In this document: positions 1 through 64,000 of the stretch, piece by piece
Layout of the letters: the number at the start of each line of letters is the position of its first letter
How positions within the stretch are numbered: position 1 is the stretch's first letter
Source of the DNA: an uncultured Dysgonomonas sp.
GTDB taxonomy: Bacteria; Bacteroidota; Bacteroidia; Bacteroidales; Dysgonomonadaceae
Direction of reading: 5' to 3'
Assembly: GCF_900079725.1 (NCBI RefSeq)
Contig: NZ_LT599032.1
Span: forward strand, 4,646,054 to 4,710,053
Length of the DNA stretch: 64,000 nucleotides
Translations under genes and position numbers: made by a program
Notes under the pieces: model-generated
What the model was told of the DNA's origin: nothing
The model's input: the letters and a program-made list of their open reading frames with translations, nothing else
Database searches by the model: none

Positions 1-66
1 GAAATGAAGAAAAATAATACTGAAGTAAAATATATTATAAAAGTTCTATAAGCATTATATATAATC

Positions 67-1767
67 ATGAATAAGCAAATAACAGGAAGTGAAGCCCTTA
101 TCCGTTCCTTGATAAATGAAGGGGTAGATACTATATTCGGATATCCGGGAGGTGCTATTATGCCCGTATTCGATTGTTTATACGATTTCAAAAAAGAGAT
201 TAATCATATCCTTGTTCGTCACGAACAGGGCGCAACGCACGCAGCGCAAGGCTATGCACGCACGTCGGGCAAAGTTGGAGTGGCTCTTGTGACATCCGGT
301 CCCGGTGCCACGAACGCAGTTACAGGTATAGCCGATGCTATGCTCGACAGTACGCCTATGATTGTGATATCCGGTCAGGTTGTTTCTTCCCTTTTGGGTA
401 GTGATGCCTTTCAGGAAGCCGATGTTGTGGGCATTACCCAGCCTATTTCGAAATGGTCGTATCAGATACGCCGTCCCGAAGATATGGCATGGGCGGTTGC
501 CAGGGCGTTTTATATAGCTTCTACCGGTCGGCCCGGCCCGGTTGTACTTGATATAACCAAAGATGCCCAGTTTGGAAAGGTGGATAATTACACATATGAA
601 GAAGAAGCATTTATACGCAGCTATCAGCCAAAGCCTGATGTTAAAGACGCTGAAATAGAAGCAGCAGCGCAAATAATAAATGATGCAAAAAAACCTTTGG
701 CTCTGGTTGGACAAGGCGTTATTTTGGGAAATGCAGAAAAAGAATTACTTGCTTTTCTTGAAAAATCAGGTGTTCCGGCAGCATCCACTGTATTAGGCCT
801 TTCGGCCATACCATCCGATCATCCGCAACATGTAGGAATGTTGGGTATGCATGGCAACATTGGGCCTAACCGCAAGACGAATGAGTGTGATGTGTTGATT
901 GCCATTGGTATGCGTTTTGACGACCGTGTAACCGGAGATTTGAAGACATATGCCAAACAGGCAAAGATTATACATTTCGATATAGATAAGGCAGAAATAA
1001 ATAAAAATGTGACTGTAACTGCGCGTGTATTAGGCGATGTAAAAGACTCTTTACCCAAAGTTACAGAGAAACTTAAAGGAAATCAATTTCCTGAATGGCT
1101 GGCTGAATTCCGGGCTTGCGACGATGAGGAATATAACTTTGTTATCAAAGATGAACTACATCCCGAATCAGGAAAACTGAAGATGGGAGAAGTTATAAAT
1201 AAAGTATCGGAAGCTACGAATAACGATGCTGTGCTTGTTACAGATGTAGGGCAACACCAGATGATGGGTGTTCGCTATTTCAAATACAACCGTAGCCGTA
1301 GCGTGGTTACTTCCGGCGGACTGGGAACAATGGGATTTGGGCTTCCGGCAGCTATCGGAGCTAAATACGGTGCACCTGACCGTACAGTATGTTTATTCGT
1401 GGGCGATGGAGGTATACAAATGACTATCCAGGAACTAGGTACTATTATGCAAACTGGCATTGACGTCAAAATCGTAATTTTGAATAATCACTTTTTGGGA
1501 ATGGTACGCCAATGGCAGGAACTTTTCTTTGACGAACGGTATTCCGAAACAGTAATGAAAAATCCTGATTTTGTGAAAATAGCTGAGGCATATAATATTC
1601 CGGCTAAAAAGGTGGATACAAGAGAAGAGTTGGATAAAGCTATAGCGGACATGCTGAGCAGCAAAGGTTCTTATTTGCTGGATGTGCAGGTAGAGGCAAA
1701 AGGAATGGTATATCCGATGGTTCCGGCCGGTACATGTGTAACAAATATATTATTGGGAAATGAATAA
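67..1767 (+). CDS. ilvB: Acetolactate synthase, large (catalytic) subunit
   Basis: Cytoplasmic ThDP enzyme that condenses two pyruvates to 2-acetolactate, or pyruvate with 2-oxobutyrate, as the first common step to valine, leucine and isoleucine. The 566 residues match the usual length and have the three-domain layout. The N-terminal PYR domain shows FGYPGGAIMP (about 24-33) and the ThDP-activating glutamate in RHEQGATHAAQGYAR (about 51-65). A central FAD-binding-type domain follows, then a C-terminal PP domain with GDGGIQMTIQEL near residue 448, the Mg/ThDP motif. The start at 67 gives the canonical N-terminus. It lies 61 bases upstream of the regulatory subunit start, so the two are surely co-transcribed. 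The first 66 bases hold no gene; ilvD probably lies upstream, outside the window. Confidence 0.97.
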   Translation: MNKQITGSEALIRSLINEGVDTIFGYPGGAIMPVFDCLYDFKKEINHILVRHEQGATHAAQGYARTSGKVGVALVTSGPGATNAVTGIADAMLDSTPMIVISGQVVSSLLGSDAFQEADVVGITQPISKWSYQIRRPEDMAWAVARAFYIASTGRPGPVVLDITKDAQFGKVDNYTYEEEAFIRSYQPKPDVKDAEIEAAAQIINDAKKPLALVGQGVILGNAEKELLAFLEKSGVPAASTVLGLSAIPSDHPQHVGMLGMHGNIGPNRKTNECDVLIAIGMRFDDRVTGDLKTYAKQAKIIHFDIDKAEINKNVTVTARVLGDVKDSLPKVTEKLKGNQFPEWLAEFRACDDEEYNFVIKDELHPESGKLKMGEVINKVSEATNNDAVLVTDVGQHQMMGVRYFKYNRSRSVVTSGGLGTMGFGLPAAIGAKYGAPDRTVCLFVGDGGIQMTIQELGTIMQTGIDVKIVILNNHFLGMVRQWQELFFDERYSETVMKNPDFVKIAEAYNIPAKKVDTREELDKAIADMLSSKGSYLLDVQVEAKGMVYPMVPAGTCVTNILLGNE

Positions 1768-1828
1768 TTAATTAGCAAATTTGAATGTTTGCAAATATGT
1801 TAATTCTAAAATTTTCAAATTAAAAATT

Positions 1829-2380
1829 ATGCAAGATAAAACATTATATACAGTAACCATTTTTTCGGAAAATACAGTCGGGCTGCTCAGTCAGGTAACC
1901 AGTGTATTTACCCGTCGCCAGCTGAATATAGAAACTCTTTCTGTATCGCCTTCAGCATTGAAAGGGATACACAAGTTTACGATCACTGTTTTTTGCGACG
2001 AGGAGATGATAAAGAAGGTCGTTCTGCAAGTCGATAAACGTGTCGATGTTCTGAAATCGTATTATAATACGAATGATGAGCTGATACATCAGGAGATCGC
2101 TCTTTACAAACTTTCCACTCCCGATTTTTTGAAAATAGAGTCGGTAGAAGGTCTTATCAGGAGATACAATGCGCGTATTCTCGATATCAATGAAAATAGT
2201 GTGGTTTTGGAGAAAACCGGACATTATCAGGAAACGCAGGATTTGTTTGAAGAATTGAGCAAGACAATAGGAGTATTACAGTTTATTCGTTCAGGACGAG
2301 TGGCGATCACCAAATCCAAAATAGAGCGGCTTAGTGATATGTTGGCCGAACTGGATAAAAAATACGAAGTAGATAAGTAA
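1829..2380 (+). CDS. ilvN: Acetolactate synthase, small (regulatory) subunit
   Basis: Regulatory subunit that binds the large subunit and confers valine feedback control. An ACT domain begins at once (MQDKTLYTVTIFSENTVGLL), with the typical hydrophobic strand and G-L-L-S-Q loop; a C-terminal ALS_ss_C-like domain follows. I place the start at the ATG at 1829 (183 aa). An upstream in-frame ATG at 1781 would add 16 residues (MNVCKYVNSKIFKLKI) that no family member needs and that read like translated AT-rich leader. The gene lies between ilvB and the thioesterase on the same strand. The start choice is inference; the function is secure. Confidence 0.93.
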   Translation: MQDKTLYTVTIFSENTVGLLSQVTSVFTRRQLNIETLSVSPSALKGIHKFTITVFCDEEMIKKVVLQVDKRVDVLKSYYNTNDELIHQEIALYKLSTPDFLKIESVEGLIRRYNARILDINENSVVLEKTGHYQETQDLFEELSKTIGVLQFIRSGRVAITKSKIERLSDMLAELDKKYEVDK

Positions 2381-2450
2381 TGAGTTGTTAACAGATTTGA
2401 GTATTTTTACAAATCGTTATTAACTTAATACTAACTCATATACTTATAAC

Positions 2451-3185
2451 ATGATGACTCCTATTGGCCGATACGAATTCGGTATTGATGCGTACTTAAC
2501 AGATTTCAGAGGAAAAGCTACATTGCCGATGATCGGCGGATTTATGCTTCAAGCAGCCACAAAGCATGCAGAAGAACGTGGATTCGGCTATTCAGCAATG
2601 ACATCCCAGCAACGGGTTTGGGTGCTTTCCCGTATAGCAATTGAAGTATTTGAATATCCGAAAAACGATACGGTAATGGTGCTCAAAACATGGGTGGCCA
2701 GTGTTAACAGACTATTTACCGAACGGCATTTCTCATTTGAGGATGAACAAGGAAGGGAGATCGGCTTTGCAAAATCGCTTTGGGCATCTATTGATCTGGT
2801 GACTCGCAAACCGACGAATGTTTTGGAATTGGAGGGATTGTCCGATTATATTACCGAAAAGGAAAATCCGATAGAGGGAATGACTAAAATACCAGCATTG
2901 AAAGATGATTATGAGGTTGCCACTAACTTTGTCGTTAAATATAGCGATGTAGATATCAATAAGCATCTTAATAGCATGAAATATATTGAGCATTTTGTAG
3001 ATGTATTTGATATTGACATGTTCAGAGAAAAAGAAATTCGCCGTATAGAGATAAACTATATTTCGGAAGGCCGTTATGGAACAAAACTCGATATTCTTAA
3101 GCGAACTGAGAAAGATAATATATTTGTACTTGAAATGAAAGACGGAGATATGACGGTCTGTTCAACGAGAATCACTTGGGATTAA
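2451..3185 (+). CDS. Acyl-ACP thioesterase (FatA/FatB-like) in the ilv operon
   Basis: A 244-residue protein with two hot-dog folds in tandem, the length and layout of bacterial relatives of plant FatA/FatB thioesterases, which release free fatty acids from acyl-ACP. The N-terminal half carries the YEFGIDAYLTDFRGKATLP opening and the RVWVLSR/W-V strands typical of acyl-ACP thioesterases. The second half has VKYSDVDINKHLNSMKYIEH, where N and H fit the catalytic N-x-H of plant enzymes. It sits between ilvN (70-base gap) and ilvC (56-base gap) in the same direction. This position is known in several Bacteroides-group genomes and suggests a link between branched-chain precursor supply and fatty-acid release. 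The natural acyl chain cannot be read from the sequence. Confidence 0.88.
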   Translation: MMTPIGRYEFGIDAYLTDFRGKATLPMIGGFMLQAATKHAEERGFGYSAMTSQQRVWVLSRIAIEVFEYPKNDTVMVLKTWVASVNRLFTERHFSFEDEQGREIGFAKSLWASIDLVTRKPTNVLELEGLSDYITEKENPIEGMTKIPALKDDYEVATNFVVKYSDVDINKHLNSMKYIEHFVDVFDIDMFREKEIRRIEINYISEGRYGTKLDILKRTEKDNIFVLEMKDGDMTVCSTRITWD

Positions 3186-3241
3186 TAACATAATAATTAT
3201 AATAAATAATAAGTTCTTTAATTAATTAAACAAAAACAAAA

Positions 3242-4288
3242 ATGGCAGAAATGAATTTTGGCGGCGTTGTAGAGCAAGTAGCCACCCGCGATGAATTTCC
3301 ATTGGAAAAAGCAAGAGAAGTATTAAAAAATGAAACCATCGCAGTTATCGGTTACGGTGTACAAGGTCCGGGGCAAGCATTGAATCTTCGCGACAATGGG
3401 TTCAATGTAATCATTGGTCAACGCAAAGGCGGTAAAACTTGGGATAAAGCAGTAGCTGACGGTTGGGTTCCGGGCGAAACTTTATTCGATATAGAAGAAG
3501 CTGCTGAAAAAGGCACGATAATCCAATATCTGTTGTCAGATGCTGCACAGATAGAAGTATGGCCTCGCCTGAAACCATATCTGACAGCGGGTAAGGCTTT
3601 GTATTTCTCTCACGGATTTGGTATCACATACAAAGAGCGTACTGGCATTATTCCTCCTGCCGATGTGGATGTTATTCTTGTAGCTCCTAAAGGTTCGGGA
3701 ACAAGCCTTCGCCGCATGTTCCTTGAAGGCCGTGGATTGAACTCAAGCTATGCAATATTCCAGGATGCAACAGGCCGTGCTAAAGAACGCGTAATCGCTC
3801 TTGGTATCGGAGTTGGTTCGGGATATTTGTTCGAGACAGATTTCAAGCGTGAAGTATATTCTGACCTTACTGGCGAGCGTGGAACATTGATGGGTGCTAT
3901 TCAAGGTATTTTGCTTGCTCAATATGAAGTCTTGCGCGAAAACGGACACTCTCCGTCTGAAGCATTTAACGAAACTGTAGAAGAACTTACTCAATCATTG
4001 ATGCCTCTATTTGCCGAAAAAGGTATGGACTGGATGTATGCAAACTGTTCTACTACAGCTCAGCGCGGTGCACTGGACTGGATGGGACCATTCCACGATG
4101 CGTCAAAACCTGTCTTTGAAAAATTATACAGAGAAGTGGCTTGCGGAAATGAAGCTCAACGCTCAATCGATACTAACTCGAAACCTGATTACCGCGAAAA
4201 ACTGGAAGAAGAACTGAAAGCTCTTCGCGAAAGTGAAATGTGGCGTACAGGTGCAGTAGTAAGAAAGCTGAGACCTGAGAATAACTAA
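3242..4288 (+). CDS. ilvC: Ketol-acid reductoisomerase
   Basis: Converts 2-acetolactate or 2-aceto-2-hydroxybutyrate to the dihydroxy acids using NAD(P)H and Mg, the second step of branched-chain amino acid synthesis. The 348-residue protein has an N-terminal Rossmann domain with the glycine-rich loop VIGYGVQGPGQALNLRDNG (about 35-53) and the nucleotide-specificity loop IGQRKGGKTWDKA. The C-terminal knotted helical domain follows, with GERGTLMGAIQG and the acidic metal-binding helices near FNETVEELTQSLMPL. It is the last gene of the operon and is followed at once by a strong terminator. Residues in the specificity loop would decide NADPH versus NADH use; I do not call this. Confidence 0.96.
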   Translation: MAEMNFGGVVEQVATRDEFPLEKAREVLKNETIAVIGYGVQGPGQALNLRDNGFNVIIGQRKGGKTWDKAVADGWVPGETLFDIEEAAEKGTIIQYLLSDAAQIEVWPRLKPYLTAGKALYFSHGFGITYKERTGIIPPADVDVILVAPKGSGTSLRRMFLEGRGLNSSYAIFQDATGRAKERVIALGIGVGSGYLFETDFKREVYSDLTGERGTLMGAIQGILLAQYEVLRENGHSPSEAFNETVEELTQSLMPLFAEKGMDWMYANCSTTAQRGALDWMGPFHDASKPVFEKLYREVACGNEAQRSIDTNSKPDYREKLEEELKALRESEMWRTGAVVRKLRPENN

Positions 4289-4305
4289 GGATAGTTAATC
4301 TAAAT

Positions 4306-4339
4306 AAAAAGGCTGAATTTTTTTAAATTCAGCCTTTTT
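4306..4339 (+). terminator. Rho-independent terminator of the ilv operon
   Basis: A perfect 15-bp stem (4306-4320 with 4325-4339) around a TTTT loop, A-rich on the left and ending in a T-run. It sits 18 bases after the ilvC stop. The flanking A and T runs would also let it end the convergent minus-strand gene at 4362. Confidence 0.92.
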
Positions 4340-4361
4340 ATTTTATGGATAGAGTTACAAT

Positions 4362-4955
4362 TTAATTCGAGAACTGGTGTAACGGCACCTGACGATAATA
4401 TTGCATCGCTTTTTTCCTTATCACAACTTCTTTTGCAACAATATCTTTGTTTATGTAATCAGTCCATAGAGTACTGATTTCATCACTTTGGATGTTTACA
4501 GTATAATTTCCGTAGTTATTTAAAGTATCTACTATTTTCCTAAACCGTTTGCGTTGATCCGTACATTCTATGCTAAATGTTGCTTGCTGATTGTTTGTTG
4601 CAAAAAACAGTAAAGTATCAGTATTTTCTTTCCGGACGTATTTAAACATCACGATCTCATTTAAGAGGGTAGAATAAACCACTTTATCTTCATGAATGAC
4701 AGACAGGTTCGCATTGGAAATATTAACCGTAAATGTTTTAACGAAAGCTTTTTTCAATAAAAGGATAACCGATAATATAAAAACCGGAATCGCAATTATG
4801 AGGAGCGAGTCAATACCATTATCAATCAGAGTATTAGAAAAGTAGATAATGGCTGATAAAAAAACTGAAAGTATCAATAGTGTACTGATCGTTAAAGCTT
4901 TTTTATTAAACGTTTTAAGTTTAAATGATTTCATTAATGTGGTGTTGTATTCCAT
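4362..4955 (-). CDS. Hypothetical two-TM membrane protein with PH-like soluble domain
   Basis: I do not recognise a named family. The 197-residue product has a basic N-terminus, two predicted membrane segments (about 20-40 and 50-68) separated by a short loop, then a soluble region of about 125 residues rich in beta strands (FTVNISNANLSVIHEDKVV...). That layout resembles small bacterial membrane proteins with a YcxB- or bPH2-like domain; this is an impression only. The second methionine (residue 8) is an alternative start. The gene stands alone, convergent with ilvC, and is probably monocistronic. Its AT-rich composition matches the flanks. Confidence 0.7.
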   Translation of the reverse strand: MEYNTTLMKSFKLKTFNKKALTISTLLILSVFLSAIIYFSNTLIDNGIDSLLIIAIPVFILSVILLLKKAFVKTFTVNISNANLSVIHEDKVVYSTLLNEIVMFKYVRKENTDTLLFFATNNQQATFSIECTDQRKRFRKIVDTLNNYGNYTVNIQSDEISTLWTDYINKDIVAKEVVIRKKAMQYYRQVPLHQFSN

Positions 4956-5329
4956 TATGTTACTAAGGATATATTCCTATTCAACATTCTATATTGCACT
5001 GCCCCAATATATACTACCTATATCCATATAGGTTTCCAATACCATTTTCTAAATCTAGAAAATCACTTTTACCCAAATCCTTCTGTGTTAAAATATAATC
5101 TGGGCTTATATTTTATTTGTCTTTAAGTAATTCATTTTATTCAAAATAAAAAGACTGTAACATATACAATTTCTCTTAAAATGACTAAAAATCGTTTACA
5201 AAAGTATGAAAGTTATTTATAAATAAAAAATATTTCTAATCAAAAAACCTTTATGTGTATCATATATAAAAAGAAAGCATGTACCCAAGCCGGATACATG
5301 CCCTCTACAATTTTAATTTATATGATTTG
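4956..5329. other. AT-rich intergenic region
   Basis: This stretch of 374 bases between the small membrane protein gene and malate dehydrogenase holds no credible ORF. It must contain the promoter of the minus-strand gene starting at 4955 and carries the terminator for malate dehydrogenase at its right end. The only long reading frame across it lacks family features and good codon use. Confidence 0.6.
5277..5301 (-). terminator. Terminator of malate dehydrogenase gene
   Basis: A 7-bp stem GCATGTA/TACATGC (5277-5283 with 5295-5301) lies 29 bases beyond the mdh stop. On the minus strand it is followed by a T-rich run (TTTCTTTTT). The shape fits an intrinsic terminator of moderate strength. Confidence 0.7.
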
Positions 5330-6271
5330 TTAAATCGCGTTGATTTCTTTCAAAACAACATTTGTTTTGTGAACAGCGGCAGCTGAAGCTTCGAATTTCT
5401 CTTTTTCATCAGCAGTCAGTTTCAGATCAATAATTTTCTCCCAACCGTTCTTTCCTAAAACTACCGGAACACCTATGCATATATCATTTTGACCATATTC
5501 ACCTTCTAATGTAACACAACAAGGGATTACTTTCTTTTGGTCGTGAATGATAGATTCCACAACATATGCTCCTGCTGCTCCCGGTGCATACCATGCAGAA
5601 GTACCTAACAAACCGGTTAATGTTGCACCACCGACCATTGTATCAGCCACTACTTTATCCAGAACTTCCTTAGACAGGAATTCTGAAACCGGAATGCCTT
5701 TGTATGTGGCCAGACGCGTAACAGGAATCATTGTAGTGTCACCATGACCTCCGATTACCATACCTTCCACTTCATTAGGATTACAGCCCAAGGCTTCGCT
5801 CAGGTAGAATTTGAAACGGGAACTGTCTAATGCGCCACCCATACCGATAACACGGTTTTTAGGCAGGCCTGTAACTTTAGAAGCCAGATATGTCATTGTA
5901 TCCATTGGGTTGGAAATGATAACAAGGATGGCATTTGGTGAATATTTCAGGATGTTTTCAGCAACACTTTTTACAATACCGGCATTTACTCCAATAAGTT
6001 CTTCTCTGGTCATACCCGGTTTACGTGGTATACCCGAAGTTATAACTACAACATCTGAATTGGCTGTAGCTGCATAATCATTAGTTACGCCCTTGATACG
6101 AGTGTCGAAGCCCAAAAGTTGGGCTGTCTGGTTCATATCTATTGCTTTACCTTCCGAAACGCCTTCTTTTACATCCAGCATTATTACTTCATCTGCCACT
6201 TCGTTAAATGCAAGTACATTTGCACATGTAGCACCCACATTTCCGGCACCTACAACTGTTACTTTAGACAT
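5330..6271 (-). CDS. mdh: Malate dehydrogenase (LDH-like, NAD-dependent)
   Basis: Cytoplasmic enzyme interconverting malate and oxaloacetate. In this group it serves the reductive branch leading to fumarate and succinate. The 313-residue sequence begins with the NAD-binding glycine loop GAGNVG (8-13). Asp33 ends the second strand, which favours NAD over NADP. The mobile loop has Arg83 and Arg89 (IPRKPGMTREEL), there is a substrate-binding Arg near 152, and the catalytic histidine is in GGHGDT (His176). The arginine loop distinguishes it from lactate dehydrogenase. It is a single-gene unit with its own terminator and a -7-like box upstream, divergent from the coiled-coil protein gene. Confidence 0.97.
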   Translation of the reverse strand: MSKVTVVGAGNVGATCANVLAFNEVADEVIMLDVKEGVSEGKAIDMNQTAQLLGFDTRIKGVTNDYAATANSDVVVITSGIPRKPGMTREELIGVNAGIVKSVAENILKYSPNAILVIISNPMDTMTYLASKVTGLPKNRVIGMGGALDSSRFKFYLSEALGCNPNEVEGMVIGGHGDTTMIPVTRLATYKGIPVSEFLSKEVLDKVVADTMVGGATLTGLLGTSAWYAPGAAGAYVVESIIHDQKKVIPCCVTLEGEYGQNDICIGVPVVLGKNGWEKIIDLKLTADEKEKFEASAAAVHKTNVVLKEINAI

Positions 6272-6367
6272 AATATTTCTTTTATAATAAATTAATAAAT
6301 TGATTCCAAGATTTCAAATAGTCAAGCATATCCTATATATTATAGGTGTCATGTCATAAAAGACTAA

Positions 6368-6375
6368 CAAATGTA
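6368..6375 (-). promoter_or_regulatory. Putative mdh promoter -7 box
   Basis: CAAATGTA on the plus strand reads TACATTTG on the minus strand, an exact match to the Bacteroidetes TAnnTTTG -7 consensus, about 97 bases upstream of the mdh start. No convincing TTTG -33 element is seen at the right distance, so the call is tentative. Confidence 0.4.
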
Positions 6376-6455
6376 CATGCTTATTCTGATATAAAGAAGA
6401 TTTTGGTCGTCAAAAATATTGGGAATTATTAAAAAAAGCGAAAGCCATTTATCCT

Positions 6456-6487
6456 TTTGCTCAATATGCTGAAAACATCTATATTTG
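6456..6487 (+). promoter_or_regulatory. Promoter for coiled-coil protein/GNAT pair
   Basis: TTTG at 6456-6459 and TATATTTG at 6480-6487 are separated by 20 bases and match the Bacteroidetes -33/-7 pattern. The -7 box ends 26 bases before the start codon at 6514, which implies a short leader. Confidence 0.65.
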
Positions 6488-6513
6488 TAGTCGCTTAATA
6501 TTTTAACATAATT

Positions 6514-7404
6514 ATGAGCACAGAACAAAAGAACAATTCTAAGATACTATTAATTGTAATAATCCTGCTACTTGTAGCAATGGGTATAGCTGGTTATTAT
6601 ATATTCAGTCAGAAGACTCAGATAAGTGAGTTGCAGGAGGAGAGTAGTCTAAATAAACAGCAACTGGAAGATGAGTATGAGAATCTTACCATGCAATATG
6701 AAGGCTTTAAGCTGAATATCAAAAACGATTCTTTACTACAGAAATTGACTAACGAGCAGGCTAAAGTACAGCGCTTGCTGGAAGAGTTGAAGACTGTAAA
6801 AGCCGATAATAAGGCTGAAATATCAAGATTGAACAATGAATTGGCCAGTTTGCGCAAAATACTGAAGTCATATATTGTTCAGATCGACTCTTTGAATCAG
6901 GCTAACGAGCGTTTAAGAAAAGAGAAAAGCGAAATAACCAATAAATATCAGGAAGCTACACGTACATTGAATGAAGTGTCGCAACAAAAGCAAAATCTGA
7001 CTGAAAAAGTTACTTTGGCGGCCAAACTTGATGCTACAGGTATCAGTGTGCAAGCAACTAATAGTAAAGGTAAGGTGCAGAAAAAGATTAATAAAGTAGA
7101 ACAACTGATAATAAACTTTACTGTTACCAAGAATATAACCGCCGAACCAGGTGAACGGACAATTTACCTGCGGATAATGAAACCGGATAATGATGTCCTG
7201 ACTAAAAGTCGAACAAATGTTTTTCCATACGAAAACAGGGATATTAATTACTCGATAAAGAAGATCATTGAATATGGCGGCGAAGAAGTTGGAGTAACCA
7301 TGTATTGGAATGTCGAAGAATACCTGATGCCGGGTACCTATCGGGTTGATATATTTGCAGATGGAAGTCGTATCGGGATGAAATCCTTTACATTGGAAGA
7401 TTAA
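6514..7404 (+). CDS. Membrane-anchored coiled-coil protein of unknown function
   Basis: A 296-residue protein with a short cytoplasmic N-terminus, one membrane anchor (about 11-31), and a long charged heptad-rich coiled coil (about 35-165). The coil is rich in E, K, Q, L and N, for example LQEESSLNKQQLEDEYENL. A compact C-terminal domain (about 190-296) looks like a beta sandwich with KNITAEPGERTIYLRIMKPD. No cleavage site is seen, so it is probably an inner-membrane protein facing the periplasm. Similar proteins are annotated only as hypothetical in Bacteroidetes. The stop overlaps the next start by one base, so translation is probably coupled to the GNAT gene. Confidence 0.75.
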   Translation: MSTEQKNNSKILLIVIILLLVAMGIAGYYIFSQKTQISELQEESSLNKQQLEDEYENLTMQYEGFKLNIKNDSLLQKLTNEQAKVQRLLEELKTVKADNKAEISRLNNELASLRKILKSYIVQIDSLNQANERLRKEKSEITNKYQEATRTLNEVSQQKQNLTEKVTLAAKLDATGISVQATNSKGKVQKKINKVEQLIINFTVTKNITAEPGERTIYLRIMKPDNDVLTKSRTNVFPYENRDINYSIKKIIEYGGEEVGVTMYWNVEEYLMPGTYRVDIFADGSRIGMKSFTLED

Positions 7405-7898
7405 TGAAAATCATAGAAGCGTCGAAAGATCATTTTTTTATTATCCAGTCGCTTGCCGACAGGATATGGCCTCCTACATTCGCAAATATTCTTACATCCG
7501 ACCAGATCAGATACATGATGGATATGATGTACAGTACTTCAGCATTGGAAGAACAAATAGAGATGTTGGGACATCACTATCTTTTGGCTGAAGAGAATGG
7601 AGAGTATCTAGGCTATGTTTCTTATGAATTCGATTATAAGGATGCTGATATAACAAAAATTCATAAGATATACGTCCTTCCTTCTTTGCAAGGAAAAGGG
7701 GTAGGACGTTTCTTTATTGATGCTGTCGTGAGGATAGCAAAGGAATATGGCAATGCTGAATTGTCATTGAATGTAAACCGCTTTAATAAAGCCATTGATT
7801 TCTACAAGCGTTTGGGTTTTGAAGTGATTAAAAGCGAAGATATAGACATTGGTAATGGTTTCCTTATGGAAGATTACGTGATGAATAAAAAGCTTTGA
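7404..7898 (+). CDS. GNAT family N-acetyltransferase
   Basis: A 164-residue single-domain protein with the GNAT fold. The central acetyl-CoA pyrophosphate-binding loop is in IYVLPSLQGKGVGRFFIDAV (Q/R-x-x-G-x-G/A pattern, about 92-111), followed by LSLNVNRFNKAIDFYKRLGF, the usual N-x-x-A-x-x-F-Y-x-x-x-G-F C-terminal motif. It probably transfers an acetyl group to a small molecule or a protein amine; the acceptor is not predictable. It overlaps the preceding coiled-coil gene by one base (TAATG), so the two form one transcription unit. Confidence 0.88.
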   Translation: MKIIEASKDHFFIIQSLADRIWPPTFANILTSDQIRYMMDMMYSTSALEEQIEMLGHHYLLAEENGEYLGYVSYEFDYKDADITKIHKIYVLPSLQGKGVGRFFIDAVVRIAKEYGNAELSLNVNRFNKAIDFYKRLGFEVIKSEDIDIGNGFLMEDYVMNKKL

Positions 7899-8296
7899 TC
7901 AGAACAATTTTTCCTCTCTATCTGTTTTTAATTCAACAAATAATATATACTTGCAGAAGTAGATGCCGGGATTCCCTCGTCTGGCGGAGTACATTGTATT
8001 TATATATTTATTGAACTAATAAAGATATCATAATAATCATTCCATATCAGTTATTTCATTTTTTTACGAAACCAGCGAATTATGTTTCGAACTATTTCGA
8101 TAAAAATATGCCCGGATATAATATTTGTTAATAATTATACTATATTTGCTACGTTAACTTTAATCACAAGAGCGATAAAATCATAAAACAAAGTAAGTAT
8201 ATCACTATATATAGTCGATAGTATCTGTTTTATCATAATTTTGTTGCAATTGTTAACAATCTGATAATACTGAACATTAATCAAAAATTAATACGC
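7899..8296. other. Intergenic region upstream of the pyrophosphatase gene
   Basis: This stretch of 398 AT-rich bases has no ORF worth reporting. It contains two exact TAnnTTTG boxes, TATATTTG at 8141-8148 and TAATTTTG at 8236-8243. The long leader may carry regulation, but I see no recognisable riboswitch. Confidence 0.6.
8236..8243 (+). promoter_or_regulatory. Putative -7 box for membrane pyrophosphatase
   Basis: TAATTTTG matches TAnnTTTG and lies 53 bases before the start codon. A second exact match at 8141-8148 would give a leader of roughly 140 bases. Neither has a convincing -33 TTTG at normal spacing. Confidence 0.35.
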
Positions 8297-10651
8297 ATGA
8301 AGAAACTTTTAATCCTATCACTCATTTTATTTCCGGTGAGCCTGATGGCTAGTGAAGCAGACTTAAAAGTCCCTGATTTAGGAAGTGGTTATAACCTCCT
8401 GCTTTGGGGCCTTTTAATTCTGTTACTCGGCATTGCATTTGGCTTGGTGCAGTATTTCAACATTAAGAAGTTACCTGCACATCAATCGATGCTCAATGTA
8501 TCGAAGACTATCTTTGAAACTTGCAAAACCTACCTGTTGCAGCAGGGTAAGTTTCTCTTCTATCTATTGCTGATTATCTCGGCAGTAATGCTTATCTACT
8601 TCGGATTTTTGTCTAATCCCGAAATCGTAGCAAAGGGAGAAGTCGGCAGAGCTACATTCCTTGCTTTTGTCCTCTTTTGGACAATATTGGGTATTCTCGG
8701 CTCGTATGGTGTAGCATGGTATGGCATCCGCATCAATACGTTGGCTAATTCCCGCACAGCATTCGCATCATTACGCAAACGTCCCTGGGATGTAGTGAAT
8801 ATCCCCCTGAAAGCAGGAATGAGTGTAGGAGTGATGCTTATTACCGTAGAGTTGATAATGATGCTTGTTATCCTCTTGTTTGTTCCCGGAGATATGGCCG
8901 GAGCCTGTTTACTCGGATTCGCTATCGGTGAATCCTTGGGTGCATCGGCACTCCGCATAGCAGGAGGAATCTTTACCAAGATAGCCGATATCGGAGCCGA
9001 CCTGATGAAGATCGTATTCAATATAAAGGAAGACGATCCCCGTAATCCCGGTGTAATAGCGGATTGTACAGGAGATAATGCCGGCGATAGTGTAGGCCCT
9101 ACAGCCGATGGTTTCGAAACATACGGTGTGACAGGAGTTGCTCTGATCTCATTTATCATATTGGCAGTATTGAATGTCGAATATCAGGCGGCCTTTATAG
9201 TTTGGATATTCGTTATGCGTCTGATGATGTTATTTACGTCCATCCTGTCTTACTATATCAATCAGGGGATTGCTACTGCTAAATATAAGAACTTAACCAA
9301 GTTCGACTTCGAAATACCTCTTACCGCCCTTATATGGATTACATCTGTCGTATCTATTGCGGCAACATATATTGCCAGCTACTTCTTACTGAAAGAAATG
9401 CCTGATGGCTTGTGGTGGAAACTAGCTTCTATTATCAGTTGCGGTACATTTGCCGCTGCTGTGATCCCTGAACTTACAAAGGCTTTTACCAGTTCATCGT
9501 CCCGCCATGTAAAAGAGGTGGTTACCGCTTCACGCGAAGGAGGAGCATCTTTGAATATCCTTTCGGGTATGGTAGCCGGTAATTTCAGCGCATTCTGGAA
9601 AGGGCTTACAATAGCATTGCTGATGGCTGTCGCTTACTTTATCTCTACTCAGGAACTGGGAAGTATAATGTCTCACCCTTCTATCTTTGCCTTCGGTCTG
9701 GTAGCTTTCGGCTTGCTGGGAATGGGGCCGGTTACTATTGCTGTAGATAGCTATGGACCTGTAACGGATAATGCACAGTCAGTATTCGAACTCTCCCGTA
9801 TAGAACATTTACCCAACATATCGGCAGAAGTAAAGAAAGACTTTGGCTTCGAACCTGATTTCGAAAAGGGGAAAGAGTATCTGGAAGAGAATGATTCGGC
9901 TGGTAATACATTTAAGGCTACGGCTAAACCTGTACTTATCGGTACTGCCGTGATAGGTGCTACTACCATGATATTCTCAATTATTCTGGTACTGGAAAAA
10001 CTCGGATTGCTCAACATTGATCTTATAGCTGCTCCTGTACTGCTGGGGTTCATCTGCGGAGGTTCCGTTGTTTACTGGTTCTCCGGCGCTTCTATGCAGG
10101 CTGTTACTACGGGTGCATACCGTGCAGTAGAGTATATCAAGAAGCATATCAATCTGAATAAGGAAGAGGCTGATATAGAGGATTCTAAGGCAGTGGTAAA
10201 GATCTGTACCCAGTATGCTCAGGTGGGAATGTGGAATATCTTCCTAGCCCTGCTATTCATCACGATGGCATTTGCCTTTATCGACCCTAACTTCTTTGTA
10301 GCATACCTTATCTCCATTGCTGTATTCGGCTTATTTCAGGCCATCTATATGGCAAATGCAGGCGGTGCATGGGATAATGCCAAGAAAATTGTAGAAGTAG
10401 AATTAAAAGAGCGTAATACCGACCTGCATGCTGCTACAGTAGTTGGCGACACTGTCGGTGACCCGTATAAAGATACATCGTCTGTTGCGTTGAATCCTAT
10501 TATAAAATTCTCAACATTATTCGGATTGCTGGCAGTTGAGATTGCGATTGAGATTCCCGACTATTGCAAATGGGTTGGATTGGTATTCCTTGCCGTGGCA
10601 TTAGTCTTTATTTACCGTTCGTTCTATTCCATGCGAATTGTAAAGCAATAA
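8297..10651 (+). CDS. hppA: Membrane-bound ion-translocating pyrophosphatase (sequence-divergent type)
   Basis: Integral inner-membrane enzyme coupling PPi hydrolysis to export of H+ or Na+. The 784 residues hold about 16 predicted helices. The catalytic segments are all present: DIGADLM...EDDPRNPGVIAD...GDNAGD (231-264), AVDSYGPVTDNA (482-493) and the C-terminal NAGGAWDNAKK...VGDTVGDPYKDTS. The sequence departs from textbook H+- and Na+-PPases: ADCTGDNAGDSVGPTADGFETYG replaces the common ADNVGDNVGD...ADLFESY. The K+-dependence position is Lys540 (GNTFKATAKP), while the partner three residues on is Ala543 rather than Thr. The family call is secure; ion specificity is open, and K+ independence is inferred from Lys540. 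The N-terminus MKKLLILSLILFPVSLMAS may be a signal or first helix. Confidence 0.93.
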   Translation: MKKLLILSLILFPVSLMASEADLKVPDLGSGYNLLLWGLLILLLGIAFGLVQYFNIKKLPAHQSMLNVSKTIFETCKTYLLQQGKFLFYLLLIISAVMLIYFGFLSNPEIVAKGEVGRATFLAFVLFWTILGILGSYGVAWYGIRINTLANSRTAFASLRKRPWDVVNIPLKAGMSVGVMLITVELIMMLVILLFVPGDMAGACLLGFAIGESLGASALRIAGGIFTKIADIGADLMKIVFNIKEDDPRNPGVIADCTGDNAGDSVGPTADGFETYGVTGVALISFIILAVLNVEYQAAFIVWIFVMRLMMLFTSILSYYINQGIATAKYKNLTKFDFEIPLTALIWITSVVSIAATYIASYFLLKEMPDGLWWKLASIISCGTFAAAVIPELTKAFTSSSSRHVKEVVTASREGGASLNILSGMVAGNFSAFWKGLTIALLMAVAYFISTQELGSIMSHPSIFAFGLVAFGLLGMGPVTIAVDSYGPVTDNAQSVFELSRIEHLPNISAEVKKDFGFEPDFEKGKEYLEENDSAGNTFKATAKPVLIGTAVIGATTMIFSIILVLEKLGLLNIDLIAAPVLLGFICGGSVVYWFSGASMQAVTTGAYRAVEYIKKHINLNKEEADIEDSKAVVKICTQYAQVGMWNIFLALLFITMAFAFIDPNFFVAYLISIAVFGLFQAIYMANAGGAWDNAKKIVEVELKERNTDLHAATVVGDTVGDPYKDTSSVALNPIIKFSTLFGLLAVEIAIEIPDYCKWVGLVFLAVALVFIYRSFYSMRIVKQ

Positions 10652-10659
10652 GGATAAAT

Positions 10660-10783
10660 GATGAGGCTGTGTATAGAGTAATTTTTATTATCTCTTTGTC
10701 ATGTTGAACGGAGTGAAACATCTCGTTTTTCGGTGGTCGGGATTCTTCATTACATTCAGAATGACTCTATATACAGCCTCATC
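10660..10783. repeat. 124-bp nested inverted repeat (MITE/REP-like)
   Basis: Outer 20-bp arms (10660-10679 and 10764-10783) match at 19 of 20 positions. Inside them lies a second imperfect inverted repeat beginning GTCATGTTGAACGGAGTG and ending in CATTCAGAATGAC, a motif type scattered through many Bacteroidetes genomes. The whole element could fold into one long hairpin. It fills the gap between the convergent hppA and GH127 genes and may serve both as a terminator. A related element is at 17218-17285. Confidence 0.75.
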
Positions 10784-10791
10784 GTTTATTT

Positions 10792-13167
10792 TCAGTGTTT
10801 ATAATCCTCCGATAATATCCTCACTTCTGCTATCTTGGTTGTCACACTATTTGGTACAGCCACTATTTTCACTTCGAGTATTTCTTTACCTTTTTCGCTT
10901 TCGGGAACAGGGTATGTAGAAGTAAATAAGCTATCTCCTCCATCACCTTTCAGGCTCATTGAAGCTACTTTCTGATCATTAATCAAGACATCGAAATTAC
11001 GGTTCTGGTCACGGTCAAAATATTTCAGATACAGGTGATTGGCATTCTTACCCGCATTCTTCAACTGATAACTGAACCAGCCCTTTGCTTCGCGCCAGTG
11101 TATATCATCGATAAAGCCTGTATTCGACTTGTCTGATTGTATAAAATGATCTGATTCAGGTTGTTGTTCTCCGCAGACTACCTTGTCGGCTGTGATACCA
11201 TCCAACTTGATTCTTTCCCTCTCCTCGTCTTCTATTTTCTGCTGTATCTCTTTCACGCCTTCAGCTGTTGCCTGTGGCCAGTAGATGATATAGCGCGACT
11301 CATGCAAGCGGAAGAACGGTATAAGTTCCAGCCCTGCCGCATATTTCTCAGGATATAGTCCCGATAGATGGAATGTCAAAGGCTTTCCCTGTACGGGTTT
11401 TACTAATGAGGCTATTCTTTCCGGATCACTTACGATAATCGGCATATCTTTCATCGGTATTTGTTTGCCGTGGGCAATGTGTCCGCCTCGGCTGTCGTCG
11501 GCATATAATCCTGTCATATCCTCTGTTCCTGTTTTTGCGGCAAGGGTTATCGGGCCGTAGAAGATAGAGTAATAGTTCGATTTGTCAGGCAATTGCTCTA
11601 CTGTTATCCGCATAGGCATTTCCATTACTACCTTATCTCCCTTTTTCCATTTGCGGTCGATAGATATATAACTTGCCGGATCTTGCGATACAGGATAATC
11701 TTTACCATTGACAGTCACTCTCACAGCACCCTTTTCTACCCATGCCGGATAGCGTAGCTTTAAGGTGAAAGCAGTTGTCTTTTCAGAGTTGATGGTCAGT
11801 TGGGTCTTAGCTTCATCGGGAAATGCATTTTCCTGTATCACTTCAACCTTTTTCTCTTTCCAATTTAATCTCGAAGGAATGAATAGATTCACATACAATT
11901 CATTGTCTGTATGGGCATAAATCATTTCTCCGTACTTGGCATGGTTTTCTATCCCCGAACCCACACAGCACCAGAAACTTGTCTGGGGCTGGGAATATAC
12001 CCGGTAGTGCCCCGGACGCATCTGGGTGAAGTAAACAAATCCGCCCTGTTCGGGATTCTGGGTAGAAAGGATATGGTTGTATAATGCCCTTTCGTAATAG
12101 TCCATATACTTCTCATCCTGCGACGTTTGATAAAGCATTTTCGACAGGCGCAACATATTGTATGTATTACATGTTTCAGGACCTTCGATACTCTTTATCA
12201 CTCTCGAAAAATCATTCGTAGGGTTGAAATGTTCTCCCACGCTGTTGCCTCCGATACTTACCGAACGACGTTCTACAACTGTTTCCCAGAAAAAACGCGA
12301 AGCTTCCGACCATGATTCGTTACCTTCTACATCGGCTATGCGTTTAAATCCAAGTACCTTCGGTATCTGTGTATTGGCATGCATCCCGGTCAGTTTGTCT
12401 TCGTGGTTGAGCAGAGGATTAAGCACCAGTTGATGTGAAAACTGATGTGCCAGTTTCAGGTATTTCTTATCGCCTGTTATCGCGGCTACATCGGCAAATG
12501 TCTCATTCAGTCCGCCATGTTCACTGCGAAGCATATCCTGTATTTGTTCTTCCGATAGTTTCGAGACCAGATTGATAGCCCAGTCGGTCATTTTTATCAG
12601 CATCTCCTTTGCCATATCGTTATTTGCATAGAGGTAAGCATCACGCAGCCCGGCATAGGTCTTATGGATATTGTACAATGGAACCCATTTGCCGTTAAGG
12701 TCAAAACCTCCGGCTCTGATATTTCCGTTTGCTACTTCTTCCCAGATTGCTTTTCCTCCCGGAACGCCTCCTATATAGCCGTTGCCGTTTGCATCCTGAC
12801 AGTGTTTAAGTTCGCTAACCATATAGTCGAGTCGCTTTTTTATCTGTTTGTCGCCCGTCGATGCATACATCAATGATAATGCCGAGAGATAATGACCTCC
12901 GATATGCCCGTCCAGTCCGGTATTTTCCCAGTTGGTATAGCTTTCGGCTTTCGGTGTCAGTCCCGATTCGCGCAGGAAGGGGGAGAGGAGCCTGTCAGCT
13001 TTCAGCTCCTGCAGGTATTGTTTATCCAGGTCTTCCGCATGCTTGAATGGACTATCCAGTAATCTTACATCACTCAAATCGAAACATTCAATTTTCGTTG
13101 AGATTTGCGCAATTGTATGGCTGGTACACAAAAATGCAATAAATAAACTAAGTACTATTTTTTTCAT
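10792..13167 (-). CDS. GH127 beta-L-arabinofuranosidase
   Basis: Exo-enzyme predicted to release terminal beta-L-arabinofuranose. The 791-residue protein has a signal peptide (MKKIVLSLFIAFLCTSHTIA), then the GH127 (formerly DUF1680) alpha/alpha barrel beginning FDLSDVRLLDSPFKHAEDLD. The zinc-thiolate site of the family is intact: Glu331 and Cys333 in EGPETCNTYN, and Cys400-Cys401 in FWCCVGSGIENH, corresponding to the Glu/Cys/Cys/Cys cluster of Bifidobacterium HypBA1, where the first of the paired cysteines is the nucleophile. A beta-sandwich region and an extra C-terminal domain (about 660-791) follow. The start is 22 bases downstream of the esterase stop, so the two genes form an operon. It probably acts in the periplasm. 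Confidence 0.92.
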   Translation of the reverse strand: MKKIVLSLFIAFLCTSHTIAQISTKIECFDLSDVRLLDSPFKHAEDLDKQYLQELKADRLLSPFLRESGLTPKAESYTNWENTGLDGHIGGHYLSALSLMYASTGDKQIKKRLDYMVSELKHCQDANGNGYIGGVPGGKAIWEEVANGNIRAGGFDLNGKWVPLYNIHKTYAGLRDAYLYANNDMAKEMLIKMTDWAINLVSKLSEEQIQDMLRSEHGGLNETFADVAAITGDKKYLKLAHQFSHQLVLNPLLNHEDKLTGMHANTQIPKVLGFKRIADVEGNESWSEASRFFWETVVERRSVSIGGNSVGEHFNPTNDFSRVIKSIEGPETCNTYNMLRLSKMLYQTSQDEKYMDYYERALYNHILSTQNPEQGGFVYFTQMRPGHYRVYSQPQTSFWCCVGSGIENHAKYGEMIYAHTDNELYVNLFIPSRLNWKEKKVEVIQENAFPDEAKTQLTINSEKTTAFTLKLRYPAWVEKGAVRVTVNGKDYPVSQDPASYISIDRKWKKGDKVVMEMPMRITVEQLPDKSNYYSIFYGPITLAAKTGTEDMTGLYADDSRGGHIAHGKQIPMKDMPIIVSDPERIASLVKPVQGKPLTFHLSGLYPEKYAAGLELIPFFRLHESRYIIYWPQATAEGVKEIQQKIEDEERERIKLDGITADKVVCGEQQPESDHFIQSDKSNTGFIDDIHWREAKGWFSYQLKNAGKNANHLYLKYFDRDQNRNFDVLINDQKVASMSLKGDGGDSLFTSTYPVPESEKGKEILEVKIVAVPNSVTTKIAEVRILSEDYKH

Positions 13168-13189
13168 TTCTTATCGTATGTTTCAAATT

Positions 13190-14044
13190 TCAATTTCTCA
13201 AAAAATTAATAGAGCAGAATAATAAAACAGCCGGAAGGGAGTCTTGCCAGTAACTCCATGTGTGTCCGCCGTCCTTCATTCTATACTCCAGTGGAATCCC
13301 TTTTTCCCGCATTGCTTTGTATAGTGCGATATTACCGTCATAGAGATAATCATCGTCTCCGCAGTCTACATACCATTTAATGGTTTTCAATTCAGCTGTT
13401 TGTTCATCTGTAATATTCTGTACGAAAAGCGTAGGATCGGTTTCTCCCAGAGACTTATCAAAGTCAATATCTATTTTACGGGCATTCTCGCTGGAGCAGT
13501 ATCCGACGCACCCGCTTAACGAAACGGCCGAAGAAAAGAACGAAGGATGTCGTTGCGCATAGGCAATGGCGCCTCCGCCTCCCATCGAAAGGCCAGCGAC
13601 AGCCCTATTGTTTTTATTGGCAATCGTTCTGTAATTCTCGTCGATATAGGGTATCAGTTCCTCAAAAAAATAATCTTCGTATCTCCAGTCGGGGACATTG
13701 AAATATCCCATATTCTTGCCTCCGAAGTCTTCGTCTATTCCCCGCGCATCAGGCATTACAATGATCATTGCAAGTGCTTCGCTTGCCCCGGTACTTTTGT
13801 TTGTAATCTCTTCTATATTGCCCTTTTCTACCCAAGAGTGACTATTTCCCCATGCTCCGTGCAAAAGGTACAATACCGGATACTTTTTATCTGAATTATC
13901 ATAATCGTGGGGTAAATAAATAGTATACTCCTTTTCTGTACCCAGAATTTCACTCTTCATAGTTTTAGTCATCACCACACTCTTTTGTGCTGATGCAAAA
14001 GCCGAGATAGAAAATAGGCCGAGATAGATCAGAATACTTTTCAT
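13190..14044 (-). CDS. Secreted alpha/beta-hydrolase esterase (CE1/esterase D-like)
   Basis: A 284-residue protein with a signal peptide (cleavage after about residue 19, SAFASAQ). The alpha/beta-hydrolase fold has the oxyanion HGAWG motif (62-66), nucleophile Ser153 in GLSMGG, an acid in the CGDDDYLYDG segment and a histidine in DGGHTW. It resembles carbohydrate esterase family 1 and S-formylglutathione hydrolase-like enzymes; in this PUL it probably removes acetyl or feruloyl esters from an arabinose-rich glycan. The natural ester is inferred from context only. It is the first gene of a two-gene unit with GH127 and follows a 529-base gap. Confidence 0.85.
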   Translation of the reverse strand: MKSILIYLGLFSISAFASAQKSVVMTKTMKSEILGTEKEYTIYLPHDYDNSDKKYPVLYLLHGAWGNSHSWVEKGNIEEITNKSTGASEALAMIIVMPDARGIDEDFGGKNMGYFNVPDWRYEDYFFEELIPYIDENYRTIANKNNRAVAGLSMGGGGAIAYAQRHPSFFSSAVSLSGCVGYCSSENARKIDIDFDKSLGETDPTLFVQNITDEQTAELKTIKWYVDCGDDDYLYDGNIALYKAMREKGIPLEYRMKDGGHTWSYWQDSLPAVLLFCSINFLRN

Positions 14045-14383
14045 ATGTTCAATTTTTTTACCATTTATACTTTAGCTAAATATTTCTGGGAATCCGTATT
14101 GAATTAACTTTTGTTTGCTGTATATTGTTAAAAAGTAACAGATGTAACACAAATGCAATTAATAATTAAGAATGAACAATTAATAATTCTTTTAGCTTTT
14201 CCCGATTCATTATCAACGATCAATTCAAAAAAGTAACACCTCTATTTTTTCATCTCCCTCTTGTTTTAACAATATGTGTCCTGTAACCTTTATTTATTTA
14301 ACCTCTGTTTATATTGTGTTGTTAAAAGGTAACAGATGTAACACAATTTGCATATTTCTCGTTGTTACTTTTTTATCATGTAG

Positions 14384-14404
14384 GGGCAGGTCTTGTGCCT
14401 GCCC
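14384..14404. repeat. Dispersed GGGGCAGG...CCTGCCC hairpin repeat
   Basis: A 7-bp GC-rich stem (GGGCAGG 14384-14390 with CCTGCCC 14398-14404) sits in AT-rich DNA and is followed by TTTTT. The sequence GTAGGGGCAGG followed by TCTTGTGCCTGCCC is a motif I recall as recurring between genes in many bacteria. It could act as a terminator-like element. Confidence 0.6.
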
Positions 14405-14528
14405 GTTTTTCATCATTTTCTCAAAAAGGTAACAACCAACGGTCACAGGAGCGTAGCGTATGTAAAAGTAACGCCTCTGCATACTTTTTATATTGTTACC
14501 TTTTTTATTTTCTATACCCTCTTTGTAG

Positions 14529-14545
14529 CCTCCCAGACGGGGAGG
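14529..14545. repeat. CCTCCC/GGGAGG hairpin repeat
   Basis: A 6-bp stem (14529-14534 with 14540-14545) lies 29 bases beyond the stop of the GH43/GH51 gene, in the sequence CCTCCCAGACGGGGAGG. It looks like another dispersed Bacteroidetes intergenic repeat. On the minus strand it could help end the long operon transcript. Confidence 0.5.
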
Positions 14546-14573
14546 TTGGACGGGTTCTATATAGATAAACTTT

Positions 14574-17156
14574 TTAATTTGTCTTAAACCTTAATACAGT
14601 AAATGAATAAGCCGGTAATTTGCAGCTATCACCCACATTGAAACTATCCGATACAGGCTTTGCCGATTTGTCGTCAGGAGTGCCTGTAAGCAAAGTTCTT
14701 GAAGCCACCGGATTTGTAATACTGATGCCTGTCAAGTCTAATTTTGTATTTACTTCTACAGGCAGCATATTCACCAGTTTGACTATCACATCTCCGGTCT
14801 TGCTATCGCGCACGATCGATTTTGCAATGCGTTTTTGCACGTCATCCCGATTGTCTGAAAGTTCCATCTTACTGGTCAGGTATTCATCTCCGGCATGCTG
14901 TCCGTAGAGTTTCTGTACATAATAACCCACAGTCGGTTTCACTTCTGTATTGTTGAAATATATCAGATCGGGATTCCATTGTGTATGTCCTTCTTTTGCC
15001 AGCAATGGCGCATAAGAAGTCATTGTTACTACGTCTCCGTTACGTTCCACGTTAGCCAGATGAAGGGCTTCCGCCAAAGCTGTTTCCACATTATTCGGCC
15101 TGCCCGGAAGGTGAGCGGCATATTCGCCCAGATATACTTTCGACTTCGAACGGTCATATTTGTCATAAAAATCCTGATTGTGGATATACCATCCCGGTGG
15201 ATTGTAATAATGCTCGTCTACCATCGGTACCTGTAACTTATCGGCGATACCCCAGCCTTCCACATAATCTGTTCCCTCATAGAAAGGCCCCACTGTGCCT
15301 ATCACCGTTATTTCCGGATATTTTTCTTTTACAGCATTGAATATCATCGTGAAACGTTCCTCGAAAATGTCAGAAATAATGTCTTCGTTTCCTATCCCGA
15401 TATATTTCAGGTTGAATGGTTTGGGATGACCCGCTTCGGCGCGTTTTTTACCCCATGTGGTGTTAACATCGCCATTAGCCCATTCTATCAGGTCTAGCAC
15501 ATCCTGTATATAACTTCCCATTTCGCTCATCGGTATTCCGCCTTGTTGCCCACCCAGAGAGCAACCATGATGCGCCGAATTCTGGCACGGTACGCCTGCC
15601 GCAACTACAGGAACAGGCTCTGCACCCAAATCCTCACAGAACTGGAAGTATTCGAAATATCCCAATCCAGCTGTCTGATGGTATCCCCACAGATTCCGTT
15701 GAGGTTTTCGGCTTTCGAGCGTACCTATTGTATTCTTCCAATGGTATATATTGCCCAATCCGTCGCCATGTGCCACACAACCACCGGGAAAGCGCACAAA
15801 ACGAGGATTCATATCGGCAATAACTTGAGCGAGGTCTTCGCGCAATCCGTTTTTATGTCCTCTGAATGTTTTCTGAGGGAAAAGGGAAATCATGTCCAGT
15901 TGCACTTTACCCGTCATTTGCGGTACAACCTCCAGTCTTGCGTCTGCTATAGTTCGGCTGACGGTTATTACAGCATCGTATTTTTTCCAGTCGCCGGAAA
16001 TAGCTTTTGTGGTAGCTTCTCCATAAACTTTTCCGTTCTTATCTGTCAGACGTACAGTTAGTTTTCCTTTTTTTGCTTCTGCTGTGCGTGCAAATACCGA
16101 GAAATTATATTTTTCTCCGGCTTTTACCGCGATACCATCGAATCCTTCATTTGCCAGTCCGGCTCCGATCTGGTTAACCTGAAGCACTGCATAATACTTG
16201 TTATTGGGATGGATAGGGGATACAGAATCGATTGTAAATACAGCCTGATCACCGGTTACGCTCCATGCTTTGTAGCTGTTCCAGTTTTTGTCGCGTCCTT
16301 CCTTATCGCTCAATGCGTATTCGAAACCCCTGTTCTGAACAAGCTCTGCATAAAGGCCTCCGTCGGCAGCATAGTTTATATCTTCAAAAAACATACCTAA
16401 CAACAGGTCGCTTATCTTTTTCGTTTTAGAAGCGTCTACAGTAATGGTTGCATCCACCGATTTAAGCGAAGCAAAACGCTCTTTGTCAGTGCTTGAATTT
16501 TCGGCATTCAATATACCTTTATAGGCGGCTAATTGCTGCGCTTTTATCAGTCCGTCAATCACCTTCCACGACACTTGGTGTAATGTCCCTGTTTCAGTTT
16601 TTCCGGATATAATTGCAGTTTCACGCAGATTGGCAATGCCTGTAACTTTTTTTGTAGAACCGTAATCTTTAAAGTCTTTCGTGGTAACGGCATAGGCTTG
16701 CTTGCCTGAGCTTAACCAAGTGACTGTATAAAGCTTACTCGCATTGTCGTAAGTGATTTCAGGTGAAAGGCAATTCCCGTTTTCCATAACCAGAGGGTAG
16801 GATTGCCGCCCCCAATATACAAGGTCGGGAGATGAAACGCCGGCAAATGCCCCGTCTCTTTCGTTCATACTCCATACGCAGTGCCACATGCCATCTGGAG
16901 ACTGAATGAGGAACGGAGAGAACATCTTTTTCTCAGAGCCCCAGCGTCCGTAGTCACATTTTACATAACTGTGTTCGGGGCCTATCGGAAACCAGTTTTC
17001 CTTGTCTACACTCCATGCGAAGTGCAGTCCGTTGTGATTGGAATTTTTATCTGTAGCATATGCGAACAGATAAGCCGATGTAGGTTCACTGGCAATTGTT
17101 TTAAATACAGGAATAAAGAGTAAAATAATTAAGAGATAGATACTTGCTTTTTTCAT
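14574..17156 (-). CDS. GH43-like/GH51 two-domain alpha-L-arabinofuranosidase
   Basis: An 860-residue exported enzyme predicted to release alpha-L-arabinofuranose. After a signal peptide (1-22), residues 27-210 form a short five-bladed-propeller-like region related to GH43 (HFAWSVDKENWFPIG, PDGMWHCVWSMNE, SPEITYD). It is too short for a complete GH43 domain, which has about 300 residues, so it may bind rather than cut sugar. From about 235 a GH51 enzyme begins (LLGMFFEDINYAADGGLYAE), with an inserted CBM4/9-like beta sandwich (about 285-425). The GH51 acid/base is Glu591 (IGIGNED) and the nucleophile Glu648 (VDEHYYNPPGW). It is the last gene of the main arabinose operon; a repeat-rich gap separates it from the esterase. 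Confidence 0.9.
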   Translation of the reverse strand: MKKASIYLLIILLFIPVFKTIASEPTSAYLFAYATDKNSNHNGLHFAWSVDKENWFPIGPEHSYVKCDYGRWGSEKKMFSPFLIQSPDGMWHCVWSMNERDGAFAGVSSPDLVYWGRQSYPLVMENGNCLSPEITYDNASKLYTVTWLSSGKQAYAVTTKDFKDYGSTKKVTGIANLRETAIISGKTETGTLHQVSWKVIDGLIKAQQLAAYKGILNAENSSTDKERFASLKSVDATITVDASKTKKISDLLLGMFFEDINYAADGGLYAELVQNRGFEYALSDKEGRDKNWNSYKAWSVTGDQAVFTIDSVSPIHPNNKYYAVLQVNQIGAGLANEGFDGIAVKAGEKYNFSVFARTAEAKKGKLTVRLTDKNGKVYGEATTKAISGDWKKYDAVITVSRTIADARLEVVPQMTGKVQLDMISLFPQKTFRGHKNGLREDLAQVIADMNPRFVRFPGGCVAHGDGLGNIYHWKNTIGTLESRKPQRNLWGYHQTAGLGYFEYFQFCEDLGAEPVPVVAAGVPCQNSAHHGCSLGGQQGGIPMSEMGSYIQDVLDLIEWANGDVNTTWGKKRAEAGHPKPFNLKYIGIGNEDIISDIFEERFTMIFNAVKEKYPEITVIGTVGPFYEGTDYVEGWGIADKLQVPMVDEHYYNPPGWYIHNQDFYDKYDRSKSKVYLGEYAAHLPGRPNNVETALAEALHLANVERNGDVVTMTSYAPLLAKEGHTQWNPDLIYFNNTEVKPTVGYYVQKLYGQHAGDEYLTSKMELSDNRDDVQKRIAKSIVRDSKTGDVIVKLVNMLPVEVNTKLDLTGISITNPVASRTLLTGTPDDKSAKPVSDSFNVGDSCKLPAYSFTVLRFKTN

Positions 17157-17217
17157 TCTAAAGTACGTTTATATTTGATTTGGATATATTGTAAAAGTAG
17201 CCCATGATTTACTATCG

Positions 17218-17285
17218 CATGTCATCCTGACCGGGGGGAAGGATCTCGATTTTTCTCTCAGAGATGCTTCTTATTGGCAGTATGA
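17218..17285. repeat. Dispersed GTCATCCTGA...-type inverted repeat
   Basis: An imperfect inverted repeat begins GTCATCCTGACCGGGG and ends GGCAGTATGAC, in the 158-base gap between two glycosidase genes. The pattern matches the inner part of the element at 10660-10783, so both belong to one repeat family. Confidence 0.6.
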
Positions 17286-17314
17286 CAAAAAACAAAAAGT
17301 ATTTTAATCAAACT

Positions 17315-18703
17315 TTAATAAAAGAACAGATCCCAGATAGCCGGAACAGGCTCTTTGTCGGAAGTCGTAAATACGATCCGTATAAATGAAGCCTTTTTGT
17401 TGATATCTATATTTACCGGCGAACCTGATATTCCTTTCTCTGTATGGTCGGCAATGGTCTCCCATGTATTTCCGTCCGCAGAACTTTCTACTTTTATGAA
17501 ATAGTCTTTCCAAGGATATTCGAAACGTATCTCCATTGTTTTGATGAAAGTATCAGGGTTGAAATCTGCTTTTACCCATGCGCTTTCATCTGTTTCCGAA
17601 GCTTTCCACAAGGTGCTGAAATCGTTATCCGTCAAATTCTTTACAGCAGTATATCCTTCTTTCTCTGAACTTGCCGATACTGATGCAGGCTGGATATAGG
17701 CAACTTCCTTCTGCGAAAGTTTAGGAAAAGACTGTACGCTATATGGCGTGATATTCTTTATCTGTCCGTTCTGTCCGTCAAACTCAAGCTCATTGATGCA
17801 GATTTGCCGGAGGGCAGTTCCCGTATTGAATGGAAGGCTATGGCGATGATATACGATATAATTCTTTCCTTCGAATGACATGATGGTATGATGCCCCGGG
17901 CCATATACACTGAGGCTGTCCGCTGTTTTCAGAACAGGGCTGTTCTTTGCTTCGGTGAAAGGGCCTAGTGGCGTGTCGCCCACTGCATACCTTACTTCAT
18001 AAGTTTCATCGATGGTTTTCCCTTCCGAGTAGGTGAGATAATATTTCGAATCGTGCTTTATCATTAGCGGTCCTTCGAAATAATGGGAAGGGGTAACCTC
18101 TTTCGGCTCTGTTTTGAACGTATGCATATCATCATTCAGTTCGGCAGCATAGCAATGCCCGTTTATCCAATCCCAGCCCGAACCCCAGTAAAGATAGGCT
18201 TTTCCGTCATCGTCGATGAAGGCTTCGGCATCTATTACATGGTAAAAACGGGTGGTGTCGAACGATAGCATCGGTTGGTCGCCCATCATATTCTCCCACG
18301 GCCCCAGAGGATGTTTAGCCTTGCCACACCATACTTCCGAGCCTACCGATGTGTACATGTAGAACGTATCTCCTTTCTTTACGACCGATGGCGCCCATAC
18401 ATTATTTTCATTCGATGTAGGGGATGTGCACAGTGCCTTGGTAGGCCAGTTTAGCTGATGAAATGTCCAATTCTGAAAATCATCCGATACCCAACACGAA
18501 AGGAATTCTGCTCCCCAAGGGTCAGCCGTAGCATACATATAAAATTTGCCTTCATGTTGAACAATAGAAGGGTCGGCAAAATAGCCGGGAATAACCGGAC
18601 TGCGAAGTTCTGTCGTTTCCCGGGGATCTGTTGATTTACTTCCTCCGCATGCAGTGAGCAAAGCGGTGAACAATAATGACAGGTAAATAAAATTTTTCTT
18701 CAT
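17315..18703 (-). CDS. GH43 glycosidase lipoprotein with C-terminal discoidin-like domain
   Basis: A 462-residue lipoprotein (lipobox LLTAC, Cys19), probably anchored in the outer membrane. The GH43 five-bladed propeller covers about 35-330 with the three catalytic acids in place: Asp44 in PGYFADPSIV (base), Asp158 in YHVIDAEAF (pKa modulator) and Glu210 in HYFEGP (acid). It is predicted to cleave alpha-L-arabinofuranosyl or beta-xylosyl bonds; the locus favours arabinose. Residues about 345-462 look like an F5/8 type C (discoidin, CBM32-like) sugar-binding domain (VSASSEKEGYTAVKNLTDND). It is co-oriented with the GH43 gene upstream (81-base gap). Confidence 0.9.
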   Translation of the reverse strand: MKKNFIYLSLLFTALLTACGGSKSTDPRETTELRSPVIPGYFADPSIVQHEGKFYMYATADPWGAEFLSCWVSDDFQNWTFHQLNWPTKALCTSPTSNENNVWAPSVVKKGDTFYMYTSVGSEVWCGKAKHPLGPWENMMGDQPMLSFDTTRFYHVIDAEAFIDDDGKAYLYWGSGWDWINGHCYAAELNDDMHTFKTEPKEVTPSHYFEGPLMIKHDSKYYLTYSEGKTIDETYEVRYAVGDTPLGPFTEAKNSPVLKTADSLSVYGPGHHTIMSFEGKNYIVYHRHSLPFNTGTALRQICINELEFDGQNGQIKNITPYSVQSFPKLSQKEVAYIQPASVSASSEKEGYTAVKNLTDNDFSTLWKASETDESAWVKADFNPDTFIKTMEIRFEYPWKDYFIKVESSADGNTWETIADHTEKGISGSPVNIDINKKASFIRIVFTTSDKEPVPAIWDLFFY

Positions 18704-18784
18704 GTAATGTTATATTTATCAATATGTATTAATCGGGTAGGGGGGATCGGGATAAACAGCTGTATCCTCAATTATCTTTTTTTC

Positions 18785-19834
18785 TCAAAATTCCATCTTC
18801 AAATCCCAGTGTTTGGCCAGTTCTTCGGCCTCTTTTTGGGTAAGGTGTATCACCGCACCGTGCTTGGGAGAGGAGAAGTTTGTCGATTTCATCACTCCTT
18901 CATTGAAATGCCCCAGATTGGTAAAGTTCTTAAAATCGGATGTTTCGCTGAACCCGAAATTGTGAATATCTATTCCATATACATCGTACATCAGCACCCA
19001 TTTGTCTTCGCCGATACGCTTCCATACATTCGGAGCTTCGCAAGCCTTTGGTTCAGGGTCGTACCATTCGGGGTCGTAAGCATATCCCGAATTTACATTG
19101 TCCGATACGGCCTGTTTTATACCCGGTGTGCCATCGTGGGCAACGTAAAACAGATGATATTTATCGCCTACTCTGGTAATATCGCCATCTATACAGGTAA
19201 TGTCTTTATATTCGAACAATACCTCGGGGCGGGTTTCCATGCCTGTAAATGCATCATTCATATATGTATAATAGAGCTTATTTACATCCGTTCCGAAGCG
19301 CATGGTGAAATACATCATAATCTTGCCTTTCGCCTCGTCATATATCAGTTCGGGAGCCCATGCACAGCCAATATTTTCCAATCCGGCGAATGCTGTATCT
19401 ACCCGCAGATTTGCCCGTGACCAGTTTATCAGGTCTTTCGATTTCATCAGTACGAATCCCCGGTTGTTTCCCCATCCGTATTCTTTGCCGTCGCGTTCCC
19501 ATTCGGTATCGCGGAAGCCTTCTTTTTGAGCAAAGATGTGGAGGTCGGTCATTGCCAGATAAAACCATCCGTCGGGGCCGCGCATAATGTAGGGATCGCG
19601 GATACCTTTTTGCGTGGCAATGGTATCGCCCGCCATGATCGGCTTTCCGTTATTTACATCGGTAAATGAGTATCCGTCTTTGCTCAGAGCCATATACAGG
19701 CCATGAGTAGGGTCTTTGAAGTATATCATCAGATATGCTTTCATATCTTTTTCGGACGGTACTTCTTTTTGTTTTTGAGCTTGTATTGCACCTAGAGGGC
19801 ACAATACAAGCATTATGTAGATTAAAAATCGCAT
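18785..19834 (-). CDS. GH43-family glycosidase
   Basis: A 349-residue exported protein (signal peptide about 1-20, PLGAIQAQ) consisting of a single beta-propeller. GH43 features seen are Asp80 in KGIRDPYIMRGPDGWFYL, the WAPE segment (Trp159-Glu162) and an acidic CIDGDITRVGDKYHLFY blade. It is of the shorter GH43 type seen in Bacteroidetes arabinose loci. The exact subfamily and bond (alpha-L-Araf or beta-D-Xyl) cannot be settled by eye. The start is two bases from the GH31 stop, so translation is closely coupled. It probably acts in the periplasm on oligosaccharides. Confidence 0.85.
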   Translation of the reverse strand: MRFLIYIMLVLCPLGAIQAQKQKEVPSEKDMKAYLMIYFKDPTHGLYMALSKDGYSFTDVNNGKPIMAGDTIATQKGIRDPYIMRGPDGWFYLAMTDLHIFAQKEGFRDTEWERDGKEYGWGNNRGFVLMKSKDLINWSRANLRVDTAFAGLENIGCAWAPELIYDEAKGKIMMYFTMRFGTDVNKLYYTYMNDAFTGMETRPEVLFEYKDITCIDGDITRVGDKYHLFYVAHDGTPGIKQAVSDNVNSGYAYDPEWYDPEPKACEAPNVWKRIGEDKWVLMYDVYGIDIHNFGFSETSDFKNFTNLGHFNEGVMKSTNFSSPKHGAVIHLTQKEAEELAKHWDLKMEF

Positions 19835-19836
19835 GT

Positions 19837-22251
19837 TCAGAGTTTTATTGAAACTTCTTTTCCTTTATAGTTAACTACTTTATCTATCTTCAGGGAGTTT
19901 TCAACTCCAATCCCTTTCAGTTGGTCGACAAGTACAATCTGGAATTTGCGATTCTTCAGCATACCGGGAAATTCTCCGTTCCTGTTTTCGATGCTAAGAG
20001 TTCGGTTCTGGTCATTCCATTTGAATTTGATGGTAGAGTAGATTCCTTTTTCGTAGTTATAATTGTCATTTTCGTCTTCGTACAGAACGAACTCTCCGTC
20101 TGCCCCTGTATAAATCCTTATTTCGAGATTATCCCATTTCTTTTCGGTGGCATATTGTACTTTCGGCCCCCAAGGAATAATCGATCCGGCTTTTATATAC
20201 AAAGGTATTATATCTATTGGTACTTCTTTATTGATTGTTTGCCCTCCGTTTAATTTTTCGCCTGTCCAGAAATCGAACCAGTCCGCACCCTGAGGTAAAT
20301 AGACAGCCTGCGTCTTTATTTTGCTGAAATTCTCAACAGGATTCTTCCATTTATCTTTTTCTTCTGCCGAAACATACATCGGGTCGGTAACAGGCGTAAC
20401 GAGGAACGATTTCCCGAACATATACTGATTGCTGATGTCATGCACTTTCTGGTCTTCATTGAAGTCCATAAACAAGGCGCGCAGGAACGAACCCGAATTG
20501 CTGGTTACATCCCAGGCCGTAGAATACAAGTAAGGAATCAAGCTATAGCGCAGGTTGATATACTTTTCTTCCGAGTCATATACCCAGTCACCTTTTTTTC
20601 CAAAGTTGTAAATCTCTTTTTTGACACCGCTACCGTGCGAACGTTGCATCGGCGTGAATGTACCATACTGAAACCAGCGTGTATATAGTTCGTGATACGC
20701 TTTGTTGCTTACTTCCCCGTCGTATTCCCAAATGAAGAAACCGCCTATGTCGGTATTCCAATACGGGATGCCGCTAAGAGAGAAATTGAGTCCTGTAGGT
20801 ATTTGTCTTTTCAGAACGTCCCATTTTGCTACAACATCTCCCGACCATGTGTTAGCCGCATATCGTTGCTGTCCGGCGAAAGCGCATCGAGTGAGCAAAT
20901 AGACACGTTTGTCTGATGTGGTAGCCCTCTGATGTTCGTACACGCCTTTGTTTGATTCTAACGGGAATGCATTGCGCACGCTGCGGAAAGTGCCGAGATG
21001 GGTAGGCACATCGAAGTCTGATTCTTTAACATCCAGATGGTCGGGTTCGGTAGAGTCGAGCCACCATGCATCTATACCCTTCGAAAACAGTCCTTTATTC
21101 ATGTAATCCCAATAGATGTCGCGCGCTTCAGGATTATAAGCGTCATATACTCTTACACCGGAAGGCTTGTTAGGATCGGGCGGCCATACATCTTCACTGG
21201 AAGCAGGCCATGTTTTGAAATTGAACAACATGTTTTTTTCCTTCATCACCTTGAATGGCTTCGTATCGGGGCCGAATGAAGCCCAAACGGAAATCATGAT
21301 ATGCGCGTTTTGTTTGTGAACATGGTCGATCATGCCTTGCGGGTCGGGAAATTCGGGATTGTCAAAGTTCATAGAATTCCAATTTGTATTCGGCCCCCAG
21401 TATTGCCAGTCCTGTATAATGCCATCGAGTGGAATACCCAGTTGCCTGTATTTGTCTACCACTTCCATCGTCTCTGTTTGGCTCTTATATCTTTCTCTCG
21501 ATTGCCAGAATCCGAATGTCCACAACGGATACATCGGAGCCTGACCTGTGAGGTCGCGCATTTGGGCGATTACTCCGTCCCCGCTTTTGCCGTACATGAA
21601 ATAATAGTCGGAACATTCGCCTACTTCCGAGTCGAAAGACATCTCCTGCGGATTGTCATTGAATGTAGTGGGAGAGTAGTTGTCCCAGAATATACCATAT
21701 CCCTTCACCGATTGAACGAAAGGAATACTTGCATATAAGGCGCGTTGACGCATAAATATTTTCTCTCCGCGCTGGTTCAGTTTATCGGTTTGTTGCTGGC
21801 CCAGTCCGTAAATGGCTTCTCCCTTATCGAGCAGAAAGGCCTGACGTACACTGAAAGTTTTATTTCCGGCATCATTGAAGTTGGAGAATTGTGTGCCATA
21901 GTCTTTTTCTGTAAAGAGAGGGTTTCCGCTTTTGTCGGAGTAAGCTACTTTTCCTGTATTCAGGTTGATGCTAACTTGCATCAAATCACTGTTTAAGGAT
22001 ACTGTATTTCCATTTTGGCTGATATCTAAAGCGGTCGTTTGCGGTGTTTTTATCACCGAAAGGCTTTCCTTTTTGAAGTTTTTGCTTTCCGGCGATTTTA
22101 TCACGCGTACGATTCCCGGACTGTAGAATTGTATTTCTACATCCATCGACTGTACATTTGTTTTTATTCCCTTGTCAGTCTTTTGGTATGTTTGAGCAAA
22201 TAATTGCCCGGCTATAATGGATAGAATAAGTAATATACAATTTTTTTTCAT
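19837..22251 (-). CDS. GH31 alpha-glycosidase, probably alpha-xylosidase
   Basis: An 804-residue exported enzyme (signal peptide about 1-19, GQLFAQ). It has an N-terminal beta sandwich, then the GH31 (beta/alpha)8 barrel from about 235 (APMYPLWTFGFWQSRERY). The nucleophile is Asp399 in DAWWLDSTEPDH and the acid/base Asp472 in NTWSGDV, followed by C-terminal beta domains. The WWLDSTEP motif and the DGIIQDWQYWG strand resemble alpha-xylosidases and related bacterial GH31 enzymes more than starch-active glucosidases. In an arabinose PUL, removal of alpha-Xyl from branched side chains is plausible; alpha-glucosidase activity remains possible. Confidence 0.9.
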   Translation of the reverse strand: MKKNCILLILSIIAGQLFAQTYQKTDKGIKTNVQSMDVEIQFYSPGIVRVIKSPESKNFKKESLSVIKTPQTTALDISQNGNTVSLNSDLMQVSINLNTGKVAYSDKSGNPLFTEKDYGTQFSNFNDAGNKTFSVRQAFLLDKGEAIYGLGQQQTDKLNQRGEKIFMRQRALYASIPFVQSVKGYGIFWDNYSPTTFNDNPQEMSFDSEVGECSDYYFMYGKSGDGVIAQMRDLTGQAPMYPLWTFGFWQSRERYKSQTETMEVVDKYRQLGIPLDGIIQDWQYWGPNTNWNSMNFDNPEFPDPQGMIDHVHKQNAHIMISVWASFGPDTKPFKVMKEKNMLFNFKTWPASSEDVWPPDPNKPSGVRVYDAYNPEARDIYWDYMNKGLFSKGIDAWWLDSTEPDHLDVKESDFDVPTHLGTFRSVRNAFPLESNKGVYEHQRATTSDKRVYLLTRCAFAGQQRYAANTWSGDVVAKWDVLKRQIPTGLNFSLSGIPYWNTDIGGFFIWEYDGEVSNKAYHELYTRWFQYGTFTPMQRSHGSGVKKEIYNFGKKGDWVYDSEEKYINLRYSLIPYLYSTAWDVTSNSGSFLRALFMDFNEDQKVHDISNQYMFGKSFLVTPVTDPMYVSAEEKDKWKNPVENFSKIKTQAVYLPQGADWFDFWTGEKLNGGQTINKEVPIDIIPLYIKAGSIIPWGPKVQYATEKKWDNLEIRIYTGADGEFVLYEDENDNYNYEKGIYSTIKFKWNDQNRTLSIENRNGEFPGMLKNRKFQIVLVDQLKGIGVENSLKIDKVVNYKGKEVSIKL

Positions 22252-22288
22252 TTTAAACAGATTTTTTTTCGGTTTAAATTGTAGATAT

Positions 22289-22849
22289 TCATTTATTTAG
22301 CGTTATGCGATAAACACACTTTTCATTTCCGCGTTGTATCGAAGAGATGACAGTTGCCTTTACCGGACTTTCGTTCACTTTCGAAAACATCATTTCTGCA
22401 AAACCTTCGGAACAAAAGCATAATGCAGGATATTTAATGCCTTCACTTTTATTGATCAGAGGGCATACACAGGCTGATTTATTTTCATCGGCCAGTATAA
22501 CTTTTCCGTTGTCTTCGTAACTAAATATCCAACCCCATTCTTTTTCTATGAATCGAATGAAATCATTCATTTTTCCGATATAAGGGGCCAGCGATGTATC
22601 CATGTTCAAATTTTGATAATGGGCCAAAGATGCTGATTTTACTAATTTTCGGATCTCTGTTTCAGGCAGACTGTCGTCCAGATTAGTTAGTATTTCCGAT
22701 ATCCATTTTTGGAACATGGCAGTACTCCGGTCATCATCGAGCGCTTCAGTATTGTTGGTGCTGTTAACACCGGATATTGTATTGAATCCGCATATACATG
22801 CGCTACTCAAACATGCCTTTTTTATAAAATTTCGTCTGGATAAAGTCAT
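22289..22849 (-). CDS. Tat-signal protein with paired C-x-C motifs, unknown function
   Basis: A 186-residue protein starting MTLSRRNFIKKACLSSACIC, a twin-arginine signal (Arg5-Arg6), which implies folded export, often with a cofactor. After a helical region (about 40-110) come Cys127-x-Cys129 (ACVCPL) and Cys144-x-Cys146 (ALCFCSEGF) with a lone Cys178. The arrangement suggests a metal or redox centre and recalls the C-terminal part of V4R- or ATC-hydrolase-like small domains, but I recognise no definite family. It lies 7 bases downstream of the GH51 gene and 37 upstream of GH31, so it is a true member of the PUL. A non-glycosidase here is unexpected. Confidence 0.75.
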   Translation of the reverse strand: MTLSRRNFIKKACLSSACICGFNTISGVNSTNNTEALDDDRSTAMFQKWISEILTNLDDSLPETEIRKLVKSASLAHYQNLNMDTSLAPYIGKMNDFIRFIEKEWGWIFSYEDNGKVILADENKSACVCPLINKSEGIKYPALCFCSEGFAEMMFSKVNESPVKATVISSIQRGNEKCVYRITLNK

Positions 22850-22856
22850 GCTTGTA

Positions 22857-24398
22857 CTACTTTATTTCGAGGACAACGATCGATTTGGCAGGTAGTTTTA
22901 TATTCAGCTTGCCATTTTCTATTTTAGCACCTGTGAAGGTTTGAGGTTTTACTAAGTCAGGATTTTCGAAAGTATTGTGATCGTCAATGTTTTTCGAAGT
23001 CAGAATTCTTCCTTTTACACTGTTTATCTTCGTGTTGGAGAAATCTATATTTACGTTCTGCTCAGCATTCAGGTCTATATTTGCCAGCGTAATATGCGTC
23101 AATCCGTCTTTCTGAGAAGCTGAAGCATTTACCAAGGCTACATTGCGGCCTCTTATCTCTTTCGTTTCCGAGATAATATCCATCGGCAGATAAGTGGCAT
23201 CCTGATGCACACGATACATATCGAAGACATGGTAGGTCGGTGTCAGTGTCATCTTATCGTCTTTGGTCAATATCATAGATTGAAGTACATTGACCACCTG
23301 TGCTATATTGGCCATCTGAATGCGGTCGCCGTACTTGTTGAAGACGTTCAATGACAGGGCGGCAACAAATGCATCGCGCATGGTATTTTGTTGGTACAGG
23401 AATCCCGGATTAGTCTCCGGCTCCACATCCCACCATGTACCCCATTCGTCTACCATAAGGCCTACTTTCTTGTCCTTGTCGTATTTATCCATAATGGTCA
23501 TATGCTTTTGAATCACTTCTTCTATTTCAAGGCATTTTCCCATTGTCCAATAATAATCGTCCGGCGTGAATTTCGTTGCTGAACCTTTGCTGCCACTCCA
23601 TCCTGTAACGGTGTAGTAATGAAGCGAAAGTCCGTGCATTTTCTTTCCGGCTTTTTTCATCAGCACGTCTGTCCAGTTGTAGTCGTAATCGCTTGCTCCA
23701 CTGGCTATTTTGAAGAGTTTGTTTTCGTCAAAATTACGGCAGTAAACGGCATAACGACGATAGAGGTCTGCATAATAGTCGGGCAGCATGTCGCCTCCGC
23801 AACCCCAGCTTTCATTACCCACTCCCAGATATTTCACTTTCCATGCCTTGTCGCGTCCATTCTTGCGGCGTAGGTTTGCCATCGGGCTATCTCCGTCCGA
23901 GGTCATGTATTCTACCCATTTTGCAAGTTCTTCTACGGTGCCGCTTCCTACATTTCCACTGATATACGGTTCGCATTCGAGTAATTCACACAGATTGAGA
24001 AATTCGTGTGTTCCAAAGCTGTTGTCTTCTACCACTCCGCCCCAGTTGTTATTAACCATCTTCGGACGGTTCTCTTTTGGGCCTATGCCATCCATCCAGT
24101 GATATTCATCGGCAAAGCATCCGCCCGGCCAACGCAGGTTTGGTATCTGGAGATTTTTCAGTGCATTGAGTACATCGGTACGATAACCCTTTGTGTTGGG
24201 TATTTTTGAATCTTCTCCCACCCATAAGCCGCCATAGATGCATGTGCCGAGATGTTCGGCAAAATGTCCGTATATGTGCTTACTGATAGTTTGCTTACCT
24301 CTTTCGGGATAAATGCGGATAGATACATCCTTTTGCTGCGAGAAAGCTGAAAAGGAGCTAACTAAAACTAAAGCAGTAAGTAAAAGTCTTTTTTTCAT
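22857..24398 (-). CDS. GH51 alpha-L-arabinofuranosidase
   Basis: A 513-residue exported enzyme (signal peptide about 1-20, SSFSAFSQ) of the classical GH51 length. The (beta/alpha)8 barrel contains [14 protein letters not shown] near the N-terminus, [14 protein letters not shown] (about 88-101), acid/base Glu196 in [11 protein letters not shown] and nucleophile Glu318 in MVDEWGTWW; a C-terminal beta sandwich follows. It releases terminal alpha-1,2/1,3/1,5-linked L-arabinofuranose from arabinan, arabinoxylan or similar oligosaccharides. It is the first enzyme gene after susD in the operon. It is a second GH51 beside the fused one at 14574, with no close similarity outside the catalytic motifs. 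Confidence 0.95.
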
Positions 24399-24515
24399 TG
24401 ATTTTATGGTTATAGATTTAATAATTCTAAGGTAGGCATTATTTTACACCTCTTACGACCAGAGATTAGTCATAATGGATGAATAATCGGTCAAATACGT
24501 TCTTGTTTCGGAATT

Positions 24516-24549
24516 ATTACCGGCAGCATATTTTGATACTACCGGTAAT
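24516..24549 (-). promoter_or_regulatory. Stem-loop after susD
   Basis: ATTACCGG (24516-24523) pairs with CCGGTAAT (24542-24549), 11 bases past the susD stop. No T-run follows on the minus strand, so it is more likely an mRNA-stabilising or processing hairpin that favours SusC/SusD over the enzymes than a full terminator. Confidence 0.5.
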
Positions 24550-24559
24550 GAATTTTATT

Positions 24560-26197
24560 TTAATATCCCGGATTCTGTTTTAAATTACTGTTGGTGAGTA
24601 ATATAGAATTTGGTATCGGGTACAAGTCCCGATTCTTATTATTTGTTGCATCGTGCGAAAACCATGATTTGGTAGAGAAGACCCCGAATCTGATCATATC
24701 CTGACGACGGCGACCTTCCTGTGCAAACTCCCATCCTAATTCGTCGAGGAAACGGCCATATTGGATATCGCTTCCTCCTTCGCTGGTAGTGCTGTACACA
24801 TCGCGGCGACCATAGTCATAAACGCTTCCCAGTTTCAGTTCTGCATCGGTAACAGTCGCTTTTGCCGGATCGGTATTCCTGAATGCTCTTTCTCTTACTT
24901 GCGTTACAAGTGCGCCTGCTCCCGACTGATTTGATCTCATCAGAGCTTCTGCTTTCATCATCAGTATATCTGCATACCGGAACTGAGGCCAATCATTGCT
25001 TAAGCGGTTGGTAGACCCCTCTGCATACTCAAATTTTCCCCATCTGTATCCATCGGCCATATCCGAGTTGTCGATCGAAGGAACCGATTTTATATAAACA
25101 AGTTGCCCTTTGCCATCACTACGTTCCAGTGGTTCGGTACCTGCCAGTGATGTATATTGAGGACCTGAAATGTAATTTTCAGTCAACCGTATATCATCAG
25201 GATCGAAAGAATCTATAAATTGAGGAGCCGCACAAACACCACCCCAAGGTCTGGCTGTGAAACCGTAAGTGGTTTGATTTTCAGGAGCTAACGTATACAG
25301 GTGGAAGTCGAAAGCATTCCAGTCTGTCACATAAATTTCATCGAAAGGAAGTCCGAATATGATCTCTTTGGAGTTCTCATTTTTTGTTACAAAGATATTT
25401 TTCTGCTCGCTTTCCAAGGCATATTCTTTTGATTTATTTGCATACTCAATCACCTTATCACATGCATCGATACAGTTTTGCCATTCGGCTGTACCGCTCC
25501 ATACCTCTGCATTCAGATACATTTTTGCCAATATGGTATAACCTACCCACTTATTCATACGTCCGTAAAGAGCCCCTCTGGGTGTTTCGGAAAGCAGGTC
25601 GACATTGTCAGTCAATTCATCTATAATGAAATTATATACCTGCAACCGTGTTGATTGCTGAGGAAGCGATACATCTTTATAGTCGGTAACGATAGGAATA
25701 TTTCCAAACAAATCGACCAGAATGTAGTAGTATGAAGCACGTAAGACTTTGAGTTCGGCAATAAGAGCATCTTTTGTTTCTCCCGATACTGCGATTGCTC
25801 CATCATCGATCTGAGACAACAGGCGGTTACAGGTATTGATACCCGTATATGTACGCGCCCATCCTTGATAGGGGCCATCGTCTTCGGATGTCCAGGTATG
25901 CTGGTGCCATCTTTTATAAATGTATCCGTCGACCCAACCTATACCGTCACGTCCCGGTAAAACATCCTGATCGGCACTAAGTTCCTGTGAACGGACAACG
26001 CCATTCCAAAGCAGCATCGTTTCGCGCCACGACACATAAGCAGCATTGACCAGATAACCTATTTCTTCTTCTGTGGTAGGTTTATACCTGTCGGATGGGA
26101 TCGAGCCGTAGCTATCATCCTTCAGGTCGGTACAAGAAGTGATATTAAGCAATATAAAAATGGCACAAAGTCCGAATGATAATATTTTTGTTTTCAT
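24560..26197 (-). CDS. SusD-family glycan-binding lipoprotein (arabinose PUL)
   Basis: A 545-residue outer-membrane lipoprotein (lipobox NITSC, Cys22) that caps its SusC partner and captures oligosaccharides. The typical SusD/RagB features are present: an early helical TPR-like region (YLVNAAYVSWRETMLLWNG, Y-x-G-I-N-x-C-N at about 115) and a C-terminal section with RYADILMMKAEALMRSNQSG and a final RRQDMIRFG...PNSILLTNSNLKQNPGY, close to the common ending N-P-G-Y. It is 19 bases downstream of susC. The bound glycan is inferred to be arabinose-containing from the neighbouring enzymes. Confidence 0.95.
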   Translation of the reverse strand: MKTKILSFGLCAIFILLNITSCTDLKDDSYGSIPSDRYKPTTEEEIGYLVNAAYVSWRETMLLWNGVVRSQELSADQDVLPGRDGIGWVDGYIYKRWHQHTWTSEDDGPYQGWARTYTGINTCNRLLSQIDDGAIAVSGETKDALIAELKVLRASYYYILVDLFGNIPIVTDYKDVSLPQQSTRLQVYNFIIDELTDNVDLLSETPRGALYGRMNKWVGYTILAKMYLNAEVWSGTAEWQNCIDACDKVIEYANKSKEYALESEQKNIFVTKNENSKEIIFGLPFDEIYVTDWNAFDFHLYTLAPENQTTYGFTARPWGGVCAAPQFIDSFDPDDIRLTENYISGPQYTSLAGTEPLERSDGKGQLVYIKSVPSIDNSDMADGYRWGKFEYAEGSTNRLSNDWPQFRYADILMMKAEALMRSNQSGAGALVTQVRERAFRNTDPAKATVTDAELKLGSVYDYGRRDVYSTTSEGGSDIQYGRFLDELGWEFAQEGRRRQDMIRFGVFSTKSWFSHDATNNKNRDLYPIPNSILLTNSNLKQNPGY

Positions 26198-26216
26198 CTT
26201 ATATTCAATTTATTAA

Positions 26217-29200
26217 TTAGAATTTAACACCTACACCAAGTGTGAATGAGCGAACTGTAGGATACCTGTCCCTGCTGTCATAGCCCGGAGATAATCCATT
26301 GATTTCCAATTCTGGGTCTATCCCTTTGTATCCGGTTATAGTAAGTGCGTTCAGTACAGAACCATAGACACGGAGCGACTTGATATATTTGCCTACATTG
26401 TTGAAGGTGTAGCCTAGTGTAATATTATCTATTTTCCAATAATCCCCATCTTCTACATAGTAGCTATTGAATTCCGGTTCAACGGCTGTACTTAGTTGTG
26501 TTTTTCCAAATACTTTATCCGTTACAGATTTTAATCTGTTCTCCATCCTACTGTTTTTCGTATTTTCATAGTTCATACGGGCGGCATTTATTATTTGGAA
26601 ACCGAAAGCGCCACGCATTGTAATATTCAGATCGAAATCTTTGTAACGGAAACTATTATTCCATCCGCCATACCATGTTGGAACACCATTTCCTATCATA
26701 TGCTTATCTTCCGGAGCATGTGTAAAATCATCGTAAGGCACTCTGTTGCCGTCTCTATCCAGATAAATCCATTTACCTTCATCGTCCACATCCACCACTT
26801 TGAAGCCGTAGAAATTGCCTATTTTTTCTCCTACCTGTACTCTGTGCGATATAGTCCATTGGCCTGAATATTCGGCAGAACCGGTATCAAAATAATCATA
26901 TTCTGTTTTGAATACGCTTCCTGAAAGGCTTTTCAACTTATTAGAGTTGGTGGAAAAGGTTACTGTTGTATTCCATTCAAAGTCTTTGCTCGTAACAGGG
27001 ATTCCCGATAAAAGAAGTTCCAGTCCCCTATTTTGCAGTTTACCTCCGTTTGCCCAGGTTCTTGGGTATAAGTTGGGAGGAGTAGGCACAGCATATTCGT
27101 ACAATAAACCATCCACTTCGCGGTTATAATAATCGATTGCTCCAGACAGACGTCCTTTGAGGGCGGTGAAGTCAATACCGATATTGGTTTCTTTCTTTTC
27201 TTCCCATTTCAGGTCAGGATTGGCATTTGATGCCGGAACAACTGTACTTACCCATTTTCCGTTCACATACGCATAGCCACCGTATTTAACCATTGCTGTT
27301 CCTAAGAATCCGGCACTAATTTGAGAGCCTGTAACACCATATCCTACACGAAGTTTTAAATCATCAAATATATTCTGATCTTTCATAAAGGCTTCTTGTG
27401 TGATTCTCCATCCTAAAGATACGGAAGGGAAAGCTCCCCATTCATTATCCGTTCCCCATAGCTGGCTTGCTCCTTCGTAGCGCAAACTTGCCATAAGTAG
27501 ATATTTGTCCATGTAAGAATAAGTAGCGCGACCAAAGAAACCGATGAGATTGGAGGTTCTTTTTGTAGATGATGCGCCTGCTAACCCGTCTTTAAGTGCT
27601 GATCCGGCACCTATATTGTGCCATCCGCCCATATAGTCGTCCTGAAATCCGTAGTTGGAAAAATACATGTCCTCAAAGTCAGTCTCATTGTAGCTATAAC
27701 CTCCTAATATGCTGAATTTGTGAACATTTATCTGTTTATTATATTGAGCTGTTAGCTCAACTAATTTCTCCATTTGAGTATAGGCTCCCACCGAAGACCA
27801 TCCGGCAAGGCCATCACGAAGTGCTGAAATATGGTTTCTGGTCTCAGAATATCCATGATTCCTGTTTTGGCGGTTATAAGACATAACGGCGCTTAAAGTC
27901 AAATCCTTGATAGGGTTATATATAATGCTTCCATTGAAGCGTATATCTGTATTTTTTACATTTCCATAGCACTCATACAGTCTTGCTAAAGGATTTTCGT
28001 ATTCGAATTTATTTACATTTTCATACCAGCTTCCATCAGCATTCCTTACGGGATCGGTCGGGTTGTGCAGTGTTGCCTGACGGTATGTATAGCCGTTCCA
28101 GCTTCCTGCATTGTTGGTAGATGCAAATTGATTTTTCTTACCCAGGATTCCGAATCTTAATTGCAATTTATCATCGAACATACGGTGAGAAATCTGGATA
28201 CGCCCCTGAAAAGTTTCAGAATCCGACTTCTTCATAATCCCCTCTCGTGAAGAATAGTTTATATTCGCAATATAGTTTGTAGTTGCAGTTCCACCCTGGA
28301 GAGAAAGGTTATGAACATGGCTTACCGGAGTGCGTGTGATTTCGTCCAGCCAGTTTGTATTTCCTCCATGATCTTCAGTAGGATATAATTCGCGGAATTC
28401 GCTCGCGCTAAGCATATCCAGTTTATTGGATATCTTAGATGTACTGATATAACCGTTGTACTCTACTGTATTTATCTGTGCGCCTTGTGCTCTTTTGGTT
28501 GTTATCAGGATTACTCCGTTTGTACCTCGTGTACCGTAGATAGCGGCAGCCGATCCGTCTTTCAGTACGTCAACCGACTCAACATCTTCCGGGGCAACAG
28601 TGCTAAGGCTTCCGGGTATACCATCGATCAGAATGAGTGGATCGGTATTTGCTCCACCGATTGAATTGTTGCCGCGCAATTGTATCTGTGTACCTCCTGT
28701 AGGGTCTCCATTCGGGTTGGAAATGGCCAATCCGGCCACCTTGCCCTGAATCAGTTGTCCTACGTCTTTTACCGCACCCTTTGTAAAGTTTTCAGGTTTT
28801 ACACTGGCTACCGAACTCGTGATATCTCCTTTGCGCTGTGTACCGTAACCGATAACTACAACTTCGTTGAGGTCGTTAAGATTTTCAATCAATGTGAGAT
28901 TGATCACAGATTTACCTCTTACGGCAATTTCTTGTGTTTCATAACCGATATATGAGAATACAAGGATATCATTTTCAGGTACATCCAATTGGAAATTACC
29001 ATTCTCATCTGTAATTGTTCCTTTGGTAGTTCCTTTTATTGTGACTGATACACCGATAAGGGGCTCCTTACTGATATCCAGTATTGTTCCTGATATTTTT
29101 CCTGATTGCCGGCTGGCTACTTGTGCAGTTTGCGCCTGTACAGTACCCATACTTACGGCGATGGTATTGTCGCTTTGTCTGAATACCAATCCTGTTTGTT

Positions 29201-29486
29201 TCGATATTTCATCTAAAACGCCATTCAGTGTACTGTTTTTGATATCTATGGATATATTTTTTACTTTTTCCAGTACAGATTCTTCAAATATAAATTTTAA
29301 ACCGGATTGACTTGTAATCGACGCAAAAACACTTTTGATAGGAGTATTTGCGTGTTTCAATGTGATTCTTTTATCCTGATATTTTTCATAAATAATATTA
29401 TTCGCATACGCTGGACTAGAGAATAACGGAAACAGCATAATTGCTGATATTACAATTATTATCTGTTTTTTTGAAATTAAATTCAT
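26217..29486 (-). CDS. SusC-family TonB-dependent transporter with STN domain (arabinose PUL)
   Basis: An outer-membrane oligosaccharide importer of about 1089 residues. I start it at the ATG read at 29486, which gives a clean signal peptide (MNLISKKQIIIVISAIMLFP, ending near SSPAYA). An upstream in-frame ATG would add 42 residues without a signal. Domains in order: STN/secretin-like signalling domain (about 30-105), CarboxypepD_reg-like domain (about 120-200, GTTKGTITDENGNFQLDVP), plug with NEVVVIGYGTQRKGDITSS, then a 22-strand barrel ending in LGVGVKF. The STN domain fits transmembrane signalling to the FecR/ECF pair encoded upstream: substrate binding would relay through FecR and free the sigma factor. 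Confidence 0.94.
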   Translation of the reverse strand: MNLISKKQIIIVISAIMLFPLFSSPAYANNIIYEKYQDKRITLKHANTPIKSVFASITSQSGLKFIFEESVLEKVKNISIDIKNSTLNGVLDEISKQTGLVFRQSDNTIAVSMGTVQAQTAQVASRQSGKISGTILDISKEPLIGVSVTIKGTTKGTITDENGNFQLDVPENDILVFSYIGYETQEIAVRGKSVINLTLIENLNDLNEVVVIGYGTQRKGDITSSVASVKPENFTKGAVKDVGQLIQGKVAGLAISNPNGDPTGGTQIQLRGNNSIGGANTDPLILIDGIPGSLSTVAPEDVESVDVLKDGSAAAIYGTRGTNGVILITTKRAQGAQINTVEYNGYISTSKISNKLDMLSASEFRELYPTEDHGGNTNWLDEITRTPVSHVHNLSLQGGTATTNYIANINYSSREGIMKKSDSETFQGRIQISHRMFDDKLQLRFGILGKKNQFASTNNAGSWNGYTYRQATLHNPTDPVRNADGSWYENVNKFEYENPLARLYECYGNVKNTDIRFNGSIIYNPIKDLTLSAVMSYNRQNRNHGYSETRNHISALRDGLAGWSSVGAYTQMEKLVELTAQYNKQINVHKFSILGGYSYNETDFEDMYFSNYGFQDDYMGGWHNIGAGSALKDGLAGASSTKRTSNLIGFFGRATYSYMDKYLLMASLRYEGASQLWGTDNEWGAFPSVSLGWRITQEAFMKDQNIFDDLKLRVGYGVTGSQISAGFLGTAMVKYGGYAYVNGKWVSTVVPASNANPDLKWEEKKETNIGIDFTALKGRLSGAIDYYNREVDGLLYEYAVPTPPNLYPRTWANGGKLQNRGLELLLSGIPVTSKDFEWNTTVTFSTNSNKLKSLSGSVFKTEYDYFDTGSAEYSGQWTISHRVQVGEKIGNFYGFKVVDVDDEGKWIYLDRDGNRVPYDDFTHAPEDKHMIGNGVPTWYGGWNNSFRYKDFDLNITMRGAFGFQIINAARMNYENTKNSRMENRLKSVTDKVFGKTQLSTAVEPEFNSYYVEDGDYWKIDNITLGYTFNNVGKYIKSLRVYGSVLNALTITGYKGIDPELEINGLSPGYDSRDRYPTVRSFTLGVGVKF

Positions 29487-29676
29487 AATTTTGTGATGTT
29501 TAAGAGTTAACTTTTCTTTTAAACTAAACTTTTCCAGGTAATCATTTTTGGTAGACTTGATGTTCCTTAGGAGAAAGTGTGAGCAGTGATGTAATAGTTG
29601 CTGCTCATTCATTTTTTTTGAGGTATTTTCATTCTTTCATAGGCTGTAATATATTTGTTAAAATTTATGGTGGTTA

Positions 29677-30687
29677 TTAAAAAAGAATTATATTATTTCC
29701 ATTCTTTTTTTGTTTTAGTTTCGTTATAAAACAGATAGATTCCAAGACTGATTGCAGACTTTTATTATCGTGTTCACCAGTTATAGTATATTCCTCTCCG
29801 GGTCTTTCCAGTACAATATTTACCGCATACTTTCTGTTGAGTGTATTAATTACATCTTTGATAGGAGCTCTGTCAAAGTATAGGTATCCGTCTCTCCACG
29901 AAGAGGCATGCAATACATCTTTTTTGCTTTTCTGAAAATAATGGTTTTTCTTATTTATCCATAATTCTTCGCTCGGAGTCAATTGTATAGAACTGTTTTC
30001 ATCAAAAATACTGACTGATACGATTCCTGTAGATACTGTAACGCCTATCCATTCGTCCTCGTCGTAGCTTCTTACATTGAAGGATGTCCCAAGAACTTTT
30101 ATGGAAATCTGGCCTGTATTTATGATAAAAGGCCTCTCTTTATCTGGTGTAATCTTAAAAAAGGCCTCTCCGGCAAGTTCCACAAGACGTTGTTCCTTTC
30201 CAAAAGTTTCGGGATATTTAAGAGTGCTGGCAGAATTAATGTATATATCAGACTCATCAGGTAATTTTATCTCTTTTTTTTCTCCGGCCGGTATGGAGAT
30301 ATTGCACATTTTGGTGTCTGCCTGTTCTCTGTCTTTATTTATAAAAAGGTACATTGAAACTGAGACTGCTATGATTACCGCAAGTGAAGCTGCGTAGCGA
30401 ATATAGCCTATTTTAATTCTGAAGCGGGAGGAAATGGGAGTTTCGTGCCTTTTCGAGCTTACTATAATATTTGAAGCTTCATTATATAATTTCGATCTTT
30501 CCTGTACATCAGCTTCATCGTTTTGCTCCATACTTTTTTCCCATTCTTCGCCAAACTTACGTTGAAACTCCGACATTCCCTTCTCATGGGATATACTTAC
30601 CATTAAATCGATAAAGTCCTGTCTCGAAAACTTGTTAGTCAGGTAACGATCTATAATTTTTTCTATATCCAGGTCTTTCTCGCGCAT
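29677..30687 (-). CDS. FecR-family anti-sigma factor
   Basis: A 336-residue inner-membrane protein. The N-terminal cytoplasmic region (about 1-88) would bind the ECF sigma factor. One membrane segment (about 95-115, AASLAVIIAVSVSMYLFI) leads to a periplasmic FecR domain (IPAGEKKEIKLPDESDIYINSA, VLGTSFNVRSY) and a C-terminal DUF4974-like module (APIKDVINTLNRKYAVNIVL). The last module resembles the STN fold and is thought to receive the signal from the SusC STN domain. It lies between the sigma gene (87-base gap) and susC. Confidence 0.94.
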   Translation of the reverse strand: MREKDLDIEKIIDRYLTNKFSRQDFIDLMVSISHEKGMSEFQRKFGEEWEKSMEQNDEADVQERSKLYNEASNIIVSSKRHETPISSRFRIKIGYIRYAASLAVIIAVSVSMYLFINKDREQADTKMCNISIPAGEKKEIKLPDESDIYINSASTLKYPETFGKEQRLVELAGEAFFKITPDKERPFIINTGQISIKVLGTSFNVRSYDEDEWIGVTVSTGIVSVSIFDENSSIQLTPSEELWINKKNHYFQKSKKDVLHASSWRDGYLYFDRAPIKDVINTLNRKYAVNIVLERPGEEYTITGEHDNKSLQSVLESICFITKLKQKKNGNNIILF

Positions 30688-30774
30688 TTTTAATGGTATT
30701 TATATATGTAATACAATTAACTTTTACACAACTGGGGGTGTAAACTAATTTTTTTTATAAAAACTTAATTTTTT

Positions 30775-31371
30775 TTATTGGTAGAGGAAAAACAGGAATA
30801 AGGGAAGGCAGAAATGAATGTCTGTATGTGTCGACAGGTATCCTTTAATACACTTCAGCGATTCCGAAATATGTTCCTGAACTGTATAAACTGAAATATT
30901 CAGTGTCGCAGCAATCTCTTTATGCGACATATGTTCTATTCTGCTCAATACAAATACCTTTTTTCTGGCCGGAGGTAACCTATTTATTGCAGCTTTAAAA
31001 AGACTTTTATATTCTGAATCTATAATTTCATTATCAGTAGATGCTTGTTCGAGCAGACTTTTGCTCATAATAAGGTTCATTACATTTTCCTCTGTATTAT
31101 ATCTTTTCAATGTGTTCAATATCCTGTTTTTGGTAATAGTAAAAAGATAGGAAGAGAAATTATAATTGGAATCAATAAAAAGACGACTTTCCCACAAATG
31201 AGTAAATATATCTTGTATAGTATCCTCTGTAAGATCGCTATCCTTTAAAAACTTTAGAGTGAACAAGAACAGACGTTTCTTATAACGTATATACAATTCA
31301 CAAAAAGCATTTTCATCGCCTTTTGAAAGTAATTCCGCAAGATGTTTATCTGTCTTTTCTTTATAAAGCAT
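30775..31371 (-). CDS. ECF RNA polymerase sigma factor
   Basis: A 198-residue ECF sigma of the Bacteroidetes FecI-like kind. Region 2 (about 20-90) shows ALY-type ENAFCELYIRYKKRLFLFTL, DLTEDTIQDIFTHLWE and SSYLFTITKNRILNTLKR. Region 4 (about 125-180) has LPPARKKVFVLSRIEHMSHKEIA plus a helix-turn-helix NISVYTVQEHISESLKCI. The protein ends in a hydrophobic tail (FCLPLFLFFLYQ), which is unusual for sigma factors in general and may contribute to anti-sigma or membrane contact. It probably activates susCD and the arabinose enzymes when FecR releases it. Confidence 0.94.
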   Translation of the reverse strand: MLYKEKTDKHLAELLSKGDENAFCELYIRYKKRLFLFTLKFLKDSDLTEDTIQDIFTHLWESRLFIDSNYNFSSYLFTITKNRILNTLKRYNTEENVMNLIMSKSLLEQASTDNEIIDSEYKSLFKAAINRLPPARKKVFVLSRIEHMSHKEIAATLNISVYTVQEHISESLKCIKGYLSTHTDIHFCLPLFLFFLYQ

Positions 31372-31397
31372 CCGTATTAGATTCGAAGTTATATGGC

Positions 31398-31405
31398 AAA
31401 AATAT
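31398..31405 (-). promoter_or_regulatory. Putative -7 box for ECF sigma gene
   Basis: CAAAAATA on the plus strand is TATTTTTG on the minus strand, an exact TAnnTTTG match 27 bases upstream of the sigma start. A 16-bp inverted repeat, TATGTT-CTAA-AACATA (31438-31453), lies just upstream and could be an activator or repressor site. Confidence 0.4.
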
Positions 31406-31543
31406 ACATATTAAGTGTATAATGAACATTTAATAGTATGTTCTAAAACATATCTGTACGAAGTGATAAAATATAAATGGCTGCCCTGAAAAGAGCAACC
31501 ATTATATGTATAAATGAATTATTAGAATTTATAACTTGTTTAG

Positions 31544-32398
31544 CTACAGATCTGAATAACGGACTGAAAATGTGTCGCCATCGGCTATATTTCCTCTTTG
31601 AAGTCCTTTCTTCAGCCAACGGGAACGCTGAGCGGATGTTCCGTGGTTGAAAGCATCGGGTACCGTGTATCCTTGCGATTGCATTTGCAGGCGGTCGTCT
31701 CCGATTTGAGACGCAGCATTCAGGCCTTCTTCTATATCACCATCTTCTATCGAATTGAAATTCTTATTGTCATGGTATGCCCATACTCCCGCATAGAAAT
31801 CAGCTTGTAGTTCTAGTCTGACATTAAGTTGATTACTTTCTTTTTGGTTCATACGTTGTTGTTGCTGGTGTACTTTGTCAAGTGTTCCCAGCAAATATTG
31901 TATATGATGTCCTACTTCATGCGCAATTACATATGCATATGCAAAATCTCCTCCGGCATTCAGTTGATTCTGCATTTCATTGAAGAATGACAGGTCAATA
32001 TAGACCGTCTGATCTGCCGGACAATAGAATGGTCCGGTGGATGAAGACGCGTTTCCGCATCCCGAACGGGTAGCTCCGCTAAATAATACCATCTTTGGGG
32101 GGACATACTTCATGCCGTTCTGATTAAAAACTTCAGTCCATACATCTTCTGTTCCAGCCAGAATTGTTTTAGCAAAGGTTGCAGCCTGTTCTTCTTCTGC
32201 GGTTGGCGTATAGTCTTTTTCAGCTGACATACCTTCGACTGCTTGTTGTGTAACGAAATTCATAGGGTTACCGCCCATTAGCCATATGATAATTCCTATA
32301 ACGATCGTTCCCCCTATGCCGAGAGATATTTTCCCACCCGATCCTTTACCGCGGCGGTCATCTATATTGTCACTTGTTCTTCTACCGTCAAGTCTCAT
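31544..32398 (-). CDS. YpfJ-type neutral zinc metallopeptidase
   Basis: A 284-residue membrane-anchored protein of the KPN_02809/YpfJ family. The N-terminus is basic and low in complexity (MRLDGRRTSDNIDDRRGKGS), with one membrane segment (about 27-42, GIGGTIVIGIIIWLMGG). The periplasmic catalytic domain has the zinc motif HEVGHH (His160, Glu161, His164) and a downstream glutamate in ELQADFYAGVWA as the likely third ligand. The conserved FYCPADQTVYIDLSFF strand is present. The substrate of this family is not established. It stands alone between the two PULs and is unlikely to be part of either. Confidence 0.92.
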   Translation of the reverse strand: MRLDGRRTSDNIDDRRGKGSGGKISLGIGGTIVIGIIIWLMGGNPMNFVTQQAVEGMSAEKDYTPTAEEEQAATFAKTILAGTEDVWTEVFNQNGMKYVPPKMVLFSGATRSGCGNASSSTGPFYCPADQTVYIDLSFFNEMQNQLNAGGDFAYAYVIAHEVGHHIQYLLGTLDKVHQQQQRMNQKESNQLNVRLELQADFYAGVWAYHDNKNFNSIEDGDIEEGLNAASQIGDDRLQMQSQGYTVPDAFNHGTSAQRSRWLKKGLQRGNIADGDTFSVRYSDL

Positions 32399-32474
32399 AT
32401 TATTAATTGTAAAGTCAATGGATATCTTTTGATTTTAAACATCTGTCGGCACTATTTGTTTTGTCTTAATAGAA

Positions 32475-32519
32475 AAAGAATAATCCCTCAACAGTTTTTC
32501 TGTTGAGGGATTATTCTTT
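32475..32519 (-). terminator. Terminator of the first GH92 gene
   Basis: A perfect 20-bp stem (32475-32494 with 32500-32519) around a TTTTT loop, 58 bases beyond the GH92 stop. On the minus strand it ends in a T-rich run. It separates GH92 from the metallopeptidase gene. Confidence 0.92.
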
Positions 32520-32577
32520 AAACCAGAAAGTTATTTTATACCAAAATACTTTCTTATTTGTATTAATCAGAAAATAT

Positions 32578-35500
32578 TTATTCTCCGATGCCCCAATTCA
32601 TATTTGGAATATTGCCCATTTCAAGGACAAGGCTACCGCCTTTCAGCAACTCCGATGCAGGGAAATGGAATGTGTTCAACTCCTTGCCGTTCAATGTTGC
32701 TTTCTGTACATACATATTCTTTTTGGAAGCATTCTTCGCTTCAATTGTGAATTTTTGTCCCCGTCCGTATTTTCCATCCAGATTGATCTCTACTTTTTCG
32801 AAGAGAGGACTGGCTATCTCATAGATTGGATTTACACGTGTTCCTCCATCTACCTGAAAAAGCCCGATAGTAGTCATCACAGCCCATGCGCTCATTTGTC
32901 CCTGGTCTTCGTCGCCCAGATATGCATTTGCCGGTTCATAGCCATAATAACGGTCTAGTATGGAGCGGCTCCATTTTTGAGTAAGCCAAGGTTTACCTGC
33001 CCAACTGAATAGGAATGCAAAATGCATCGATTGCTGATTACCTTGCACAATAGGGTGATCCCAGTATTGGTCGTTAGGGGCATTGTAGCGCCAAGCTTCA
33101 TCCTGATTGAAACCCCATTCGAGGCGATCAAGGAAGCGTTCCTTTCCAATCTTTTCTACCAATGCCGGAACATCCTGTGGAACGAAGAACGTTAACTGCC
33201 AGGCATTTCCTTCCACATAGTGATGATTGGCCCCGCTACGGAACGGATCGAAATTTTCCATCCATTTGCCCGTGCTGTCTTTCATATGGCAGTATCCTTC
33301 GTCGCTTATCACATTTTTCCACCAATAGCCACGGTCATTGAAAGTATTATATACCTCTGTATTGTCCAAGGCTTTGGCAAATTGTCCGACAGTCCAGTCG
33401 TCGTATGAATACTCCATCGTATTGGAGAAGCGTCCCAGATTCGACGGTACGTATTTATATTTCATATAATGGACAAGGTCACGGTTTCCGGCAAATCCTT
33501 TAAATACTTTCTGAGCCGGAGTCGTCTGCATTTTTATCGCTGCTTCTAGGGCCTTGTTCGCATCGAAGTCACGGATTCCCATTTGGTAAGCTCCTACAAT
33601 CAACGGAATTTCATGTTCGCCCACCATAACCGGTATATAGTTTAATCCGGCCGGGCCTTTGGCAAGCCATCCGTTAGCATCATACATAGCCAATTGCGAG
33701 TTTACCCATTTATTACTCCATTCGGGAGTGACCAGATTCCAGAACTGGTTGAGGTTCCAGAATGTATTCCAGAACGCATCACAACCCAGCATCGCGTTCT
33801 TAGACGGGTCTGCAACCTTTTGTAGTTTTCCGTCAGTAGATATCCATTCTCCGTTTACGTCGCTCCATGTATTACGACTGCATGCACGGTACATATTATT
33901 ATAGAAGCGCACTTTTTCCAGTCTGTCGTTGGTTGTGATTTGCACCCGGTTGAAGATATCATTCCATGTGTCTACCTGATTTTGGCGGATTGCATCAAAA
34001 TCCCATCCAAACTGAGAGCTGACCTCGGCTCTGAGGTTTTCGGCCGCATTAGCGACACTAACGAATGAAATACCTGACCGCACTTGTACCACAGGATGCT
34101 TCGACTGGTCGAATTCGACAAAAACACCTGCATCTTTACATTCTCCTGTAATTAGCTCGCTTACATTATGCGATACATCTTTGTCAATCCAGCGTCCCAT
34201 GTTTTTGATTGGCTGATCAAACTCTATAACAAAATGTACATTGTAATCCTGATCGGCATCGTAACTCCATACATTTGGCGAAAACTGATGTGTAGAGCCT
34301 TCTATACGATAATCGCTTACCTTGCGAAGTTTCACTTCTTTTAGTTGAAAGTTTTGCTCTGTAGGTGGATGCAGGTCTATCATAATCTTCGCCCCGTCAC
34401 GGTCAGTTGGAAATGTAAATCGTTCAAACCCGCAGCGTGTAGTTGCTGTAACTTCCGCTTTAATGTTATAATCTGTAAGGTTCACAGTATAGTAGCCTAT
34501 ATCGGCGACTTCGGTGCGTTTGTCTATGCGCGAGCGGTAGCCCTCATCCGGCTTTTGCTCGTCTCCTATCTGGGTTTTCAGTTCTCCGTTTGTAGCCATG
34601 ACACCAAGTCCGCCCAGTGTCCACTCATGTATATGACTGAAGCAGCCTACACTTTCGAAAGAGGGTTGGTAACCTGCCTGCCAGCCATTATTCTGGTTGT
34701 CAGGACTCATTTTTACCATGCTGAACGGCATCCAGGGGCCGGGTGCTATCATCCAGCGCGAATGAGCTGTACCTATACGGGTATCTACATAGTCGGCAGG
34801 GGTTTGTAGCTTTTGTGGAGAACGTTCTATTGTGCCTCGCTCTATTTCAACACCGTCTCTTAAGATACGGTAGTTGCTTTTTCTAGTTTTTTTTACTTGA
34901 GGCATAGGTGCTTCCAGTTGATATCTTCCGGCCTCAATCACTTGGCTTAGGATTTCTTTTCCATCAAGCTGAACACTGATTTTAGATGAACCATCGAGCC
35001 ATTCAGTATCTACAATCAGCGGCTGATATCGGTTCTTTCCGGTATTCAGTTCATAAGCTGCCGGATAAATATCCCTGATGAAAAACTTATCAGCATTTGT
35101 AACTTTTACATTTTCGGGACCTTCCAGATGTACTTCATCGAATAATATCCAGGAACCTTCCAGAACTGTTATTGAGACTAGGTTACCGCCTTTTTTGAGG
35201 GTACTTGTATTTATAGGTATTTCGATCGTTTTCTTTGTTGCATTCTGTAGCTTATCTGTGATGGATAATGTATCCGTTATTGCTTCCTGAGTATGTGCTT
35301 TACGCTGTTTAGCCAGAGCTTCTTTATCTCCCAACTGGAATTTTTCGTCTTGTGTGTTTATACTTACTTTAACTAGTGGAAGAAATGTTTTGGCATAGTC
35401 GAGGAGGTTTATAACAAGTTTCCATTCCCCGTTTGCCGGAATATTATCAAGGCCGAACAATATATTCACCTGATGCGTACGCCAACCGGAGGTCGGCCAT

Positions 35501-35763
35501 GTGCCGCCCCATGTATCAGTAGGACCGGGGAGTACATATGGAAAATCTTTTTTTATATCAGAATGGCCTATCAAATAGAATTTGTCCTCATATCCGAAAT
35601 CATTGGCTAGGAATTGCCTGAAATTGTCCGGCCCTAAGGCAAATTCAGCTGATGAATTGTTTAAAGTCCCTATCGACCAGACTTTGTTTTCTGATATCCG
35701 CTCCGCAAAGGCCGAGATTGCGAATGCACATATCGCGATTGTCAATAAAATGCTTTTTTTCAT
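32578..35763 (-). CDS. GH92 exo-alpha-mannosidase with N-terminal beta-sandwich extension
   Basis: A 1061-residue exported enzyme (signal peptide about 1-17, AICAFAISAFAE). The GH92 domain runs from about 324 (YVDTRIGTAHSRWMIAPGPW) with Ca-site and active-site segments FSHIHEWTLGGLGV, NTMEYSYDDWTVGQFAK, the likely catalytic acid in YVEGNAWQLTF (near 856) and the base-type GDEDQGQMSAW (near 953). It releases mannose with inversion, typically from alpha-1,2/1,3-linked N-glycans or mannan. The first 320 residues contain a beta-sandwich module (DKFYLIGHSDIKKDF, WRTHQVNILFGLDN) resembling the third domain of PL4 rhamnogalacturonan lyases. It faces the GH38 operon and lies 65 bases from a predicted GntR operator. 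Confidence 0.92.
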   Translation of the reverse strand: MKKSILLTIAICAFAISAFAERISENKVWSIGTLNNSSAEFALGPDNFRQFLANDFGYEDKFYLIGHSDIKKDFPYVLPGPTDTWGGTWPTSGWRTHQVNILFGLDNIPANGEWKLVINLLDYAKTFLPLVKVSINTQDEKFQLGDKEALAKQRKAHTQEAITDTLSITDKLQNATKKTIEIPINTSTLKKGGNLVSITVLEGSWILFDEVHLEGPENVKVTNADKFFIRDIYPAAYELNTGKNRYQPLIVDTEWLDGSSKISVQLDGKEILSQVIEAGRYQLEAPMPQVKKTRKSNYRILRDGVEIERGTIERSPQKLQTPADYVDTRIGTAHSRWMIAPGPWMPFSMVKMSPDNQNNGWQAGYQPSFESVGCFSHIHEWTLGGLGVMATNGELKTQIGDEQKPDEGYRSRIDKRTEVADIGYYTVNLTDYNIKAEVTATTRCGFERFTFPTDRDGAKIMIDLHPPTEQNFQLKEVKLRKVSDYRIEGSTHQFSPNVWSYDADQDYNVHFVIEFDQPIKNMGRWIDKDVSHNVSELITGECKDAGVFVEFDQSKHPVVQVRSGISFVSVANAAENLRAEVSSQFGWDFDAIRQNQVDTWNDIFNRVQITTNDRLEKVRFYNNMYRACSRNTWSDVNGEWISTDGKLQKVADPSKNAMLGCDAFWNTFWNLNQFWNLVTPEWSNKWVNSQLAMYDANGWLAKGPAGLNYIPVMVGEHEIPLIVGAYQMGIRDFDANKALEAAIKMQTTPAQKVFKGFAGNRDLVHYMKYKYVPSNLGRFSNTMEYSYDDWTVGQFAKALDNTEVYNTFNDRGYWWKNVISDEGYCHMKDSTGKWMENFDPFRSGANHHYVEGNAWQLTFFVPQDVPALVEKIGKERFLDRLEWGFNQDEAWRYNAPNDQYWDHPIVQGNQQSMHFAFLFSWAGKPWLTQKWSRSILDRYYGYEPANAYLGDEDQGQMSAWAVMTTIGLFQVDGGTRVNPIYEIASPLFEKVEINLDGKYGRGQKFTIEAKNASKKNMYVQKATLNGKELNTFHFPASELLKGGSLVLEMGNIPNMNWGIGE

Positions 35764-35827
35764 ATTAATATTATGTGTTTATTGGGTTAGATCTTTTATC
35801 TGGTTAGCTTATTAATAGCTTTCTGTT

Positions 35828-35843
35828 ATGTATGTTCATACAT
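35828..35843. promoter_or_regulatory. Predicted GntR operator 1
   Basis: ATGTATGTTCATACAT is an inverted repeat with perfect 7-bp arms and a two-base centre, 65 bases upstream of the GH92 start. It matches the site at 51179-51194 in 15 of 16 positions when that site is read on the opposite strand. Confidence 0.7.
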
Positions 35844-35949
35844 TTATGGAGTGTAAAGTAAATTAGTTTTTTCTAATATTCAAAATATTAAGCTTCTTTT
35901 TTTGTGTTTTATATTTAACGGTTCATTATTGTTTTGTTCTTTATTTTTT

Positions 35950-35965
35950 TACTATGTTCATACAT
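35950..35965. promoter_or_regulatory. Predicted GntR operator 2
   Basis: TACTATGTTCATACAT keeps the core TATG-TT-CATA and the right arm CATACAT; only the outer left arm differs from operator 1. Confidence 0.62.
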
Positions 35966-36216
35966 TTTAGTAATATAGGTGATGGTGTGTAGGTGTTATT
36001 TGGGGATTCTTGTTTGTTATTTTATGATAGATGTGTATTGGTGAATATTAGTGAGAGGTTTTTGTCGTTGCTGTGCGGATAATTGGTGATTTTGGTTTGT
36101 TTTTAGACTCTGGTTGTATTAAGGTGTGATTGGTGTCTCATTAGTCTTAGATGAAAATGAAGGGGTGAGAGAGTGAATTGCTTCAGTAGCGTCATCTTTT
36201 TTCACTTTTTATATAA

Positions 36217-36232
36217 TTGTATGAACAATATA
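36217..36232. promoter_or_regulatory. Weak GntR operator-like site
   Basis: TTGTATGAACAATATA keeps GTATGAAC but has an imperfect second arm. It may be a low-affinity auxiliary site or chance. Confidence 0.35.
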
Positions 36233-36425
36233 TTATTATGTATTTACAGGTTTTATGGGGTTCGATTAATATTTAACATAGTTAAAAATGTTCTTGTTGT
36301 TGTTTGTAAAATATTTATAATTAGTTAATTGTATGCTATTTATTATTTTGACAAATTCTATTTATTGAAAAAAAAAATCAAAAATAATGTTTAAGATAAA
36401 AACATTTTATATATTAGCTGCCTGA

Positions 36426-36441
36426 AAGTATGTTCATACAT
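36426..36441. promoter_or_regulatory. Predicted GntR operator 3 (GH38 side)
   Basis: AAGTATGTTCATACAT has the perfect core GTATG-TT-CATAC. It lies 199 bases upstream of the GH38 start and 8 bases after a TATATTAG box, a geometry suited to repression at the transcription start. Confidence 0.65.
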
Positions 36442-36639
36442 ATTGTAATGGGTGAGCAAAAGTGGAATAGGATATGCTAACTTGGGGAATAGGGGGCTTT
36501 TCAATTTTAGAAACAATCTAAAATGCTCTAAAATACTCATTGTATCGTAATTCAAATTAGGTGAAATTTTTCTCTTTATAAAATGGGTTACCTATAACTA
36601 ACGTGATTAACCATTAATACTAACAAAAAGTCTAAAAAT

Positions 36640-39600
36640 ATGAGGATGATAAGAAAAGGTATCTTTTCTCTTCTGATCTTAGTGAATACCATCGGAATAT
36701 ATGCGCAAAGTACCAAAGTATATACTCAGATTCCATCCGATCAGATTCAGGCAACGGCAAGTAGTGAATTGCCGGGGGCGACAGCTATGATGGCTGTTAA
36801 TGGCGAAGGAATGAACGGAGATATGCATATAGCGCATAATCTTGGACACACAATGTGGACATCTCAGGCTTCTACGAAAAAGGTACGGGCGAATGAATTT
36901 ACCAGAGAAGGTATTGTCTGGTTTATGTGCGAGGTCGGTAGTACTTCAACTCCCGCACAGATTGATTTGATCAGAATATGGAATGACAATCAAAGCCAAC
37001 ATACACGCAGGGGGTTGAAGAAAGTATATATAGAATACTCTGCTGATGGGAAGATATGGAAACTCTTGAAAAATAATGGACTGGATTATCATATTATAAA
37101 TGAATCGAAAGGACAGAATCCCGAGCCTGCGAATTTCACATTTGATACAGGCGGGATTAAGGCGAAATATATATGTTTTACAGCCGATGCTGATGGAAAC
37201 GGTAACTATTATGATCCTAAAGATAAATATATAATCAGGGAAGCTGCTGACATGCAGCAGAATGTAAATTATTACGGACTGAGTGAGATAAGATTCTACA
37301 GGAAGGAAAACAAACAGATTTCGAAACTTACTCCATTAAATAAGATGTCTTTCGTTGCTTCACAAGGATATTTGAAGACTGATAAAGGGCCGAGCCGTGA
37401 ATATACATTGAAATTTGATGTACCCCTGTTTTGTGGAGGAGAACTCGAATTCGATATAAATGGACGTAAATGGAGGGAGGCTGTCAAGCCATCCGCGATA
37501 GGAATATCTGTGATCGAAGGGCGGTTCCCGGCAGGTTATATGGAAGAGAGCGCCGAAGTATCGGTGAACTTTCGCAGCAAGCAAGGTAATCTAACTGATA
37601 GCTATACTGTTTTGGGAGCTCGCCAATGGAAACTGTATTTCTTACCCCATTCACATTTGGATATAGGTTATACACATGTGCAGGATGATGTAATGAAGCT
37701 ACAGTGGCGCAATTTTGAGCGGGCGCTGGAACTGGCAGAGCGTACAGCGGATAATCCCGAAGGCTCACGATTCAAATGGAATTCGGAGGCTACATGGGCT
37801 CTGATGGGATATCTCGATCATTACAAAGGGACGGAGAAAGGCGATAAAATGATTCATGCTATTAAAGACGGTATGATTGGCGTCGATGCATCTTTGGGTA
37901 GCATACTCACCGGAATTTGCAAACAGGAGGAACTTATGCACATGTTCGATGATGCGCACCGCATTTCCGAACTTACTGGTGTGGAATTCAATACGGCAAT
38001 GATGAGCGATGTTCCCGGACAATCGTGGGGCATGGTTACGGCAATGGCTCAGAATGGTGTGAAGTATTATTCATCGGGACCCAATTATGTACCTTTCTAC
38101 GGAAAGGTAGGTAATGACCGAGCCGCACATCTGCATGTGAAGTGGGGCGATAAACCGTTTTACTGGCTATCTCAGTCAGGTAAGGAAAAAGTATTATTCT
38201 GGCAGACCGGCAGGGGGTATTCATGGTTTCATGGCTGGTTGATAAACAGGCTTTCTGCTTGTGGTGTAACTCCTATATGGGAATACCTTACCGATTTGGA
38301 ATCGAAGGAATATCCGTATGCTACTACTTATCTGCGTTATACGGTGAACGGAGATAACGGGCCGCCCGATCAGTGGATGCCGGATGTAATAAAGGAGTGG
38401 AACGAAAAATACGATTCTCCTAAGTTTTATATAGGTACTACCAAAGAACTTTTCACAGAGTTTGAAAAACAATATGGTGATGATATTCCGGTTTATGGCG
38501 GCGATATAACTCCTACATGGGAAGACGGAGCAGCTTCTACAGCCCGCGAACTGGCGATGAATCGCGAAAGTTCGGAACGTCTCAACCAGACCGAGATACT
38601 ATGGAGTATGCTTCATCCGAAGCAGTTTCCTGCAAATGATTTTCTGGAGGCTTGGAAAAATGTTGTCCTGTTTTCGGAACATACCTGGGGGGCTTCGGCC
38701 AGCGGGACTGAACCTGAATCGGAGTTTACAAAGAAACTGTGGGCTGGAAAGAAATTGTACGCGGATAATGCAGATTCGCAGTCGAGAAAACTTTATGCCG
38801 ATGTCTTTTCAGGAATGCAATCCGATAAAGGCAGCTATATACATGTATTCAATACCAATCTGTGGAAAAGAACTGATATAGTGGTCATTGAAAAGGGTAG
38901 TGACCTGACAGGTAAAGTATTGGAAAGCCCATCAGGAGAGATCATTCCTTTGCAGAAGTTGCATGACGGCAGATGGATATTTATGGCAAAAGATATTCCC
39001 GCACTTTCGTCTGTTGTATATAAAGTTTCGGATGACAAGAGAAATATGGTAGGCATAGCTTCAATGATAAACGACAATATACTCGATAATGGTATTGTAA
39101 AGGTTGAAATAGACAAGATAAAAGGTACAATTTCTTCATTTACAAAGGCTGGTGAAGACTATAATTATTCATCCGAGCGAGGTTTGAATGATTATATCTA
39201 TACAGGGCGTTTTGCTTCAGATCCGCAATGGGTAGAAAATATCAAACAAATTATTGTACTGGATGATGGCGAAGTTGCAGCGACCTTGCGTGTAGAGTCG
39301 GATGCGCCGGGCTGCCGTTCGTTATGGAGAGACATTACGGTATATAAAGAGTTAGGACGCGTAGATATTCTGAATACGATAGATAAAGAGAATATTTATA
39401 AGCCTGAAAACGTCCGTTTTATTTTCCCATTCAATATAGCCCATGCAGATATCAAAATGGATTTGGCAATGGGAGATATGCATCCCGAGCGTGACCAGCT
39501 GGCAGGAGTGAATAAAAATTACTATTCGATACAGAACGGTATCAGTGCAAGCAATCTTAGCCATGGAGTCTACCTGACAACGATAGATGCTCCTTTCGTA

Positions 39601-40125
39601 GAACTGGGAGAGATGAGCAGCGATGTATGGCGTAAGGAAGGAGGCGGACTTGGCTGGTGGTCTTCAGCTTTGATTTCTCCGAAGATATATTCGTGGGTAA
39701 TGAATAATTCATGGAGGACAAACTATAAGGCATCTCAGGAAGGTATTGCAGCATTTCGTTACTCGTTGGAGCTATTCGATCCGTTCGATCAGCAGCTTAA
39801 GAAACAAGGCACAGAGCAGGCTCAGAAAATGATTGCGGTTGTTTCCGAAAAACCTGTCGGAATAGATAATCTATTCAGGCTTAAAGGTAAGAATCAGATT
39901 TCGGTATCTACCATAAAACCTTCCGACGATGGCAAAGGTTATATTATACGCTTGTTGAATCTCAATGATCAGAGTGTACATTCTTCATTTATCTGGAATA
40001 GAATGCAGGCAGACGATGTGTACTTCTGCGACCATAACCAGCAAAGGACAGGTGATTTCGACGATTCTTCTTTCTGGCTAAAACCTCATGAATGCATAAC
40101 CTTGAAAGTTATCAGTAAAAAATAA
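36640..40125 (+). CDS. GH38 alpha-mannosidase with N-terminal discoidin-like domain
   Basis: An 1161-residue exported enzyme (signal peptide about 1-22, NTIGIYAQ). Residues about 30-225 look like an F5/8 type C domain (IQATASSELPGATAMMAVNGE, WTSQAS). The GH38 domain begins near 328 with the zinc/active-site strand LYFLPHSHLDIGYTH (His337, His339, Asp341); the nucleophile is Asp457 in AMMSDVPGQSW. Long C-terminal beta domains follow. It is a retaining alpha-mannosidase that would act on alpha-linked mannose, probably in the periplasm. It is the first gene of a five-gene plus-strand run (GH38, GH92, susC, susD, DUF3823); 21 bases separate it from the GH92 gene. Confidence 0.92.
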   Translation: MRMIRKGIFSLLILVNTIGIYAQSTKVYTQIPSDQIQATASSELPGATAMMAVNGEGMNGDMHIAHNLGHTMWTSQASTKKVRANEFTREGIVWFMCEVGSTSTPAQIDLIRIWNDNQSQHTRRGLKKVYIEYSADGKIWKLLKNNGLDYHIINESKGQNPEPANFTFDTGGIKAKYICFTADADGNGNYYDPKDKYIIREAADMQQNVNYYGLSEIRFYRKENKQISKLTPLNKMSFVASQGYLKTDKGPSREYTLKFDVPLFCGGELEFDINGRKWREAVKPSAIGISVIEGRFPAGYMEESAEVSVNFRSKQGNLTDSYTVLGARQWKLYFLPHSHLDIGYTHVQDDVMKLQWRNFERALELAERTADNPEGSRFKWNSEATWALMGYLDHYKGTEKGDKMIHAIKDGMIGVDASLGSILTGICKQEELMHMFDDAHRISELTGVEFNTAMMSDVPGQSWGMVTAMAQNGVKYYSSGPNYVPFYGKVGNDRAAHLHVKWGDKPFYWLSQSGKEKVLFWQTGRGYSWFHGWLINRLSACGVTPIWEYLTDLESKEYPYATTYLRYTVNGDNGPPDQWMPDVIKEWNEKYDSPKFYIGTTKELFTEFEKQYGDDIPVYGGDITPTWEDGAASTARELAMNRESSERLNQTEILWSMLHPKQFPANDFLEAWKNVVLFSEHTWGASASGTEPESEFTKKLWAGKKLYADNADSQSRKLYADVFSGMQSDKGSYIHVFNTNLWKRTDIVVIEKGSDLTGKVLESPSGEIIPLQKLHDGRWIFMAKDIPALSSVVYKVSDDKRNMVGIASMINDNILDNGIVKVEIDKIKGTISSFTKAGEDYNYSSERGLNDYIYTGRFASDPQWVENIKQIIVLDDGEVAATLRVESDAPGCRSLWRDITVYKELGRVDILNTIDKENIYKPENVRFIFPFNIAHADIKMDLAMGDMHPERDQLAGVNKNYYSIQNGISASNLSHGVYLTTIDAPFVELGEMSSDVWRKEGGGLGWWSSALISPKIYSWVMNNSWRTNYKASQEGIAAFRYSLELFDPFDQQLKKQGTEQAQKMIAVVSEKPVGIDNLFRLKGKNQISVSTIKPSDDGKGYIIRLLNLNDQSVHSSFIWNRMQADDVYFCDHNQQRTGDFDDSSFWLKPHECITLKVISKK

Positions 40126-40146
40126 ACCGAAAAACAATTTTATAAT

Positions 40147-42495
40147 ATGATAAAACGAATTATTCCAATTACAGTCCTTGCAATTTCTTGTATAATGGCA
40201 TCTTGCGAGAAAAAGCCTCTCTTGTCGGACTATGTTGATCCGGGTATCGGAACAGCCCATTCTCGCTGGTTCTTTTATACTCCGGCTGCCGTTCCGTTTG
40301 GTATGGCAAAGCTTGCCCCCTCTACAGACGGGCACTTAGGAAATTCGGGCGGATGGCAGGCTGTAGGCTACGATGCTCGGCATACATCTATCGAGGGTTT
40401 TGCTAATTTTCACGAATTTCAGGTGGGTGGTGTTGTTATAGCACCTACAGTCGGTAAGCTACAAACTGTTCCGGGAGCATTAGACAGCGTTCAGAACGGC
40501 TATCGTTCTACCTTCGACAAAAAAGATGAATTCGCCTCTCCGGGATACTACTCCGTATTGCTCAAAGATTACAATGTGAAAGCCGAACTCACAGCAACAA
40601 AGCGTGTAGGGTTTCACCGTTATACATTCCCCGCATCGGAAGAAGCCAACCTGATATTCGATATCGGCAACCGTCAGGGAGAAAGCGGATATGTGAAAGA
40701 TGCATCGGTGACATATACCGACGACGGACGTATAGAAGGATGGGTTACCACCATACCGGTCTATGTGAATATATATCAAAAAGGTGCTACCGTGTCTATG
40801 TATTTCAGCGCCGAACTGGATAAGAAACCAACGGCGTTCGGTTCGTTTGTAAAAGATACCGTATATCCCGATTCGAAGACTCAGACAGGAGTCGGAGCCG
40901 GACTTTATTTCAAATTCAAGACTAAAGACCAGGAGGCTGTAAATATAAAGATAGGACTATCCTATACTTCCATAGAAAATGCACGCCTGAATATGGAAAC
41001 CGAAGCTAAAAATATGAGTTTCGACAAAGCTCATAAAAATGCGACCGACACATGGGAAGAATATCTTGGGCGCATAGAAGTGGAAGGTGGGGAATACAAC
41101 GACCGTGTGAAATTCTATACAGGCTTGTATCATGCGTTGCTTGGCCGTGGATTGGCTAGTGATGTGAACGGGGCTTATCCCAAAAACGATGGTGGAGTAG
41201 GGCAGATAGCTCTGAATGAAAAGGGAAAACCAAGTCATAACCATTATAATACAGATGCTATCTGGGGAGGCTTCTGGAATCTTACCCAATTGTGGGCTGT
41301 GGCTTATCCCGAATATTATTCAGACTGGATACAGAGCCAGCTTCTTGTCTACAAGGATGCCGGATGGTTAGGCGATGGCATTGCCTGTAGTAAGTATGTA
41401 TCGGGTGTAGGAACTAATTTTACGAGTTTGGCTATAGCAGCAGCATACAATTGTGGTATCCGCGATTTCGATGTGAATACTGCATACGAGGCGGCCCTGA
41501 AGAATGAAATAGATGGAAAAGATCGTTTGGCAGGAGCCGGTAAGCTTGATGTGGAGCAGTTTGTCAACAGAGGCTACTCACCTTATACAACCAATCTGTC
41601 TATGCGTACGACTTCCGAAGGTTCCGGTTTCGGGGCTTCGCATACAATGGAATATTCATTCAGTAGTTTTGCTGTAGCTCAGATGGCAAAGCATTTGAAC
41701 AAGGAGGACGATTATAAACTTTTATCGAAGCTATCGGAGGGTTGGAAGACTCTTTTCGATCCTGAGACAAAACTGATACGTCCGCGTGACGACAAAGGCG
41801 AATTTATAAAAGATTTTGATCCCTTTGCTCCTTGGATCGGGTTTCAGGAAGGGAATGCGATACAGTACACATATTATGTGCCTCATCAGATAGATGAACT
41901 TATCAATCTGATAGGTGCAGATGATTTCAATGTACGTCTCGATAGCACATTCCAGATATCACAAAAGAATATATTCGGCGGAGGGCAGACTATAGATGCA
42001 TTTGCAGGCTTGCACACATATTACAATCATGGTAATCAGCCCAATCTGCATATCTCCTGGTTATTCAACTTTTCGGGAAAACCTTATCTATCACAAAAAT
42101 GGGTGAGAGCCATCTGTAACGAATTCTACGGAGTAGAAGGCATTCACGGATACGGATACGGACAGGATGAAGATCAGGGACAATTAGGCGCATGGTATGT
42201 AATGGCCGCAATGGGACTTTTCGATGTGAAAGGTCTGACAGAGATAGATCCTATGTTCCAGATCGGTAGCCCGCTGTTCGACAAGATTACTATCAGGCTC
42301 AACAAGGATTATTATCCGGGTAAGGAGTTTGTGATAGAAACACTGAATAACTCGAAAGATAATATGTATATCCAATCAATAGATGTGAATGGAAAACCCC
42401 ATAATACGGTTCAACTACCTTTCTCGGAAGTAGTCAAAGGTGGTCGTATGTCAATCAGCCTATCAGATAAACCTAACACAGAACTGAATAAATGA
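40147..42495 (+). CDS. GH92 alpha-mannosidase lipoprotein
   Basis: A 782-residue lipoprotein (lipobox IMASC, Cys20) made of a bare GH92 fold: VDPGIGTAHSRWFFYTP at the start, FHEFQVGGV (89-96), acid candidate Glu568 in FQEGNAIQY, and DEDQGQLGAWYV from 674. The segment that reads MEYSYDDW in the paralog at 32578 is MEYSFSSF here (501-508), losing two acidic residues, so substrate or linkage preference may differ. It is co-transcribed with GH38 upstream. A 131-base gap with no terminator separates it from susC. Lipid anchoring suggests surface or outer-membrane placement, ahead of import. Confidence 0.93.
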   Translation: MIKRIIPITVLAISCIMASCEKKPLLSDYVDPGIGTAHSRWFFYTPAAVPFGMAKLAPSTDGHLGNSGGWQAVGYDARHTSIEGFANFHEFQVGGVVIAPTVGKLQTVPGALDSVQNGYRSTFDKKDEFASPGYYSVLLKDYNVKAELTATKRVGFHRYTFPASEEANLIFDIGNRQGESGYVKDASVTYTDDGRIEGWVTTIPVYVNIYQKGATVSMYFSAELDKKPTAFGSFVKDTVYPDSKTQTGVGAGLYFKFKTKDQEAVNIKIGLSYTSIENARLNMETEAKNMSFDKAHKNATDTWEEYLGRIEVEGGEYNDRVKFYTGLYHALLGRGLASDVNGAYPKNDGGVGQIALNEKGKPSHNHYNTDAIWGGFWNLTQLWAVAYPEYYSDWIQSQLLVYKDAGWLGDGIACSKYVSGVGTNFTSLAIAAAYNCGIRDFDVNTAYEAALKNEIDGKDRLAGAGKLDVEQFVNRGYSPYTTNLSMRTTSEGSGFGASHTMEYSFSSFAVAQMAKHLNKEDDYKLLSKLSEGWKTLFDPETKLIRPRDDKGEFIKDFDPFAPWIGFQEGNAIQYTYYVPHQIDELINLIGADDFNVRLDSTFQISQKNIFGGGQTIDAFAGLHTYYNHGNQPNLHISWLFNFSGKPYLSQKWVRAICNEFYGVEGIHGYGYGQDEDQGQLGAWYVMAAMGLFDVKGLTEIDPMFQIGSPLFDKITIRLNKDYYPGKEFVIETLNNSKDNMYIQSIDVNGKPHNTVQLPFSEVVKGGRMSISLSDKPNTELNK

Positions 42496-42626
42496 TTTTA
42501 AAATAATAACTAAAAATTCAATCCATGAAAATGAAAGATTCGTTTGATACTGCTACCTAGAGACATAGGCGTAAAATGAGACTTAAATTATTATTGATTT
42601 ATCAAACACATTAAAAACTATGAAGT

Positions 42627-45600
42627 ATGAAATTTAAAGTTAACTTCTTAAATCTATTTAGCCTGTTTAAAGTTTGCATGTGCGCCACATTACTGCTGGC
42701 CTCTGCAAATCTTTATTCGCAGCAAAGCAAGACGGAGGTTTCAGGTGTTGTAAAAGACGCAATGAATGAAGCCATTATAGGAGCCAGTGTAGTAGAAAAA
42801 GGAACTACCAATGGTATAGCGACTGATGTAGACGGGAGTTTTTCAATAAAAGTAAATCCAAATTCTACATTGGTAATATCTTCTATCGGATACGTAACGC
42901 AGGAAATAAAAGTAGGGAATAAAACTTCGCTCAAAGACCTTAATATAGTACTGGTAGACGATAGCAAGCTGATGGACGAGGTAGTGGTTGTTGGATACGG
43001 TGTGCAAAAGAAAGCTACACTGACAGGTGCAGTTTCTGCCATTAAGAATGAAGAGATCATTACAACCAAGAACGAAAGTGTGCAGAATATGCTTACCGGA
43101 AAAGTGGCAGGTTTGCGTGTCGTTCAAAACTCATCCGAACCCGGACAATTTAGCGGATCGATGGATATACGCGGTTTAGGAAGTCCGCTGATTGTTATAG
43201 ATGGAGTTCCACGTGGTAATATGGCGCGTTTGGATGCAGAAGATATAGAGAGCATTTCGGTACTTAAAGATGCTTCGGCAGCTATCTATGGTGTTAACTC
43301 GGCAAATGGTGTTATTTTGGTAACAACTAAGCGAGGCGAAAAGGGAAAGGTTAGCCTTAGCTATTCGGGGAATGTGTCTTGGCAGATGCCTACTAACTTC
43401 CCTGATCTGGCAAATGCAGTAGACTGGATGACTCTATTCAACGAACGCACAATGCATAATGTAGACGGGCCTAACCGTCCTTATACAGATGAGCAAATCG
43501 AAGCTTATCGCAATGGTACAATACAGAGTACCGATTGGAAGAAAGAGGTTCTTCGGAGCAGTGCACCTCAGACTATGCATACATTAAGTGCTACCGGAGG
43601 TACAGAGGCGTTGAGTTATTATGCGAGTATCGGTTACCAGACTCAGGAGAGTTTCTTAAAGACAAATGCCATTAACTATGAGAAATATACTATTCGTAGT
43701 AATATTTCTTCTCAGATAACTAAAAATCTCCGATTTGATTTAAATCTGGCTGGATTACTCGATGAGCGGCAATCATCAGTTTATAGTTCTAATGATATTG
43801 TACGGGGTATGTGGCTTATGCAACCGATGGATAAGGTTTACTATAATGAAGAAGAAGGTCAGTACTGGCAACCTACCAATGGCGGATTACAAAATCCTGT
43901 CACTATGATGAATAAAGGTGTAACCGGCGCTAACTCATATAAAAGTAAATGGTTTCAATCGAATGCCTCTTTGAGATATGATATGCCATTCGTTAAAGGC
44001 TTGTATGCGAAAGGTATGTATAGTTACGACTATACGTTGAATGATAACAAAGAGTTTATGAAAGCTTATAAACTTTACGACTCGGGTGGTGCAGCAAAAA
44101 CATGGAATGGACAAAGTGATGCCCCAAATAAGGTATCCCGGTATTTTTACGGAAAGGATGCAACCTTATGGAATATCCAGATTGGTTTCGACAGGCAATT
44201 CGGTAAACATAATGTGTCGGCGATGGCACTCTATGAGAATACGCATAAAGAAGGAGATAACTTTTATGGTAACAGACAGCTTCTATTGCCTTTAGATCAG
44301 TTGTTTACAGGTATAACGGATAAGATGCAGATCAATCAGTCCACAGCTGCATCTTCTCTTTACGATTATGCATACAATGCTTATGTAGGACGTGTTAAAT
44401 ATGATTTCACAGGTAAATATCTGGCTGAGTTTACGTTAAGGCATGAGTCTTCATCAAGATTCCCGGATAATTCCCGTTGGGCAACAACTCCCGGAGTCAT
44501 GGCAGCCTGGCGTGTATCAGAAGAGGGATTCTTTAAGAAATCACCACTTAAATTCATCGATAATCTGAAACTACGCGGATCTTACGGACGGATGCTCGAT
44601 GATGCGTCAACAAACGATTATAATTTCTTGACGGGATATTACTATCCGGCTTCTGGCGGTAATAGTGCAGGACTTCCTTCTGGTTATATTTTTGATGGAT
44701 CATTCGTCAATAGTTCCAGCAATAAGGGGCTGGCAAATACAGCTATTACCTGGTATAAATCCGATATGTTGAATATAGGCTTGGATATGGACGCATGGAA
44801 TGGATTCTTGGGCGTAACTGCCGAGTATTTTCAGAGAAAACGTACAGGCTTGTTAGCGACTCGTTCCCAGTCGATTCCGGGGATTGTAGGTGCTTCCCAA
44901 CCGCAGGAAAATCTGAATAGCGATCTGACGAGAGGTTTCGAATTGGAACTTAGTCATCGCAACAGAATAGGTGATTTTGATTATCAGGTGAAAGGTAATA
45001 TGTCATTTACTCGTGTAAAGACAATATATTATGAACAATCGAAGAGAGGCAATTCATACCTGAACTGGAGGGAGAATAACAATGAACGCTATAATAATAT
45101 ATGGTGGGGATATGGAGGAGACGGACGTATAACCAGTTGGGATCAGATATATCATAATCCTGTTTATATCGGGCGTGGTACTACTCTGGGGGATTATCAA
45201 TATCAAGACTGGAATGGTGATGGGCAAATAAATGACCTGGATGTACATCCGCTCGCAATGAACGGTATGACACCTCTGATTTATTATGGAATCACTATAT
45301 CTGCATCATGGAAAGGGATAGATCTTACTATGCTATGGCAAGGTGGAGGTAAACGCTATGTTGCTCCAAGACAATTTTTATATCAGCCTTTGTGGGCAGA
45401 TACGAATGCTCTTACACAGTTCTTGGATCGCTGGCGTCCGTCGGACCCTACCGCAAGCCCTTACGATCCAGCTACAGAATGGATAAGCGGACATTATGCT
45501 TATACCGGAACCAGCCCGAATTATAATTCTGAATTTAATATTCAAAATGGTGCATACTTAAGGCTCAAGAATATAGAATTGGGATATACACTTCCAAAGA

Positions 45601-45797
45601 AATGGCTTTCGGCTTTGAATATACAGAATGTTAGGGTATATGTAAGTTCATATAATCTATTGACATTTACTAAATTAAAATATATGGATCCTGAATTTTT
45701 TACAAATCCTGACGATAGTAAAGGTGGATTAGGTGATTACGGATATAGTTACCCGCTCAATAAAACTGTTACAGTAGGAATGAATATAAAATTCTAA
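42627..45797 (+). CDS. SusC-family TonB-dependent transporter (mannoside PUL)
   Basis: A 1056-residue outer-membrane importer with signal peptide (about 1-31, LLLASANLYSQQ), a CarboxypepD_reg-like domain (KTEVSGVVKDAMNEAIIGAS, about 35-110), a TonB-box/plug start MDEVVVVGYGVQKKATLTG and a 22-strand barrel ending in VTVGMNIKF. There is no STN domain, unlike the SusC of the arabinose PUL, which agrees with regulation by something other than an ECF/FecR pair. SusD follows 11 bases later. The substrate is inferred to be mannose-rich oligosaccharides from the GH92/GH38 neighbours. Confidence 0.95.
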   Translation: MKFKVNFLNLFSLFKVCMCATLLLASANLYSQQSKTEVSGVVKDAMNEAIIGASVVEKGTTNGIATDVDGSFSIKVNPNSTLVISSIGYVTQEIKVGNKTSLKDLNIVLVDDSKLMDEVVVVGYGVQKKATLTGAVSAIKNEEIITTKNESVQNMLTGKVAGLRVVQNSSEPGQFSGSMDIRGLGSPLIVIDGVPRGNMARLDAEDIESISVLKDASAAIYGVNSANGVILVTTKRGEKGKVSLSYSGNVSWQMPTNFPDLANAVDWMTLFNERTMHNVDGPNRPYTDEQIEAYRNGTIQSTDWKKEVLRSSAPQTMHTLSATGGTEALSYYASIGYQTQESFLKTNAINYEKYTIRSNISSQITKNLRFDLNLAGLLDERQSSVYSSNDIVRGMWLMQPMDKVYYNEEEGQYWQPTNGGLQNPVTMMNKGVTGANSYKSKWFQSNASLRYDMPFVKGLYAKGMYSYDYTLNDNKEFMKAYKLYDSGGAAKTWNGQSDAPNKVSRYFYGKDATLWNIQIGFDRQFGKHNVSAMALYENTHKEGDNFYGNRQLLLPLDQLFTGITDKMQINQSTAASSLYDYAYNAYVGRVKYDFTGKYLAEFTLRHESSSRFPDNSRWATTPGVMAAWRVSEEGFFKKSPLKFIDNLKLRGSYGRMLDDASTNDYNFLTGYYYPASGGNSAGLPSGYIFDGSFVNSSSNKGLANTAITWYKSDMLNIGLDMDAWNGFLGVTAEYFQRKRTGLLATRSQSIPGIVGASQPQENLNSDLTRGFELELSHRNRIGDFDYQVKGNMSFTRVKTIYYEQSKRGNSYLNWRENNNERYNNIWWGYGGDGRITSWDQIYHNPVYIGRGTTLGDYQYQDWNGDGQINDLDVHPLAMNGMTPLIYYGITISASWKGIDLTMLWQGGGKRYVAPRQFLYQPLWADTNALTQFLDRWRPSDPTASPYDPATEWISGHYAYTGTSPNYNSEFNIQNGAYLRLKNIELGYTLPKKWLSALNIQNVRVYVSSYNLLTFTKLKYMDPEFFTNPDDSKGGLGDYGYSYPLNKTVTVGMNIKF

Positions 45798-45808
45798 ATA
45801 TTAATATT

Positions 45809-47776
45809 ATGAAACATCTAAAATATATATTATTACTTTGTCTGGGTTTGTTCATGGCATGTACAGATTTGGATATTCCGCCAAAGAATATAATCGGTGA
45901 CCCCGAAATATTCGGTACTACAGAAGGTACTATGAGTTATATAGCGCGGATGTACAGCAGGCTTCCAATGGAAGATTTCAGGTACAATTATGAAAAAAGT
46001 GGCTTGTTCAATAATGCAGATACAAAATATAAGCAACAATCCGGTTTGACAGGAGAGGCCTTGGGTCGTGATACCAAAGGAGCTGAAGCTGAAAGTGCAA
46101 GTTATTGGGATGTAGCTTATTCTGCGATCCGCGATGCCAATTTATTTATAGAAACACTCCCGAAATATGCGTCAGCTCATAGTCAGGCCGACTATAATAC
46201 TTATTTGGCCGAAGCCTATTTTGTGAGGGCATTCCTTTATTATTCGCTGGTTAAACGTTATGGTGGTGTACCTAAAGTGGATTATGTAATTGATTATCCG
46301 GCGAGTGTCGATGTAGAGGGTACAAGGCTTTTCCGTGATTCGGAAGAGGCTATATGGGATCTCATAGCTTCTGATTTGGATTATGCAATAACTAACCTGC
46401 CAAAAACGAATCAAAAAGGGCGTGCCAACAGATATGTTGCTGCTGCGTTTAAATCACGCACCATGCTTCATGCAGGATCGATCGCTAGGTACAATACAAT
46501 CAGTGAGGAATACAACGGAGTAAGGATATGCGGAATTCCGTCTACCCGAGCAAACGATTATTTCAAAGCGGCTTACGAAGCCAGTAAAATTTTAGATGAA
46601 ACTACAACGTATGGCCTTTATGAAGCTGAATGGGTTGACGGGGATAAGACCGCTCAAACAACTAATTTTGTTAATATCTTCCTTAAGGATACAAAGGAGA
46701 ATATATTTGTGAGGTATTTTAAGGATCCGGAGTCAGTACATAATTTTGATGATTCGGCACAACCAATGCAGACATCTACAGGAGGTAATAACTCGGAAAT
46801 CTGTCCGACCCTGGATTTTGTAGAAATGTTTGACGGTATAGATAAAGATTCCAATGGGAAATTTAAAAATCTGGATTCCAATGGAAAATATATATTGTAT
46901 AATTCTCCACTTGATGCTTTTGCAAACTGTGAACCTCGTTTGAGAGCAACGGTAATACTCCCTATGGATGAGTTTAAAGGTAAGACTATAGACTTGCGTC
47001 GTGGAATATGGACAGGGACCGTGGGGACAGGTATCAGCCGGCTGATGCCTGAAGGTAGTGTTACCGATTATAATGTAGTATATGGAGAATCAAGTAATTT
47101 GAAGCTTTCAAGCGATTTTTCTTTCAACAATCAGGCAGCTAATGCTATCTTGTTGAAGGATGGCGTTAGTAAGATGAAAAGAGCCGGAGAAAGTGGTGTT
47201 GTTTCGGGATGGGATTTCGGAAATATCAGTGGCTTCTATCTTCGCAAATATTTGGATCCCAATCTGGCGGATAATAATGGTAATAAATCGAGTCAGAATT
47301 GGATTGAAATCCGCTATGCAGAAGTGTTGCTCAATCGTGCCGAAGCTGCAAATGAACTATTTCTTGCTGGTGTAAGTACGGCATCTACAGGAGAAAGCTA
47401 TCGCGAAGAAGCATTTCGTTGTATCAATCTTATAAGAAGACGGGCAGGAGCTACATTATTGACAAGTTCAGCTCCTTTGAGTGATATTAATGTGGTCCGG
47501 ACTGAAAGGAGAAAAGAGCTTGCTTTCGAACATAAGACTTATTGGGATTTGAAACGTTGGAGAGTCATCTATGATGAACAAACTAACAGACGCTACAGAG
47601 TTCTATATGCTTTTTATTCCACCGATGCTGAAAAATATTTTCTGGACTCAAGGTTTATGGAATCAAAAGCCGGAAATAACTATATTTTTAATTTCGATAC
47701 TAAGAATTATTATCAGCAAATACCTACAGGTGAGATAACTAAGAATCCGAACTGTAAGCAAAATCCGGGTTATTAA
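45809..47776 (+). CDS. SusD-family glycan-binding lipoprotein (mannoside PUL)
   Basis: A 655-residue outer-membrane lipoprotein (lipobox LFMAC, Cys18). It carries the SusD/RagB landmarks: AYSAIRDANLFIETL, YLAEAYFVRAFLYYSLVKRYGGVP (about 131-154), IRYAEVLLNRAEAANEL and the ending GEITKNPNCKQNPGY. It is longer than the arabinose SusD, with an extended middle. It pairs with the SusC immediately upstream and would bind alpha-mannosides at the cell surface. Confidence 0.95.
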   Translation: MKHLKYILLLCLGLFMACTDLDIPPKNIIGDPEIFGTTEGTMSYIARMYSRLPMEDFRYNYEKSGLFNNADTKYKQQSGLTGEALGRDTKGAEAESASYWDVAYSAIRDANLFIETLPKYASAHSQADYNTYLAEAYFVRAFLYYSLVKRYGGVPKVDYVIDYPASVDVEGTRLFRDSEEAIWDLIASDLDYAITNLPKTNQKGRANRYVAAAFKSRTMLHAGSIARYNTISEEYNGVRICGIPSTRANDYFKAAYEASKILDETTTYGLYEAEWVDGDKTAQTTNFVNIFLKDTKENIFVRYFKDPESVHNFDDSAQPMQTSTGGNNSEICPTLDFVEMFDGIDKDSNGKFKNLDSNGKYILYNSPLDAFANCEPRLRATVILPMDEFKGKTIDLRRGIWTGTVGTGISRLMPEGSVTDYNVVYGESSNLKLSSDFSFNNQAANAILLKDGVSKMKRAGESGVVSGWDFGNISGFYLRKYLDPNLADNNGNKSSQNWIEIRYAEVLLNRAEAANELFLAGVSTASTGESYREEAFRCINLIRRRAGATLLTSSAPLSDINVVRTERRKELAFEHKTYWDLKRWRVIYDEQTNRRYRVLYAFYSTDAEKYFLDSRFMESKAGNNYIFNFDTKNYYQQIPTGEITKNPNCKQNPGY

Positions 47777-47795
47777 TAACAAAAATATTGACGAT

Positions 47796-48557
47796 ATGAG
47801 AAATACTATATTATATATTGCTTTGTCTCTATTGATGTTCTTGGGAATGGCATCGTGCGCTGATGACAATTATCCTGAGCCTAAAGAGACATTCAGAGGT
47901 AAGTTTGTAGAAAAAGGAACAAATAAGCCTTTTCAGACAGCTATTGGGAATACAGGTGTACGCATCCGTATGATGGAGTATAGCTGGAGTGATACGCCTC
48001 AACCATACGATTTTAATTGTAAAATGGATGGAACATTCAATAATACAAAGATATTCAAAGGTGAATATGGAATTATACCGTCCGGTGCATTCGTACCGCT
48101 ACCTGAAGAGAAAATGACCATTAGCGGTACAGTGGAAAAAACGTATGAGGTAGAACCTATCCTCAAGATAGAATGGGATGGAGAACCGGTTGTAAATACA
48201 GACAGAACGGTAACAGTAAAGGTGAAAGTTACATATGGATCTGATAATGCAACATATCAGAAACCTCTGGTCGAAGGTTGGTTATTTATAAGCGAAACCG
48301 ATTATGTAGGTGATTTTAGTTATAGCCCTAATTACTCAGTTAAATGTGACCCTGCCAAAATGGGAGTGGGAGCTTCTGAAATTTTAGGACCTAACGGAAC
48401 TACTTTTACAATAAATACTTCGTCGGCATCAAAGTCTTTCCCGGACTATGCCCGAAAGTATTTTATCAGATTCGGGGTACGCACCTCTGTTACGTTTGAT
48501 GCAACAAATCGTTATAATTATACCGAGGTAAAAGAAGTTTCTATTCCAGCTAGTTAA
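47796..48557 (+). CDS. DUF3823-family surface lipoprotein
   Basis: A 253-residue lipoprotein (lipobox GMASC, Cys21). The N-terminal beta domain (about 28-125, FRGKFVEKGTNKPFQTAIGNT...DGTFNNTKIFKGEY) is of the carboxypeptidase-regulatory/transthyretin type and is followed by a second beta sandwich, as in DUF3823 proteins found just after susCD in many PULs. It probably serves as an additional surface glycan-binding protein. It is 19 bases downstream of susD and closes the operon before a bidirectional terminator. Confidence 0.85.
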   Translation: MRNTILYIALSLLMFLGMASCADDNYPEPKETFRGKFVEKGTNKPFQTAIGNTGVRIRMMEYSWSDTPQPYDFNCKMDGTFNNTKIFKGEYGIIPSGAFVPLPEEKMTISGTVEKTYEVEPILKIEWDGEPVVNTDRTVTVKVKVTYGSDNATYQKPLVEGWLFISETDYVGDFSYSPNYSVKCDPAKMGVGASEILGPNGTTFTINTSSASKSFPDYARKYFIRFGVRTSVTFDATNRYNYTEVKEVSIPAS

Positions 48558-48573
48558 AACAACAAATGAGAGT

Positions 48574-48617
48574 ATAAAAAGAAAACGGTAAGATTAATCT
48601 TACCGTTTTCTTTTTAT
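48574..48617. terminator. Bidirectional terminator
   Basis: A 20-bp perfect stem (48574-48593 with 48598-48617) around a TTAA loop, flanked by A and T runs on both sides. It lies between the DUF3823 gene (plus) and the sulfatase gene (minus) and suits both. Confidence 0.92.
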
Positions 48618-48630
48618 ATGGCCTCAGATA

Positions 48631-50202
48631 CTATTCTGTAACTTTCAATTCTTTTCTTTTCTCTTCGAGAAGTATATGAAGCCGTTCTCTTACCTTCGAA
48701 TATTTCTTATCATTATACACATTATTAACTTCTGTCGGGTCTTTTTTCAGGTCATATAATTCCCAGCTATCAATATCCTTGTCGTTGATTTCCCCTTTGC
48801 CGTACCAATGTATAAGTTTATACCTTTTGTCCCGTATTCCGTAATGCTTGCGTGTCATTCCTACAGCGGGATAATCATAGAATTGATAATAGAGATTATC
48901 TCTCCATTTATCAGAAGTTCCGGTCAATAATGGGATCAGTGATTCTCCGGCCATGTCATCGGGTTTATTAACTCCGGCGGCATCCAGAAGGGTTGGTGCA
49001 TAATCTATATTTTGAACAAGTTCTGTACATTTTGTCCCTTTTTTTGCTCCCGGTAAAGCGATAATAAGCGGTGTTCTGAAAGCTTCTTCGTACATGAAGC
49101 GTTTGTCATAGAGCCCATGCTCTCCCAGATAGAAACCCTGATCGGAAGTATATACAATAATCGTGTTTTCCATAAGGTTATTATTTTCCAGGTAGTCAAG
49201 TAATCTGCCCACCTGGACATCCACACTTTTTATTGTGCGGCAATAGTCTTTGATATATCGTTGGTATTTCCATTGGGTGAGTTTCTTTCCTTCCGGCCTG
49301 TTAGCAAGGAAGTCCTTATTTTTTTTATCATACGATTCGTTCCATACTCTGAGTTGCTCAGGTGTTAATGTACTTATAGCCATGTCAAAGCTCGCTTTGA
49401 TATAATCCAGTGTCGGTTCGTTTTGCAGTTGGGAAATTTTCAGGTCGAAGGCATATCCGAGATGCTTGGCAACAGAAAGTTCGTGTGTTTTCATCTGTTC
49501 GCCTCTGGTACTATAATTATCGAATAAAGTAGCCGGTTCGGGAAATTCAACGTCTTCATACAACTCGAGATATTGGAGGTCGGGCATCCAGTTTCGGTGA
49601 GGAGCTTTGTGATGAACCAATACACAGAACGGTTTGTTTTTGTCGCGGAATATAAGCCAGTTCAAAGCATCATCAGTTACAAGATCGGTTGCATAACCCT
49701 CTTCTTGTATATATTTTCCGTCCGATTCCGGTGTTCTGAACTTTGGATTGTAATATTCGCCCTGATCATCAAATATCTTATATGTATCAAATCCTTTCGG
49801 TTGAGCGCTCAAGTGCCATTTGCCGAACAATGCGGTCTGATAGCCTGCATTTTGCAAATACTCTACAAAGAATTTTTTGTTGGGCTTTAATCCGTAACCA
49901 AGGTGTGTTTGCCCATGTTGGTGGCTATACATTCCTGTCAACAGCGTTGCTCTACTGGGAGTAGAAATTGAGTTTTCTACAAATGCATTATTAAAGAGCA
50001 TTCCGTTTTGCGCTATCCGGTCCAGATTGGGAGTAGGAGCAAGCTTCGAAATAGGATGGCCATATGCGCTTAATGCCTGAAAGGCATGATCATCGGTCAT
50101 GATGAACAAGATATTCATCGGTTTTTTTATGTCTTGGGCTATGATTCCGTTGCTGATGCATGCGGAGATACCAAGTAAAGCATATAAAGGTGAATTTTTC
50201 AT
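48631..50202 (-). CDS. S1-family sulfatase (serine-type)
   Basis: A 523-residue exported protein (signal peptide about 1-22, ISNGIIAQ) of the alkaline-phosphatase-like sulfatase fold. Metal ligands appear in LFIMTDDHA (Asp37-Asp38), and the modification motif is SISTPSRATLLTG: Ser80 in S-x-P-x-R, the serine version, which needs an anaerobic radical-SAM maturase to become formylglycine. YTSDQGFYLGEHGLYDKR supplies the later ligand set. It removes sulfate esters, presumably from a sulfated mannoside. It has its own promoter and is separated by hairpins from GntR and DUF3823. Inclusion in the mannoside system is by position. Confidence 0.92.
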   Translation of the reverse strand: MKNSPLYALLGISACISNGIIAQDIKKPMNILFIMTDDHAFQALSAYGHPISKLAPTPNLDRIAQNGMLFNNAFVENSISTPSRATLLTGMYSHQHGQTHLGYGLKPNKKFFVEYLQNAGYQTALFGKWHLSAQPKGFDTYKIFDDQGEYYNPKFRTPESDGKYIQEEGYATDLVTDDALNWLIFRDKNKPFCVLVHHKAPHRNWMPDLQYLELYEDVEFPEPATLFDNYSTRGEQMKTHELSVAKHLGYAFDLKISQLQNEPTLDYIKASFDMAISTLTPEQLRVWNESYDKKNKDFLANRPEGKKLTQWKYQRYIKDYCRTIKSVDVQVGRLLDYLENNNLMENTIIVYTSDQGFYLGEHGLYDKRFMYEEAFRTPLIIALPGAKKGTKCTELVQNIDYAPTLLDAAGVNKPDDMAGESLIPLLTGTSDKWRDNLYYQFYDYPAVGMTRKHYGIRDKRYKLIHWYGKGEINDKDIDSWELYDLKKDPTEVNNVYNDKKYSKVRERLHILLEEKRKELKVTE

Positions 50203-50232
50203 GATATATTAAATAAAATCGAAGTATATTCT

Positions 50233-50248
50233 ATATGTATATACATAT
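50233..50248. promoter_or_regulatory. Perfect palindrome at the sulfatase promoter
   Basis: ATATGTATATACATAT is a 16-bp perfect palindrome 31 bases upstream of the sulfatase start, directly after a -7 box. It would overlap the transcription start. It is similar in letters to the GntR sites but has different half-site spacing. Confidence 0.45.
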
Positions 50249-50249
50249 G

Positions 50250-50257
50250 CAAATATA
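50250..50257 (-). promoter_or_regulatory. Sulfatase promoter -7 box
   Basis: CAAATATA on plus is TATATTTG on minus, an exact TAnnTTTG match about 48 bases upstream of the sulfatase start codon. Confidence 0.5.
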
Positions 50258-50305
50258 TTAAATAAATATCTAATAGATGAAGAAAAATAAAAGAAACTAT
50301 ATAGA

Positions 50306-50331
50306 AAAAGCCTTCTGAAGAGAAGGCTTTT
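50306..50331 (-). terminator. Terminator of GntR gene
   Basis: An 11-bp stem AAAAGCCTTCT/AGAAGGCTTTT with a GAAG loop, 21 bases beyond the regulator stop, with T-rich sequence after it on the minus strand. Confidence 0.85.
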
Positions 50332-50351
50332 ATTTTGTATTAAGAAGGCTT

Positions 50352-51080
50352 TTATCTTTGGGCTTCCAGTGTATATGTAAAGCTGTCAGCTCTGTAGTAA
50401 CCGATGTTGTATTCTATCGGTACATCGTTGATATCATATACAAAACGTTTTCGAATCAGTATAGGGTCGTTGGGTGATATTTCCAGTTTATCGGCTATAA
50501 AGTCTCCGGCTAATCTGGCACATATCTCTTCTTTAGATGTTTTAACGACTATATCATAATTATGTTCTAACAATTCGTACAGAGGAATGTTGAAGTTTTC
50601 TTCTCCCGTAAGAGGTATGCTGGGATTGAAATAAGATATGAAATATACGAAGGGATATTCTTCGCTACCACGAACCCGTTCTAGTTTCAGGCAACGTGTA
50701 TCCACTTCCACATTGAAAAAATCAGCTACTTCCTTATATACCTTTTGAGTTCCGATAAAAAGCTCAAAGTTCTTAATCTTTATCCCCAGCATTTTCATCT
50801 CCTGTGAGAAACTCAGCCAGTTTTTCACGCCACCGACAAAGCCTTTCCGGGCGACTTTGGTGCCATAGCCTTTTCTGCGTACAAGAAGTCCTTCGAATAC
50901 AAGTTTGTTAATCGCCTGCCTTAATGTGTTCCTGGATATATTAAATTGTTTGGACAATTCAATCTCTTTGGGCAGCAACTTCCCGTTTTTGTATTCTTCT
51001 TCGTCTATCAACCTCCGAAGGAATTCCTCTGCTTGCAGATGAAGAGGCTTTGAGCTTTCACGATTAACTTCTATTTTCAT
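50352..51080 (-). CDS. GntR-family (HutC/UTRA) transcriptional regulator
   Basis: A 242-residue regulator when started at the ATG read at 51080; a longer frame would add 30 hydrophobic residues that do not fit the family. The N-terminal winged helix (about 1-78) shows LLPKEIELSKQFNISRNTLRQAINKLVFEGLLVRRKGYGT, the GntR recognition helix and wing. The C-terminal UTRA domain (about 95-242) has LKLERVRGSEEYPFVYFISYFNP and ends PIEYNIGYYRADSFTYTLEAQ, the usual sugar-phosphate or small-ligand pocket. It is divergent from the isomerase/MFS/ROK operon with a predicted operator between them. Mannose-6-phosphate or a related sugar phosphate is a reasonable effector by inference. Confidence 0.92.
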   Translation of the reverse strand: MKIEVNRESSKPLHLQAEEFLRRLIDEEEYKNGKLLPKEIELSKQFNISRNTLRQAINKLVFEGLLVRRKGYGTKVARKGFVGGVKNWLSFSQEMKMLGIKIKNFELFIGTQKVYKEVADFFNVEVDTRCLKLERVRGSEEYPFVYFISYFNPSIPLTGEENFNIPLYELLEHNYDIVVKTSKEEICARLAGDFIADKLEISPNDPILIRKRFVYDINDVPIEYNIGYYRADSFTYTLEAQR

Positions 51081-51135
51081 AGCTTCTTGTTTATATGAAT
51101 TGTTCAACAGTTTTACAAAATAACATAAAAAAATA

Positions 51136-51165
51136 TTGGTAAACAAAAAAAGATGTATATATTTG
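51136..51165 (+). promoter_or_regulatory. Promoter of isomerase/MFS/ROK operon
   Basis: TTGG (51136-51139, one base off TTTG) and TATATTTG (51158-51165) are 18 bases apart. The predicted operator begins 13 bases after the -7 box, over the transcription start, a classic repressor position. Confidence 0.6.
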
Positions 51166-51178
51166 CACAATGATATAT

Positions 51179-51194
51179 ATGTATGAACATATAT
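51179..51194. promoter_or_regulatory. Predicted GntR operator at own/isomerase promoter
   Basis: ATGTATGAACATATAT is the complement-strand form of ATGTATGTTCATACAT with one change. It lies between the divergent GntR and isomerase genes. Confidence 0.72.
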
Positions 51195-51227
51195 TGTTTT
51201 TTGAATAATATTTATAAATGATATACT

Positions 51228-52958
51228 ATGAGGAAGCCCAATTATGACAAATATCCCGCAACAAAGATCAAAGGTGCTATAATAGAGGGATGGAGAGATA
51301 TTTTGCAGTCATTAAAAGGTACGTTGAATACATGTTCTGTTATTGGTATAGATATGTATGTAGGTGTTCATGAAGATGAAGTAATATCACATGTCAATGC
51401 TATAGAACCTGACTTGATATTTAATACAAGGGATTTGTTTAAATCGGAAGATGAAATCCGAAAAATGACAGAGCGGTTTATGACAGATGATGTCTTGTTC
51501 GGTTATATGACTAACCTGTCGATGGTAGACTATTTCGATACGGAGAAATTAACGAAAGCCCGAAATCAGATTAAAAACTGTATAGGTACTGTGATTGTCG
51601 TCGGTAGCGGAGCGTCACTTGTTGTTCCGGATTCAGCCTGTATTGTATATATTGATATGGCACGATGGGAGATACAGCAGCGATTCCGTTCACGCAGTAT
51701 TATGGCTCTGGGGCTGGACGACAGAAATGAAGCCACTTCTTTGCAGCATAAGCGGGGATACTTTAACGATTGGAAAATATGTGATGCACATAAGAACACC
51801 TTATATAACAGGGTTTCGTATTGGGTAGACACTCATGTGAAGGAACATCCAAAAATGATAGACAAGGAAACTTTCTTCAGTGGTATCGAAGCAACCATAA
51901 AGAAACCTTTCCGGGTAGTTCCGTTTTTTGATCCGGCGCCATGGGGTGGCCAGTGGATGAGAGAGACATTCGATTTGGATAAGGATAATGTGAATTATGG
52001 GTGGTGTTTCGATTGTGTCCCTGAAGAAAATAGTCTATTCTTGAATGTCAGTGGAACCCTGTTTGAGATGCCCGCAGTAAATGTGGTGTTCCTGAAAAGC
52101 CGTGAATTATTAGGAGAGCCTGTCGAATCCCGCTTTGGAAAGGAGTTTCCTATCCGCTTCGATTTTCTGGATACAGTACAGGGTGGAAGCCTGAGCCTTC
52201 AGGTACATCCGACAACACAGTTCGTGCACGAATCTTTTGGTATACATTATACACAGGACGAGAGTTACTACATGGTTGATGCCAAAGAAGATGCTGTTGT
52301 ATATCTTGGACTGAAAACAGGGATAGACAAAGACGAAATGATTCGTGACCTGGAAAAGGCGGAAAGAGGTGAGATCGTATTCGACGCAGACAAATATGCT
52401 AATAAGATCCCTGCTAAAAAACACGATCATTTTCTGATACCGAGTGGAACTGTTCATTGTTCCGGACCACAAGGGGTTGTGCTCGAAATAAGTTCTACAC
52501 CCAACCTATTTACATTTAAACTCTGGGACTGGGAGCGATTGGGCCTTGATGGAAAACCCCGCCCCATAAATGTAGAAAGAGGTAAAAAAGTAATTGACTG
52601 GACAAGGGATACGGAATACACACATAAGAATCTGGTGAATATATGTTCTACTGTATCTGAAGGCGATGGGTGGTTGGAAGAAAAAACCGGATTGCACCCC
52701 AACGAATTTATTGAGACAAGAAGATTCCGTTTTTCGAAAAAGACATCTCATAAAACCAATAATAGCGTAAATGTATTGAACCTGGTAGAAGGTGAGGAAG
52801 TTATAATAGAAGACCCTAAAGGGGTGTTCGAACCTTTTGTTGTGCATTATGCAGAAACATTTATAATACCGGCGGCATTGGGTGAATATACGATTACCCC
52901 GACAGGAAAATCGGTGGGGCAGGAGTGTATTGTAATAAAAGCGTATGTACGGTTTTAA
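51228..52958 (+). CDS. Type I mannose-6-phosphate isomerase-like protein with N-terminal kinase-like domain
   Basis: A 576-residue cytoplasmic protein. The C-terminal half (about 225-576) is a cupin-type mannose-6-phosphate isomerase: FRVVPFFDPAPWGGQWM, zinc ligands Gln325 and His327 in LSLQVHP, Glu345 in YTQDESYYM and His410 in IPSGTVHCSG. It would convert mannose-6-P to fructose-6-P. The first 220 residues are extra and resemble a P-loop nucleoside/sugar-kinase-like fold: GTVIVVGSGASLV (120-132) sits where a Walker A loop would be but lacks the G-K-S/T, followed by YIDMARWEIQQRFRSR. It is probably non-catalytic or a phosphosugar sensor. First gene of an operon; MFS follows 18 bases later. 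Confidence 0.85.
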   Translation: MRKPNYDKYPATKIKGAIIEGWRDILQSLKGTLNTCSVIGIDMYVGVHEDEVISHVNAIEPDLIFNTRDLFKSEDEIRKMTERFMTDDVLFGYMTNLSMVDYFDTEKLTKARNQIKNCIGTVIVVGSGASLVVPDSACIVYIDMARWEIQQRFRSRSIMALGLDDRNEATSLQHKRGYFNDWKICDAHKNTLYNRVSYWVDTHVKEHPKMIDKETFFSGIEATIKKPFRVVPFFDPAPWGGQWMRETFDLDKDNVNYGWCFDCVPEENSLFLNVSGTLFEMPAVNVVFLKSRELLGEPVESRFGKEFPIRFDFLDTVQGGSLSLQVHPTTQFVHESFGIHYTQDESYYMVDAKEDAVVYLGLKTGIDKDEMIRDLEKAERGEIVFDADKYANKIPAKKHDHFLIPSGTVHCSGPQGVVLEISSTPNLFTFKLWDWERLGLDGKPRPINVERGKKVIDWTRDTEYTHKNLVNICSTVSEGDGWLEEKTGLHPNEFIETRRFRFSKKTSHKTNNSVNVLNLVEGEEVIIEDPKGVFEPFVVHYAETFIIPAALGEYTITPTGKSVGQECIVIKAYVRF

Positions 52959-52976
52959 CAATATAGAGCTAAGCTT

Positions 52977-54137
52977 ATGACTGAAAATAAATCAAATAGC
53001 ATCAAAATACTTATACCTATCCTGTTCAGTTTCTTTGTAATGGGAATGGTGGATATAGTTGGCCTCTCGACCAATTATCTGAAAAAGGACTTTTCCCTTG
53101 ATGAACTGACTTCCAGCATTATACCGATGATGGTATTTTTCTGGTTTGCGATATTTTCCATACCTACCGGATTATTGATGAACCGCATAGGACGGAAGAA
53201 AACCGTACTACTGGCTATTCTTATTGAATGTATTTCATTGATATTACCTTTTCTCTTCTACGATTTCTATGTGGTGATTTTCTCATTCGCCCTGCTGGGT
53301 ATTGGGAATACTATCTTGCAGGTCTCACTGAACCCTTTGGTCGCTAGTATTGTGCATGATAGTAAGCTGGCCGGGACTTTGACTTTCGGACAGTTCATAA
53401 AGGCTGTGTCTTCCTTCGTAGGGCCTATTATAGCCAGCATGGCCGTGAAGAATTACGGGGATTGGAAACTTATTCTGCTTGTGTTTGCTATTACATCGCT
53501 TGTTTCGTTTATCTGGTTGTACTTGGTGCCTATCAAGAGGGAAGAAAACGTGGATACTAAGCAGGCTTCTTTTGGCAATACATTAGGATTACTGAAAGAC
53601 AGCCTTATATTACAGATGTTCCTTGGTATTTTGTTAATAGTGGGTATCGACGTCTGCATGAATGTAAATACACCCCAATTATTGGAGCAAAGATTAGGCT
53701 TTACTACCGACGATGCCACATTAGGTTCCAGCCTTTATTTCGGGGCAAGAACGTTTGGTGCTTTTTTAGGTTCGATTCTTCTTCTGAAGATTAATCCATC
53801 GAAGTTTATGAAAATCAATATGCTGATTGCGGTTCCTGCATTTCTTATGCTCATGTTTTTATCAGATAAATGGTTATTGTTTGCTGCCGTATTTATAATC
53901 GGTCTGACATGTGCCAATGTGTTTTCCATCATATTTTCAGTTGCTATGCAATATCGTCCGCAAAAAGCAAACGAAATATCATCATTGATGATAATGGGGG
54001 TTGCCGGAGGTGCTGTAGTAACACCATTGGTGGGCGTTGTGGCAAAACATTTCGGACTCGGCATCAGTTTCGGCGTTTTATTGCTAAGTGCAGCTTATAT
54101 CTACATATTATCACTTAAATTTGAGAAAAAATCATAG
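52977..54137 (+). CDS. MFS sugar transporter, probably for mannose
   Basis: A 386-residue inner-membrane protein with about 12 predicted helices. The loop between helices 2 and 3 reads GLLMNRIGRKKTVLL, the MFS G-x-x-x-D/N-R-x-G-R-R/K signature. The cytoplasmic hinge near residues 185-200 (VPIKREENVDTKQ) splits the two six-helix bundles. Position between the isomerase (18 bases) and the ROK kinase (2 bases) strongly suggests import of free mannose or a small mannoside released in the periplasm. Transport specificity cannot be read from the sequence. Confidence 0.9.
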   Translation: MTENKSNSIKILIPILFSFFVMGMVDIVGLSTNYLKKDFSLDELTSSIIPMMVFFWFAIFSIPTGLLMNRIGRKKTVLLAILIECISLILPFLFYDFYVVIFSFALLGIGNTILQVSLNPLVASIVHDSKLAGTLTFGQFIKAVSSFVGPIIASMAVKNYGDWKLILLVFAITSLVSFIWLYLVPIKREENVDTKQASFGNTLGLLKDSLILQMFLGILLIVGIDVCMNVNTPQLLEQRLGFTTDDATLGSSLYFGARTFGAFLGSILLLKINPSKFMKINMLIAVPAFLMLMFLSDKWLLFAAVFIIGLTCANVFSIIFSVAMQYRPQKANEISSLMIMGVAGGAVVTPLVGVVAKHFGLGISFGVLLLSAAYIYILSLKFEKKS

Positions 54138-54139
54138 TT

Positions 54140-55237
54140 ATGTATATTAACGATCAACGGATAGTATTAACACTCGATGCAGGAGGAACAAACTTTGTAT
54201 TCTCAGCTGTTCAGGCATATAAGGAAGTTGGAGAGCATCTGGTTCTGCCTGCTGTTTCTGACGATTTGGATAAATGTTTGGAAGTGTTGGTGCATGGATT
54301 TGAAACGATAAAGGCAGGACTGGCAGCCGAACCTGTGGCTATAAGCTTTGCATTTCCGGGGCCTGCCGACTATAAGAATGGAATAATCGGAGACTTACCC
54401 AACTTTAACGCTTTTCGTAACGGTGTCGCATTAGGCCCGTATCTTCACAATAAATTTAAAATACCGGTATATATCAATAACGATGGAAATTTATTTGCAT
54501 ATGGTGAAGCGTTGCATGGAGCATTACCGATGGTTAATTACTGGCTGGGAAATGCCGGAAATCCAAAACGTTATTCAAACTTGTTAGGGGTAACATTAGG
54601 AACAGGGTTTGGCGCAGGAGTAGTTATAAATAAGACACTTCTTACCGGAGATAACGGATGTGGTGGCGATGTATGGATAATGAAAAACAAGAAATACCCG
54701 GAATATATAGTCGAAGAAAGTGTAAGTATACGTGCTGTCAAAAGGGTTTATCAGGAATTATCGGGGAAGGATAGCATGCATCTCAGTCCCAAAGATATAT
54801 ATGATATAGCAGAAGGAAATATCCCAGGCAATCGCGAAGCTGCTATCAGGAGTTTCGAGGAGATGGGTGAAATGATAGGTGATGTGATGACCTATGCTCT
54901 TACTATTGTAGATGGTATTCTTGTTATCGGCGGTGGACTCACAGGGGCTTCGAAATATATACTTAATGGTATAATAAAAGAATTGCAGGGAAACGTAAGG
55001 ATGTTCGGTGGAGCTTCTTTCTCAAAAACTCAGATGGATATATATAATCTGATGGATGAAGAGGACAGATGTAAGTTTTTACAAAATGAAGATATACAGG
55101 TGAAAGTTCCCGGAAGTGATGAACTGGTTTATTATAATAAATCGAAAAAGACAGGTGTAATTATATCACATATAGGGACCAGTGAAGCAGTTATGTATGG
55201 CGCTTATGCGTATGCTTTACAACAATTGGATAATTAA
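54140..55237 (+). CDS. ROK-family sugar kinase, probably mannokinase
   Basis: A 365-residue ASKHA kinase. The ATP phosphate-1 motif is LTLDAGGTNFVFSAV (11-25), the sugar-binding/catalytic region is VYINNDGNLFAYGEALHGA (Asp of NND as base), followed by GVTLGTGFGAGVVIN. The usual ROK zinc cluster C-x-C-G-x-x-G-C-x-E is missing; the region reads GDNGCGGDVWIM, so it belongs to a zinc-free ROK branch. It would phosphorylate mannose at C6, feeding the isomerase encoded two genes upstream. The start is 2 bases past the MFS stop. Other hexoses or N-acyl sugars are possible substrates. Confidence 0.88.
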   Translation: MYINDQRIVLTLDAGGTNFVFSAVQAYKEVGEHLVLPAVSDDLDKCLEVLVHGFETIKAGLAAEPVAISFAFPGPADYKNGIIGDLPNFNAFRNGVALGPYLHNKFKIPVYINNDGNLFAYGEALHGALPMVNYWLGNAGNPKRYSNLLGVTLGTGFGAGVVINKTLLTGDNGCGGDVWIMKNKKYPEYIVEESVSIRAVKRVYQELSGKDSMHLSPKDIYDIAEGNIPGNREAAIRSFEEMGEMIGDVMTYALTIVDGILVIGGGLTGASKYILNGIIKELQGNVRMFGGASFSKTQMDIYNLMDEEDRCKFLQNEDIQVKVPGSDELVYYNKSKKTGVIISHIGTSEAVMYGAYAYALQQLDN

Positions 55238-55631
55238 AATTTAAGTAAAAAGAGATAGGTTTAGGTTTCCGTTTTTTTTTAAGTATACCATGATATGTTT
55301 ATTGTCATGGTATATTTTATTTTGTCTGTATGTGTTAAATTTTTATTAAGATTTATTGTGAGTTACTTATTTGCAGTCGCGTTAGTAGCTACCGACCGGG
55401 ATTTCTTATATTCATGTAATATTAGTTTATAACAGATATTTCTTTCATCGGATTAATTATTCATACCTTTGGTCTTGTAAAATAAGTGATCCACCGCTCC
55501 TGCGCGATTGCATTGAGTGGAAGCAGAGAGAGGAGGGTGCTGAGGAATCTTCCTGAAATCTGCTAATTACTTTTAAAGTGTTAAAATTCTGCATAAATAA
55601 AAACTCTATTTATCTATACTGCAAAAACATT
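55238..55631. other. Intergenic region
   Basis: 394 bases holding the operon terminator at 55284-55314 and nothing else I can support. A GC-richer patch near 55485-55560 has no tRNA fold that I can draw. Confidence 0.55.
55284..55314 (+). terminator. Terminator of isomerase/MFS/ROK operon
   Basis: A 10-bp stem TATACCATGA/TCATGGTATA (55284-55293 with 55305-55314) with an 11-base loop, followed by TTTTATTTTG. Confidence 0.75.
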
Positions 55632-56339
55632 ATGGCGAAGTATGGAGCAGAACTGACCGAAAAGATTGTAACCCTGATTGAAGATGAGTTTTTTACCGTA
55701 TCGCAGGTATGCAAAGCGGTAAACATCAGCAGGGAGACTTTTTATAGTTGGATGAATACCAAAGACGATTTTCGTCACGAAGTGGAACAAGCGGTAGTGC
55801 GCCGTGAAGCCGAACTGATGACGATGGTTCATGCATCGTTGAAAAAGAAGCTCGAAGGTTATTACACAACGGTGGAAAAAGACATTTATGTCCCCGGTGA
55901 ACATGCAGGTGAACTTGTCTTTAAGCAAAAGATAATTACCAAAAAAGAGTGTCCACCAGATCTGAGAACAATAAAGATGTTGCTGAACAGACAGGATAAG
56001 AAGAATGTCCTCTCCCGGTCTTCGCAAGGGGAGGAGAACCCTGCTAAAGAATGCACAATGAAGTATGAAGCCGGGACTTTGGAAAAAACAGAAGCAGCAG
56101 ATAATGGTATGGAACAAAAAACAGTAGAAGAAATATTGGAAACTTGTGTCGCGGCAATCACGGAGTACCCTCCGAAAAACGAACATATGGAAAGGAATAT
56201 GAAAGTACTGACTTCTTCACAAAAAAGAAAAGCCGAACATAAAAAGAAGAAAAATATGACAACCGAAAAAATTAAAAAAAAGTGTCAGATGTGTCAGGTT
56301 TTAACAAAAACAGATACAAGTGGACAAGCAAACCAGTAG
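55632..56339 (+). CDS. Orphan HTH protein resembling phage terminase small subunit
   Basis: A 235-residue protein when started at the ATG at 55632 (MAKYGAELTEKIVTLI); an upstream in-frame ATG would add 18 atypical residues. The N-terminus holds a helix-turn-helix (VSQVCKAVNISRETFYSWMN), then a helical stretch with RREAELMTMVHASLKKKLEG and CPPDLRTIKMLLNR, the arrangement seen in phBC6A51-like terminase small subunits. The C-terminal 90 residues are low in complexity and very basic (KRKAEHKKKKNMTTEKIKKK). A GC-rich patch at 56009-56036 resembles the CCTCCC/GGGAGG repeat and may have been inserted in frame. No large terminase or other phage gene is nearby, so it is a relic or a domesticated DNA-binding protein. 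Confidence 0.65.
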   Translation: MAKYGAELTEKIVTLIEDEFFTVSQVCKAVNISRETFYSWMNTKDDFRHEVEQAVVRREAELMTMVHASLKKKLEGYYTTVEKDIYVPGEHAGELVFKQKIITKKECPPDLRTIKMLLNRQDKKNVLSRSSQGEENPAKECTMKYEAGTLEKTEAADNGMEQKTVEEILETCVAAITEYPPKNEHMERNMKVLTSSQKRKAEHKKKKNMTTEKIKKKCQMCQVLTKTDTSGQANQ

Positions 56340-56469
56340 ACAAGTTTTAATCTTGTATCTCGTTTACTTGTCAACTGATCGCTGTTTTCTGCTTCCTGCT
56401 AAAAATGAAAATTTAACAGATAATTCTAAATTGTTCGTCGGGAAATAAAATTAATTCATCGATTTATCG

Positions 56470-56500
56470 TTGTGTATAGGTGATTGAAGAGGTAATTTTG
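56470..56500 (+). promoter_or_regulatory. Promoter of TonB receptor/DUF4249 operon
   Basis: TTGT (56470-56473) and TAATTTTG (56493-56500), 19 bases apart, fit the -33/-7 pattern with one mismatch in the -33. The -7 box ends 42 bases before the start codon. Confidence 0.5.
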
Positions 56501-56542
56501 ACCTATGAGTAATTTAGGTACTAATATTAAACTAATTAACGT

Positions 56543-58891
56543 ATGACATTACATTTTAACTCAACCCAAAGAGGGCGGTTTGTTTTTTTCTTTGGGCTGA
56601 TTTTCTTCTTTTTATTTTCAAATTTTACAAATGCCCAGACTTATAAAATAAAAGGAGTAGTTTACGATTCGCAGACAAAAGAATCGTTGATCGGAGTTCC
56701 CATAATAGTGAAGGATAATCAGGGCAGGGGTGTTGCTTCCGACGAAAAAGGAGATTATATCTTAACACTACCTAAAGGGAATTATACTCTACAAATAGAG
56801 TACATAGGTTACGAAAAAAAGGAAATTGAGATTTCTCTCTCTAAAGATATGCGTCAGGAAATAGAACTTAAGCAATCTGCTATCGGATTAAAAGAGATAG
56901 TTGTTTCGGGTGAACGTGCCGACGCCAATGTTTCATCACCGCAGACAGGGGTAGAGCGGCTCGAGATAGAGAAAATAAATAAATTGCCTGTACTATTGGG
57001 GGAACGCGACATTATTAAAACGATCCAGCTTACACCCGGTGTACAGGGTGCAGGAGAAGGAAGCTCAGGCTTTTATGTACGGGGAGGTAGCGCCGACCAG
57101 AATATGATACTGTTGGATAATGTACCTTTATATAATGCATCGCATTTGATGGGGTTCTTTTCTACCTTCAATTCAGATGTGCTTCGTGATGTAACCTTAT
57201 ACAAAGGTTCTATGCCATCTCCTTATGGGGAGCGTTTGGCTTCGGTACTCGATGTGCAGCAACGTAACGGCGACAATCAGGATTACCATGTATCCGGAGG
57301 CATCGGGCTTATTTCATCCAAGCTGAATGTTGAAGGCCCCATTCAAAAAGGTAAGTCGTCGTTCCTCATTGGAGCCAGACGTACCTATGCCGATGCTATG
57401 GCACGTTTGTCAGGTGCTAAAGACGCACAAAACGCTTATCTCTATTTTTATGACCTGAATGCCAAAGTGCATTTTAGTTTATCGGACAAAGACCAGCTCA
57501 CTTTTTCCGGATATCTGGGGAGGGATAAAATGGTGTTGAAAGATGCTGCTGAAATCAATTGGGGCAATATGTTCGGTAATCTGAAATGGAACAGGGTTAT
57601 CAATAACAAATGGAACTCCAGTACATCCGTGTTTTACAACCAGTATAACTACTATTTCGGAATGGAAATAGGAATGGATATGAATGGTAGAGCTAAGATA
57701 AAAGATTACGGAGTAAGGCAAGAGTTTATTTTTCAGCCAAATAAAAATAGTCTGTGGAAAATGGGGTTAAGTTCAACCTATCATGATATAGGTCCCGGCG
57801 ATTATGAACTGAATGCCGAGCAAGATAATTCATTGAACCTGCTTCACCGTTATTCTTCCGAAAATGCAATATATGCCTCTAATGAAATAAAACTCTCAGA
57901 TAAACTGGAGGTTATCTATGGTCTGCGTTTATCTGCATTTATGGCGTTGGGTAAAGGTGAATTTTATAATCTGGATGAAGAGAATAATGTGACCGACAGT
58001 GTGTGGTATAAAGGAGGTAAAGTAGTGAAAACTTACGTGAATCTCGAACCTCGCTTATCAGCAGCTTATAAACTCAATAAAGTATCTTCTGTTAAGGCTG
58101 CTTATGCACGTACAGTGCAGAATATGCATTTGTTGACATATGCCGCACAAGGTACACCGTTCGACCGTTGGACATCGAGTTCGAATAATATTAAACCTCA
58201 GATTGCCGACCAGGTTTCTATTGGTTATTTCCGAAATTTTTCCAATAATATGTTTGAATTCAGCGTAGAGACTTATTATAAAGATATGCGGAATCAGATA
58301 GATTATAAGGATAACGCTAACTTTCAGACATACAATGCAGTGGAAACTGAATTGCTGTATGGGAAAGGCCGTGCCTATGGCCTCGAACTGATGTTTAAGA
58401 AAAGGTTGGGACGACTTACCGGATGGGTTGGTTATACGCTATCCAAATCGGAAAAAAAGATCGACGGAATAAATGATGGCGAATGGTATAATGCTTATCA
58501 GGACAGAACGCATGACCTCTCTATTGTGGGAGTTTACGAGCTGAACCGCAAGTGGACGTTGTCTGCCGCGTGGGTATATTATACAGGTAATGCTATTACT
58601 TACCCGAGTGGTAAATATCAGATAAATGGGAAAGATGTAATGTATTACGCCGAACGAAACGGTTACCGTATGCCGGATTATCACCGTCTGGACCTGGGTG
58701 CTACCTGCCTGCTGAAAAAGACTTCGAAATTCGAATCTGAGTTGGCGTTCAGCCTTTATAACGCTTATGGTAGAGAAAATGCTTATATGATTCGTTTCCG
58801 TACTAATAATGATGATACAAGCAAGACATCGGCTTATCAGTATTCGTTATTCAGGTTCGTTCCTTCAATTACATGGAATTTTAAGTTTTAA
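56543..58891 (+). CDS. TonB-dependent receptor (non-SusC type)
   Basis: A 782-residue outer-membrane receptor. After a signal peptide (about 1-32, FSNFTNAQ) comes a CarboxypepD_reg-like domain (YKIKGVVYDSQTKESLIGVP, about 33-115). The plug follows, with KLPVLLGERDIIKTIQL and GFYVRGGSADQNMILLDNVP, and then a beta barrel ending in RFVPSITWNFKF. It lacks the SusC N-terminal signature and has no SusD partner; it pairs instead with a DUF4249 lipoprotein 19 bases downstream. This receptor type with DUF4249 is common in Bacteroidetes and may import a metal chelate, vitamin or peptide; the ligand is unknown. Confidence 0.92.
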   Translation: MTLHFNSTQRGRFVFFFGLIFFFLFSNFTNAQTYKIKGVVYDSQTKESLIGVPIIVKDNQGRGVASDEKGDYILTLPKGNYTLQIEYIGYEKKEIEISLSKDMRQEIELKQSAIGLKEIVVSGERADANVSSPQTGVERLEIEKINKLPVLLGERDIIKTIQLTPGVQGAGEGSSGFYVRGGSADQNMILLDNVPLYNASHLMGFFSTFNSDVLRDVTLYKGSMPSPYGERLASVLDVQQRNGDNQDYHVSGGIGLISSKLNVEGPIQKGKSSFLIGARRTYADAMARLSGAKDAQNAYLYFYDLNAKVHFSLSDKDQLTFSGYLGRDKMVLKDAAEINWGNMFGNLKWNRVINNKWNSSTSVFYNQYNYYFGMEIGMDMNGRAKIKDYGVRQEFIFQPNKNSLWKMGLSSTYHDIGPGDYELNAEQDNSLNLLHRYSSENAIYASNEIKLSDKLEVIYGLRLSAFMALGKGEFYNLDEENNVTDSVWYKGGKVVKTYVNLEPRLSAAYKLNKVSSVKAAYARTVQNMHLLTYAAQGTPFDRWTSSSNNIKPQIADQVSIGYFRNFSNNMFEFSVETYYKDMRNQIDYKDNANFQTYNAVETELLYGKGRAYGLELMFKKRLGRLTGWVGYTLSKSEKKIDGINDGEWYNAYQDRTHDLSIVGVYELNRKWTLSAAWVYYTGNAITYPSGKYQINGKDVMYYAERNGYRMPDYHRLDLGATCLLKKTSKFESELAFSLYNAYGRENAYMIRFRTNNDDTSKTSAYQYSLFRFVPSITWNFKF

Positions 58892-58910
58892 CTCCAATTA
58901 ATAAGATATT

Positions 58911-59720
58911 ATGACCAATATATTCAAAATATGTAAATTGACGGCTGCAATAGTATTATTAATCTTTACAGCCTATTCCTGCGAGAAAGAAATTGATGTA
59001 GATCTCCGTACGGTTCCTCCGCGTATAGTAATTGAAGGGATGGTTCCGCAAAATACCTTGGCAATGGTACGTGTAAGCCAAACATTGGATTTTAGCGATA
59101 ATAGCGGTTATCCGTTTCTGAAAGGCGCCATTGTCAAAATATCGGACGATGCCGGAAATTCCGAAGTACTGGAGCAGGATAATACCGGATGGTATGTAGC
59201 TCAAGAACTGAAAGGTGAAGAGGGGCGGACATACAGTTTATCTGTAAACTATGAAGGGAAGGAATATACGGCTACATCGAGGATGCCGAAACAGGTGAAA
59301 ATCGATTCGCTTACGATAACTAAGATTTTAGCTATGGACTATGGCTTACCGGTGGTGCATTTTACAGATCCTGTTGGCAAAGAGAACGAGTATTATCGTT
59401 GCTTGGTTTACATAAATGGTAAACAACGGGCAGATGTAGGGGAGATTGTGATAGACACTGAAAATTCCGATGGTAGCGATATGCACATGCCGCTTACAGT
59501 ACTTTCGTCGAATGACGATGTTGATCCTATCCAACAGAATGACGAGTTGTTGATCGAATTTCAGAGTGTAGATAAACCGTCGCATACTTTTTACGAAAAT
59601 CTGAGCCAGGCTGAGAATTCTCTGAACAATCCGACAACGAATATCAAAGGAGGCGCTTTAGGTATCTTCAGCGCATACTCTTATGATCGGATGTCTATCA
59701 TTGCAAAATGGGAAGAATAA
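58911..59720 (+). CDS. DUF4249-family lipoprotein
   Basis: A 269-residue lipoprotein (lipobox TAYSC, Cys24). The sequence after the cysteine (EKEIDVDLRTVPPRIVIEGMV) and the beta-rich body (VRVSQTLDFSD, GAIVKISDDAGNSEVLEQDN, YSLSVNYEGKEYTATSRMPK) match the DUF4249 pattern. It is the partner of the upstream TonB-dependent receptor and probably sits on the outer membrane as its ligand-binding or accessory component. No enzymatic motif is visible. Confidence 0.88.
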   Translation: MTNIFKICKLTAAIVLLIFTAYSCEKEIDVDLRTVPPRIVIEGMVPQNTLAMVRVSQTLDFSDNSGYPFLKGAIVKISDDAGNSEVLEQDNTGWYVAQELKGEEGRTYSLSVNYEGKEYTATSRMPKQVKIDSLTITKILAMDYGLPVVHFTDPVGKENEYYRCLVYINGKQRADVGEIVIDTENSDGSDMHMPLTVLSSNDDVDPIQQNDELLIEFQSVDKPSHTFYENLSQAENSLNNPTTNIKGGALGIFSAYSYDRMSIIAKWEE

Positions 59721-59763
59721 TAAATCAGACATGATCTGATAAGAGAACAGTTTTAAAAAATAT

Positions 59764-59799
59764 ATATTGCCGGTGGTTTTAGAGGATCACTGGCAATAT
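59764..59799. terminator. Stem-loop downstream of DUF4249 gene
   Basis: A 12-bp stem ATATTGCCGGTG with CACTGGCAATAT (one G-T pair), 43 bases after the DUF4249 stop and 19 bases before the nitroreductase start. No T-run follows on the plus strand, so it may be an attenuating or processing hairpin. Confidence 0.5.
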
Positions 59800-59818
59800 T
59801 AATTCAATATAAATAAAT

Positions 59819-60415
59819 ATGAAAAGTAAATTTATATTACTCGGTACATTTATTACAATTATGCTATTTTCAGGTTGTAACGGATCGGATAATGGCACAA
59901 TATCAAAGAAGGAAACGGTGCTTTCGGTTATACATGGAAGAAAGAGTGTCCGAAGTTTTATAAAGGACAGGCCTGTATCGGATGAAGATGCTAAAGCTCT
60001 GGTAAGGGCCGGAATGGCTGCCCCTTCGGGTAAAGATACCCGTCCGTGGGAGTTTATCATTATAAACAACAGAGATATTTTGGACAAGTTGGCAGAGGAG
60101 CTACCTACAGCTAAAATGCTTTCTCAGGTTCCTATGGCTATTGTAGTTTGTGGCGATACTACAAAATCCTCTTACTGGTATCTGGATTGTTCTGCAGCTA
60201 CTCAAAATATCTTATTAACGGCCGAAGCATTAGACTTAGGTGCAGTGTGGACTGCTGCTTATCCTTACCCGGACCGCATGGGGACAGTAAGCAAAAATAT
60301 AAGCTTGCCTTCTCATATATTACCATTAGTGGTCATCCCGGTAGGTTATCCGATGGGACCACAAAGTGTGAAGGACAAGTATGATGATAAAAAGATACAT
60401 ATGAATAAATGGTAA
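59819..60415 (+). CDS. Nitroreductase-family lipoprotein
   Basis: A 198-residue FMN-type nitroreductase with an N-terminal lipoprotein signal (MKSKFILLGT..., lipobox LFSGC, Cys20). The FMN-binding opening HGRKSVRSFIKDRPV (about 40-54), the substrate/flavin loop AGMAAPSGKDTRPWEF (about 64-79) and SAATQNILLTAEALDLGAVW (about 123-142) are all as in cytosolic nitroreductases, so the flavin site looks intact. Export to the envelope is unexpected for a flavin enzyme that takes electrons from NAD(P)H; the electron source outside the cytoplasm is unknown. It is followed by a strong terminator. Confidence 0.87.
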   Translation: MKSKFILLGTFITIMLFSGCNGSDNGTISKKETVLSVIHGRKSVRSFIKDRPVSDEDAKALVRAGMAAPSGKDTRPWEFIIINNRDILDKLAEELPTAKMLSQVPMAIVVCGDTTKSSYWYLDCSAATQNILLTAEALDLGAVWTAAYPYPDRMGTVSKNISLPSHILPLVVIPVGYPMGPQSVKDKYDDKKIHMNKW

Positions 60416-60422
60416 TTATATA

Positions 60423-60457
60423 AAAAACTCTCTAAGTGTTTAACTTAGAGAGTTTTT
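60423..60457. terminator. Bidirectional terminator
   Basis: A 15-bp stem, AAAAACTCTCTAAGT with ACTTAGAGAGTTTTT, around a 5-base loop, 8 bases after the nitroreductase stop. A-run and T-run flanks suit the convergent minus-strand gene too. Confidence 0.92.
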
Positions 60458-60492
60458 ATTTTTGGATTTTCTGTCGTCTTCAACAACCAGAC

Positions 60493-62772
60493 CTAAATAG
60501 CAGCGTCAGCTTCTATCTTATCCAACTTAGGTTTTAATTTATATATATTTATCAGGCTTTTGGTTTCCATATCCCGTGGTGCTCTGTATATTTTAGAATT
60601 ATCCAGTTCACAGGCTTTTAATAAGTATTCTACAGCTAGTTCTTTTTTATTCAAACGGAAACAAACGATAGCTAAAAGGTAGTTTACATTGGCTGTCTGT
60701 TCCAACTGTATCAGCAGATTATAGGCCCGGTCGTTATATCCCATGCTGGTAAAACACAATGCTGTATTGTAATCCGGATAATTGGCTAATATTTCCAGAG
60801 CGTCCCAGTATTGACGGTTTTTCAGTAAGCGTAAGCCTTCATAATATTCGCTTCGGAATTCACTTTGTATAGAATCAGTTGCTTCCATTCCCGGACGGCT
60901 CATATTGAATGCCAGTTCTATTTTATGCAGTTTCGGATAAATGGAATCGCGTATGATTCTATAATCTTCTTTATACAGTTTTTTGATTTCCTCTTCACAG
61001 GCATCCGGGAATGTCGCATTCGAGATCATATGCAATATTTCGCCTTTGTGTTCAATATCATCTCTTTTCTGGAGCAGTCTTACCAGCCCGTTCCAATCTT
61101 CGCCTATATACCGTATTTTGAAAATATTTTCCACATCTATGCTGCCTCCATATGTTTTGTTCAGATGGTCTTTGATTGCTTCCACACGTTGTTTACTCAG
61201 GTATGCATTGTTGTCGAAAGATCCGTCAAGAGCAGTAGAGGCGGTCATTACCACACTATCCATGTCCAACCCTTTCTCCTTTGTGAAAACATTATAAGTA
61301 CTCATAAGTGTATCAATTTGCATCCTGTTATTTTCATGGCGTACATTGAATACAGCTTTGCCCGTTGCGAATTTTGGATAAATAGTCAAAAGACTATACA
61401 TATTACGATACAATTTGGTCTTCTTTATCGTTAGTGTCGTATCTATTAGTTGGTCTATAGATGATATCAGGTATGTGAGCGTATCCATTCTCGGGAAAGT
61501 ATATCCACTCTCGTCTATTGCCCTGGCATGTCCTTTCATTGTAATACGGATCTTCTTCAATCCGGCAGTGACAGGATATTCGTGATTATAGAGATATATA
61601 AAATCTGAACCGGTATCAGCTATACTATCCAATTTGACATCCTTGCGGATTTCATATGGTACCAGTTCTCTGAATTTATAGTTCTTGAGACTGTCTTTCA
61701 TCTCGTTCTCTATAATTTTGTTATAGAAATAACGGTGCTTTGATATATCGACAGAATCTCTTTCGCTCACCGAATGACTTTTGATATCTTCCACTGTATG
61801 ACCTTCTGCATGCACTTCTTTAAATTTCCGGGGTACTGATTTTTCTTTGATTTCCCGTTTTAATCTGTATTGAGGCAATAATCCGGCCCGTTTTTCAAAT
61901 TTTTTATTGTAGTTCGCACTTATACCTGTCGTATCTTTATCTGTAGCCAGATTTTTTACTTTAAGGAATTCTGCTTCTCTCTGATATTTGTGCCATAGGG
62001 CAAGACGGTTAGCTTCTTGCTTGACATTGAATGTCATATAACGGCTTTCCAGCATCTTTTTCCATTTCTGATAATCCATCATGTCGTTCCATTCAGATTT
62101 ATATAGGCCGAGATAGAGGCTCTGGCGGTCATATATATCTTTGGCTATGCCTTGCTTGTCAAGAAATACACTGTCATAATCTTTTTTGTCGACTATAGAT
62201 GCCAGATATTCGTCATAGGCATCATAGCCACTCTGTTGTTTATTATAAAAATCCTCACCTTTTATTATTAAATCCTTTAATGGTACTACAGAATCGTTGT
62301 GTAATAGTTGGGGGCTAAGGGTTATGCTCCAGTTCGATGAAATTAATTCTTTAGGTACCCGTACCAGGAAATTGACCGATACCCGTCCATCGCGTTCGGG
62401 TGTGAAGCTTGAACGCGAAGTTACTACTACCTCATTTAACCGGTAGACAGTATTTGCATCTAACTTGTTAGCAGTGTTATACGTTGCTTCATTGCTCGCC
62501 TTATCTTCCTTATTTGTATAATTAACTACCTCGGAGAGCATGCCACCTGAAGAGAAAGAGTCACCTATTTCGTCTCCCGGCGGTAATTCCAACTTCACAT
62601 TTTTATATTGCATGTAAAGTGCTTCTGTCATTATTTTATCCGAACGGCACGACATTACAGCCAGCGAAATCGAACTTATAGTCAATATGCTGTAAGCTAA
62701 AGATTTTAGTGGTTTTATAACATTTGTCGCGTTCTTTTTTCCTTCAATGTTTTTATAATCTTCTCTTTTCAT
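60493..62772 (-). CDS. Large OmpA-like/TPR lipoprotein of unknown function
   Basis: A 759-residue envelope protein. A long basic lead is followed by a hydrophobic stretch and lipobox AVMSC (Cys42). Residues about 105-175 form a beta domain with the pattern LNEVVVTSR...VNFLVRVPKELI, similar to DUF3868 N-domains. A charged helical middle follows (about 185-400), then a degenerate OmpA-like peptidoglycan-binding domain (about 463-560, FATGKAVFNV...NNAYLSKQRVEAIKDHL) and a C-terminal TPR-like part (about 655-745). OmpA and DUF3868-type proteins next to DUF3575 are known from Bacteroides fimbrial accessory clusters. It lies 12 bases downstream of the DUF3575 gene and they form one unit. Confidence 0.75.
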   Translation of the reverse strand: MKREDYKNIEGKKNATNVIKPLKSLAYSILTISSISLAVMSCRSDKIMTEALYMQYKNVKLELPPGDEIGDSFSSGGMLSEVVNYTNKEDKASNEATYNTANKLDANTVYRLNEVVVTSRSSFTPERDGRVSVNFLVRVPKELISSNWSITLSPQLLHNDSVVPLKDLIIKGEDFYNKQQSGYDAYDEYLASIVDKKDYDSVFLDKQGIAKDIYDRQSLYLGLYKSEWNDMMDYQKWKKMLESRYMTFNVKQEANRLALWHKYQREAEFLKVKNLATDKDTTGISANYNKKFEKRAGLLPQYRLKREIKEKSVPRKFKEVHAEGHTVEDIKSHSVSERDSVDISKHRYFYNKIIENEMKDSLKNYKFRELVPYEIRKDVKLDSIADTGSDFIYLYNHEYPVTAGLKKIRITMKGHARAIDESGYTFPRMDTLTYLISSIDQLIDTTLTIKKTKLYRNMYSLLTIYPKFATGKAVFNVRHENNRMQIDTLMSTYNVFTKEKGLDMDSVVMTASTALDGSFDNNAYLSKQRVEAIKDHLNKTYGGSIDVENIFKIRYIGEDWNGLVRLLQKRDDIEHKGEILHMISNATFPDACEEEIKKLYKEDYRIIRDSIYPKLHKIELAFNMSRPGMEATDSIQSEFRSEYYEGLRLLKNRQYWDALEILANYPDYNTALCFTSMGYNDRAYNLLIQLEQTANVNYLLAIVCFRLNKKELAVEYLLKACELDNSKIYRAPRDMETKSLINIYKLKPKLDKIEADAAI

Positions 62773-62784
62773 AAATCCTTTATA

Positions 62785-63360
62785 TCAGAATAAATAAACC
62801 AAACTTATCGCAGCCTTATTCGGGGACAGAAAGAATCCTGACCCTTCGTCTATTTTCTCCCCGCATTTTATACAAGGATATTTATCGTAATTGGAATATA
62901 CACCCCCTATACCTAATTCGAACTCCAGATTCCATTGCCTTCGTATGGGTTTTGAAAAACCAAATGAGACTCCTCCTCCGTAGCCCATCCCGTCGTAGCG
63001 GTAATCGCTTCCGAATAATCCGCCGACATTATACCTGCTGATGATTGCGTTGAATCCTATAAAATAACTGTAACTGTAAGTTTCATTGAACCAGTAGCGT
63101 GTACCCGGCAGGAATGTCAGGTTTTTCATCTTTTTATTGTCTGGAAATGTCCATGGATTATATTGTACATGTAAATGTAGAGTCCATTGGTTACTCACAA
63201 CGGCCGAACCTTCAATATTCAGTGTCGTGGTAGCTAGGCCCAGCATATCTGTTTTAACCGAATAAAATTGGGCACTTGCTTTGTTTATTGTGCCGAGTAA
63301 CAATATCGACCCAAACAACACGATCTTTAAACTTCGTGTATTTAACAACCTCTTTATCAT
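62785..63360 (-). CDS. DUF3575-family outer-membrane protein
   Basis: A 191-residue exported protein (signal peptide about 1-30, GTINKASAQ). The DUF3575 pattern is present: FYSVKTDMLGLATTTLNIEG, WTLHLHVQYNPWTF, TRYWFNETYSYSYFIGF and a small beta-barrel-like C-terminus AAISLVYLF. A local Cys pair CIKCG (near 162) is embedded in an insert loop. Family members are found with OmpA-like and fimbria-associated genes; the function is not established. It is the first gene of a two-gene unit. Confidence 0.88.
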   Translation of the reverse strand: MIKRLLNTRSLKIVLFGSILLLGTINKASAQFYSVKTDMLGLATTTLNIEGSAVVSNQWTLHLHVQYNPWTFPDNKKMKNLTFLPGTRYWFNETYSYSYFIGFNAIISRYNVGGLFGSDYRYDGMGYGGGVSFGFSKPIRRQWNLEFELGIGGVYSNYDKYPCIKCGEKIDEGSGFFLSPNKAAISLVYLF

Positions 63361-63417
63361 TTTTATCTCTTATATTTTTGGTTTTCCTTACATTTACGGA
63401 TATTTACCTTTAGTCAA

Positions 63418-64000
63418 TCAATTGCCCGATATCTTTCGATACCATTTCAACTTCTGATATTCAGTATTTAGATACGGAAATTGTTCTTGTTCGATATATG
63501 TAGTTAATCCCGAGTGTCTTTTTATTTCAAAACCATTATATCCATCCATGAATAGAGGGGTAGCCGCCTTATAAATAATGCAGGAATTAATAGCCTCTGA
63601 TAGTTCCAGTCTTTGTATCTCAGTTTCAAGATATGATGAGAAATAGTCTTCGAAATCAAAGAAGAGGTGGTATGTATATCTGTCGAAATGCTGAATTGTA
63701 CCTATATCGAAAGTTTTGTCGGTATTGTAGCTCTTTTTTACAATATTGCCTAAAGCGTCTAACTCGGATGTTTTTATTATACTCAGTGTAGCAGAATTGA
63801 GAAATCCTGATTGCGAGCTGAAATAATTAAATGCTGACTGGGCAAATCCTTTCAGGTTAGCAGAAGACTCAAACAAATAATCTATAGCAGACTGTTTGTA
63901 AATCTCAGTAAAACCAGGGGAAACTATTTCGGCAGAAGAAGCCAGTATATAATCTGTTTTATCCTTAAGCTCGTATGCTACTTCAATACCAGCCATAAAG
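63418..64000 (-). CDS. Peptidase C11 (clostripain-like), partial
   Basis: The 3' part of a minus-strand gene that continues beyond base 64000; about 193 residues are visible. FMAGIEVAYELKDKTDYILAS matches the segment just after the catalytic cysteine of C11 peptidases (A-C-F-M-x-x-x-E-V-A-Y-E), so the first visible residues lie at the active site. The cysteine codon falls at or beyond the edge. SPGFTEIY follows as in family members. The methionine at 63996 is internal, not a start. The protease is a secreted or surface arginine/lysine-specific cysteine peptidase by family. Confidence 0.8.
   Translation of the reverse strand, partial: FMAGIEVAYELKDKTDYILASSAEIVSPGFTEIYKQSAIDYLFESSANLKGFAQSAFNYFSSQSGFLNSATLSIIKTSELDALGNIVKKSYNTDKTFDIGTIQHFDRYTYHLFFDFEDYFSSYLETEIQRLELSEAINSCIIYKAATPLFMDGYNGFEIKRHSGLTTYIEQEQFPYLNTEYQKLKWYRKISGN

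Follow-up and report, generated by a model that had tools for sequence, protein, structure and literature searches.

A ManR-type GntR-UTRA protein and a conserved 14-bp operator as the probable switch of a mannoside utilization locus in Dysgonomonas

In a 64,000-nt stretch of contig NZ_LT599032.1 from an uncultured Dysgonomonas sp. (hereafter, the window), we identified five putative operator sites, at 35828, 35950, 36426, 51179 and 50234, shared by genes for mannoside capture, trimming and metabolism. We propose that the GntR-UTRA protein encoded among these genes represses mannoside use as a ManR-type regulator, and assign this reading, including its operators, promoters and effector, a probability of about 0.82. 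The relevant features are:

32578..35763, minus strand: putative regulon gene for a GH92 mannosidase, transcribed divergently from the GH38 operon (Pfam PF07971/PF17678)
35828..35843, plus: predicted operator 1 (dyad 35831-35844, centre 35837.5), 65 bp 5' of the GH92 start
35950..35965, plus: predicted operator 2 (dyad 35953-35966, centre 35959.5)
36217..36232, minus: weak operator-like site TTGT-TCAT-ACAA (seeded matrix score 12.7)
36410..36417, plus: candidate -7 box TATATTAG of the GH38 operon, one mismatch, found by eye
36426..36441, plus: predicted operator 3 (perfect dyad 36429-36442, centre 36435.5)
36640..48557, plus: run of GH38 (36640-40125), GH92 (40147-42495), SusC (42627-45797), SusD (45809-47776) and DUF3823 (47796-48557) genes (Pfam; GH38 only weakly, at 30 bits)
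48631..50202, minus: sulfatase gene, putative regulon member (Pfam)
50234..50247, no strand: predicted operator 5, TATGT-ATAT-ACATA, perfect dyad in the sulfatase promoter (centre 50240.5)
50250..50257, minus: exact -7 box TATATTTG of the sulfatase promoter, with a poor -33 match
50305..50336, no strand: hairpin with T runs in the regulator-sulfatase gap, found by eye
50352..51080, minus: GntR-UTRA regulator, ManR type, 242 aa (Pfam PF00392, 60 bits; PF07702, 92 bits)
51136..51165, plus: isomerase operon promoter TTG-N19-TATATTTG (promoter scan)
51179..51194, minus: predicted operator 4 (perfect dyad 51178-51191, centre 51184.5)
51228..55237, plus: isomerase (51228-52958), MFS carrier (52977-54137) and ROK kinase (54140-55237) genes (Pfam, NCBIfam, PDB and fold matches)

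The motif copies are genuine. The original prediction had placed an inverted repeat, ATGTATG-TT-CATACAT, at 35828, 35950, 36426 and 51179; these positions are all correct and the copies stand, but the full palindrome fits only 35828. Its statement that other gaps held no similar copy overlooked the dyad at 50234-50247, one of seven perfect dyads in the genome. Searching with the 16-mer at up to three mismatches gave 8 matches in the window, against 1.29 expected with both strands counted, a number reached in none of 100 shuffles. The 35828 site has no mismatch, 36426 and 51179 (minus strand) have one each, and 35950 has three, as does a match at 45640 that lies inside the susC ORF and was taken as chance. 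The core 13-mer, TATGTTCATACAT, has four copies in the 5,219,467-bp genome, all of them within the window, and its reversed control has none. For this genome-wide scan we used patterns rather than a matrix. Relaxed to three mismatches, the 16-mer matched the genome 94 times and the control 106 times, which leaves the strict core as the only informative pattern. A genomic match at 1755836 (matrix score 19.9) overlaps a possible start codon and was taken as chance, and the remaining WTGTTCAWACAW matches beyond the window score at most 14.0 and, with one exception (L218), fall within program-called ORFs.

Our first matrix was seeded: it drew on 59 of 71 orthologue promoters, those whose best match had at most four mismatches to the window's 16-mer (12 were dropped), and its ranking of window sites is not independent because the window's own 16-mer picked the training promoters. 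This matrix underlies the symmetry scores, -7 box spacings, 80-locus operator counts and G510 operator layout given below, and was also used for the strong matches in G009 and G014 and the weak site in UBA7710. An unseeded repeat made no use of the window's motif. The most frequent 10-mer in the 71 orthologue promoters, all from outside Dysgonomonas, was TGTTCATACA, present in 43 (simulated best, 4-7), and a matrix built from those 43 promoters ranked the four sites at the top of the window: 35950 (26.7), 51179 (25.2), 35828 (23.7) and 36426 (22.8). The weak copy proposed at 36217 came fifth (36209-36236, 14.5) and operator 5 sixth (50227-50254, 14.3), followed by a score of 10.8. Both matrices gave the same order of importance.

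The operator is better read as a 14-bp dyad, TATGT-N4-ACATA, with a spacer that is mostly TCAT and sometimes ATAT; the centre of TATGT-TCAT-ACATA lies two bases away from that of the original palindrome. A dyad centred on ATGTATG-TT-CATACAT appears improbable, even though 35828 is palindromic in that register except for the central TT, and by symmetry score the register comes second (4.57 vs 6.03). About that centre, the distance to the -7 box differs with the orientation of the site (means of 21.35 and 16.58, p 7e-9), whereas with the centre at 10.5 the two orientations agree (19.35 and 18.58, p 0.08), and the spread of distances is smallest at 11.0. The original centre would also leave 2 nt from a guanine to its partner, compared with 5, 6 or 8 in GntR-DNA complexes, and is incompatible with the ATAT-spacer sites; the matrix behind the symmetry and spacing tests, seeded with the 16-mer, was biased in its favour. 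Symmetry, two-orientation -7 box spacing and NagR geometry together led us to reject that palindrome as the dyad.

Operator placement relative to promoters is consistent with repression. At the isomerase operon, TATATTTG lies at 51158-51165 with a TTG ahead of it at 19-bp spacing, 13 bases before the 51179 site as had been noted, and the centre of operator 4 falls 19.5 bp past the box; the site had been placed over the likely transcription start, but it sits a short way past the inferred one. The candidate TATATTAG box ends 18.5 bp ahead of the centre of operator 3, and was absent from the filtered output of the -7 box scan. In both G510 and G651, the -7 box and dyad of operator 5 recur ahead of SusC. 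Across orthologous isomerase promoters, an exact TAnnTTTG ends 15.5-21.5 bp ahead of the dyad centre in 45 of 50 (chance rate, 0.0055), a polymerase-blocking position. Of 24 secondary sites in other loci, only 8 stand 14-22 bp from an exact -7 box.

The tie between the motif and the GntR-UTRA protein also held beyond this genome: the motif occurs upstream of regulator orthologues in many Bacteroidota, with the same repressor-like spacing, and orthologues reach beyond the Bacteroidales. Of the 158 Bacteroides genomes searched, 22 have the regulator. Mannoside-locus homologues (SusC, SusD, GH92, GH38 or DUF3823) are tied to the operator at 40 of 80 fetched loci, counts that are not independent events because several loci are close relatives; in 35 of those loci they share a run, and its operator, with the isomerase, and in 12 they stand behind a second operator. 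Operators stand ahead of GH92, GH38 or SusC in 12 of the 80. In 24 regulator-bearing genomes, 24 of 26 exact 13-mers fall no more than 20 kb from the regulator, against 3 for the control. The 13-mer was no commoner than its control in an order-wide sample as a whole (51 vs 50 hits), and the exact 13-mer is missing from three of the nine regulator-carrying Dysgonomonas genomes.

The regulator is NagR-like by sequence, and its predicted model (pTM 0.59) matches the fold of 2wv0 at E 3.7e-17. We found no published experiment on this protein in the open-access literature. With the NagR contacts as reference, it has the recognition-helix arginine of GntR/HutC repressors, and its motif has the six-nucleotide half-site spacing of NagR: R50, the equivalent of NagR's G-4-reading arginine, does not vary among 26 sequences, and in the motif 6 nt separate G7 from C14, which reach 0.96 and 0.94 in the seeded matrix. 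NagR's G-5-reading arginine, Arg38, has no equivalent here, and the operator likewise lacks G-5. Residues R135, R137, S92, L167 and Y168 align with the NagR phosphate ligands, a retention of NagR-type phosphate-binding residues; Glu145 of NagR is replaced by Phe147. The protein thus resembles NagR (YvoA) of Bacillus subtilis and DasR of Streptomyces in GntR/HutC domain make-up and fold, in the six bases between half-site guanines, in the arginine reading G-4 and in the phosphate-binding residues, and differs in its operator, pathway and probably effector, and in its predicted control of an outer-membrane SusC/SusD locus as well.

Could the sites instead serve a different regulator of these mannose genes, and merely travel with the GntR gene? 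Strong matches in a Dysgonomonas genome without a close orthologue (G009), and in one where the 13-mer occurs only away from the regulator (G014), speak for such a reading, and in 38 of 50 loci the promoter facing the regulator gene lies 55-89 bp from the operator, a distance that leaves autoregulation not evident. We nevertheless consider it unlikely: the motif is enriched alongside the regulator in the order-wide sample (9 of 25 genomes with it vs 34 of 367 without, p 0.0005) and within Dysgonomonas (6 of 9 vs 2 of 16), the operator agrees with NagR geometry residue by residue, and the ROK protein is kinase-like, the Pfam scan giving it no helix-turn-helix domain. It is less likely still that the GntR protein is an activator. 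Operators 1-3 are in part distant from the gene starts of the GH92/GH38 gap, and the promoter scan located no -7 box for the divergent GH92 gene, but an operator that follows the -7 box, as it does in 45 of 50 isomerase promoters, argues against activation, and NagR, the nearest solved relative, is a repressor. We give slightly less credence again to the view that the additional sites in the GH92/GH38 gap arose by chance, control being confined to the isomerase promoter. That gap is A+T-rich, and three-mismatch matches in the genome do not exceed the control; against this stand the absence of exact cores elsewhere in the genome, the operators ahead of GH92, GH38 or SusC in other loci, and the conservation of operators 1-3 in UBA7710, where all 39 core bases are unchanged while the surrounding gap is identical at 642 of 843 (chance about 2e-5, if bases are independent). 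UBA7710 also keeps the weak 36217 site.

The original prediction regarded control of a whole mannoside locus by one GntR repressor as a different logic, yet this is not new: the portion of Ravcheev et al. 2013 (PMC3878776) dealing with ManR (BT2103) of B. thetaiotaomicron, a GntR-family regulator, already predicts by computation a regulon of mannose uptake, conversion to fructose-6-phosphate, and the mannosidase/SusC/SusD operon BT2107-13. The same content is found here: operator 4 precedes genes whose homology suggests mannose transport and conversion (isomerase, MFS, ROK), and operators 1-3 precede GH92 and the GH38-GH92-SusC-SusD run. That the Dysgonomonas regulator is a new member of ManR-type control is well supported, and it may be orthologous to BT2103. 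The present system differs in that a sulfatase would join the regulon, in that the cytosolic genes and the SusCD run, which have several operators, form divergent blocks separated by 15 kb, and in that kinase and isomerase are separate genes; the N-terminal domain of the isomerase has no Pfam match even at E 5 and no separate match among the best 50 fold-search matches.

At G510, the order is regulator, operator, ROK-isomerase fusion, GH92, MFS, operator and a seven-gene SusC-SusD-GH92-GH38 run, and its regulator is 61% identical to that of Dysgonomonas. Among the genomes covered, G510 is the closest (98%) to a PDB mannosidase tag from B. thetaiotaomicron, and its gene order fits the numbering BT2103/BT2107-13.

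HTCS, SusR-like and ECF/FecR systems, which also control SusC/SusD glycan-capture genes, sense oligosaccharides or transport at the envelope, whereas the signal here would be a cytosolic product. Among the proteins scanned, the only such regulator is the ECF/FecR pair of the neighbouring locus (29677-31371), which adjoins another SusC, one with an STN domain. The mannoside SusC has no STN domain by Pfam, so that this locus lacks the arrangement, SusC with STN beside FecR/ECF genes, of an ECF/FecR-run locus.

In the mechanism we propose, a repressor dimer would bind the 14-bp dyad just past, or over, the transcription start and block RNA polymerase at the promoters of the isomerase-MFS-ROK operon, the GH38-GH92-SusC-SusD-DUF3823 run, the divergent GH92 gene and the sulfatase. 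Mannose freed in the periplasm would enter the cell through the MFS carrier and be phosphorylated by the ROK kinase, and a sugar phosphate would then bind the UTRA domain and release the repressor. The choice among sugar phosphates is a guess, with mannose-6-phosphate the most likely. Sulfated mannosides are a possible substrate, since the sulfatase belongs to the putative regulon; among its closest relatives of solved structure are mucin-desulfating and GlcNAc-6-sulfate sulfatases.

These results extend a single-species prediction of 2013 to a widely conserved operator code with a structural rationale that names the base, the arginine and the promoter position. A broader proposal, which we regard as evenly balanced between right and wrong, is that a cytosolic repressor sensing mannose-6-phosphate is the sole specific switch of whole mannoside loci in many Bacteroidota, acting without any sensor at the envelope on capture at the outer membrane, on mannosidases of the periplasm, on a desulfating enzyme and on metabolism in the cytosol, and that its two operator spacer classes, TCAT just past the start and ATAT over it, could give repression of different strength. 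Such loci would respond to an internal product, in contrast to glycan loci switched by oligosaccharides from outside.

The original prediction described an inverted repeat, ATGTATG-TT-CATACAT, at four sites in the window, and rechecking the coordinates confirmed all four positions: 35828, 35950 and 36426 (operators 1 to 3) in the gap between the GH92 and GH38 genes, and 51179 (operator 4) between the regulator gene and the isomerase operon. The genes around these sites are as follows:

32578-35763, minus strand: GH92
36640-48557, plus strand: GH38, GH92, SusC, SusD, DUF3823
48631-50202, minus strand: sulfatase
50352-51080, minus strand: GntR-UTRA regulator, HutC type
51228-55237, plus strand: isomerase, MFS, ROK

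The regulator is 100% identical to its counterpart in Dysgonomonas sp. UBA7710, which places the window in that genus. A neighboring arabinan-type locus (10792-31371; GH127, GH43, arabinofuranosidases, GH31, SusC/SusD) carries an ECF sigma/FecR pair of its own, together with a SusC that contains STN.

Allowing up to three mismatches, the 16-mer occurred eight times in the window with both strands counted, against 1.29 expected. Genome-wide, three mismatches gave 94 matches versus 106 for the reversed-motif control; therefore, only the strict core is informative. That core, the 13-mer TATGTTCATACAT common to the four sites, had four copies in the 5,219,467-bp genome, all inside the window, and its reversed control had none. 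With at most one mismatch, the 16-mer was found at three places genome-wide, again all within the window.

The regulator had matches at E 0.001 in 57 of 101 genomes of the family, and an orthologue cut-off of E <1e-60 retained 32 matches in 31 of them. A contig collection held 522 stretches encoding a relative, of which the best 80 loci were used; orthologues outside Bacteroidales include Sphingobacterium, Pararcticibacter and Niabella. Two loci were too short for the upstream scan, and in 53 of the remaining 78 the 300 bp ahead of the gene held a 16-mer within three mismatches of the window's (shuffles, 0.9%). Excluding seven loci from Dysgonomonas and near kin left 71 promoters, 59 of which built a seeded matrix (12 were dropped for more than four mismatches). 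This matrix, whose seed is the window's own motif, ranked the four sites first in the window (24.1 to 21.7; next, 14.8). An unseeded search of the same 71 promoters returned TGTTCATACA as the commonest 10-mer, in 43, where the best in simulated sets reached 4-7. The matrix from those 43 promoters also placed the four sites first in the window (26.7 to 22.8), followed by the weak 36217 site (14.5), a site at 50234 (14.3), and then 10.8.

Across the 80 loci, the seeded matrix at a score of at least 17 gave 81 matches versus 1.0 expected. Fifty-seven were in the regulator gap, which overlaps the training set, 19 lay within 500 bp upstream of regulon-gene homologues, and none fell inside such homologues; four of the five elsewhere were within 100 bp past the regulator stop. 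A further good operator directly past the regulator stop, ahead of the next gene, was seen at L072, L073, L109, L119, L170, L174, L208 and L209.

In 24 regulator-bearing genomes the 13-mer had 26 matches in 17 genomes (control, 3), 24 of them within 20 kb of the regulator gene. The 13-mer was present in 6 of 9 genomes of the genus with the regulator (in G014, distant from it) versus 2 of 16 without, and in an order-wide sample in 9 of 25 versus 34 of 367 (Fisher p 0.0005), although in that sample overall it was no commoner than the control (51 vs 50 matches). Matches scoring 21.9-22.6 occur in Dysgonomonas without a close regulator orthologue (G009) or far from the regulator (G014), at L191 4775, L192 4985 and L193 4644; we read these as chance or the sites of another regulator. 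Good sites also lie 17 kb from the D. macrotermitis regulator, near isomerase-like and GH92-like genes (L182 18687), and 1.5 kb ahead of a GH92 homologue in Bacteroidales bacterium F22, 120 kb from the regulator there (L189 4898).

The palindrome itself required revision. The conserved stretch in the seeded matrix is TATGTTCATACATA; the outer left arm originally proposed is weakly conserved, and symmetry peaks two bases to the right, giving TATGT-N4-ACATA (score 6.03 versus 4.57). Distances to the -7 box match between site orientations near the shifted centre and not at the original one (spread minimal at 11.0, with 10.5 nearly equal). In the NagR-DNA complex, 6 nt separate the half-sites, and G-4 and G-5 are read by Arg48 and Arg38, respectively (PMC4333415). 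With residues matched by hand in 26 sequences, the Arg48 equivalent, R50, is invariant, and at the Arg38 position 25 have Val or Ile and one has Glu; the operator retains G-4/C+4 with 6 nt between and has T at -5. Symmetry, box distance in both orientations and NagR half-site geometry thus place the dyad centre two bases to the right. In UBA7710, where 642 of 843 positions of the GH92/GH38 gap are identical, all three 13-base cores are unchanged and the outer left arm is changed at all three sites. Just two sites in this gap reach 14 in G022, where operator 3 carries a single change in its core.

TAnnTTTG is the reported -7 consensus of Bacteroides promoters (PMC7366714). Of 50 loci in which the isomerase is divergent, 45 had an exact copy, in the isomerase direction, that ended 15.5-21.5 bp ahead of the dyad centre; the chance rate for this seven-position band is 0.0055, and several loci are close relatives. 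No exact box lay in that band at L087, L096, L099, L123 or L130. Within the window this distance comes to 19.5 for the isomerase operon and 18.5 for a one-mismatch box, read by eye, ahead of GH38; none was found for the divergent GH92. At other loci, an exact box lay 14-22 bp from eight of 24 secondary sites. Autoregulation is not evident, since in 38 of 50 loci an exact box oriented toward the regulator gene is found 54.5-88.5 bp beyond the operator centre.

Residues 223-451 of the 576-aa isomerase match the mannose-6-phosphate isomerase of B. subtilis, and the best fold matches of its model are mannose-6-phosphate isomerases. Its first ~220 residues (51228-51902) had no Pfam match, even at E 5, yet are present throughout 18 aligned orthologues and adopt a high-confidence predicted fold, making them an N-terminal domain without an assigned family. 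Proteins of ~900 residues fuse the isomerase-like part to other sequence at L210 (10301-13000) and L241 (7319-10012). Residues 4-269 of the L210 protein are a ROK domain, a fusion that supports a putative mannokinase role for the ROK protein. The NagR phosphate ligands Thr90, Arg133, Arg135, Ile166 and Tyr167 (PMC4333415) correspond by hand matching to S92, R135, R137, L167 and Y168, whereas NagR Glu145, equivalent to a sugar-contacting DasR residue, is F147; the effector is therefore likely a sugar phosphate other than GlcN-6-P. Our best guess would be mannose-6-phosphate, because the neighboring genes are expected to produce and consume it and because G510 has a ROK domain and the isomerase-like part in a single protein.

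G510 is the closest compared genome to a tag (98%) that we take to be from B. thetaiotaomicron. There, the regulator is followed by an operator, a ROK-isomerase fusion, GH92 and MFS; a second operator then leads into a run of seven genes (SusC, SusD, two others, GH92, GH43, GH38). Ravcheev et al. 2013 predicted that the GntR regulator ManR (BT2103), with three orthologues in 11 genomes, governs the BT2107-13 operon, which encodes mannosidases together with SusC/SusD, as well as the import of mannose and its conversion to fructose-6-phosphate (PMC3878776). As the G510 order agrees with this numbering, our regulator is probably orthologous to ManR. A single repressor spanning capture, trimming and sugar metabolism, originally offered as a different logic, was thus already in print as a prediction.

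The genome has seven copies of TATGT-N4-ACATA and 23 of the control. Three of the seven are in the locus (36429, 50234 and 51178), and the other four are all within mechanical ORFs. The 50234 dyad (operator 5, 50234-50247) has the spacer ATAT and is preceded by an exact TATATTTG box oriented toward the sulfatase gene; its centre, by hand, is 9.5 bp past the box, so it would cover the start. In G510 and G651, SusC is preceded by this box and dyad, at 10.5 bp, and the 86 loci scanned also include three, L142, L061 and L062, with ATGT-ATAT-ACAT ahead of the regulator. A hairpin with T runs, read by eye, separates regulator and sulfatase, which therefore probably has its own promoter. The sulfatase shares a single run with GH92 and GH38 in three Sphingobacterium loci (L122, L124, L126), and its nearest solved relatives include mucin-desulfating and GlcNAc-6-sulfate sulfatases. 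A sulfatase for mannose-6-sulfate, with a model that superposes on 5G2V, has been described from a diatom-mannan locus (PMC13063451).

Taking homologues by tblastn, 10-kb flanks and a matrix score of at least 15.5, SusC, SusD, GH92 or related genes joined the isomerase's same-strand run under the operator in 35 of 80 loci, and 12 had an operator ahead of GH92, GH38 or SusC; one or both arrangements brought mannoside genes under an operator in 40. Beyond the ManR prediction, this analysis adds a corrected dyad with a structural rationale, a fixed promoter spacing, a fifth operator with a sulfatase, and orthologues outside Bacteroidales.
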